From: a bacterium
Lineage (GTDB): Bacteria; Planctomycetota; J058; JAJDCP01
Reading direction: 5' to 3'
Assembly (NCBI GenBank): GCA_030428695.1
Contig: JAUIEM010000050.1
Coordinates: 1 to 33,546, forward strand
Length of the DNA: 33,546 nucleotides
The position numbers were made by a program, and so were the translations under genes. The notes under the pieces were generated by a model. It saw only the letters and a program-made list of their open reading frames with translations. It ran no database searches and had not been told where the DNA came from. This document shows positions 1 through 33,546 of this stretch, piece after piece (within the stretch, counting starts at the first letter, position 1; every line of letters begins with the position of its first letter).

Positions 1-1962
1 CACCACCCGGACCTTGTGGTAGATGGTCAGGCCGTCGACCTCGATGTAGTCGCTGAGCGTGCGCACGAGCTCCTGCCCGTCCTCGAAGGCGGCGATGCTG
101 GTGATGCGGCCCTCTTCGTCGAACTGCACGGTCACGCGGTTGCCGTGGACGTCCTCGACCGTCGCGGCGCCGTCCGCGCCGACCACCGTCAATCCCTCGT
201 CGCGGTAGTGGCGCAGGAGCCACAGCGGATCGCCGAGCAGCTCCGCCGCCAGCCCGGCTTCGTCCAGGCTGATCGTCTGCGACTGGGGGCCCATCTGCTG
301 GACCACCTGGCCGCCGTTCCGCACGATCCGCATCGCACCCATCGGGGTCGACAGCACCGTCAGCTCCGCGTCGTAGAAGCGCAGAGAGCGCTCCATATCG
401 ATCGCCATCGGACCCTGCTGGAGGAAGCCCGCCAGCCGTATGCCCTGCAGCCCGGCGAGGACCTCGCTGCCCATCGCCTCGGCGGCGCCGGCGAGCAGGG
501 CCAGGCCCCGCTCGCGGCTCGCGGCGTCGGCGGCGAGGGCGGCCATCGGCGGCGGCGGGATCGCGATGTCGATGGCGGTCACCTCCCCGAAGTCGCTGAG
601 CGGGCGGTCGAAGCCGGCCGCGTCACCGACGACGACGATGGTCGCGAGGTCGGGGCGCAGGTGCTCCTGGGCGACGCGCAGCAGGTCCTGCGGCGTCACC
701 TCGCTGACCTTGCGCTTGTAGCTCTCGAGGAAGTCGTCGGGGAGGCCCTCGAAGGCGTTCTGCATCTGGCGCTGGACGACCGCGCCGCGGCTGTCGAACT
801 TGAACACCCAGTTGTTGAGGATCGACTCCTTCGCCCGCGCGAGCTCGTCGGCCGAGACCTCCTCCGTGCGGATGCGCTCGAGCTCGGCCATGATCGCCTC
901 GATCGCCTGGCCGGTGGTCTCGAGCTTGGTGTCGCAGCCCGCGACGAACAGCCCGCGCTGGCCGGCCGGGGCGACGAACACGCCGTAGGCCGAGTAGGCG
1001 AGCCCGCGGCGGGTGCGGATCTCCTTGACCAGGCGGCTCGAGAAGCCGCCGCCGAGGATCGTCGAGAGCACCTGCAGCGGCACGTAGTCGGCGTGCATCT
1101 GATCGACCGAGAAGTGGCCGATGCGGATCGAGGCCTGGTTGACGTCGGTCTTCTCGACGTAGTGCACGCCGCCGGGACCGAAGCCCTTCGGCAGCAGCAC
1201 CTCGGCGTGCACCGCCGGCGGCGCTTCCCAGTCCCCGAACAGGTCCTCGAGCTGTTTCTGCATCGTCGCCGTGTCGAAGTCCCCCCAGAGCGCCAGGGAG
1301 ACCGCGGACGGCACCAGCCGGCCGTGGAACGCGACCAGGTCGTCGCGCCCGATGGCGGCGAGGGTGGCGTACTCCGGCTGGCGCGAGAAGCGGCTGTCCG
1401 GGCCGTACAGGGCGCTGCGGAACTCGCGCCGCAGGATCTCGCTCGGCTGGTCGTTGCGCGAGGCGATCGCGGTCTTCATCGCGACCTTGGCGAGCTCGAG
1501 CTTGTCCTCGGCGAACTGCGGCCGGCGCAGCATCTCCGAGAACACGATCAGCACCTCGTCGAGGTTCTCGCTCAGGCAGGAGAAGCCCGCCGTGCCGGAG
1601 GTCCGCTCGAAGCCGGCGGAGACGCTCGCGGCGATGGCCTCGAGCCTCTCGTCGAGCGCGTCGCCGCTCATGCCGGGGATGCCGCCGGTGCGCATCACGG
1701 TGCCGGTCAGCTCGGCGAGCCCGGCCTGCGCGTCCGGTTCCTGCAGGCTGCCGAGGCGCAGCATCGCGCTGCCGCGCACCAGCGGCAGCTCGTGGTCTTC
1801 GAGCAGGTAGACCTGCATCCCGTTGGCGAAACGGAGGGAAGTGATCGGAGGAACCTGGACCTCGCGCAGCTCGGGGTACTCGAGCTCGTCGTAGCGGGGC
1901 AGGTCCTGGGCGAAAAGGGGGGTGGCGCACAGGAGCGCCAGGATCGCGATGCGCGGGCTCAT
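1..1962 (-). CDS. M16 family peptidase-like subunit, non-catalytic, exported (3' end cut by window)
   Basis: This is the second gene of an M16 pair; the 654 codons visible run off the window before a stop. A signal peptide is seen at residues 1-18 (MSPRIAILALLCATPLFA, then QD). An M16 N-terminal domain follows, but the place of the zinc motif HxxEH reads AELTGT (about 83-88), so the ligands are missing. The C-terminal half keeps the GGGFSSRLVKEIRTRRGLAYSAY segment with the Arg/Tyr pair typical of the partner subunit in heterodimeric M16B proteases. About 200 further residues follow the second M16 domain. The ATG at 1962 overlaps the upstream gene's TGA (ATGA), so translation is probably coupled. 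I infer that it forms a periplasmic heterodimer with the upstream product. The family call is firm; substrate and partnership are inferred. Confidence 0.88.
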   Translation of the reverse strand, partial: MSPRIAILALLCATPLFAQDLPRYDELEYPELREVQVPPITSLRFANGMQVYLLEDHELPLVRGSAMLRLGSLQEPDAQAGLAELTGTVMRTGGIPGMSGDALDERLEAIAASVSAGFERTSGTAGFSCLSENLDEVLIVFSEMLRRPQFAEDKLELAKVAMKTAIASRNDQPSEILRREFRSALYGPDSRFSRQPEYATLAAIGRDDLVAFHGRLVPSAVSLALWGDFDTATMQKQLEDLFGDWEAPPAVHAEVLLPKGFGPGGVHYVEKTDVNQASIRIGHFSVDQMHADYVPLQVLSTILGGGFSSRLVKEIRTRRGLAYSAYGVFVAPAGQRGLFVAGCDTKLETTGQAIEAIMAELERIRTEEVSADELARAKESILNNWVFKFDSRGAVVQRQMQNAFEGLPDDFLESYKRKVSEVTPQDLLRVAQEHLRPDLATIVVVGDAAGFDRPLSDFGEVTAIDIAIPPPPMAALAADAASRERGLALLAGAAEAMGSEVLAGLQGIRLAGFLQQGPMAIDMERSLRFYDAELTVLSTPMGAMRIVRNGGQVVQQMGPQSQTISLDEAGLAAELLGDPLWLLRHYRDEGLTVVGADGAATVEDVHGNRVTVQFDEEGRITSIAAFEDGQELVRTLSDYIEVDGLTIYHKVRVV

Positions 1963-3452
1963 TCCGTCACCTCCTCGACCGGCGGCACGATGCTGCCGAC
2001 GGTGCAGTTTCTGCGGCGGAAGCACGCGCGCGCGACGCGCTGCACGTCCTCGGGGGTCACCTCGGCGAGCCGCTCGAGGTGGTGGAAGGCGTTCTGCCAG
2101 TCGCCGGTCAGGGCCTGGTAGGTGACCAGGGTGCGGGCGAGGCCGGGGTTGCTGCCCATGCTGCCGACCAGGCCGGCGCGCACGCGGGTGACGACGCCGG
2201 CGAGCTCGTCCTCGCCGACCCGCTCGCTCTTGAGCTCGGCGATCGCGCGCCAGATCGCTTCCTCCGCCTCTTCGACGGTGCGGTCCTGGGCGACGACGGC
2301 GAAGACGATGAACAGGTTCGGGTACTTGACGCCCGGGAAGCCGGTCAGGCAGCCGACCTGGATCGCGACCTGCTCCTCGTTGACCAGCTTCTTGTGCAGC
2401 CGGCTGCTGCGGCCGCCGCCGAAGATGTCGGCGAGGGCGTCGTAGATCGGCTCGTCGGGGTGCAGGGCCTCGGGCTTGTGGAAGGCGAGCGCGATCAGGG
2501 GCTGCGAGGCGTCCTCGATCTCGACGCGCTTCAGGCCGAGCTGCTCCGGCTCGATGGTCTCGACCGGGTCGGGCTTCGTGCCGCCGGGGATGCGGTTGAA
2601 GTAGCGCTCGAGCATCGGGATCAGCTCTTCCGTCTGGAAGTCGCCGACCACCGCGATGGTCATCGTCGAGGCGTTGTAGTGCTTGGCGAAGAAGGCGCGG
2701 GCCTCGTCGCGGGTCATCGTGTCGAGGTCGCTCATGTAGCCGATGCCGGGGTAGCCGTAGGGATGCGCGTGGAAGGCGGTGCCGAGCATCTGCTCGATCA
2801 TGCGCCCGATCGGGTTGCTGTCGACCCGCATGCGGCGCTCTTCCTTGACGACGTCGCGCTCCTTGTAGAACTCGCGGATCACCGGGTTGGCGAAGCGGTC
2901 GCTCTCGAGGTTGGCCCACAGCTCGATGCGGTTGCTCGGCAGGCTGTAGAAGTACTGGGTCGCGTCGGAGCCGGTCGTCGCGTTCATGCCCTGCACGCCG
3001 TTGCGCTCGAGGGCCTTGTCGAAGGCGCCTTCGACGATGTACTGCTTGGCCTGCGCGCCGAGCTCGGCCCAGCGCTCCTGCACCCGGGCGAGAGCGGCGG
3101 GGTCGGCGTCGGGGTCGCGCTCGAGGCGCTTCTTGTCCTCGTACAAGGCGTCCATCTCGTCGTAGACGGCGCGCTCGGCGGCGTAGTCGGTCGTGCCGAC
3201 GGTCTTCGTGCCCTTGAAGGCGAGGTGCTCGAACATGTGCGCCATGCCGGTGATGCCGGCGACCTCGTCGACGCTGCCGGTGTCGACGTAGGTGTGGAAG
3301 GCGACGGTCGGCGCGGTGTGGCGCTCGACGAGGACGAACGTCAGTCCGTTCTCGAGCCGGTGGACCGTCACCGCCTCCGCGAAGGCCTCGAGGTCCTGTG
3401 CCGTGCTGGTCGCGCCGAGGCAGAGCGCGAGCAGGAGTGCGTAGCGGGTCAT
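1959..3452 (-). CDS. M16 family zinc metallopeptidase, catalytic subunit, exported
   Basis: The protein has 497 residues. An N-terminal signal peptide (about residues 1-18, ending TSTAQ) predicts export. The inverzincin motif HMFEH is intact at about residues 72-76 (two His ligands plus catalytic Glu), and the usual downstream acidic ligand is likely in VVKEERRMR. The C-terminal half has the second M16 fold with GGGRSSRLHKKL. The length fits bacterial M16B processing peptidases. The start was chosen because it opens directly on the signal peptide and has a strong SD (GGAGGAAG) just upstream. It is the first gene of a two-gene operon; the next gene overlaps by 4 nt and encodes a subunit without the metal site. 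This looks like the split catalytic/non-catalytic M16B arrangement. It is divergent from the TPR gene at 3585. Confidence 0.92.
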   Translation of the reverse strand: MTRYALLLALCLGATSTAQDLEAFAEAVTVHRLENGLTFVLVERHTAPTVAFHTYVDTGSVDEVAGITGMAHMFEHLAFKGTKTVGTTDYAAERAVYDEMDALYEDKKRLERDPDADPAALARVQERWAELGAQAKQYIVEGAFDKALERNGVQGMNATTGSDATQYFYSLPSNRIELWANLESDRFANPVIREFYKERDVVKEERRMRVDSNPIGRMIEQMLGTAFHAHPYGYPGIGYMSDLDTMTRDEARAFFAKHYNASTMTIAVVGDFQTEELIPMLERYFNRIPGGTKPDPVETIEPEQLGLKRVEIEDASQPLIALAFHKPEALHPDEPIYDALADIFGGGRSSRLHKKLVNEEQVAIQVGCLTGFPGVKYPNLFIVFAVVAQDRTVEEAEEAIWRAIAELKSERVGEDELAGVVTRVRAGLVGSMGSNPGLARTLVTYQALTGDWQNAFHHLERLAEVTPEDVQRVARACFRRRNCTVGSIVPPVEEVTE

Positions 3453-3518
3453 TCTTCCTCCGATTGTGGGAATCTCGCAACCGTGATACGCAGCGACGCC
3501 CGGTTTGATGGCTGGGCC

Positions 3519-3548
3519 TTGCATCCGGAGACCCGCGTTCCGTATTGT
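3519..3548 (+). promoter_or_regulatory. Sigma70-like promoter for the TPR/STAND-like gene
   Basis: A -35-like TTGCAT (3519-3524) and a -10-like TATTGT (3543-3548) are separated by 18 bp. They lie 37 bp before the ATG at 3585, in the 132-bp gap between divergent genes. Read by eye only. Confidence 0.45.
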
Positions 3549-3584
3549 CGGACCACCCCACCTGCACGCAGGGAGACCGAACCG

Positions 3585-5849
3585 ATGGCAAGCACCCCTG
3601 ATCCCTGGGACCGACTGTTGGCCGGCGAGCACACCGCCGTGTTGGGCGGGGTGCTTCCGCCCCCTCCCGAGCACAGCTCCGTCGAGGTGATCCGGCTCGC
3701 CTGCGACGTGCACTCGAGCCTCTACGGCCTGGCGATCGAGGTCTTCCGCCACGTCGAGGTGCAGCTCGGCGCCGAGGGCGGCATCGGCTCGGCCCTCGGC
3801 GGCAAGCTGCTGACCGGCCTGCGGCGGAAGCTGCTCGATGAGCTGAGCGACCGCGAGCGCGGCGGCGTGTTCGTCGAGGTCCTCAACCGGCTCGGCGAGC
3901 AGACCCACCGCCAGTATGTCCTGTGCTTCGAGGCGGTGGAATGCGGGGACGCGGCGACCCGTCACTTCCTGCGCGACCTGATCACCCATCCCGGCTGGCT
4001 GCGCCTGCCCCTCGCGCTGACCTTCAGCAGCCGCGAGCCCGATGGCCCGAGCGCCGCGCTGGTCGAGGCGCTGGGCAAGGTCGACGCCAAGGCCGTGATC
4101 ACCCTGGCCGAGGCGCCGGAGCCGGCCACGGTCGTGCTCCCCGACCTGCCGCCGGAGGTGCTGCGGGTGGTGCGCGCCGCGGCGGTGATCGGCAAGGGCT
4201 TCAGCGCTCCCCTGGTCGGCGCCCTGCTCGACCTCGAGCCCCTCGACGTGCTCGAGTACATGCAGTGGGCCCACGACCTCGGCGTGCCGGTGCAGGATCT
4301 CGGCGACGGCCACTTCCGGCTGCCGGCCTCGATGGTCGACCGGCTGAAGGCGGGCCTGATCCCCTCGCTGGTCCAGGCCTGGCACATGCGGCTCGGCGAG
4401 CTGTTGAGCGCCCAGGAGGAGCAGGAGACCGAGCCGACCTTCGAGCAGCTTCCGCCGCCTCCACCGCGGGTGACCGGGCGCATCGACACCGGCCGGCTCC
4501 TGCGCGGGGAGATGCCGGAGGAAGCGCCGGATGCGAGCCCGGCCAGCGACCGGCCGACCAGCCGCATCCCCTTCAAGGATCTGCTCAAGGCCTCGGCGGA
4601 AGAGCTCGCGGCCTGCAGCCACGAAGGCGTCGACGCCGACTTCATCAGCAGTCTGCTCGAGGCGGCCCACCGCGACGAGGATGCGCCGAAGCCGGCGGAA
4701 GAGCCGATCGCGGGGCTGCACGGCAACGATGCGGGCAAGGCCGCGAGCCACTACGCGGCGGCGGGCGACATCGACCAGAGCGCCGAGCGCTACTACACCG
4801 CCGCGCGCCAGGCCTCGCTGCTCGGCGCGGCCGAGGCGGCCCTCGCCTACTGCAAGAAGGGTCTCGAGCTGCTCGACGGGCGGCCGCCGTCGGCCTCGCG
4901 GCGGCTCCTGCGGGTGCGGCTGCTCGCCGAGCTCGGGCGCGTCCAGTGGCGGGCGGCGGGCTTCGAGGCGGCGTTCACCCTGCCCGAGGCGCTCAGCTCG
5001 CTCAGTGACGCGGCGGGGCTGCTGCACGAGGACGACCCGGCCGATCTGCGGGTCGAGGTCGCGACCCTGACCGCCAACGTCTGCTACGAGATGGGCGACC
5101 CGTCCTCCCTCGAGCGGGCGCTGCGCGAGCTGACGAGCGCGAGCCGGATGCTGCTCGAGGTCTCCGATCCGACCGGCGCGGCCCGGCTGCTCAACGACCA
5201 GGCCGCGGTCTGGGTGCGGCTCGGCGACCCGGTGCAGGCGGCCTACCTGCTCGAGAAGTCCCGGGAGGTGTTCGAGGCGCGCAGCCAGAGCGACCCGGTC
5301 ACCCTGGTCGAGCTCGCCGAGACCCACCACCTGCTCGCGCGCCTTCCGCTGCACGTCAAGGCCAAGGCGGGCAAAGAGCAGGACGCGATGAGCATCGGCT
5401 ACGAGCACGCCGCCCAGGCGGCGAGCAACTACCGCAGCCTGCAGGCCGAGCGCGAGCTGGCGCGGGTGTGGGAGACGATGGCGCGGCTCAAGCTGCGGCT
5501 CGGCGACCCCGAAGAGGCGAGCGAGCGGCTGCGCGCGGCCGCCCAGGTGCAGCAGGGGGTCGGCGACGTGCTCGGCCTCGCGCGCACGACGGCGGCCCTC
5601 GCCGAGGTGCTGTCCGCGATCGGCCAGCACCGCGAGGCCCTCGAGCTGCTCGGCGACTCGGTGACCCTGAACATGGAGAAGGGCTCGCCGCTGGGGCTGG
5701 CCTACAACCGCCACGGCTTCGAGTCGCTGGCGGCGGTGATTCCGGAGGAGCAGCGCGGCGAGCTCGGCGAGCTGTTGACCGGCATCGCGACCCGGCTCGA
5801 GGACGCCGAGGGCCGCATCGGACGGGTCAGCCTGCCGGCGACCGGATGA
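3585..5849 (+). CDS. TPR-repeat protein with degenerate STAND/AAA16-type NTPase region
   Basis: The protein has 754 residues. Residues about 30-270 follow the order of an AAA_16/STAND ATPase. A Walker-B-like strand (YVLCFEAVECGDAATRHFL, about 111-129) is followed by a sensor-type strand (LPLALTFSSREP) and then the winged-helix-like segment around RAAAVIGKGFSAPLVGALLDL (about 197-216). No proper P-loop precedes the Walker B. The only GxxxxGK-like string (about 68-74) is misplaced and followed by Leu, and the Walker B acidic pair is altered, so ATP hydrolysis is unlikely. Residues about 380-754 are helical TPR-like repeats (for example AERYYTAARQASLLG and EASERLRAAAQVQQGVGD). An acidic, Pro-rich linker sits between. 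The ATG at 3585 has GGGAGA 8 nt upstream. The 3' end overlaps the convergent methyltransferase gene by 23 bp. I infer a scaffold or sensor role; no specific function is recognised. Confidence 0.75.
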   Translation: MASTPDPWDRLLAGEHTAVLGGVLPPPPEHSSVEVIRLACDVHSSLYGLAIEVFRHVEVQLGAEGGIGSALGGKLLTGLRRKLLDELSDRERGGVFVEVLNRLGEQTHRQYVLCFEAVECGDAATRHFLRDLITHPGWLRLPLALTFSSREPDGPSAALVEALGKVDAKAVITLAEAPEPATVVLPDLPPEVLRVVRAAAVIGKGFSAPLVGALLDLEPLDVLEYMQWAHDLGVPVQDLGDGHFRLPASMVDRLKAGLIPSLVQAWHMRLGELLSAQEEQETEPTFEQLPPPPPRVTGRIDTGRLLRGEMPEEAPDASPASDRPTSRIPFKDLLKASAEELAACSHEGVDADFISSLLEAAHRDEDAPKPAEEPIAGLHGNDAGKAASHYAAAGDIDQSAERYYTAARQASLLGAAEAALAYCKKGLELLDGRPPSASRRLLRVRLLAELGRVQWRAAGFEAAFTLPEALSSLSDAAGLLHEDDPADLRVEVATLTANVCYEMGDPSSLERALRELTSASRMLLEVSDPTGAARLLNDQAAVWVRLGDPVQAAYLLEKSREVFEARSQSDPVTLVELAETHHLLARLPLHVKAKAGKEQDAMSIGYEHAAQAASNYRSLQAERELARVWETMARLKLRLGDPEEASERLRAAAQVQQGVGDVLGLARTTAALAEVLSAIGQHREALELLGDSVTLNMEKGSPLGLAYNRHGFESLAAVIPEEQRGELGELLTGIATRLEDAEGRIGRVSLPATG

Positions 5850-6978
5850 CCTCGACGCGGATGCGCTCGAGCAGCCCCAGCTCGCGCAGCCGCGCCCCGA
5901 TCTCCCGCGCGTACTGCGGATTGAGCACGAGCACGGCCTCGACGTCGAGGTCGCGCAGGGCCGTCGGCGGAATCACCCGCGCGCCGCTCAGCGGCAGGTA
6001 GCGCCCCTGCTTGTCCGGGCTGATGTCGACGATCAGCGGCAGCCCTCCCGGCACCGCGGCCCGCAGCATCACCCCCTTCGAGCCGGCCCCCCAGGGCACC
6101 GTGCGTGGATGGGCGGCGAGGAAGCGCGTCCAGCGCTCCTTCTCCTCGCGGAAGGCCTGCCCGAAGCCCGCGAGGACCGGCGCCGCTCCGGGGGGCTCCT
6201 CCGGCACCGCGGCACCCGGAGCGATGCGTCGGAGCTCGAGGCCGAGGAACTGGAAGTCGAAGCCCGGTCGCACCCGCGTGGTTTCGAAGCCGGCGGCCGC
6301 GCACACCCGGCGCAGGCCGTCGGCGGTGAAGTACGACACATGCTCGTAGATCACGTCCCAGACCAGGCGCCGCGCGAGGCAGGTCGCGAAGTCGGGGACC
6401 TCGACGTAGGCGCGGGCGTCCTCTTCGAGGTGGGAGTGGAGCGTCGTCAGCAAGGTCTCCGGCCGCGCGAGATGCTCGAGCACGTGGCGGCAGACGCCGA
6501 AGGCGGCGCGGGTGGCGGGGGGCAGCGTGGCGAAGAGCTCGACGCCCTCCGGCGAGGTCCCGGGGCGCACCCCCGGGTCGACGCCGAGGCCGCGGCCGGC
6601 GCCCGCCGCGTGCAGCAGCCCGAGGAAGCGCCCGCGCCCGCAGCCGAGCTCGAGCACCGGCCGGCGGAACAGGTTGAAGCGATGGACCAGCTCACGCGCC
6701 AGCATGCTCGCGTACTTCCCGAAGGTGGCGGAGGCGTGCAGGTCGTTGTCGTAATCCGGCCCGTAGACGACGCGCTCTGGCTCGAAGGCCCGGTTGTACA
6801 CGTGGCCGCAGGCCGTGCAGGCGGCGAGGGCGATGCTCCCGACCGCGCAGGTGCGGGCTTCCTCCGCGCTCTCGTACAGGCGGTTGCACAAGAGCGGCGC
6901 GCGCTCGATGCAGACCTCCGCCGGCCCCGGCGCGCCGCCGCACACCGGGCAGGGCAGCGCCTCCGTCAGTGATCGCAT
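5827..6978 (-). CDS. Class I SAM-dependent methyltransferase with N-terminal zinc-binding domain (C-methyltransferase type)
   Basis: The protein has 383 residues in a three-part layout. First is an N-terminal zinc-binding module with CPVC at about 10-13 and CTAC at about 54-57. Next is a Rossmann methyltransferase core with SAM motif VLELGCGRG at about 108-116 and the later VCRHVLEHLARP segment. Last is a C-terminal domain (GSKGVMLRAAVPGG, then VLVLNPQY). This order matches the Methyltransf_13/23/14 family, which includes sugar C-methyltransferases such as those of deoxysugar pathways. I infer a role in sugar or polysaccharide modification, but the substrate cannot be read. The start at 6978 has GAGGGAGCGG upstream and opens just before the first zinc cysteines; upstream in-frame starts would add low-quality sequence. 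It converges on and overlaps the TPR gene, and diverges from the GYF_2 gene. Confidence 0.85.
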   Translation of the reverse strand: MRSLTEALPCPVCGGAPGPAEVCIERAPLLCNRLYESAEEARTCAVGSIALAACTACGHVYNRAFEPERVVYGPDYDNDLHASATFGKYASMLARELVHRFNLFRRPVLELGCGRGRFLGLLHAAGAGRGLGVDPGVRPGTSPEGVELFATLPPATRAAFGVCRHVLEHLARPETLLTTLHSHLEEDARAYVEVPDFATCLARRLVWDVIYEHVSYFTADGLRRVCAAAGFETTRVRPGFDFQFLGLELRRIAPGAAVPEEPPGAAPVLAGFGQAFREEKERWTRFLAAHPRTVPWGAGSKGVMLRAAVPGGLPLIVDISPDKQGRYLPLSGARVIPPTALRDLDVEAVLVLNPQYAREIGARLRELGLLERIRVEVIRSPAG

Positions 6979-7246
6979 CCGACCGCTCCCTCGATGGTGA
7001 TCGCGTCCTCGACCTCGCGCAGGACCGCAGTTCCTCCGTCGATCGTCCACCCAGGTCCTTGGACTCTCCTCAGAGTGGGGAGGTTCGAGGGAAATCGCAA
7101 GCCAGGCGTCGTCCCCCCTTGGCGCAGCCGCGGCTGCCGCGGCCTCCCGTTGCAACCGGCACCGCGCGCACCCGGTGTGGATTCTCCGTTCCGCGTCGAG
7201 CCCGGCGCTGTTGGTTCCCTTCGACACGACACGACGGAGGACGACG

Positions 7247-8035
7247 ATGGCACGCTGGTACTACGCAGTCGGCAGCGAGAAACACGGCCCCCTCAGCACC
7301 GAGCGCCTGCGGGGCGCGATCGCGGACGGCAGGCTCGGCCCGGACACCCTGGTCTGGCGCAAGGGCTTCGAGGGCTGGCAACCGCTGGCCGCGACCCCGT
7401 CGCTCCAGCCGGCCGCCGCGACGCCTGCCCGCCCCGCCTGGGCGGTGCGCACGCTGGCCAGCCGGGTCAGCTCGAAGCGCTTCAAGTCCGCCGGCATCGG
7501 GATGCTCGCCGCGTTCGTCGTGCTCGGCCTGAGCGGCGGGATGTGCTTCCCGGTCTCGCTGGTGCTCGGCGCGATGGCCCTGTGGTCGGTGTTCGTCGGG
7601 CTGTCGCCCCGCTCGTCGAAGACCTTCAAGGCCCTCGAACGCTACGGCCCGATCCCGGAGGTCGTCGCCGAGATCGACGCCGCCCTCGCCCGCGCCGAGA
7701 CGGTCGGACCGTGCGAGCTCACCCGTCGTTGGCTGGTCGTCGACAGCGACGAGCGCATCGCCGCGGTGCCCTACGACGACCTCGTGTGGCTCTATCCGCA
7801 GCGCACGGAGCACAAGAAGTGGGGTGTGATCACGACCCGCGTCTCCCACGCCGTGATGCTCGGCACCGCGACCGGCGAGCTGTTGAAGATTCCCCTCGAG
7901 CCGAAGCACCTCGAGGCGGTCTCGGCGCACCTCGAGCGCGCCGCGCCGCAGCTGGTCTACGGCTATGACGAGCGGCTGAAGAAGATGTTCGCCGAGGATC
8001 CGGCAGGGTTCTCTCACCGGCTCGTGCCGGCCTGA
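7247..8035 (+). CDS. GYF_2-domain membrane protein
   Basis: The protein has 262 residues. Residues 3-48 form a GYF_2 module (WYYAVGSEKHGPLSTERLRG, then GWQPL), a small domain common in planctomycete and myxobacterial membrane proteins and thought to bind proline-rich peptides. Residues about 83-119 are hydrophobic and hold one hairpin or two membrane helices. The C-terminal part (about 150-262) is soluble and looks like a small beta-rich domain (RWLVVDSDERIAAVPYDDLVWLYP); I do not recognise a named family. GGAGG upstream of the ATG at 7247 supports the start. It ends 17 bp before the convergent pseudokinase gene. Pro-rich linkers in the 29319 kinase are the kind of ligand a GYF domain could bind, but this link is speculative. 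Confidence 0.75.
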   Translation: MARWYYAVGSEKHGPLSTERLRGAIADGRLGPDTLVWRKGFEGWQPLAATPSLQPAAATPARPAWAVRTLASRVSSKRFKSAGIGMLAAFVVLGLSGGMCFPVSLVLGAMALWSVFVGLSPRSSKTFKALERYGPIPEVVAEIDAALARAETVGPCELTRRWLVVDSDERIAAVPYDDLVWLYPQRTEHKKWGVITTRVSHAVMLGTATGELLKIPLEPKHLEAVSAHLERAAPQLVYGYDERLKKMFAEDPAGFSHRLVPA

Positions 8036-8052
8036 GCCGCGCCCAGGGGGCT

Positions 8053-10668
8053 TCAGGTCGCGTCGTCCGTCCACAGCTTGCGCAGCGAGCGCCACAGGCG
8101 CCGCCCGCGCGACGGCCGCGCCCGGACCGGGCGGCCGTCGAGCCAGCGCTCGAGATCTTCGGCGAGGGCGCCCGCCGAGCCGTAGCGGGCCCGGGCATCC
8201 GGCTCCGTCGCCCGCGCGACCACCGCGGCGAGGGCTGCCGGCAGGCCGGAGGCGAGGGCGCGATCGCGCAGCTCCCCGCGCTGGACCGCCTTGAGCACGG
8301 CGTGCTCGGCGTCGAGCCCGGCGAACGGAGGCGCGCCAAGGAGCGCCGCGAACAGGCAGGCGCCGAGACCGTACACATCGCAGGCAGGGGTCCGGAGGGC
8401 GGGGTCGACGAGCCGCTCCGGCGGCGTGTAGCGGGGCGCGGCGAGCGGCCCGGAGTGGAGCGGGAGCTCGAGCACCCAGAGCTGCTCAGCGGAGACCTGC
8501 AGGTGACCCGGGTGCAGGTCGCCGTGGACCAGCCCGGCGCGATGGGCCGCGTGCAGGGCGCGGGCCGCGCCGCACAGCCAGGCCGCGCGCCCGGCGACGG
8601 TCTCTTCGCCGGGCGCGTCCAGCCAGGCTGCCAGGCTGCTCCCGGGCAGCAGGGCGAGGGCGGCCCAGACGACGTCGGCCTCGGCGCCGACCTCGTAGCA
8701 GCGCACGAAGCGCGGATGTCCGAGCTCGGCGAAGCGGCGCAGCTGCCGGAGCTTCGCCGCGCTGCCGGCGGGATCGGAGCCGCGGGCGGCGCTCCACATC
8801 CGCACCACGACCTCCCGCCCGAGCCGGGCGTCCCAGGCCCGGTAGCGATGGGAGCCGAGGGCGGCGGCGATCCGGTAGCTGCCGCCGATCAGCTTCCCGA
8901 GCCGCGGATCGTCCGCCGAAGCGGGGGCCGGGGCGGGAAACGGGCCGAGCTCGTCGTGGTCGAGGACCGCGAGCTCCTCGGCGCGGCCCGCGAGCTTCCG
9001 CAGGTTCTTCTCCCCGAGCGGCGCGTAGCGCGGGCCGCGCGCGTCGCACCGGGCGAGGAGCTGCACCTCGCCCGCGGCCCAGGTCCAGAACGGGTCGAGC
9101 TCGACGAAGCGCGTCCCCCGCCTCCAGTACAGGCGGTCGGTGCGCAGGCCCGGCGCGGCGAGGAAGGGCCGTCCGCGGTACGCCTCGACCCCGCTGAGCT
9201 CCAGCAGCTCGTAGCGGGCCGCGCCGTCGCGAAGATCCGCCTCCTCGATCCGCATCAGCCCCCCGTGCTGGAACAGCGGCTCCCGCGCGAGCTCGGCGGC
9301 GCGGGACAGCAGGTCGACCTCCTCGTCCCGCGGGAAGTCGTGGGCGCTCGCGTTGCGCAGGGAGACCAGCGTGTGCAGGAAGGCGAGCAGCGTCCCGCCC
9401 CGCGGCCCGACGCCGAACAGCGCCGCGCGCGCCTCTTCGGCCAGCGGATCGGCCCCGGGAGCCGCGCGCAGGGCGTCGCGCGCGATGCCGAGCCACTGGC
9501 CGAAGCTCAGCCGGAACGGCGGCCGTTGGTCCGCCGGCAGGGGACGCCCCGCGTCGAGCAGGAGCGCACAGCCGAGCGCGGCGAACAGGCGGGTGACCCC
9601 TTCCCAGAACAGCCAGGCGACCATCCGCCGGGGCAGGCCGGGGCGCGCGTTCCAGGCGCCGAGGGCGGCGCGCGCCAGGGGCCGCGGCAGGCGGTCGAAG
9701 TCCGAGGGCTGGAAGCTCCGCGCCGTCTCCTCGAGCAGCTCCGGGCAGCTCCGGCTGCAGCGGCGCGGTCCGCGGGACTCCTCGACCCCGAGCAGCGCGA
9801 GCAGCCGACTCCGCACGGCCGAGGCGTCGCGCGGGCGGCGCGCGGGGTCGGGGGCGGTCAGCTCGCGCAGCAGCGGCTCCAGCCCTGGCAGCGCGACCTC
9901 CCCGGACCACGGCTCGCGCCCCTCGAGCTCCGGCGGGAACGGCGCCGCGCCGGCGAGCCCGTAGGCGAGCACGGCGCCGAGGGCGTAGAGATCCGCCGCG
10001 GGCGTGTGCGGACCCCGCGCGGTCTCGGGCGCCGCGTAGGCACGCTGCGGGGGCGGACGCCCGCTCGGGAGCGGTTCGGGCGGGGTGGCCTTCGAGCGAT
10101 TCCCCGCCGGTCGCGCGAGGCCGAGCTCGGCCAGCCGTGCACGCTCGCCGTCGACCAGCAGGTGCGCGGGCTGGAGGCCGGGAAAGACCAGCCCGTGCCG
10201 GTGCAGACAGCCGAGCGCCGCCGCCAGGTCCGCGGCCAGGGCGACCGCGCGCGCGGGAGGAAGCGGCGCGAGGCCGCGCAGCGGGCGTTCGTCGTCGCGC
10301 GCGTCGCTGGCGATGTACAGCACCTCTTCGTGCGCGCCGTGCGACAGGATCCGCACGAGGCGCGGATGGAGGATCGCGAAGGCCGCCTCGCGCCGGAAGG
10401 CCGCGACCTCCCGGGCCGAAGCCGAGGCGGGCAGCACCTTCAGCTCGACGGCGAGCCCGCGCTCGAGCTCGACGGCGGCGTAGGCCGTGCCGGTGAGGGT
10501 CGTGCGGCGCAGCGACTCGATGCGGAAGCTGGCGAGCCGCCGGCCGACCCAGTGGCGCGCGCGCGCCTCCGCCGCGAGCTCGAGGCCGCAGCGCAGGCAG
10601 TGCGACACCTCCCGGGGATTGGGCTCGGCGCACTCGGGGCAGTTCAGAACCTCGGGGCCGCTCTCCAT
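8053..10668 (-). CDS. Double pseudokinase with N-terminal zinc ribbon and central HEPN-like region
   Basis: The protein has 871 residues. It opens with a zinc ribbon (CPEC at about 10-13, CLRC at 24-27). Kinase-like domain 1 (about 45-295) keeps Lys77 but has FPG where HRD should be (162-164) and ELG for DFG (181-183). Kinase-like domain 2 (about 592-850) has Arg in place of the ATP lysine (about 623), HGD (715-717), and ELP for DFG. Neither should phosphorylate. Between them, about 310-470 is helical and contains SLRNASAH (R438, N439, H443), matching the Rx4H motif of HEPN ribonuclease domains. A separate 470-590 segment precedes kinase 2. No membrane helix is seen. It is divergent from the VWA gene (126-bp gap with an AT-rich patch) and convergent with the GYF_2 gene. 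The pseudokinase reading is firm; the HEPN call is tentative. Confidence 0.8.
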   Translation of the reverse strand: MESGPEVLNCPECAEPNPREVSHCLRCGLELAAEARARHWVGRRLASFRIESLRRTTLTGTAYAAVELERGLAVELKVLPASASAREVAAFRREAAFAILHPRLVRILSHGAHEEVLYIASDARDDERPLRGLAPLPPARAVALAADLAAALGCLHRHGLVFPGLQPAHLLVDGERARLAELGLARPAGNRSKATPPEPLPSGRPPPQRAYAAPETARGPHTPAADLYALGAVLAYGLAGAAPFPPELEGREPWSGEVALPGLEPLLRELTAPDPARRPRDASAVRSRLLALLGVEESRGPRRCSRSCPELLEETARSFQPSDFDRLPRPLARAALGAWNARPGLPRRMVAWLFWEGVTRLFAALGCALLLDAGRPLPADQRPPFRLSFGQWLGIARDALRAAPGADPLAEEARAALFGVGPRGGTLLAFLHTLVSLRNASAHDFPRDEEVDLLSRAAELAREPLFQHGGLMRIEEADLRDGAARYELLELSGVEAYRGRPFLAAPGLRTDRLYWRRGTRFVELDPFWTWAAGEVQLLARCDARGPRYAPLGEKNLRKLAGRAEELAVLDHDELGPFPAPAPASADDPRLGKLIGGSYRIAAALGSHRYRAWDARLGREVVVRMWSAARGSDPAGSAAKLRQLRRFAELGHPRFVRCYEVGAEADVVWAALALLPGSSLAAWLDAPGEETVAGRAAWLCGAARALHAAHRAGLVHGDLHPGHLQVSAEQLWVLELPLHSGPLAAPRYTPPERLVDPALRTPACDVYGLGACLFAALLGAPPFAGLDAEHAVLKAVQRGELRDRALASGLPAALAAVVARATEPDARARYGSAGALAEDLERWLDGRPVRARPSRGRRLWRSLRKLWTDDAT

Positions 10669-10727
10669 GCCCCGAGTATCCGAAGCGAGGCGGGGCCGCG
10701 CCAGAGTTCCCCTCGACGAAAGAAAAT

Positions 10728-10758
10728 TTTGCCACCTTTAACGGGTCTGCCGTAAGGG
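10728..10758 (+). promoter_or_regulatory. Probable ECF-type promoter of the VWA gene
   Basis: TTTGCCACCTTT (10728-10739), a 12-nt spacer, then GTAAGGG (10752-10758). The same two boxes with the same spacer precede the sigma gene at 13401. The CGTAA core resembles ECF -10 elements. The motif ends 36 nt before the proposed start at 10795, exactly as in the other copy. It lies in the divergent gap next to an AAAATTTT palindrome. Confidence 0.6.
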
Positions 10759-10794
10759 CACAGGTAGAGGGGAAGAACCCCTGGAGGATGTGCC

Positions 10795-11409
10795 ATCGCT
10801 ACCCTGACGCTTCCGTCCGCGCAGGAACCCCTGCCGGCGATCTACACGATCGAGATCGACGCGACCCGTTCCGTACCTGCCGCCGACTTCCGCGCGGCCT
10901 GCCGGGCGGCTTCCGACTTCGCCGACCTGCTGCATGCCCGCACCATCGCCCGGCCCGGACGCGCCGCGGACTGGTTGGGGGTGCGCCTGTTCGGAGGCCC
11001 CGGCGACGTGCGCGGGACAGGCCACATCAACGCCTGCGACCGCGCCTCGTTGCGGGGGTTGCGGGCCTGGCTGCACGGTCTCGAGCATCCGCGCTACGAG
11101 GCGACCGCGATCTATGACGCGATGTTCTCCGGGGCGCGTGAGGCGTTGGAGCTCGCGTGCCGTCTACCGAGCCTGTACCTCAACAACCTGCTGGTCGTCA
11201 CCGACGGCGAGAACAACAGCTCGACCTCGGACGCCCTGGTCGATGAGGTGCGGCGTTTCTTCCCCGCCCAGACCCTCAATCTGTTCGTGGTCGGGGTCGG
11301 TGAGGCTCATGTCGACTCCCTGGCTGACTGCGCCGACCACGTCGTGTCGCTGGCCGAGCTCGACGCGCTGCATGCCGCCCTGGTAGGGATCAGCGATCGA
11401 CAGGACTGA
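10795..11409 (+). CDS. Stand-alone VWA (von Willebrand factor A) domain protein, probable AUC start
   Basis: The protein has 204 residues. The VWA fold is seen from end to end: first strand and MIDAS-type DATRS (IYTIEIDATRSV, about D22, T24, S26), the ATAIYDAMFSGARE helix, the LLVVTDGENNSS strand carrying the MIDAS Asp, and LFVVGVGEAHVDSLADCADHVV. No ATG, GTG or TTG lies between the in-frame stop at 10765 and residue 61. A TTG at 10975 would delete the first strand and metal motif. The ATG at 10788 is out of frame and touches the SD. ATC at 10795 sits 7 nt after GGAGG, the same geometry as the co-regulated sigma gene, so I place the start there. It overlaps the convergent kinase gene by 20 bp. 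VWA domains act as metal-dependent protein-binding modules; the partner is probably in this cluster. Confidence 0.7.
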   Translation: MATLTLPSAQEPLPAIYTIEIDATRSVPAADFRAACRAASDFADLLHARTIARPGRAADWLGVRLFGGPGDVRGTGHINACDRASLRGLRAWLHGLEHPRYEATAIYDAMFSGAREALELACRLPSLYLNNLLVVTDGENNSSTSDALVDEVRRFFPAQTLNLFVVGVGEAHVDSLADCADHVVSLAELDALHAALVGISDRQD

Positions 11410-13279
11410 GCGCGCCCGCGCACGGTAGCGCCGCGAAACGGTCGAGGAAGCGTCCGAGCGTGGGGCGCAGGGCAGGGTCGGACCGCGACGCCTCGAGCAG
11501 GAGGTTGGTCGCGGCGTCGTACCAGTCCTCGTCGACGTCTTCGATCCAGCCTCCCTCCTCGGCGGGCTCGAGCACGTCCGCGCGCACCTCGCATCCCCCC
11601 TGGAAGCGCATCGGCTGGTCCCCCGGCGCGATCAACCAGGCGACGACGTAGGCGAAGGACACCAGATCGGCGGCGCTGGTCGTCTCGTCGGCGGGAGGCG
11701 CGAAGACCGGATCGCGGAAGCGGGTGTTGTTGCCCTGCTCCAACGTGCAGCCGAAGTCGGTCAGGGCAGCGCTGAACCCCTGGCGGCCGCGCGAGACCAG
11801 GATGTTCTGGGGCTTGACGTCGCAGTGCACCAGGTTGAGGGCGTGCAGGTAGCCGAGCCCCTCACCGATCGCTCGCACCAGGCTCTGGAGCTGGTCGTGG
11901 GGGAGGGTCTCCCGCTTCTGCCGCCAGTCGCGCAGGCTGCCCTCGGGCCGGAAGGCCGAGACGAGCAGGCTCAGGTCGCAGCCGCGCCAGCGCACCTCGA
12001 CGATGCGCTCGGCGACCGCGAGGAAGCGTCCGCGCGGGTCGAACTTCTCGTGGAGCCGATGCTGCAGCTTCCGGACGACATCGATCTCGCGCTGGTTGCG
12101 CTCCATCGCCTCGGTGGTGCTCTCGAGCCCGAAGACCTTGAGCGCGACCTGGCGGGTCCCGACCTCGGCGCGGAAGATCGGCGCTTGCTGCCCGCCTTCC
12201 CGCAGGGGCTGCGGGTTCCGGAATTCCGGCAGGGGCCAGTCGGCGAGCAGGCTCTTGCTCGCGAAGCTGCCGCTGCCTGCGAGGGGCTTCCAGCGGCGCA
12301 CGTCGAGCGCCTGCTTCGCGATGCGCAGCACCTGCTCTTCCGTCAGGAGCGTCCCGCTCCGGGGTGAGGCGACCAGCGAGCCGTCGAAGGGCTCGCCCCG
12401 GAACCAGGGGTCGTCGCCTGGCCCGTCGCCGGCGAGGCTGTCCTCGGCTTGCTGCAGGAGGTCGGCGAGGAAGCCGAGGGGCTGGCGACGTTCGCGGGCG
12501 GTGCAGAAGACCCAGCTGCCGGTGTCGAACAGCACCGCCAGGAAGCCGTAGTCGGACGGCGAGCCGCACTGCGGGTCCTGGTCGGCCCACTGCTTGAACA
12601 GGCTCGAGCGCGGGTGGCGCAGGAACAGACCGGCGACGGGCGAGGGTCGATCGGGGAAGGACACCCGCCAGCGCTCGCCGTCAGCGACGTCCTCGAAGTA
12701 GCGCTTCCGGTCCGACTGGAGGAAAGCGCGCTCGGCGTGGAAGACCTCCTCGTCGTACACGTAGAGCCCGGGGTCGACGTCGTCGCGCGCCGCCTGGAGG
12801 ATCGCCGCCTCGATCTTGCGCCAGCTCTCGAGGAAGCGCGCCGCGCGGTCTGTCGCGGACAACGTGTTGAGGTGGCGGTCCCAGACCTTGCGGCTCTCGA
12901 GGAAGAGCCCCTCGAGGGACTGCTCGACCGGCACCCGGGTGACGGGCAGGCCGTTCCGCATGCGCGCAGCGTACCGCGCGAAGCGGGCGAGGCCGGGCAG
13001 CGGAGGGTCGTCGCGCAGCCAGCGGGCGACGACGGTGGTCGCGAGCATGTCGTCGAAGTTCGGGCCGCTCGCGCCGGGATCGAGGACGAAGTGGCGCATC
13101 GGAGCGGGCCCGAGTCGGACCGCGGCGGCGGGGTCGGACAGCACGTCGAGGGTGCGTTGACGGGCACGCGCCGACAGCAGCCCGTGGGGGCGGAAGACGA
13201 TCTCGCCCGGCCCGGGACGCGCATCGCGCTCGAGCTTGCGAAACAACACGCCAAAAGTGCCGCGTACCGGGGCTTCCAC
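11390..13279 (-). CDS. Ser/Thr protein kinase with novel ~300-residue N-terminal region
   Basis: The protein has 629 residues. The C-terminal kinase (about 365-615) looks active: VALKVF (K381), HCDVKPQN (D487, N492) and DFG (508-510). Its glycine loop is poor and the activation segment is short. Residues 1-320 match no family I can name with confidence. They include a conserved-looking patch FVLDPGASGPNFDDMLATTV (about 64-83) with an acidic pair, a long helical part (about 110-200), and a compact segment LFKQWADQDP followed by YGFLAVLFDTGSWVF (about 227-258). There are no membrane helices. The start is GTG at 13279 with a weak GGGA upstream; an ATG two bases upstream is out of frame. It converges on the VWA gene and diverges from the sigma gene. 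I infer that it is part of a VWA/kinase/sigma signalling unit. Confidence 0.82.
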   Translation of the reverse strand: MEAPVRGTFGVLFRKLERDARPGPGEIVFRPHGLLSARARQRTLDVLSDPAAAVRLGPAPMRHFVLDPGASGPNFDDMLATTVVARWLRDDPPLPGLARFARYAARMRNGLPVTRVPVEQSLEGLFLESRKVWDRHLNTLSATDRAARFLESWRKIEAAILQAARDDVDPGLYVYDEEVFHAERAFLQSDRKRYFEDVADGERWRVSFPDRPSPVAGLFLRHPRSSLFKQWADQDPQCGSPSDYGFLAVLFDTGSWVFCTARERRQPLGFLADLLQQAEDSLAGDGPGDDPWFRGEPFDGSLVASPRSGTLLTEEQVLRIAKQALDVRRWKPLAGSGSFASKSLLADWPLPEFRNPQPLREGGQQAPIFRAEVGTRQVALKVFGLESTTEAMERNQREIDVVRKLQHRLHEKFDPRGRFLAVAERIVEVRWRGCDLSLLVSAFRPEGSLRDWRQKRETLPHDQLQSLVRAIGEGLGYLHALNLVHCDVKPQNILVSRGRQGFSAALTDFGCTLEQGNNTRFRDPVFAPPADETTSAADLVSFAYVVAWLIAPGDQPMRFQGGCEVRADVLEPAEEGGWIEDVDEDWYDAATNLLLEASRSDPALRPTLGRFLDRFAALPCAGALSPVDR

Positions 13280-13308
13280 ATCGTTTTCCCGCAGGAGCTA
13301 CGGCGGCT

Positions 13309-13316
13309 AGTGTAGC
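13309..13316 (-). promoter_or_regulatory. Extended -10 element for the kinase gene
   Basis: On the minus strand this reads GCTACACT, about 30 bp before the GTG start at 13279. The same octamer precedes the genes starting at 24867 and 26993, so it is probably a housekeeping -10 box. No clear -35 was seen. Confidence 0.45.
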
Positions 13317-13333
13317 ACATGGGGAGGGGGTGG

Positions 13334-13364
13334 TTTGCCGCCTTTGCATCGCGCCGCGTAAGGG
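13334..13364 (+). promoter_or_regulatory. Probable ECF-type promoter of the sigma gene
   Basis: TTTGCCGCCTTT (13334-13345), a 12-nt spacer, then GTAAGGG (13358-13364). It differs from the copy at 10728-10758 at only one base across the two boxes. It lies 36 nt before the ATG at 13401. Its place in front of a sigma factor gene suggests autoregulation. Confidence 0.6.
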
Positions 13365-13400
13365 ACGTTTATGCGCGGGACGACACAGGGGAGTTGTGAA

Positions 13401-14228
13401 ATGAGAATGCAAGTGTATCCGGGCGCTGGATTCTGGCCGGAGACGACCGAACCCTTGCTCCGCACGACCGAGGTTGGGGCGCCTTCGAAGTGGATCGCCT
13501 ACCAGCGCCCGACCCGCGCCCTCCTCCGCCAGTACCGGGTGCCCGAGGCGGACATCGAAGATCTGACCGTGCTCGCGCTCGAGCGCCTGTGCCGCCGGGT
13601 CAAGCAGTACGACCCCCAGCGCGGCAGCTTCCGCTCCTACTACCAGGCGATCGTCTACCACCTGTTCGCCGACTACTACCAGCAGCGCCAGCGCGAGCGC
13701 AACCTGCGCCGCCAGCTGAGCCGCCAGAGCCGCGAGCCGGAGCCGCCCGTGGACCTGCCCGCCGAGGAGGGCTTCGAGCTCGGGGGCGAGGTCGGTCTCG
13801 AGCTGCTGGTCGAGCGCGGCCGGGCCCTGTTCGACGAGTTCATCGCCTCGCAGCCGCCGCGCAGGCAGGAGCGTCGTGACGCCGAGACCCTCTGGCACTG
13901 GGTGGTCGAAGGCCGCACCCAGCCGCAGCTGAGCGCGCGCCTCAAACGCTCGACGCGGACCGTGCGGTACCGGCTGCAGAAGGGTATCGACGGCTTCGCC
14001 GCGTGGGCGCGCGAGCGCTTCCACCCCGACGACTTCGCCGTGCTCGAGCGGGCCTCCCGGCTCCTCGACGAGTCGGGCGGGGCGAAGGAGACCCCCGACG
14101 TGCGGCAGCTGTTCCGCTACCTCAGCGAGGAGAAGCGCCGCGTGATCCTCGCCGTGCTCGGCCGGCTGAGCGCAAGGGCGGACGACGAGCCGGAGGTGCG
14201 CTGCCGGCCGCCCGCGCAGGGCTCGTAG
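13401..14228 (+). CDS. ECF-like RNA polymerase sigma factor
   Basis: The protein has 275 residues. A sigma-2-like helical region is seen at about 50-110 (EADIEDLTVLALERLCRRVK, then FADYYQQRQRERNLRR). A sigma-4-like helix-turn-helix is seen at about 160-205 (TLWHWVVEGRTQPQLSARLK, then RTVRYRLQKGI). A C-terminal extension of about 60 residues is longer than in ordinary ECF factors. The start at 13401 was preferred over the in-frame ATG at 13371 because AGGGGAG lies 7 nt upstream, and 13371 would sit at the predicted transcription start. The promoter copy shared with the VWA gene suggests this factor recognises that sequence and controls its own gene. No anti-sigma gene adjoins it; regulation by the divergent kinase is a plausible alternative. 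Confidence 0.8.
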   Translation: MRMQVYPGAGFWPETTEPLLRTTEVGAPSKWIAYQRPTRALLRQYRVPEADIEDLTVLALERLCRRVKQYDPQRGSFRSYYQAIVYHLFADYYQQRQRERNLRRQLSRQSREPEPPVDLPAEEGFELGGEVGLELLVERGRALFDEFIASQPPRRQERRDAETLWHWVVEGRTQPQLSARLKRSTRTVRYRLQKGIDGFAAWARERFHPDDFAVLERASRLLDESGGAKETPDVRQLFRYLSEEKRRVILAVLGRLSARADDEPEVRCRPPAQGS

Positions 14229-14324
14229 GGTCCCAGACTCTCCTCCCTCCCTGTCCGTGATGACGCGCGGGGCACCCGGCTCGCGGGGCCCGGCGGAATC
14301 CGCACGTGACGGCTCCCGGTATGG

Positions 14325-14330
14325 TAGACT
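14325..14330 (+). promoter_or_regulatory. -10-like element before the aminotransferase operon
   Basis: TAGACT lies 34 bp before the ATG at 14364, in the only sizeable gap (135 bp) upstream of the four-gene run. The -35 is unclear. Confidence 0.35.
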
Positions 14331-14363
14331 GGGGTGCCGGAGCCCGCTTCATGGAGGGACACG

Positions 14364-15278
14364 ATGTCGATACGCTGCGATGTGATCTGGATGAACGGGG
14401 AGCTCGTTCCGTACGACGAGGCGCAGGTCCACGTTCTCAGCCACACCCTGCACTACGGCCTCGGTTCCTTCGAAGGCGTCCGCAGCTATCGCCAGACCGA
14501 CACCGGCCAGGGCGGCGTCTTCAAGCTCGACGAGCACCTCGAGCGGCTGTTCGACTCCGCGCGCATGTGTCGCATCGAGGTGCCGTTCAGTCAGGAGCAG
14601 GTGCGCGAGGCGGTGCTCGCTACGCTGCAGGCGAACAAGCTCAAGGAAGCCTACATCCGCCCGATCGTCTTCCTCGGGCACGGGGCGATGGGGCTCGGGG
14701 CGCGGACCAACACGGTGCACGTCGCCGTCGCGACCTGGCCGTGGGGCGCCTACCTCGGGGACGAAGGGCTGCGCAACGGGATCCGCGTCGCGACCAGCTC
14801 CTACACCCGCCACCACATCAACGCCAACCTGCAGCGCGCCAAGATCATCGGCCACTACGTCAACTCGATCCTCGCCCGCTACGAGGCGAACGACAACGGC
14901 TTCGACGAGGCGATCATGCTCGACGGCAGCGGCTACGTCGCCGAGGGCACGGGCGAGAACCTGTTCGTCATCCGCCACGGCGTGATCAAGACGCCGCCGG
15001 TGGTCAACATCCTCGCCGGCATCACGCGCCGCACGGCGATCGAGATCCTCGAGCACGAAGGCTACACCGTCCGGGAGATGCTGTTCGGCCGCGACGCCCT
15101 GTACGTCGCCGACGAGATCTTCATGACCGGCACCGCCGCCGAGATCACGCCGGTCCGCGAGGTCGACCGGCTCGAGGTCGGGAAGCCGGGAGCGATCACC
15201 CAGAAGGTCCAGAAGATCTACCTCGCCGGGGTGCGCGGGGAGATCGAGTGGATGCGGAAGCACATCACGACCTACTGA
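14364..15278 (+). CDS. ilvE: Branched-chain amino acid aminotransferase
   Basis: The protein has 304 residues, the usual length for this PLP class IV family. The cofactor lysine is in LQRAKIIGHYVNS (K160), matching the position in E. coli IlvE. Other family marks are YGLGSFEGVRSY (about 31-42), YIRPIVFLG, and EGTGENLFVIRHG, which contacts the cofactor. The enzyme reversibly transfers the amino group between Leu/Ile/Val and 2-oxoglutarate in the cytosol. GGAGGG lies upstream of the ATG at 14364; the upstream in-frame start at 14334 lacks this. The macro-CHAT gene starts 8 bp after its stop, so the two are probably co-transcribed. No ilv or leu genes are nearby, so the link to a signalling operon is odd. 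A D-amino-acid or aminodeoxychorismate role cannot be fully excluded. Confidence 0.88.
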   Translation: MSIRCDVIWMNGELVPYDEAQVHVLSHTLHYGLGSFEGVRSYRQTDTGQGGVFKLDEHLERLFDSARMCRIEVPFSQEQVREAVLATLQANKLKEAYIRPIVFLGHGAMGLGARTNTVHVAVATWPWGAYLGDEGLRNGIRVATSSYTRHHINANLQRAKIIGHYVNSILARYEANDNGFDEAIMLDGSGYVAEGTGENLFVIRHGVIKTPPVVNILAGITRRTAIEILEHEGYTVREMLFGRDALYVADEIFMTGTAAEITPVREVDRLEVGKPGAITQKVQKIYLAGVRGEIEWMRKHITTY

Positions 15279-15286
15279 GGGCCCGG

Positions 15287-16822
15287 ATGACCCTCCTGCA
15301 CCACTGCCAGCTCGGCACCAAGACCCTCCAGGTCCACTACGGCGACCTGCTCGCGAGCCGGGCCTGCGCGATCGTCTGCTCGGAGAACACCGCGATGCGC
15401 ATGGACGCCGTCGGCGGCCCGAGCGTGTCGGCGGCGATCCGCCGCGAGGAGGGCGAAGCGCTCGTCGGCGAGCTCGCCCGGCGCGGGCCGGTCGCCTTCG
15501 GCACGGTGCTCAGCCAGGAGGCGCGGAAGCTGCCCGCGCGCTTCATCTTCTTCGCCGCGACGGTCGCCCGCAGCCGCGACGGCGACTTCCCCTACACGAC
15601 CTCGGCCGCCGCGATCCGCCGCGCGACCCGCGAGGCGGTGCGGCTGGGGAACAACCTCGGCCTCAGCCGGCTCGCCTTCGGGGCCTTCGGCGTGCGCGGC
15701 GCGGGCTTCCCGGCCGAGACCGCCGCCGCCCTGCAGCTCGAGTCGGTGGTCGCGGCCCTGCGCGAGCCGGGGACGGTGCACCACGTCGACTTCGTGCTCA
15801 ACGACATGCAGGTCTTCCTGCACTACTTCCGCTCGGCGATCGTCAACACCCTGAGCGAGGACGCGCGCCGCGCGCAGCTCGGCATCGAGCGCCGCGACGG
15901 CACGCTGCTCCTGCGGCTGGTCCGGGACGAGCCGTTGAGCCGGGTCTGGGAGCAGCCCCTCGACGAGCGCACCCGCGCCGGCCTCGATGGCGACTTCGCG
16001 GCGCGCGCGACCCGCCTGCGCAGCCGGGTCGAGCTCGAGCGGCTCGGCCGCGCCCTCGCGGCCTGCCTGCCCGAGGGGCTGCGGACGCGGCTCCTGCAGC
16101 TCGAGCCCTCGGTGCTGACCCTGCGCGTGGTCGCGGGCCTGCACACCGTGCCCTGGGAGCTGCTCGCCCTCGACGGGGAGCTGCTGTTCGAGCGCCACCA
16201 GGTCGGCCGCCATCTGCTGGTCCCCGACGGCGAGGCTCCGCCGGAGCGTGGACACGAGCCCTCGCTGCTGGTGATCGCCGACCCGAGCGACGACCTGCCC
16301 GGCACGCGGCGGGAGGCCGAGCGGCTGCTCGCGGCGCTGCCGGAGCGGGGTCCGCGGCTGCGCCTGCTCGCCGGCCGCCGGGCGACGCGGCGGGCGGTGG
16401 CCGAGGCCCTGGAGAGCGCGACCCTGGTCCACTTCGCCGGCCACGCCGACGGCGCGGGCTGGCGCCTGGCGGACGGGCCCTTCCTGCCCGGGCCCGGCGG
16501 CAGCGGGGCGCGTCTGGTCGTCGCCAACTGCTGCCACGGCGCCCAGCTCGGCCAGGCCTTCCTGCGCGGCGGGGCGCGGCACTACATCGGCAGCTGGCGG
16601 GCGCTGCCCGACACCGCGGGCACCGCCTTCGCCGGGGCGCTGTACCGCGCGGTGCTCCAGGGGGAGCGGCTGGGGAACGCCCTGGTGCGGGCCCGCGCGG
16701 CCCTCGAGAGCCACGACCCCGACGGCGTGCTCGGCGGCGCCTACGTCCACTACGGCAGCCCCCTGGGGAAACTTCCCGGCTGGGGGATGCAAGATCGCGA
16801 AGGGAGCGCTCTTCTCCGATGA
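15287..16822 (+). CDS. Macro domain-CHAT (caspase-like) peptidase fusion
   Basis: The protein has 511 residues. Residues about 14-160 read as a macro domain: VHYGDLLASRACAIVCSENT (about 16-35), AVGGPSVSAAIRREEG (41-56), and the phosphate-loop-like AFGAFGVRGAGFPAET (130-145). Macro domains bind ADP-ribose and related nucleotides. Residues about 250-495 form a CHAT peptidase: TVPWELLALDG, then SLLVIADPSDDLPGTRREAE, the histidine strand VHFAGHADG (H386), and the cysteine strand LVVANCCHGA (C416, or C415), followed by a GSWRALPDTAGTAFAGALY helix. The catalytic His/Cys dyad looks intact. No TPR or membrane segment is present. The ATG at 15287 follows the aminotransferase stop by 8 bp; the 3' end overlaps the sigma gene by 4 nt (ATGA). 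I infer a ligand-controlled protease acting on a neighbour product. Confidence 0.82.
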   Translation: MTLLHHCQLGTKTLQVHYGDLLASRACAIVCSENTAMRMDAVGGPSVSAAIRREEGEALVGELARRGPVAFGTVLSQEARKLPARFIFFAATVARSRDGDFPYTTSAAAIRRATREAVRLGNNLGLSRLAFGAFGVRGAGFPAETAAALQLESVVAALREPGTVHHVDFVLNDMQVFLHYFRSAIVNTLSEDARRAQLGIERRDGTLLLRLVRDEPLSRVWEQPLDERTRAGLDGDFAARATRLRSRVELERLGRALAACLPEGLRTRLLQLEPSVLTLRVVAGLHTVPWELLALDGELLFERHQVGRHLLVPDGEAPPERGHEPSLLVIADPSDDLPGTRREAERLLAALPERGPRLRLLAGRRATRRAVAEALESATLVHFAGHADGAGWRLADGPFLPGPGGSGARLVVANCCHGAQLGQAFLRGGARHYIGSWRALPDTAGTAFAGALYRAVLQGERLGNALVRARAALESHDPDGVLGGAYVHYGSPLGKLPGWGMQDREGSALLR

Positions 16823-17439
16823 CGACGGCCCTGGAGACGCTGCTGCAGCGCGCGCGCGCCGGCGAGGAGCCGGCCCGCGGCGAGCTGTACGAGCGCTACG
16901 TCGCGGCCGTGCGCGCCCGCGTCCGGCACGGCAAGCGGCGGCGCAACTGGTTCTGGCTCGAGGAGGAGGAGGACGTCGTGCAGGAAGTGTTCGCGCGCTT
17001 CTTCTCCGCCCTCGATGAGGGGAAGTACGCCCATCGCGACGAGGACGGGCTGCTCGGCTTCCTCACCCGGACCGGCTTCTTCGTGATCATGGAGCTGAAG
17101 GGGAAGCTGCGCGCCAAAGAGAAGCTCGGCGTCTCCCCCGAGCGCATCGCCGCCCTCGACCTGCGCGAGGTCGGCCGCACCCTGCCGATGCAGCTCGCCG
17201 AGCGCGACTGCCTGGCCCGGCTGTACGCGGCGATCGAGGACCTGCCGGCCGCGCGGGCCGAGGTGCTCAAGGGCTGGCTGTACGGCAGCTCCGTCGCCGA
17301 CCTCGCGACCCGCATGGGCCGCAGCGCCAACGCGGTCAGCGGGCTGAAGTTCCAGGGACTCAAGCAGTTGCGTTCACGGCTCACAGACTCGGGGTTCCTC
17401 GAGGAGTGCGGGGAGGTCTTCGGATTGCGCCATGGCTGA
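16819..17439 (+). CDS. ECF RNA polymerase sigma factor
   Basis: The protein has 206 residues, normal ECF length. Region 2 is clear (EEEEDVVQEVFARFFSALDE, about 49-68, then FLTRTGFFVIMELKGKLRAK). Region 4 is at about 145-195 (LYAAIEDLPAARAEVLKGWL, then SVADLATRMGRSANAVSGLK), with the helix-turn-helix intact. Its ATG overlaps the stop of the macro-CHAT gene by 4 nt, and its own stop overlaps the next ATG by 8 nt. The three are therefore almost certainly translationally coupled. The downstream gene encodes a zinc-finger protein like a ZAS anti-sigma factor, which fits the usual sigma/anti-sigma pairing. Target promoters are unknown; neither copy of the TTTGCC-N-GTAAGGG motif lies upstream of this operon. 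Confidence 0.85.
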   Translation: MTTALETLLQRARAGEEPARGELYERYVAAVRARVRHGKRRRNWFWLEEEEDVVQEVFARFFSALDEGKYAHRDEDGLLGFLTRTGFFVIMELKGKLRAKEKLGVSPERIAALDLREVGRTLPMQLAERDCLARLYAAIEDLPAARAEVLKGWLYGSSVADLATRMGRSANAVSGLKFQGLKQLRSRLTDSGFLEECGEVFGLRHG

Positions 17440-18019
17440 GCTCGACGATGTGCTCGAGGCGTGGAGGCCGATCTCCCGCCGCACCTGCCCGCCCCCGGAC
17501 GTCCTCTGGCAGCTGATCGAGGGCACCGCCCCCGACCGGGTCGGCGCGCACGTCGTGGCCTGCCCGCTGTGCGCGGACGACGTCGCCGACGGCCGCGCCC
17601 TCGCCGAGCAGACCGTGTGGGAGGTCGTGCTCTCCTGGACCCGCGAGGGTCTGCGCGCGCTGTCCTCCCTGTGCGAGGTGCGTCCCCTGGCCGGGGAGGC
17701 CCTGCGCGGCCCCGGCGAGGGGCTCGAGCTGCGGGCGAGCGGCGGCGGGCTGCGCTGCCGGCTCGAGCTCGAGCCGCGGGGCAGGGAGCTGCTCGACCTG
17801 CGCTGCACCGTGACCCGCGGGGCGGAGCCCGTCGCCCACCGCCTCGAGCTGGTCGAGGACGGCAAGCTGCTCGAGCTGCGCTCCTCGGTCGCCGGGGTCA
17901 GCGTGCTCGAGGCGCTGACGGCGCTCGACCGCGAGATCTGGGTGCGGGCGGAGGAGCACAGCTTCGCCTTCGACCTGCGCGGGGAAACTTCCGAAGGCGG
18001 GCTTTCCTCCGACGTGTGA
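17432..18019 (+). CDS. Soluble zinc-finger protein, probable anti-sigma factor (ZAS-like)
   Basis: The protein has 195 residues. The N-terminus holds Cys19 in RTCPPPDVLWQLIEG and then AHVVACPLC (His40, Cys44, Cys47). This is the Hx3Cx2C signature of zinc-binding anti-sigma domains, and Cys19 completes a four-ligand set. A helical stretch (about 58-80) could clamp the sigma factor. The rest (about 90-190) is predicted beta-rich (LELRASGGGLRCRLELEP, ELLDLRCTVTRG, WVRAEEHSFAFDLRG) with no named family. There is no membrane helix, so regulated intramembrane proteolysis is not available to release the sigma factor. The gene overlaps the sigma gene by 8 nt and is last in the run. The context with a CHAT peptidase suggests it could be the protease substrate; that is inference. 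Confidence 0.68.
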   Translation: MAELDDVLEAWRPISRRTCPPPDVLWQLIEGTAPDRVGAHVVACPLCADDVADGRALAEQTVWEVVLSWTREGLRALSSLCEVRPLAGEALRGPGEGLELRASGGGLRCRLELEPRGRELLDLRCTVTRGAEPVAHRLELVEDGKLLELRSSVAGVSVLEALTALDREIWVRAEEHSFAFDLRGETSEGGLSSDV

Positions 18020-18026
18020 CGCTGTC

Positions 18027-18032
18027 TACAAT
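18027..18032 (+). promoter_or_regulatory. -10 element before the CFA-synthase-like gene
   Basis: TACAAT, one base from consensus, lies 29 bp before the ATG at 18062 in the 42-bp gap after the zinc-finger gene. This suggests the lipid gene has its own promoter. The -35 is weak. Confidence 0.45.
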
Positions 18033-18061
18033 CGCGTGTGCGCCCCGCCCCCGGAGATCCG

Positions 18062-19318
18062 ATGCCCGCCGACACCAGCACCCGTCCCCGCTCCGTGCGA
18101 TCCCGCCGGCTCGAGAGCTTCCTGACCGACATCCTGCGCGCGCTGCCCTGGCGCATCGTGTTCACCGACTGGGAGGGCGCGACCTACGCCTGCGGCGGGG
18201 ACCGCGCCCACTGGTGTGGGGAGGATCTGCGCGTCAGCCTGCACACCGAGGCGGCCGGGCGCGACCTGATGCGGGTCGACGGCCTCGCCTTCCTCGACCG
18301 CTTCCTGCTCGGTGAGGCCGACCTCGAGGGCAACCTGTACATCCTCGCGAACATCCGCAAGCACACGAAGATGGGGCTGAAGTTCCTCCGCTTCCTGCCC
18401 ACCTTGCTCAAGAACTTCGCCTTCCAGAGCACGCGCTCGGCGAAGGTCAACGTCAAGAGCCACTACGACGTCCCCCAGGAGGCGCTCAACGCCTACCTCG
18501 ACACGAAGTACATGTCCTACTCCTGCGGCATCTGGGAGCGTCCGGATGACTTCCGCCCCGACGACTTCCTGACGGTCGGCAAGGGCGAGGAGGACACCTT
18601 CGACTCGCTCGAGAAGTCGCAGTGGCGAAAGTTCAAGGATGCCGCCGACTTCATCGCGCCGAAGGAAGGGGAAGAGCTGCTCGACGTCGGCTGCGGCTAC
18701 GGCGGCCAGCTCGCCGTCGCCCTCGAGAGCCACCCCTTCGGCAAGGTCGTCGGCTGGACCCACTCGGCCAACCAGGTGCGGGAGGGAAGGAAGCTGCTCG
18801 CCCACCTCGACGCCTCGCGCTACGAGCTGCACGAGGGGGACTACCGCGAGGACGAGCGGGTCTTCGACCACATCACCTCGACCGGCATGATCAGCCACGT
18901 CGGGCCGCGGGGCCTGGTGCCGTACGTGCGCAACGTGCGCAAGCGCATCAAGACCGGCGGCCGCTACCTGCACCACAGCCTGATGACCCACTACAACCCG
19001 CTGCCGCTGAACTTCAACGTCGGGGTGGTGTTCAACAAGAAGTACGTGTGGCCGGGCTTCCACTGGTTCACCCTCGGCGAGCATGTGCGCGCCCTCGAGC
19101 GCAACGGCTTCCAGATCGTGCGGGTGCGCAGCCTGACCAGACACTACGCGAAGACGACCGCGGCCTGGTACGCCCGCATGATGGACCAGCGGGAGCACAT
19201 GGTGCAGACTCTCGGCGAGGCGACCTTCCGCGCCTGGCGGATCTTCCTCGCCGGCATCACGGGCAGCTACCAGAACAAGCAGACCCACGTGTACCGGTTG
19301 TACTGCGAGGCGGTCTGA
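18062..19318 (+). CDS. Cyclopropane-fatty-acyl-phospholipid synthase family SAM methyltransferase
   Basis: The protein has 418 residues, close to other Cfa-type enzymes. An N-terminal lipid-domain-like part (1-125) is followed by the hallmark SHYDVPQEALNAYLDTKYMS (about 133-152), which binds the lipid and leads into the catalytic core, and SAM motif LLDVGCGYG (206-214). Further marks are HITSTGMISHVGP and the C-terminal TRHYAKTTAAWYARM with its conserved Tyr. Family members add a methylene or methyl group from SAM to the double bond of membrane phospholipid acyl chains, on the cytoplasmic membrane face. GGAG lies 6 nt before the ATG at 18062. The next gene starts inside its stop codon (TGATG), so they form a pair. 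Whether the product is a cyclopropane or a methyl-branched acid cannot be read. Confidence 0.87.
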   Translation: MPADTSTRPRSVRSRRLESFLTDILRALPWRIVFTDWEGATYACGGDRAHWCGEDLRVSLHTEAAGRDLMRVDGLAFLDRFLLGEADLEGNLYILANIRKHTKMGLKFLRFLPTLLKNFAFQSTRSAKVNVKSHYDVPQEALNAYLDTKYMSYSCGIWERPDDFRPDDFLTVGKGEEDTFDSLEKSQWRKFKDAADFIAPKEGEELLDVGCGYGGQLAVALESHPFGKVVGWTHSANQVREGRKLLAHLDASRYELHEGDYREDERVFDHITSTGMISHVGPRGLVPYVRNVRKRIKTGGRYLHHSLMTHYNPLPLNFNVGVVFNKKYVWPGFHWFTLGEHVRALERNGFQIVRVRSLTRHYAKTTAAWYARMMDQREHMVQTLGEATFRAWRIFLAGITGSYQNKQTHVYRLYCEAV

Positions 19319-20184
19319 TGGCCCGGGAGCCCGTGCTGGTCCACACGATGGGCAAGGTCGGCTCCTCGAGCATCACCGCGATGCTCGCCTCCAGCCAGCG
19401 CTTCGAGCCGATCCAGATCCACATGCTGCGGGCGGACAAGATCGAGGCCCTCGAGGCCAAGCACCGGGCGCGCGGGCTCGAGGTTCCGCAACACCTGCGC
19501 GACGCCCGGCGGGTGCTCGACGAGATCCTGCCGGGGACCGGGCGGGTGCGGATCGTCAGCCTGGTGCGCGACCCGGTCGCCCGCAACCTGTCGGCCTACT
19601 TCCAGAACCTCGACATCTGGAAGCTCGGCTGGCAGCCGGGCGCGGACGTCACACCCTACATCGCGAGCTTCTTCACCGAGTACCCGCACCACGTCCCGCT
19701 CGTCTGGTTCGACCGCCAGCTGAAGGCGACCCTCGGGCTCGACGTGTTCTCGGTGCCGTTCGACTTCCACCGCGAGCGGCTGATCCTCCGCACCGACCGC
19801 TACGAGCTGATCGTCCTGCGCTGCGAGCTGCCCGACCCGCGCAAGAAGGAGCTGCTCGAGGAGTTCCTCGGCGAGACGGGGCTGCCGCTGGGGCGCGCGA
19901 ACGAGGCCCACAAGAAGAGCTACGCGGCGGCCTACAAGGAGGTGCTCGCCGCGATCGAGCTGCCGACGGACTACCTCGACCGGCAGTACGACAGCCCCTG
20001 CGCCCGGCACTTCTACACCGAGGTGGAGCGCGCCAGCTTCCGGCGCCGCTGGCGTCGCCGCCGGCCGCGCCCGGCCCGCGAGGGGCTGTGGCTGCCCGAC
20101 CTCGAGCTGCTGCAGCGGCGCCTGCGCGCGCGCTCCCGGGCCTGGCTGCAGCGCTTGTGGCGGCGCTTCCCGGGGCGGGGTTGA
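19318..20184 (+). CDS. Sulfotransferase-like protein (putative capsular polysaccharide synthesis family)
   Basis: The protein has 288 residues. VLVHTMGKVGSSSITAML (about 6-23) fits the 5'-phosphosulfate loop of PAPS-dependent sulfotransferases, with Gly-Lys-Val-Gly-Ser-Ser in the usual place. RIVSLVRDPVARNLSAYFQN (about 77-96) fits the 3'-phosphate motif with Arg and Ser. Related bacterial proteins are commonly labelled putative capsular polysaccharide synthesis protein. The C-terminus (about 240-288) is very Arg-rich and may bind a membrane or polyanion. The ATG at 19318 shares one base with the stop of the CFA-like gene, so co-expression is very likely. I infer modification of a lipid or cell-surface glycan. 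It ends at a hairpin and faces the giant kinase gene. Confidence 0.7.
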   Translation: MAREPVLVHTMGKVGSSSITAMLASSQRFEPIQIHMLRADKIEALEAKHRARGLEVPQHLRDARRVLDEILPGTGRVRIVSLVRDPVARNLSAYFQNLDIWKLGWQPGADVTPYIASFFTEYPHHVPLVWFDRQLKATLGLDVFSVPFDFHRERLILRTDRYELIVLRCELPDPRKKELLEEFLGETGLPLGRANEAHKKSYAAAYKEVLAAIELPTDYLDRQYDSPCARHFYTEVERASFRRRWRRRRPRPAREGLWLPDLELLQRRLRARSRAWLQRLWRRFPGRG

Positions 20185-20211
20185 ACCCGGTGAGTCAAGC
20201 GGGTTGAACCC
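20178..20211. terminator. Bidirectional hairpin between convergent genes
   Basis: GGGTTGAACCCG (20178-20189) can pair with CGGGTTGAACCC (20200-20211) with one central G-G mismatch and a 10-nt loop. It covers the stop of the sulfotransferase-like gene and abuts the stop of the convergent kinase gene. No T-run follows, so any termination would need a factor or the stem alone. Confidence 0.5.
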
Positions 20212-23200
20212 TCACTCGTCCCGCGCCCGGGCCTCTTCCGCCAGGGCCCGGCAGGATGCCGCCCGCCTCTCGTCCCCCCTCCGCGCGAAGATCTCCACGG
20301 CCTCGTCGGCGGCCAGGGCGGCCGCGCGCGGGTCTCCCTGACGCAGGCGGGTCTCGGAGAGGCCCGCCAGCACCAGCGCCAGGTCGCTCTCGAGGGCGGG
20401 CAGGGGTCCCCAGCGCGCGACGGCCGCGCGCGCCGCGGCCAGGGCCTGCGTGTGCCAGGCGTCGGCGAGCGCGGTCTCGTCGACCGCCTGGGCGGCCAGG
20501 GCGACCGCCTGGGCGAGCTGGGTGCCGCGCCGGGAGACGTCGGGGCTGGCGAGGAAGCCCGCGGCGAGCGCCTCGCCCGCCTCGAAGCCCCGCCGCCCCG
20601 CCTCGATCGCCTCGCGGTGGCGGCCGGCGGCCCGCAGGCGGTGGACGAAGACGCTCGCGAAGAGCTGGAAGTCGTGGAAGTCGAACGGGCGTGTCGGGCC
20701 CTCCTCGGTCAGGGCGACGCCGTCGCGGTAGGCTTCCGCCGCGACCTCGAGCGCGGCGTTGGTCGAGCCGAGGCGGTCGAGGGCCTCCCAGGCCAGCGTC
20801 CGGTTCTCGATGCGGCGGCGCAGCGCGTCGGGGCCGAGGCCGATGTGGCGGTCGCGGATGACGCCGGCCTCGCGCGCCCGGTCGAGGGCGCGGGCGAAGT
20901 CGCCGTCGGCCGCGTCGCACCAGCCGAGCTCCTCGAGCGCCGAGGCGCGGAGCGAGGCGACCTGCACGCTCGGGCCCTCGAGCGCGTCGAGCGTCGCGAG
21001 GGCGCGCGCGAGCAGGGCGCGAGCGTCGGCCGGCGCGGCGCGCGAGGCGGCGATCAGGATCTCCGCCCGGGAGACCACGGCATCGCGGTGGTCGGCGCCG
21101 TCGAGCAGCGCGAGCGCGCGCCCCAGGGCGTCGCCGGGAGCCTCGCCTGCCAGCTCGGCGAGCGCGGCCTCGACCCGCAGGGCATCGGCGTGCAGCAGGC
21201 GCAGGTTCTGGTCCTCGGCGTGGACGCTGCGGAGCTCCGTCAGCTCTGCGAGGCAAGCGGAGATCGTCGCGCGCGCCTCCTGCGGCCGGTGCAGCGTCAG
21301 CAGCTGCGCCTTCCGGATCAGCGCCACGAGGCGGGCGAGGCGCGCGAACAGGGCGTGGGCGTGGACGGGATCGGCCCAGGTCTCGTCGATCCAGGCGAGG
21401 GCCTCGCGCTCGCGTCCGAGCTCGGGCGCCAGGCGGGTGCAGATGTTGAGCGCGACGGTCTCGAGCTCGAAGAGCAGGACATCCTCCGGATCGGCGGCGC
21501 GCTCCTGGCGGACCGACCGGAGCAGCGCCACCGCACCCTCGAAGAAGGTGTCGACCGCCCCCGGGGACACGGCCTCGTCAAGGGCGTCGAAGAACAGGCC
21601 GAAGCGGGCGAAGGTCTCGACGATGCGATCGACCGGCGCGTCCCCGTCGAGCTCGTCGACGAGGCCCTCGAGCTCGGCTCTGCAGCGGCGGACGGTCTCG
21701 CGGTCTCCACAGCCGCGCGACAGGCTCGACAGCCGGTAGAGGAGCTCCGCCAGGCGGCGACGGTAGGGCGCGAAGTGGGGATCGCGGGCGCGCAGCACGC
21801 GGCAGTGGGCGAGCGCCTCGCGCACGTGCGTGCGGGCCTCGGAGAGCAGCCCCGCGCGCGCCTCGACGGTGCTGAGCAGCCACAGGGCCTCGATCGCGAT
21901 CTCCCGCCGCATCGTGCTGGTGTCGCGCTCGCCGAGCCAGGCCTCGACCTCGCGGTTCGCCTCGAGCGCGAGCCCGCGCGCTTCCGCCAGGGTCCCGAGG
22001 CGCGCGACCGCGTCGGCGAGCTCCAGGGCGTGCTGCAGGCGCAGGTAGCGGTGCGCCCCCGCGCGGGCGAGGGTCGCGCAGAGCTCCTCGCGGCGCTCGA
22101 TGCTCGCGGGCAGATCGCCGAGCGCGTCGAGGGCGTGGGCGAGGCTCTCGAGAAAGTGGAGGCGCCGGCCCACATGCCACGCGCTGTCCGCGTCGCCCAG
22201 GCTCTCCAACCCGCGCTTCGCCAGCGCGGCCGCCTCCTGCCAGCGCTGCTGGCGGACCAGCCAGGTGGCGCGGTGGGCCGCGCACTCGAGGCGCGCAGGG
22301 TGATCCTCGGCGAGCAGGGCGACGAGCTCTTCGGCCCGGGCGAGCTCGCGGGCGGCCTCTTCGGTGTCGGGGTCGAGGCGCAGGGCGAGCCGCGCTACCC
22401 GCGCGTGCAGGAGCGCGCGCTGGGCGGGCTCGAGGCCGTGCTCGATGGCGAGGAGCTCGCGCCAGCTCGCCAGCGTCGCCTCCCGCAGCTCGCGGAGGAC
22501 GTGGTCGTTCCGGGTGCTGCCGAGCTCTTCGACGACCTCCTCGCCGATGCTGTCGGCGATGCGGAAGAAGCCGTCCATCGCCACGTCGGCGTAGCGCTGC
22601 GCCGCCTCGTAGCTGCGCGCGACCCGCCGGGCGTCGCGCTCGCGGAGCACGAAGATCACCACCCAGACGACGAGGAGCGCGAGGCCGGCCACCGCCGCGC
22701 CGATGCGGAGGAGCCTCCGGGCGCGACGGTCCCTCCCCCGCTGGCGCAGCCCCGCGGCGAGCCGCGCGCGCAGCTCCGTCGCCTCGGCGTCCGCGGGCGC
22801 GAGGTCCTCGAGCTCGGTCGCGGCCAGGCCGTAGTCGCCCCGCTCGAGCGCCGCCCGCACCAGCCCGAGGCGGGCGCTGCGCAGGCCCGAGGTCGCCTCC
22901 CGCGACGCGTGCAGGCGGCGCGCCTCGGCGAAGGAGGCGACGACGGCGGAGAAGTCCCGGTACAGCCGCTCGTTCTCTCCCTCCCGGGCCTGCTCCTCGC
23001 AGCGCCGGAGGCGGCGGGCGGCGTCCAGGCACAGCTCGAGGCTCTCGCGGTGGCGGGCGAAGTCGCGCAGCCGCGCCTGGAACGCCTGCGCGCTCTGCGG
23101 CCGCCTCGACGGGTCGACGTCCAGCGCGCTGCGGCACAGCTCGACCAGCGCGGAAGGCGCCTGCAACGGGAACTCCAGCGCCGGGGCCGGCGCCTGCGCG

Positions 23201-24867
23201 ACGAAGGCGTCGAGCCGCGGAGGGCTGTTCGGGGGCCGTCCGGTCAGGATCTCGTGGAGGATGGCGCCGAGCTGGTAGATGTCGGAGCGCGGGCTCAGCG
23301 CCGCCCCGTCCCCGCGGGCCAGCTCCGGGGACATGTACGCCGGCGTGCCGCAGGGCCCCGCGATCCGCGTGCGCGGCCGGATCGTCGCCTGCTCCGCCTG
23401 CTCGACCGCGACCCCCCAGTCACCGAGCAGGACCTCCCCGAAGGCGCCGAGGAGAACGTTCGAGGGCTTGATGTCGTTGTGCAGGACGCCCCGGCTGTGG
23501 GCGAAGCCGACGGCGTTGCACAGCGTGGCGAGGATCTCGAGCTCCTCGTCGCGGGTGTGCGAGCCCGCGGCCAGGCGCTGCGCCCAGGTCGCGCCCTCGA
23601 CGAGCTTCATCGCCATCTGCACCGCGCCCTCGCGCTCGGTCAGGAGGTCGTGGACGGGCAGCACGTTCGGATGCTCGAGGCGCCCGCCGAGCAGCGCCTC
23701 GATCAGGAATTCGGAGCGCCGGGCGGGGGTGTCGCGCTCGAGGACCTTGACGGCGACGGGTCGGTCGAGGCGGGTCTGGATGGCGCGGTAGACGACGCCG
23801 CTGCCGCCCTTGCCCAGAGGCTCGCCGAGGACGAAGGGCAGGACCTCGCCGGGAAGCTCCGGCGGCGCGCCCGTCGCGGGCGGGAGCGTGCGCCCGGTCG
23901 CGCGCACGGTCAGCGGGAGCGGCGCGTCTTCCGCCGTCTCGTCGAGCTCCTCGAGCGTGCGCGCGAAGTCCTCGGCCGTCGGTCGCTCGGCTGGACGCTC
24001 GGCGAGCGCGCGCTGCAGCACCGCGGCGACCCGGGCGGACGGCCCGGGGAGGTCCTCCCACGCCGCGCCGGCCCTCGGCGCGGCACCGGTCAGCGCGAAC
24101 CACAGCGTCGCCGCCAGGCTGTAGAGGTCGGAGCGCGGCGACGTCGCGGTGCGTAGCCCCTGCTCGGGGGCGGCGTAGGCCGGCGTGCCGACGAAGCCGC
24201 AGGTCAGGGTGGTCAGGTCGGCGAGGGTGTCGAGCACGAGGCCGAAGTCGAGCAGCACCGGCGCGCCGTCGGGCCGGATCATCACGTTCGCCGGCTTGAC
24301 GTCGCGGTGGATGTAGCCCTGCTCGTGCATGTACTGCAGGGCCCGCGCGAGCGCGACGCCCCAGCGCGTGACGAGCCGCGCTCCGGGAGGCTCCTGCCGG
24401 ACCCGCGCCTCCAGGGTCTGGCCCGGGACGAGCTCCATCACCAGGTAGACGAAGGCGTCCTCGCGCCCGATCTGGTGCAGGCGGACGAGGCCCGGGTGCG
24501 CGAGGGCCCGCGCCGCCCGCCCCTCCCGGATCAGCCGCTGGCGGCGCTCGGCGGAGGCGCGGACGTCGAAGCGCACCAGCTTCAGGGCCCAGGTCGCCCC
24601 GTCGGCATCGCGCGCCTCGAAGACCTCGCCGAAGCCTCCGCGGCCGAGCGGTCGGACCAGCGCGAAGCCTCCGACGACGTCGGGGTAGGCGGTCGGAACC
24701 GCCACCGTCGTCCGCGGCGCGTGGCCCGTGAGGCGCGTGTGCAGGCGGGTCAGCTCGCGGAGCAGGGCGGGGTCGTCGACACCGTGCCGGCGCAGGTAGC
24801 CCCGTGGGTTGTGGAGCCGTCCCTGGAGGGCCTGGTCGAGGTAGCGGTCGTAGAGCTCGTCGTGCAT
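20212..24867 (-). CDS. Giant tandem Ser/Thr protein kinase with TM segment and TPR-like tail
   Basis: The protein has 1551 residues. Kinase 1 (about 66-310): GRGGFG loop, K96, HRDVKPAN (187-194), DFG (207-209) and a GTPAYAAPE activation end. Kinase 2 (about 343-605): GKGGSG (352-357), VAVK (K374), HNDIKPSN (463-470, Asn for Arg in HRD), DWG (483-485, Trp for Phe) and GTPAYMSPE. Both keep the catalytic Lys and Asp residues, so both may be active. One strong membrane helix (about 721-741, IGAAVAGLALLVVWVVIFVL) separates them from about 800 residues of TPR-like helical repeats, which would be extracytoplasmic if the protein spans once. The ATG at 24867 has GGAAGGG upstream; earlier in-frame starts add low-quality sequence. 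It is divergent from the small gene at 24984. Confidence 0.88.
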   Translation of the reverse strand: MHDELYDRYLDQALQGRLHNPRGYLRRHGVDDPALLRELTRLHTRLTGHAPRTTVAVPTAYPDVVGGFALVRPLGRGGFGEVFEARDADGATWALKLVRFDVRASAERRQRLIREGRAARALAHPGLVRLHQIGREDAFVYLVMELVPGQTLEARVRQEPPGARLVTRWGVALARALQYMHEQGYIHRDVKPANVMIRPDGAPVLLDFGLVLDTLADLTTLTCGFVGTPAYAAPEQGLRTATSPRSDLYSLAATLWFALTGAAPRAGAAWEDLPGPSARVAAVLQRALAERPAERPTAEDFARTLEELDETAEDAPLPLTVRATGRTLPPATGAPPELPGEVLPFVLGEPLGKGGSGVVYRAIQTRLDRPVAVKVLERDTPARRSEFLIEALLGGRLEHPNVLPVHDLLTEREGAVQMAMKLVEGATWAQRLAAGSHTRDEELEILATLCNAVGFAHSRGVLHNDIKPSNVLLGAFGEVLLGDWGVAVEQAEQATIRPRTRIAGPCGTPAYMSPELARGDGAALSPRSDIYQLGAILHEILTGRPPNSPPRLDAFVAQAPAPALEFPLQAPSALVELCRSALDVDPSRRPQSAQAFQARLRDFARHRESLELCLDAARRLRRCEEQAREGENERLYRDFSAVVASFAEARRLHASREATSGLRSARLGLVRAALERGDYGLAATELEDLAPADAEATELRARLAAGLRQRGRDRRARRLLRIGAAVAGLALLVVWVVIFVLRERDARRVARSYEAAQRYADVAMDGFFRIADSIGEEVVEELGSTRNDHVLRELREATLASWRELLAIEHGLEPAQRALLHARVARLALRLDPDTEEAARELARAEELVALLAEDHPARLECAAHRATWLVRQQRWQEAAALAKRGLESLGDADSAWHVGRRLHFLESLAHALDALGDLPASIERREELCATLARAGAHRYLRLQHALELADAVARLGTLAEARGLALEANREVEAWLGERDTSTMRREIAIEALWLLSTVEARAGLLSEARTHVREALAHCRVLRARDPHFAPYRRRLAELLYRLSSLSRGCGDRETVRRCRAELEGLVDELDGDAPVDRIVETFARFGLFFDALDEAVSPGAVDTFFEGAVALLRSVRQERAADPEDVLLFELETVALNICTRLAPELGREREALAWIDETWADPVHAHALFARLARLVALIRKAQLLTLHRPQEARATISACLAELTELRSVHAEDQNLRLLHADALRVEAALAELAGEAPGDALGRALALLDGADHRDAVVSRAEILIAASRAAPADARALLARALATLDALEGPSVQVASLRASALEELGWCDAADGDFARALDRAREAGVIRDRHIGLGPDALRRRIENRTLAWEALDRLGSTNAALEVAAEAYRDGVALTEEGPTRPFDFHDFQLFASVFVHRLRAAGRHREAIEAGRRGFEAGEALAAGFLASPDVSRRGTQLAQAVALAAQAVDETALADAWHTQALAAARAAVARWGPLPALESDLALVLAGLSETRLRQGDPRAAALAADEAVEIFARRGDERRAASCRALAEEARARDE

Positions 24868-24881
24868 GGAAGCACCCTTCC

Positions 24882-24891
24882 GCAGTGTAGC
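24882..24891 (-). promoter_or_regulatory. Extended -10 element for the giant kinase gene
   Basis: On the minus strand this reads GCTACACTGC, about 17 bp before the ATG at 24867, so the leader would be only about 10 nt. The octamer is shared with the promoters at 13309 and 27065. Confidence 0.45.
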
Positions 24892-24983
24892 CGACCGGGC
24901 GCAGTTTTTTTCGCGGAGCCTGTCCCCCTTCCGCCGTGTTCTCGACTGCGTTCGATAGCCGCCAACCCCCCAGGGAGAATCCG

Positions 24984-25517
24984 ATGGCCCGTGCAACCGA
25001 AGCGCAGCGCAAGCAGTTCGCCGAGGCGATGAAGCGCGTCCACCTCGGCCTGTCCATCCTCGGCAACGAGCTCAGCCTGACCAAGCGCCACCCCGACCTC
25101 ACCGGGCTGCTGTTCCTCTCCGGCACGCAGCGCGCGCAGCTCCACCGCCACCTCTTCGGCCTCAAGTGCTACACCAACGATCCCGGTGACCGGCGCAGCC
25201 ATCGCGAGGAGAGGCAGCGCATCCTCGACTTTTTCCAGTCGATCGGTCGGAGCGCGATCGTGCAGGACCCGCGCTCCCCGACGGTGAGCTCGATCACGCC
25301 GGGCGAGGTCCAGAGGGCCGTCGAGTACACGCAGTTCATCCGCTCCCGCGCCGACGACCTCAAGTGGATGGCGGCCAATCCGATCGGGGCGGGAACCTAC
25401 GGCATCGAGCGCAGCCTCCGGGGCAGCGACCACATCCGGGCGATGAAGCGGGCCCGGAACGTGCAGGCCACCTTCGATCTGCTCGACGCGGGCTCGGGGC
25501 TCGTGCCTGCGCGCTAG
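24984..25517 (+). CDS. Hypothetical protein, 177 residues
   Basis: I do not recognise a family. The protein is mostly helical and basic. It starts MARATEAQRKQFAEAMKRVH and includes HPDLTGLLFLSGTQRAQLHR, a poorly charged stretch PRSPTVSSITPGEVQRAVEY, and ends with AMKRARNVQATFDLLDAGSG. There is no signal peptide, membrane helix or cysteine pair. GGGAG lies about 7 nt before the ATG at 24984, which supports the start over an in-frame alternative at 24936. It is divergent from the giant kinase and lies upstream of a sigma factor gene, from which it is separated by a long inverted repeat. Codon use looks like the neighbours, so it is probably a real resident gene. Confidence 0.7.
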   Translation: MARATEAQRKQFAEAMKRVHLGLSILGNELSLTKRHPDLTGLLFLSGTQRAQLHRHLFGLKCYTNDPGDRRSHREERQRILDFFQSIGRSAIVQDPRSPTVSSITPGEVQRAVEYTQFIRSRADDLKWMAANPIGAGTYGIERSLRGSDHIRAMKRARNVQATFDLLDAGSGLVPAR

Positions 25518-25522
25518 AAGCT

Positions 25523-25665
25523 TGGCCCGAAAGCCGCGTGGCGAGGCGCCGCGCGGGTGGGTGGATGCCGAGGATCGACGACGACGCGGCCTTTGTTGAC
25601 CTCGGAGGAGGAGGACGAAGGCAGGCACCCACCCCCGCAAGCCTCGCGAGCGAGGTTTCGGGCCA
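25523..25665. repeat. 143-nt imperfect inverted repeat (long hairpin)
   Basis: Four blocks pair in order. TGGCCCGAAA (25523-25532) pairs with TTTCGGGCCA (25656-25665), GCGAGGC (25541-25547) with GCCTCGC (25641-25647), GGGTGGGTG (25555-25563) with CACCCACCC (25626-25634), and CCGAGG (25568-25573) with CCTCGG (25600-25605). Thirty-two perfect pairs are visible, apart from the loops. It starts 5 nt after the stop of the hypothetical gene and ends 6 nt before the TAGAAT box. It could be a terminator, a structured RNA or a small non-autonomous element; the sequence alone does not decide. Confidence 0.65.
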
Positions 25666-25671
25666 CGCTGC

Positions 25672-25677
25672 TAGAAT
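25672..25677 (+). promoter_or_regulatory. -10 element before the third sigma gene
   Basis: TAGAAT lies 22 bp before the proposed TTG start at 25700, just after the long inverted repeat. It supports the short form of the gene, because the in-frame ATG at 25565 lies upstream of it. Confidence 0.4.
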
Positions 25678-25699
25678 CAGGAAGGGCGGAGGGGAGACG

Positions 25700-26248
25700 T
25701 TGACGGAGCTCGGAGCGCTGCTGGTCCGCCACGAGGGCACGTTGCGGTTCTTCATCCGCAAGCACGCCGGCCTGCGCCTGTTGCGCTACGAGAGCGTCGA
25801 CGACCTGGCCCAGGGGGTCGTCTGCAAGGCCCTGCAGCTCGGCGAGCGGTTCACCTACGAGGGCGACCAGGCCTTCGTCGCCTGGCTCCAGTGCGTGACG
25901 AGGAACTTCATCGGCAACCGTGTCGACTACTGGAGAGCGGCCCGCCGCGACACCACGCGGGTGGTGCGCCTGCTCGAGGCGGAGTCGCAGGAGCTCGATC
26001 CGACCAGCTCGATCACCAGCCCGTCGAGCCGCGCGGCCCGCAAGGAGCAGCTGATCCGCGTCACCCGGGCGATGGCCGGCCTGCCGGAGCGCGACCGCGC
26101 GCTGGTGCTGATGGCGGCGCGCGGTCTGACGACCTCCGAGATCGGCCGGCAGCTCGGCCTTCAGCCCGACTCCGCGAAGAAGGCCCGGCAGCGCGCCCTC
26201 AAGCGGCTGGTCAAGATCTGCCGCCTGCACGACCTGCTCGGCAGCTGA
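25700..26248 (+). CDS. ECF RNA polymerase sigma factor (TTG start)
   Basis: The protein has 182 residues. Region 2 is at about 5-75 (RYESVDDLAQGVVCKALQLG, then FVAWLQCVTRNFIGNRVDYW). Region 4 is at about 120-175 (AMAGLPERDRALVLMAARGL, TTSEIGRQLGLQPDSAKKAR), with a clear helix-turn-helix. The length is typical. The start is TTG at 25700 because GGAGGGGAG lies 4-7 nt upstream and a -10 box sits just before it. The in-frame ATG at 25565 would add 45 residues encoded inside the inverted repeat and lacks family character. No anti-sigma gene is adjacent; the nearest partners are the giant kinase and two unrecognised proteins. Its stop lies inside a perfect hairpin shared with the convergent gene. 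Confidence 0.82.
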   Translation: MTELGALLVRHEGTLRFFIRKHAGLRLLRYESVDDLAQGVVCKALQLGERFTYEGDQAFVAWLQCVTRNFIGNRVDYWRAARRDTTRVVRLLEAESQELDPTSSITSPSSRAARKEQLIRVTRAMAGLPERDRALVLMAARGLTTSEIGRQLGLQPDSAKKARQRALKRLVKICRLHDLLGS

Positions 26249-26270
26249 GCCCGCGGCGGCGGGCTCAGCT
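26243..26270. terminator. Perfect 12-bp hairpin spanning two convergent stop codons
   Basis: AGCTGAGCCCGC (26243-26254) pairs perfectly with GCGGGCTCAGCT (26259-26270) around a 4-nt loop. The left arm contains the TGA of the sigma gene and the right arm contains the stop of the convergent gene on the other strand. The symmetry means it can act in both directions. No U-tract follows. Confidence 0.65.
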
Positions 26271-26993
26271 CCCCCAGTCGATACAGAACTCCTTGCGCTG
26301 CGGGGTGCGGTAGGCGTCGGAGTTGAGGAACTCGTCGATCTTCGCGCGGTGCTTGTCGCGCAGGGCCGAGGCCGCTTCGATCAAGTCGATGCCGTCGACC
26401 TTGAGGTGGGCGCGGACCAGGCGCTTGAAGCGCGCCCAGTGGCGGAAGAACTCGTCGGCCTTCTCGGCCTCGTACATCGGCTCGACGAGCTTCTGCAGGC
26501 TCATCTGGTACAGCTTCAGCTCTTTGCGCAGCTCGTCGGCACCCTCGGGGGTCGCGCCGGACTCCTCGTACTCCTCGTTCATCGCGTCGCGCTTGTCCTC
26601 GAGGCGCTGCAGCCGGTGGAAGAAGCCGCCCATCACCGCGGCGATCTGGCACAGCCGCTTGAGCTGCATCTCGAGCTGGGTGTGCCGTGGATCGGCGGTG
26701 AACACGTGGTAGATCCCGACGAGATCCTCGCCGAACTTCAGCTCGCGCAGGCTCTGCTTTTTGACGCTGACCGTGCGGGCGCCGAGGCGCTGGAGGATGC
26801 CGGGCACGTGCGTGCAGGTGCGCTCGCCGCCGGAGAACAGGAAGGGGTCGGGGACCGGAACGCTCTCGCGCAGCCCCAGCTCCGCCTCGAGCTTCTCGAC
26901 ATCGATCTCGAAGCGGGGCGTCAACAGCCCACGCTTGACCGTGACTGTCGCGTACTCAATCGCTGTCGGCTCGCTCACCGCCCTGGTTCCCAT
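26265..26993 (-). CDS. Hypothetical protein, 242 residues, helical C-terminal half
   Basis: I do not recognise a family. The first 100 residues are mixed and include YATVTVKRGLLTPRFEID, FLFSGGERTCTHVPGILQRL and TVSVKKQSLRELKFGEDLVG. The remainder is long amphipathic helix (MQLKRLCQIAAVMGGFFHRL, KRDAMNEEYEESG, ELRKELKLYQMSLQKLVEPM), suggesting a coiled coil or helical bundle. No signal peptide or membrane helix is seen. The ATG at 26993 is preferred; GGGGAGAG lies upstream at a rather long spacing, and a GTG about 15 nt downstream is possible. It converges on the sigma gene and has its own -10 box. The function is unknown. Confidence 0.65.
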   Translation of the reverse strand: MGTRAVSEPTAIEYATVTVKRGLLTPRFEIDVEKLEAELGLRESVPVPDPFLFSGGERTCTHVPGILQRLGARTVSVKKQSLRELKFGEDLVGIYHVFTADPRHTQLEMQLKRLCQIAAVMGGFFHRLQRLEDKRDAMNEEYEESGATPEGADELRKELKLYQMSLQKLVEPMYEAEKADEFFRHWARFKRLVRAHLKVDGIDLIEAASALRDKHRAKIDEFLNSDAYRTPQRKEFCIDWGS

Positions 26994-27064
26994 CGCGACG
27001 CTCTGGCTCTCCCCGCGGTTCGCGCCGGTCGGGCGCGGCCCCCGCCCGCGGGGTGAACGCGGCT

Positions 27065-27074
27065 GCAGTGTAGC
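27065..27074 (-). promoter_or_regulatory. Extended -10 element for the 242-residue hypothetical gene
   Basis: On the minus strand this reads GCTACACTGC, identical over 10 bases to the box at 24882-24891. It lies about 72 bp before the ATG at 26993 and 50 bp before the stop of the upstream kinase gene, so the hypothetical gene is probably transcribed on its own. Confidence 0.45.
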
Positions 27075-27114
27075 AGGTCCGCGACCGGGGCGCGGCTGCC
27101 AATAATGGTCGGTG

Positions 27115-28980
27115 TCAGGGGTCGAGGGCGAGCCGGAAGCCGGTTCCCGCGCCCCCTTCTTCCGCCGTGGGGCCGAGCAGCGGGGCGAGCCGTGCGGCCT
27201 CGGCGGGGGTGAGCAGGCGGTAGGCGCGGTCGTCGCGGGCGCTGCGCCAGGCACAGTACGCCGCGGCGTCCTCCGCGCTGATCGCGGTGACCGGTGCAGC
27301 GAGCGGTGGGGGCGCGATCCAGCCCTCGCCGCTCCGCTCCCACAGGGCGACCACGCCGCTGTCGCCGGTGCTGCGCGGGACGAAGCGCAGGTGCTCGCCG
27401 CGGCCGCAGTCCATCTCCGCGAGGAAGGGGGCGTAGTCTGCGCGGCTGACCGCTTCGAGCGCGACCCACACGTCGACGCCGGCGCTCTGCACACGCACGA
27501 AGCCCTCGCGCGGCGCGTCGCTCGCGGCGCTTCCCTGCAGGCGCTGGAAGCCGTGGAAGGCGGGCTGCTCCTCGAGGATGCGGGTGTAGGCCGCCAGCGC
27601 CCCGACGTGGTCACCGCCCCGCTCGAGCCCCGACGCGACCTCGAGGGCGCGGCTCTCGGCGGCGTCGGAGGAATACCCGAGGCGCGGCCCGACGTAGACC
27701 CCGAGCGCCGCCGCGAGGCCGAAGCCGAGCAGCAGGCCGGCGACCTTCCCGACGCGGCCGACGCGGGGGAACCAGCCCTCCGCCTTGCGCAGGTCCGCGA
27801 GCTCCGCCCGCAGGGCGCGGTGTACCTCGAGGGCGTTGCCCGGCCGGTCGGCGACGTCGCGCGCGATCATCCGCAGCACGAGGTCGGAGAGCCCGCGCGG
27901 CAGGTCGGGGCGCAGGGTGCGGGGCGGGGTCGGGTTGCCGTCGAGCAGGATCTTGACGAACTCCGCGACCGACTTCGCCTGGATCGGCAGCCGCCCGCAG
28001 AGCGCCTCGTAGAGGGTCGTGCCGAGGCTGAAGATGTCGCTGTGGGGGCCGATCAGCTCGCGCTTGCCCATGCCCTGCTCCGGGGACATGTAGGCGAGGG
28101 TGCCGACCGTCTTCCCCATCCGCGTCAGGTGGGTGTGGGCGTGCAGCTGCTTGGCGAGGCCGAAGTCCATCAGGAAGGGCACGCCGCGCTCGGAGAGCAG
28201 GACGTTCGAGGGCTTGAGGTCGCGGTGGATCACGCCCTGGGTGTGGGCGTGGTAGAGCGCGAGGGCGAGCCGGTCGAAGATCTCGAGGATCTCGCGCAGG
28301 CTGAGGTCGCGGGCGTTGATCGCCGCGCGCAGCGAGCGGCCCTCGATCAGGTCCATCGTGAAGAAGTGCAGCCCGCGCTGCACGCCGACGTCGTGGACGG
28401 CGACGATGTTCGGGTGGCGCAGCCGGGCCGCCGCCCGGGATTCGTGCTGGAAGCGGGCGAGCAGCGAGGCGTCGTTGGCCCGCTCGGGGGGCAGCACCTT
28501 CATCGCGTAGTCGCGCTTGAGCTTCTCGTGGCGGACCTGAAAGACCTGGCCCATGCCGCCCTTGCCGATGCGCCGCTTGATCGTGTACGGCCCGAGCCGC
28601 GTGCCGGGGCGCAGGGGCCAGGCGGCGCGGGCGTCGCGCCGGCGGGAGCCCGAGCTGTCCTGGAGCCTGCGCGCCCCCGAGCTCTCCTGCCGCCGACGGG
28701 TGCCGGAGCTGGCGGGGTTCTTCAGCGTGCGGTCGGGGCCCGGCCGGCGGGAGCCGCGGCCGGAGCTCGGCGGGCGCGGGAGCGTGCGGCCGGAGCCCGG
28801 CTTGTGGAGCTTGCGCCGGAGCGCGGCGAGCTGGTCGCGGTGCAGGAGCCCGCTGTCGACGAGCACCTGGGCGACGCTGCCGCCGCGTTGCGCCGCCGCG
28901 CGGGCCCAGTCTTCCCGCTGCACCAGCCCGCTCTCGAGCGCCTCGCGGAGCAACAGGCGATCGCGGTCGTAGAGAGACAT
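27115..28980 (-). CDS. Membrane-anchored Ser/Thr kinase with degenerate FGE/SUMF-like C-terminus
   Basis: The protein has 621 residues. The N-terminus (about 8-58) has two short helical repeats, ESGLVQREDWARAAAQ and DSGLLHRDQLAALRRK. Next is an Arg/Ser-rich linker (about 60-118) with repeated SSG units. The kinase (about 131-395) has GKGGMG, K161, HRDLKPSN (252-259), DFG (272-274) and TLAYMSPEQ; all catalytic residues are present. One membrane helix lies at about 413-430. The tail (about 490-621) keeps fragments of the formylglycine-generating-enzyme fold (APVTAISAEDAAAYCAWRSA, YRLLTPAEAARLAP, GTGFRLAL) but lacks most of the domain. GGAG lies 9 nt before the ATG at 28980. It is divergent from the kinase at 29319, whose tail is a fuller version of the same domain. 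Confidence 0.9.
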   Translation of the reverse strand: MSLYDRDRLLLREALESGLVQREDWARAAAQRGGSVAQVLVDSGLLHRDQLAALRRKLHKPGSGRTLPRPPSSGRGSRRPGPDRTLKNPASSGTRRRQESSGARRLQDSSGSRRRDARAAWPLRPGTRLGPYTIKRRIGKGGMGQVFQVRHEKLKRDYAMKVLPPERANDASLLARFQHESRAAARLRHPNIVAVHDVGVQRGLHFFTMDLIEGRSLRAAINARDLSLREILEIFDRLALALYHAHTQGVIHRDLKPSNVLLSERGVPFLMDFGLAKQLHAHTHLTRMGKTVGTLAYMSPEQGMGKRELIGPHSDIFSLGTTLYEALCGRLPIQAKSVAEFVKILLDGNPTPPRTLRPDLPRGLSDLVLRMIARDVADRPGNALEVHRALRAELADLRKAEGWFPRVGRVGKVAGLLLGFGLAAALGVYVGPRLGYSSDAAESRALEVASGLERGGDHVGALAAYTRILEEQPAFHGFQRLQGSAASDAPREGFVRVQSAGVDVWVALEAVSRADYAPFLAEMDCGRGEHLRFVPRSTGDSGVVALWERSGEGWIAPPPLAAPVTAISAEDAAAYCAWRSARDDRAYRLLTPAEAARLAPLLGPTAEEGGAGTGFRLALDP

Positions 28981-29318
28981 GCCGTGTGCTCCAGTGATGA
29001 GATGTAGGACATGCCTCGGCCGCGTCCAGTCTGACACAAATCGGCCGGCGCTGCAGCCGCGGCCCCGCCGGGGTTCCGGCGCGTGACGCGCGGCGCGCGG
29101 AGTGATCGGGGACGCCGCGAGTCGGGTGAAAACAGAGCGCAAGGGCGTGTTCGTCACGAGCCGGGCAAGATCGACAAGCTCCGGGCTGTTCGCGGACTGC
29201 GATCGCCTCGACGAGCGTTGTGCAGAACGGGCCCCGCGCCGCGTTCAATCCGTCCGCCGGCCGGGCCGCCTTGCTTTCGTCGGTCCTCTCGCCCATCCTC
29301 GACGCGGGGGAGGGAGCC
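28981..29318. other. 338-bp intergenic region between divergent kinase genes
   Basis: It should hold the promoters of both kinase genes. I see no convincing -35/-10 pair, no RNA gene and no long repeat. An in-frame GTG for the right-hand gene lies at 29220, but the strong SD sits just before 29319. Confidence 0.5.
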
Positions 29319-31925
29319 GTGCGGCAGTGTCCGGCCTGTGCGACTGAGAACGCTGACGACGCCCGCTTCTGCCGGGGTTGTGGGCAATCGCTGCAGGCCG
29401 CGTGCCCGCGCTGCGCGACGCCGCACGCCGCCGACGCGCGCTTCTGTCTCTCCTGCGGCACACCGCTGGTCGCCGAGCGGGTGTGCGCCTCCTGCAGCCA
29501 GACCAACACCAGCGATGCCCGCTTCTGCCGGGCCTGCGGCGCGAGCTTCGGCAGCACGGGCACGATATCCGCAGGCCGCACCAGCGTCGGGACGCTGAGC
29601 GGGGAGCAGACGATCAGCTCGTCGGCGCCGCCCTGCCCGAGCTGCGGCCTGGTCAACGCGCCCGCCGCCGCCTTCTGCCTGCGCTGCGGGCAGCGTCTGG
29701 GGTCGAGCCCCTCGTCCGGCCTGCAGCCGACCCTGACCAGCGGCGAGACGCGCATCGTCCAGGCCCGCGACCTGGTCGGCCGGGAGCTGAACGGCTACCG
29801 CTTCGAGCGCAAGCTCGGTGAGGGGGGGATGGGGGCGGTGTTCCTCGCCACCCACCTGCGCCTGCAGCGCGCGGTCGCCTGCAAGGTGCTGCCGCCCGCC
29901 CTGGCCCGCGACCGCAAGCTGATCGAGCGCTTCGAGCGCGAGGCGCGGGCGCTGGCGAGCGTGGTGCATCCCGGCATCGTGCCGATCCACGACATGTTCG
30001 AGAGCGCGGGGCTGTACTGCATCGTGATGGCCTACGCGGGTGGAGGATCCCTCGCCGAGCGGCTCGCGCGGGGCCCTCTCGAGCCCCAGCAGGTGGTCTC
30101 CTGGGGCGCGATCGCGGCGCGGGCGCTGTGGGCGGCGGCGCAGAAGGGCATCGTGCACCGCGACGTCAAGCCGGACAACCTGCTCCTGACCGAGGAGGGC
30201 CGGCTGCTGGTCGCGGACTTCGGGCTCGCGCGGGCGGCGGAAGAGGCCTCGGCGCTGACCCGCACCGGCAGCCTGATGGGAACGCCGGCCTACATGGCTC
30301 CCGAGCAGTGGGAGAACGCGCACACCGCCGACCACCGCTCCGATCTGTACTCGCTGGGCTGCACGCTCTACCACCTGCTGACCGGCCGGCCGCCCTTCCC
30401 CGGTCCCGCGACCAGCCACTTCATCAAGCAACACCTGCTCGAGCCGCCGCCGCCTCCGCGCGGGCTGCGCCCGGAGCTCTCCCCGGAGCTGGAGGCGATC
30501 GTCCTGCGCCTGCTCGCCAAGCGCCCGGAGGACCGCTTCCCCGACGGCGAGGCGCTCGCCCGCGGCCTGCTCGCGGCGCCCGCGACGGGCGGTCCGCCTC
30601 TCCCGCAAGGGCTCGGAGAGCTGTTCGACAGCGCGCGCCTGCCGAAGGCGCCTCCGCCCCCCGCGCCTCCGCGGCCGGTGACGCGCGAGCCCGCTCCTCC
30701 TCCCGCTCCTCCGCCGCCGGCCACGCGCGAGCCCGCGCCTCCGCCGCGCGTGCAGGCCGCGTTCCGACGTGAGCATGTCGGGGGCGTGGGGGAAGCGCCG
30801 CCGCCGCCTCCTCCGCAGGAATCAGCGAGGCAGACGTCCCCACCTCCGCCTCCGCCTCCTCCGCCGCGGAACGCTCCTCCGCCGCGGAGCGCGCCACCGC
30901 CCCGGAAGGCCCCTGCCGCGCCGGCGCCGACGCCGGCTGCGGCCGCGGAGGCGCCGGCGGGGAAGCGCAACTGCGGCTGTTGCCTGGTCGGTCTGCTGCT
31001 CGTGCTCGGCCTGGTCGGCTACCAGTTCCAGACCGAGCTCCAGGCCCTCTACGAAGAGCTGACCCAGCCGCCCCTGCCGCTGCACGACCCCGACGGCCGC
31101 GCCTACTGGTGGACGCCGGCGCCGCTGCAGGCCGACCTCCGCCGCGACGGCCAGACGCTGACCTGGGACAGCCCGGGCGGCCTGACCTTCGTCCGCATCC
31201 CCGCGGGCCGCCAGTACCTCGGCGCGAGCGCGGACGATCCCGGGCGGCGGGTCGACGAGACCCTGCGCCCGTTCGTCCTCGAGGAGCCCTTGTGGATGCT
31301 CGCGACCGAGCTGAGCCGCGGGATGGCCTTCACCATCTACGGGCAGGCCGCGGACGGCTTCCCCCACGTCCCGCTGACCGGCATCACCTACTTCGACGCC
31401 CTCGCGATCTGCAACCAGCTCTCCTTGAACGAGGGCCTGCCGCTGTACTACGAGCTCGCGCCCTTCGAGACCTCGCCGCAGGGGAGCATCCTCAACGCCT
31501 GGGTCGAGATCCCCGACCCCGACGGACCGGGCTACCGCCTGCCGACCGAGGACGAGTGGGAGTACGCCTGCCGGGCCGGCACCCGCACGCCCTGGTCCAC
31601 CGGCGCGGCGCTCTCGGGCCAGGCCTGCTTCGCCGCCTCCGAGATCAGCACGATCAGCCTGTTCCCGGCCAACGGCTTCGGCCTCTACGACATCCACGGC
31701 AACGCCGCCGAGTGGTGCCAGGCTGACGACCTCGGCCTCGGCCTCGGCGAGGTCTTCACCCGCGGCGGGTCCTACGCCGACAACGCCGCGGACTGCCGCA
31801 GCTCGCGGCGCTTCGGCTTCCCGCCGGACACCCGCTCCGCCGCGATCGGCTTCCGCTGCGTGCGCCCCGCCCGTCCGCTGGTCGGCGTCGCGCCACAGCC
31901 GCTCGAGGATGGCGGGAAGTACTGA
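29319..31925 (+). CDS. Membrane-anchored Ser/Thr kinase with four zinc ribbons and FGE/SUMF-type sensor domain
   Basis: The protein has 868 residues. Four CxxC-x10-CxxC zinc ribbons fill about 4-124 (CPAC/CRGC, CPRC/CLSC, CASC/CRAC, CPSC/CLRC). The kinase (about 159-420) has GEGGMG, ACKVL (K189), HRDVKPDN (280-287), DFG (300-302) and GTPAYMAPEQ; it should be active. A Pro-rich linker (about 444-545) leads to a membrane helix (about 550-568, GCCLVGLLLVLGLVGYQF). The extracytoplasmic tail (about 618-850) is an FGE-sulfatase/SUMF domain: LTFVRIPAGRQYLGAS, GYRLPTEDEWEYACRAGTRT, GFGLYDIHGNAAEWC, FTRGGSYADN, AIGFRCVR. The start is GTG at 29319 because GGGGGAGGGAG lies directly before it. Such domains in kinases are usually taken as sensors. 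It is followed by a lipoprotein gene with its own promoter. Confidence 0.88.
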   Translation: MRQCPACATENADDARFCRGCGQSLQAACPRCATPHAADARFCLSCGTPLVAERVCASCSQTNTSDARFCRACGASFGSTGTISAGRTSVGTLSGEQTISSSAPPCPSCGLVNAPAAAFCLRCGQRLGSSPSSGLQPTLTSGETRIVQARDLVGRELNGYRFERKLGEGGMGAVFLATHLRLQRAVACKVLPPALARDRKLIERFEREARALASVVHPGIVPIHDMFESAGLYCIVMAYAGGGSLAERLARGPLEPQQVVSWGAIAARALWAAAQKGIVHRDVKPDNLLLTEEGRLLVADFGLARAAEEASALTRTGSLMGTPAYMAPEQWENAHTADHRSDLYSLGCTLYHLLTGRPPFPGPATSHFIKQHLLEPPPPPRGLRPELSPELEAIVLRLLAKRPEDRFPDGEALARGLLAAPATGGPPLPQGLGELFDSARLPKAPPPPAPPRPVTREPAPPPAPPPPATREPAPPPRVQAAFRREHVGGVGEAPPPPPPQESARQTSPPPPPPPPPRNAPPPRSAPPPRKAPAAPAPTPAAAAEAPAGKRNCGCCLVGLLLVLGLVGYQFQTELQALYEELTQPPLPLHDPDGRAYWWTPAPLQADLRRDGQTLTWDSPGGLTFVRIPAGRQYLGASADDPGRRVDETLRPFVLEEPLWMLATELSRGMAFTIYGQAADGFPHVPLTGITYFDALAICNQLSLNEGLPLYYELAPFETSPQGSILNAWVEIPDPDGPGYRLPTEDEWEYACRAGTRTPWSTGAALSGQACFAASEISTISLFPANGFGLYDIHGNAAEWCQADDLGLGLGEVFTRGGSYADNAADCRSSRRFGFPPDTRSAAIGFRCVRPARPLVGVAPQPLEDGGKY
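30648..30950 (+). repeat. Proline-rich low-complexity coding repeat
   Basis: About 100 codons of CCN-dominated sequence (CCTCCGCC-type units) encode the Pro-rich juxtamembrane linker of the kinase. It is a likely site of length variation and assembly error. Confidence 0.6.
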
Positions 31926-31937
31926 GCGGCGATCGGC

Positions 31938-31943
31938 TATAGT
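31938..31943 (+). promoter_or_regulatory. -10 element before the lipoprotein gene
   Basis: TATAGT, preceded by GC as in the other -10 boxes here, lies 48 bp before the ATG at 31991 and just after the kinase stop. Confidence 0.4.
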
Positions 31944-31990
31944 GCATGCGCTCGAGATCGCAGCCATCGGAAACGCCACCGGAATCGCCC

Positions 31991-32485
31991 ATGTACGCTC
32001 TGCGCCTGCTCCCCGTCAGCCTGTTCGCCCTCCTGCTCGCGAGCTGCGCCGCCCCGCGCAGCCTGACGGGGCGGGCCGTCGTCGAGTCGGCCGGCGTCGT
32101 CGTGCGCCGCGTGCCGCTGGTCGCGGAGTGGCCGCGCTTCGACCCGGAGGCCGGACCGGTCGTCGTGCGCTCCGGCGCGGACACCCTCGCCGTCGGCCGC
32201 TTCGAGGGGCGGACCAGCGTCTTCGGCGAGAGCCTCGACGGGGCGCTGGCGCTCGACTGGCGGCTCGCCCCCTACGGCCTGAGCGGCACCCGGCCGGTGC
32301 GGGTCGCGCTGCTGCATCCGCCCGGCACCGATGTCTACCTCGCCAGCGGAGACGCGCTGCTGCACGAGGGGGAGGAGGTGCTCGACGTGCCGCTGCCCGG
32401 CTTCTCGACCGGGCCTGACGTGCGGCGCGCCGAGCGGGCGCGCTGGGAGCTGCGCTACTGGTTCGAGAACGACGGCGGGCCCTGA
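31991..32485 (+). CDS. Predicted lipoprotein, 164 residues
   Basis: The signal peptide MYALRLLPVSLFALLLASC ends in a lipobox (LASC), so Cys19 should be lipidated and the protein anchored to a membrane. The mature part is beta-rich (AVVESAGVVVRRVPLVAEWP, VRVALLHPPGTDVYLASGDA, ARWELRYWFEN) and no family is recognised. The start was chosen for the perfect signal peptide; an in-frame start at 31946 would bury it. The SD is weak. It ends 12 bp before the next gene, so the two are probably one transcript. Confidence 0.75.
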   Translation: MYALRLLPVSLFALLLASCAAPRSLTGRAVVESAGVVVRRVPLVAEWPRFDPEAGPVVVRSGADTLAVGRFEGRTSVFGESLDGALALDWRLAPYGLSGTRPVRVALLHPPGTDVYLASGDALLHEGEEVLDVPLPGFSTGPDVRRAERARWELRYWFENDGGP

Positions 32486-32497
32486 GGGGGAGAAACG

Positions 32498-33004
32498 ATG
32501 GCGAAGGGCCGCGGGCTGCTGCTCAAGATCGTGATGATCGGATTGTTCCTCGGGACGTGCTACCTCGCCTTCCGCCTGATCCTCGGCGGCACGACCTTCG
32601 CCAGCCTCGAGCGCCTGCCCGGCGAGCGCCTGCTGTACGAGGAGCGGGAGCTCGATGTGCGGCGCTACGGCAACGGTGTCACGCTCCATCCCTGGTGCCG
32701 GGTGCAGGTCACCGACCGGCGGCTGCTGATCGGCCAGCGCGGCCTGGCCCAGGACCCGGCGGGCGACGACCAGGCGCTCTTGTACGCGCTCGTCCCCGCG
32801 CAGGGGCAGGACTCGATCGCCGGCGGCTTCCAGACCCTGTACTGCCCGCCGCGGGAGGTGGAGGTGGTCGAGCGGGACGGGAAGCGCGCGGTCGTCTTCC
32901 CCCTGCCATCGAGCAGCCTGCACGACGAGCTGGTCATCTTCACCGCGACGCCGGACTCGCTGCGCGCGGCGGTCTGGAGCTGGGTCGAGGCAGAAGCGGA
33001 GTAG
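32498..33004 (+). CDS. Small single-pass membrane protein, 168 residues
   Basis: One N-terminal membrane helix (about 9-30, LKIVMIGLFLGTCYLAFRLI) is followed by a soluble domain with the look of a small beta-barrel (PGERLLYEERELDVRRYGNG, WCRVQVTDRRLLIGQRG). That resembles a bacterial PH-like domain, although I cannot assign it. The C-terminus is acidic. GAGGGGGAG lies just before the ATG at 32498. It is probably co-transcribed with the lipoprotein and convergent with the TMEM65-like gene 6 bp away. Confidence 0.72.
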   Translation: MAKGRGLLLKIVMIGLFLGTCYLAFRLILGGTTFASLERLPGERLLYEERELDVRRYGNGVTLHPWCRVQVTDRRLLIGQRGLAQDPAGDDQALLYALVPAQGQDSIAGGFQTLYCPPREVEVVERDGKRAVVFPLPSSSLHDELVIFTATPDSLRAAVWSWVEAEAE

Positions 33005-33010
33005 GAACGC

Positions 33011-33546
33011 TCAGAGCAGCGTCAGCATCTTGATCCCGACCGGGATCAGGCAGCCGACCGTGATGCCGACGAGCTGCTGGCGCATCGTGCCGTCGCCCTT
33101 GACCCCCAGGGTCTTCTGCAGGAGCCGGAAGACCAGCCCGCCGCAGGCGACGCCGACCATGTCGCTCATCGTGTTCCCCAGACCCGCGGCGGTCATCGAG
33201 TCGAAGCCGACGGAGCGGATCTTCTCGTCGATGATCTCCCCGCCGAGGAACATCACCCCGTTGTCGATGATCCCGAACACCAGCGAGCTCGACGCCCCGA
33301 CCATGAAGTTGCGGAGCTTCTGCGCCGGCGTCAGCTTGGCGAGCACCGCCCGCTCGCGGGCCAGGGCGCCCTCGAGGGCCGCCTCGGTCGAGCGGTCGAG
33401 GGCGTCGTCGCTGGCCTTGTCGACGACGATCAGGTCGTGGTCGAGCTCGCCGTGGCCGTCGGCGAACTGCAGGGTCACGTCGAGGGAGCACTCGGCCTGG
33501 TGCTCGTCGAACCAGCGCTGGAGGGGTTCGAGCACCGAGGCCTTGG
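33011..33546 (-). CDS. TMEM65-family membrane protein (5' end cut by window)
   Basis: About 178 residues are visible and the frame continues past the window edge, so the start may lie outside; a GTG at 33535 is possible. A soluble, charged N-terminal part (to about 70) is followed by the TMEM65 core: RNFMVGASSSLVFGIIDNGV, FLGGEIID, FDSMTAAGLGNTMSDMVGVA and the C-terminal helix VGITVGCLIPVGIKMLTLL. The Gly-Ile-Ile-Asp-Asn, Ala-Ala-x-Leu-Gly-Asn-x-x-Ser-Asp and VGxTxGC positions match human TMEM65, an inner mitochondrial membrane protein linked to sodium-dependent calcium efflux. Three membrane helices are likely. The role in bacteria is unknown; ion transport is an inference from the animal protein. 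Confidence 0.8.
   Translation of the reverse strand, partial: KASVLEPLQRWFDEHQAECSLDVTLQFADGHGELDHDLIVVDKASDDALDRSTEAALEGALARERAVLAKLTPAQKLRNFMVGASSSLVFGIIDNGVMFLGGEIIDEKIRSVGFDSMTAAGLGNTMSDMVGVACGGLVFRLLQKTLGVKGDGTMRQQLVGITVGCLIPVGIKMLTLL

Follow-up and report, generated by a model that had tools for sequence, protein, structure and literature searches.

Gene organisation of the locus

The window analysed here, positions 1–33,546 of contig JAUIEM010000050.1 in the assembly GCA_030428695.1 of an uncultured planctomycete, carries on its forward strand a gene for a macro-CHAT protein (P0001; 15287–16822), followed by genes for a sigma factor and for a zinc anti-sigma (ZAS) protein of 195 residues (P0003). 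The three genes overlap, by 4 nt (ATGA) between macro-CHAT and sigma and by 8 nt between sigma and ZAS, which confirms the layout given in a preliminary description of this DNA. The features referred to below are as follows:

14325..14330, + strand: TAGACT, candidate -10 box (read by eye)
14364..15278, + strand: class IV aminotransferase (IlvE-like) gene (Aminotran_4 4.4e-53, scan from 14334)
15287..15862, + strand: macro domain of the macro-CHAT protein, residues 1-192
15863..16819, + strand: CHAT (separase/caspase-like) protease domain, residues 193-511
16442..16444, + strand: codon of the predicted catalytic His386 (10/11 homologues; aligned with the His motif of 8tl0 and separase)
16532..16534, + strand: codon of the predicted catalytic Cys416 (10/11 homologues; aligned with a Cys of 8tl0)
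16819..17439, + strand: predicted divergent ECF-type sigma factor (TIGR02937 below cut-off; orthologues 37-67% identical; family profile reaches 6dxo)
17432..18019, + strand: predicted CHCC zinc anti-sigma, ZAS (profile of six relatives, E 1.2e-16; motif in 7/7)
17486..17572, + strand: predicted zinc site of ZAS, Cys19-x20-His40-x3-Cys44-x2-Cys47
18062..19318, + strand: cyclopropane-fatty-acid-synthase-like gene, downstream (CMAS 2.8e-45, scan from 18038)

The macro-CHAT gene starts 8 nt behind the aminotransferase gene, which probably heads the transcript of the three genes. A strict consensus promoter scan of positions 13200–19600 found no promoter, and inspection by eye identified no ECF-type promoter common to the sigma and macro-CHAT genes; TAGACT alone recurs. 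This hexamer, which looks like a housekeeping -10 element, also lies just ahead of the macro-CHAT start at two related loci (L001 and L003). At four more (L070, L073, L074, and L075) it is found on the opposite strand in front of the sigma gene, on the side of the SpoIIE gene described below.

A rare family of macro-CHAT proteins

Pfam assigns the CHAT domain of P0001 to PF12770 (66.7 bits against a cut-off of 24), and the His386/Cys416 dyad is intact in ten of eleven homologues, the eleventh being truncated. The N-terminal part both matches PF01661, a domain that as a rule binds ADP-ribose, and has a macro fold. Asp20 and Asn34 of the macro pocket are kept in all ten homologues that reach them, and the SVS loop in all eleven. 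The place of the MacroD catalytic Asp, which we take to sit in a GGGVDGAI-type loop, is occupied by Ser48 in 11/11 proteins, as matched by sequence alignment and the motif. Macro-CHAT thus appears to lack a MacroD-type catalytic Asp, and because of Ser48 at that place a role as reader is more likely for the domain than one as hydrolase. The domain identities and dyad that the preliminary description read from the letters, and the macro fold, are borne out by Pfam, the homologue alignment, and fold comparison; the protease function of CHAT and ADP-ribose binding by macro are predictions from sequence. In a fold library of viral proteins, the top matches were of the macrodomain type; on viral contigs, none of 66 pattern matches encoded a relative.

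A protein search with P0001, which scored only the 7,991 candidates with most words in common, returned 11 proteins at E 1e-3 or better, eight of which (P0001 included) have both domains. We also surveyed 392 sampled planctomycete genomes, scoring up to three candidates per genome. At a threshold of E 1e-30, 31 of them gave a macro or CHAT match; six had a full-length macro-CHAT, and these six are all among the ten sampled genomes of a single order. Macro-CHAT is a real, rare family. CHAT genes as such are scarce in the class, with 20 matches at E 1e-8 or better spread over 12 genomes.

The neighbours of macro-CHAT vary between loci. A KptA-Nudix fusion, whose chemistry draws on NAD and nucleotide diphosphates, lies near it in 3/6 loci (Pfam-checked in L001). 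Since L001 and L003 are closely related and have a divergent neighbour gene in common with L040, the fusion is a weak pointer to an ADP-ribose-type ligand.

A conserved pair of ECF-like sigma factor and zinc anti-sigma

The window sigma matches TIGR02937 at E 1e-8 with 35.0 bits, under the cut-off of 42.9; sigma regions 2 and 4 are matched weakly by Pfam, also under cut-off, with no other sigma regions. A profile of ten family members reached solved ECF sigmas (6dxo, 4cxf, 6jbq, and 1or7; E 1.7e-6 to 0.0015), and we class the product of 16819–17439, on its sequence, as an ECF-like but divergent sigma. The ECF identity proposed earlier is thereby supported by regions 2 and 4 and by the family profile, with the curated models not passed. 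In the genome survey, sigma matches at E 1e-6 or better occurred in 27 of 392 genomes; eight of these stand apart (6e-28 or better, against 7e-12 for the next), belong to the same order as the macro-CHAT carriers, and make up 8/12 sampled genomes of the class. The sigma P0014 (67% identity) is on a 1,739-bp contig too short to show neighbours.

In six related genomes (L068–L072 and L074), the sigma gene is followed by a ZAS partner gene. The two genes overlap by 4 or 8 nt in each of five relatives measured (L068, L070, L071, L072, and L074) and by 4 nt in L069; the sigma loci L073 and L075 reach a contig end, beyond which a partner would be out of view. These relatives were reached via the sigma gene. 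P0003 itself matches no family over cut-off, and a protein search with it returned only P0003 itself. A profile built from the six partner proteins, in turn, finds P0003 among the window ORFs at E 1.2e-16, and one partner (L074) passes Pfam zf-HC2. The motif C-x17-24-H-x3-C-x2-C is present in 7/7 orthologues, each with Cys at the fourth zinc place.

ZAS proteins have been defined by an HxxxCxxC motif, encoded behind an ECF sigma gene, with Cys or His as fourth ligand; this ligand is described as lying 23–26 residues ahead of the motif (PMC4960319). By motif, gene position, and fourth ligand, the product of 17432–18019 classes as a CHCC-type ZAS; the spacing between Cys and His is short in P0003 (20 residues) and L068 (17 residues), and 23–24 in the other five. 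The zinc site lies near the N-terminus and is followed by more than 100 further residues (195 in all for P0003, 211–265 in the relatives). The highest 19-residue hydropathy mean is 1.16 in P0003 and 0.94–1.35 in five relatives, against a customary threshold of 1.6 for a membrane stretch; L069, at 1.72, is slightly above it and is not called free of such a stretch. The predicted structure of P0003 alone has a pLDDT of 37.9. With orthologous pairs in six related planctomycete genomes, overlaps between the two genes, and the motif in every orthologue, the sigma/ZAS pair of the preliminary description is, by these comparisons, genuine, and ZAS is the likely inhibitor of the adjoining sigma.

The two units lie apart in related genomes

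The three-gene arrangement was seen in the window only. All six macro-CHAT genomes also carry the sigma, and none shows the window's arrangement. No macro-CHAT was found in the surroundings of the eight sigma loci, and no such sigma or ZAS across 332 kb from 64 loci with macro or CHAT genes, a set that counts duplicates and loci having macro only. Contig ends cut one flank of macro-CHAT in L002, L003, L039, and L041. Even so, the view from the other locus rules out in five genomes that macro-CHAT and the pair adjoin at all, and in the sixth (G002, with L002 and L071, the latter with ~520 bases visible upstream of sigma) the window's order is excluded, while a divergent neighbourhood across the contig break could exist. 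Conservation of the unit, on which the preliminary description had staked its reading, is therefore not supported by any of the six related genomes that carry both parts. Across the order, six genomes have both, two the sigma only, none macro-CHAT only, and two neither, a co-occurrence that is not significant (one-sided Fisher p ~0.13).

The relatives have neighbours of another kind. A divergent GAF-SpoIIE phosphatase gene lies beside the sigma gene in 6/8 loci (Pfam-checked in three), and an FHA gene follows ZAS in all six loci whose contig continues (Pfam-checked in four); neither a SpoIIE nor an FHA gene was found in the window. In the window's lineage the protease gene would have come to stand ahead of the pair, whereas in the relatives covered here the units are separate.

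One observation hints at a broader linkage. A contig of exactly 294,345 bp is given as the source of the macro-CHAT nearest to the window's, P0004 (60% identity), and likewise of a close sigma, P0015 (66%). The two are taken as lying on one contig from this attribution rather than from a reading of gene order; the search with P0003 found no relative there or elsewhere. Two unlinked genes would both fall on such a contig with a chance of ~3 to 4.5% (genomes of 6.6–10.2 Mb). Because of this shared contig, linkage of macro-CHAT and sigma may predate the window, within a side branch that has a different sigma linker. The inter-domain linker of P0002, P0014, and P0015 is unlike that common to six of seven other relatives (the sigma of L071 also departs), which would fit a changed input to the sigma.

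Comparison with described systems

Among PDB entries, the CHAT part is closest in sequence to 8tl0 (E 2.4e-9), named SAVED-CHAT and described as a type III CRISPR-linked CHAT protease (PMC11417357). Both proteins fuse a signal-sensing domain (a putative one in macro-CHAT) to a CHAT protease, and one of the eleven macro-CHAT homologues matches the PADLOC SAVED_CHAT model (3.4e-5). They differ in that macro replaces SAVED here; moreover, none of the three window proteins, P0001 included, matches a PADLOC model, and the repeats seen in the window amount to two two-copy repeats, with no CRISPR array. CalpL is described as a nucleotide-sensing protease that cuts the anti-sigma factor CalpT bound to the ECF sigma CalpS (PMC11417357). 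On the predicted roles of the window proteins, the likeness again includes a fusion of nucleotide sensor and protease, together with an anti-sigma factor holding an ECF sigma, whereas Lon and SAVED there stand against CHAT and macro here, and the partner here is a predicted CHCC ZAS with no CRISPR context seen.

In Craspase, the TPR-CHAT protease Csx29 cuts Csx30, which binds CASP-sigma, and this is thought to relieve the ECF sigma (PMC10028731, PMC9729208). There, as here, a CHAT protease of separase-like fold stands beside an ECF sigma and its inhibitor (here a likely one); the sensor is RNA-guided Cas7-11 plus TPR in Craspase and a macro domain in our case. The marks of a type III-E system are missing from the window, with no TPR match in P0001, no array, and no Cas family (Pfam) among 22 ORFs. 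Against PDB chains named 'CHAT domain protein', presumably of the Csx29 type, the CHAT part scored E values of only 1.5–2.1; in a separate search, Csx29 is not among the 50 matches listed, which is neutral on a shared fold.

EACC2-caspase proteins have variable C-termini, some of them macro, and most of their neighbourhoods without a TRADD-N gene also encode an ECF sigma, as far as they are described in PMC8195603. Common to both cases are macro domains and an ECF sigma nearby. The published systems, however, consist of EACC2 and caspase with a variable C-terminus and DUF1822 TPR genes, whereas here an N-terminal macro domain sits on CHAT, a ZAS gene is present, and P0001 matched CHAT and no caspase family. 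RsrA-SigR and ChrR-RpoE resemble the pair in combining an ECF sigma with a soluble zinc anti-sigma; the predicted CHCC site is as in RsrA, and the extra length as in ChrR, which is longer than its zinc domain and is turned over by proteolysis (PMC4960319, PMC6852236). They differ in that the C-terminal part of ZAS here has no cupin assignment, and the published descriptions drawn on here mention no adjoining protease gene.

The preliminary description knew of no system with this set of genes. Most subscription papers lie outside the scope of the literature covered, in which no paper was found to join CHAT terms with 'macro domain' (in that spelling), and PMC10028731 alone joins CHAT with ECF or anti-sigma terms. 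The exact set was not found there; close kinds have been published (CalpL/T/S, Craspase, SAVED-CHAT, and EACC2-caspase), and the ingredients were already known, since SAVED-CHAT and EACC2-caspase with macro beside ECF genes had been described.

A candidate protease-operated sigma switch and its alternatives

By analogy with CalpL/T/S and Craspase, which uphold the earlier comparison with proteases that cut anti-sigma factors, the three genes could form a switch of sensor-protease, anti-sigma, and ECF sigma in which macro is the sensor. We put the likelihood of such a switch somewhat short of even. ZAS would hold the sigma inactive until the macro pocket was filled by a ligand of the ADP-ribose type, either free or carried by a protein or an RNA end, and the CHAT dyad was thereby freed; CHAT would then cut ZAS, probably behind the zinc domain, and once the ZAS fragment was cleared the sigma would go to RNA polymerase. 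With CalpT and Csx30, cleavage leaves a fragment of the inhibitor bound to the sigma, and additional proteolysis has been proposed (PMC11417357, PMC10028731, PMC9729208); the same would be needed here. Beyond the domain identities, every step is one that we infer. If such a switch operates, the protease/anti-sigma/ECF arrangement of type III CRISPR would exist outside CRISPR with a different sensor, NAD/ADP-ribose signalling would be tied to bacterial transcription via a separase-like protease, and the macro-CHAT protein would gain a testable substrate.

Several observations argue for the switch: the dyad, macro fold, and conserved pocket; the conserved sigma/ZAS pairing with overlaps of 4 or 8 nt and the ATGA overlap with macro-CHAT; the contig credited with P0004 and P0015, along with the altered linker in P0002, P0014, and P0015; the Csx29/Csx30 and CalpL/CalpT/CalpS precedents; and the rarity of CHAT genes in the class, owing to which a random neighbour would seldom be one. 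Against it count the absence of the window's arrangement from 6/6 genomes and of the pair from the 64 macro/CHAT loci, the non-significant co-occurrence in the order, the low pLDDT of the P0003 model, and the CHCC type of ZAS, which in RsrA releases the sigma by oxidation alone. Taken as a whole, macro-triggered cleavage of ZAS is a plausible reading, but one that has for the most part failed the conservation test set for it.

The main rival is a redox route through the CHCC site that needs no protease, which the preliminary description had left out of its weighing. Sigma and ZAS would then be a self-contained RsrA-like switch in which oxidation expels zinc and frees the sigma, with macro-CHAT unrelated and merely on a common transcript. 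Cys at the fourth zinc place in 7/7 orthologues favours this, the CHCC type being described as dissociating on oxidation (PMC4960319), as do the eight loci where the sigma has no macro-CHAT nearby (with SpoIIE beside it in 6/8, and FHA after ZAS in the six whose contig continues), and the six genomes where macro-CHAT stands without the pair. RsrA, however, is a single domain of 105 residues (PMC4960319), far from the lengths of P0003 and its relatives, and coincidence would have to account both for the contig shared in a second lineage and for the ATGA coupling; we regard the redox-only reading as a serious possibility, though on the doubtful side. A combined form, in which the sigma of a CRISPR-free, ADP-ribose-gated switch answered a redox cue through the zinc site and an ADP-ribose cue through destruction of ZAS by macro-CHAT, seems rather unlikely.

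Should ZAS respond instead to phospho-signalling, as the SpoIIE phosphatase gene beside sigma (6/8 loci) and the FHA gene after ZAS (6/6 loci with a continuing contig) would suggest for the relatives, the protease would be irrelevant; with neither gene found in the window, that input would have to come from genes elsewhere, and we hold this to be very improbable. Macro-CHAT might also be an output, the sigma/ZAS pair controlling a gene set that includes the protease, whose targets would be others (such as under ADP-ribosylation stress or during cell death). Judging by the gaps, the three genes would be on one transcript, it is common for autoregulated ECF operons to include target genes, and KptA-Nudix near 3/6 loci suggests a separate function of macro-CHAT in ADP-ribose metabolism. 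Yet the TAGACT before macro-CHAT in L001 and L003 has a housekeeping look, and no ECF-type promoter was identified before any macro-CHAT, which leaves an output role improbable.

Other features of the window

Ten window proteins were compared with PADLOC models. Three kinases match many kinase-type models and the cyclopropane-synthase-like protein matches part of mad2 (8.7e-15); reading these matches as shared domains, we rejected a defence island. TACAAT at 18027–18032 lies ahead of the cyclopropane-synthase-like gene, which may have its own promoter and was not counted in the unit. No Rfam family and no tRNA was found, and two terminator-like sites were counted against 1.5 expected.

Neighbours and relatives of the macro-CHAT gene

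In three of the six macro-CHAT loci, the gene lies close to one encoding a fusion of a KptA/Tpt1 RNA 2'-phosphotransferase with a Nudix domain, a possible source or sink of an ADP-ribose-type signal:

L001, 12158-13408: KptA/Tpt1-Nudix fusion
L003, 2314-3564: KptA/Tpt1-Nudix fusion
L040, 5534-6619: KptA/Tpt1-Nudix fusion

The protein search with macro-CHAT also returned related CHAT proteins with different partner domains, namely PF03783 (CsgG) in P0011 and PF02789 (the M17 N-terminal domain, itself macro-like) in P0013.

Sigma factor loci and other regulatory genes

A recurring locus was seen in one planctomycete order (L068 to L075; for example L070, 5079-9235), comprising an ECF-like sigma factor, a CHCC zinc anti-sigma protein (ZAS), a divergently oriented GAF-SpoIIE phosphatase gene, found in 6/8 loci, and an FHA gene, present in all six loci where the region was visible. 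This arrangement may represent a phospho-linked ECF module.

Further features were located in the window:

13371-14228: sigma region 2 protein (PF04542, 2.9e-8), weak HTH match
14325-14330: TAGACT box
20212-24996 and 25364-26248: a protein carrying two stretches of kinase sequence; a further ECF-type sigma gene, oriented divergently from it
27115-29157, minus strand: kinase/FGE protein, adjoining the next and similar in make-up
29220-31925, plus strand: one protein in which zinc ribbons are joined to a protein kinase and an FGE-sulfatase domain

TAGACT boxes also occur upstream of L001:9974 and L003:110, and because only a few bases separate them from the start codon in these two loci, they suggest leaderless transcripts in this planctomycete order. 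The sigma region 2 gene is divergent from a kinase gene (11390-13279). The two-kinase-stretch protein and the sigma gene divergent from it form a typical planctomycete kinase/ECF pair.
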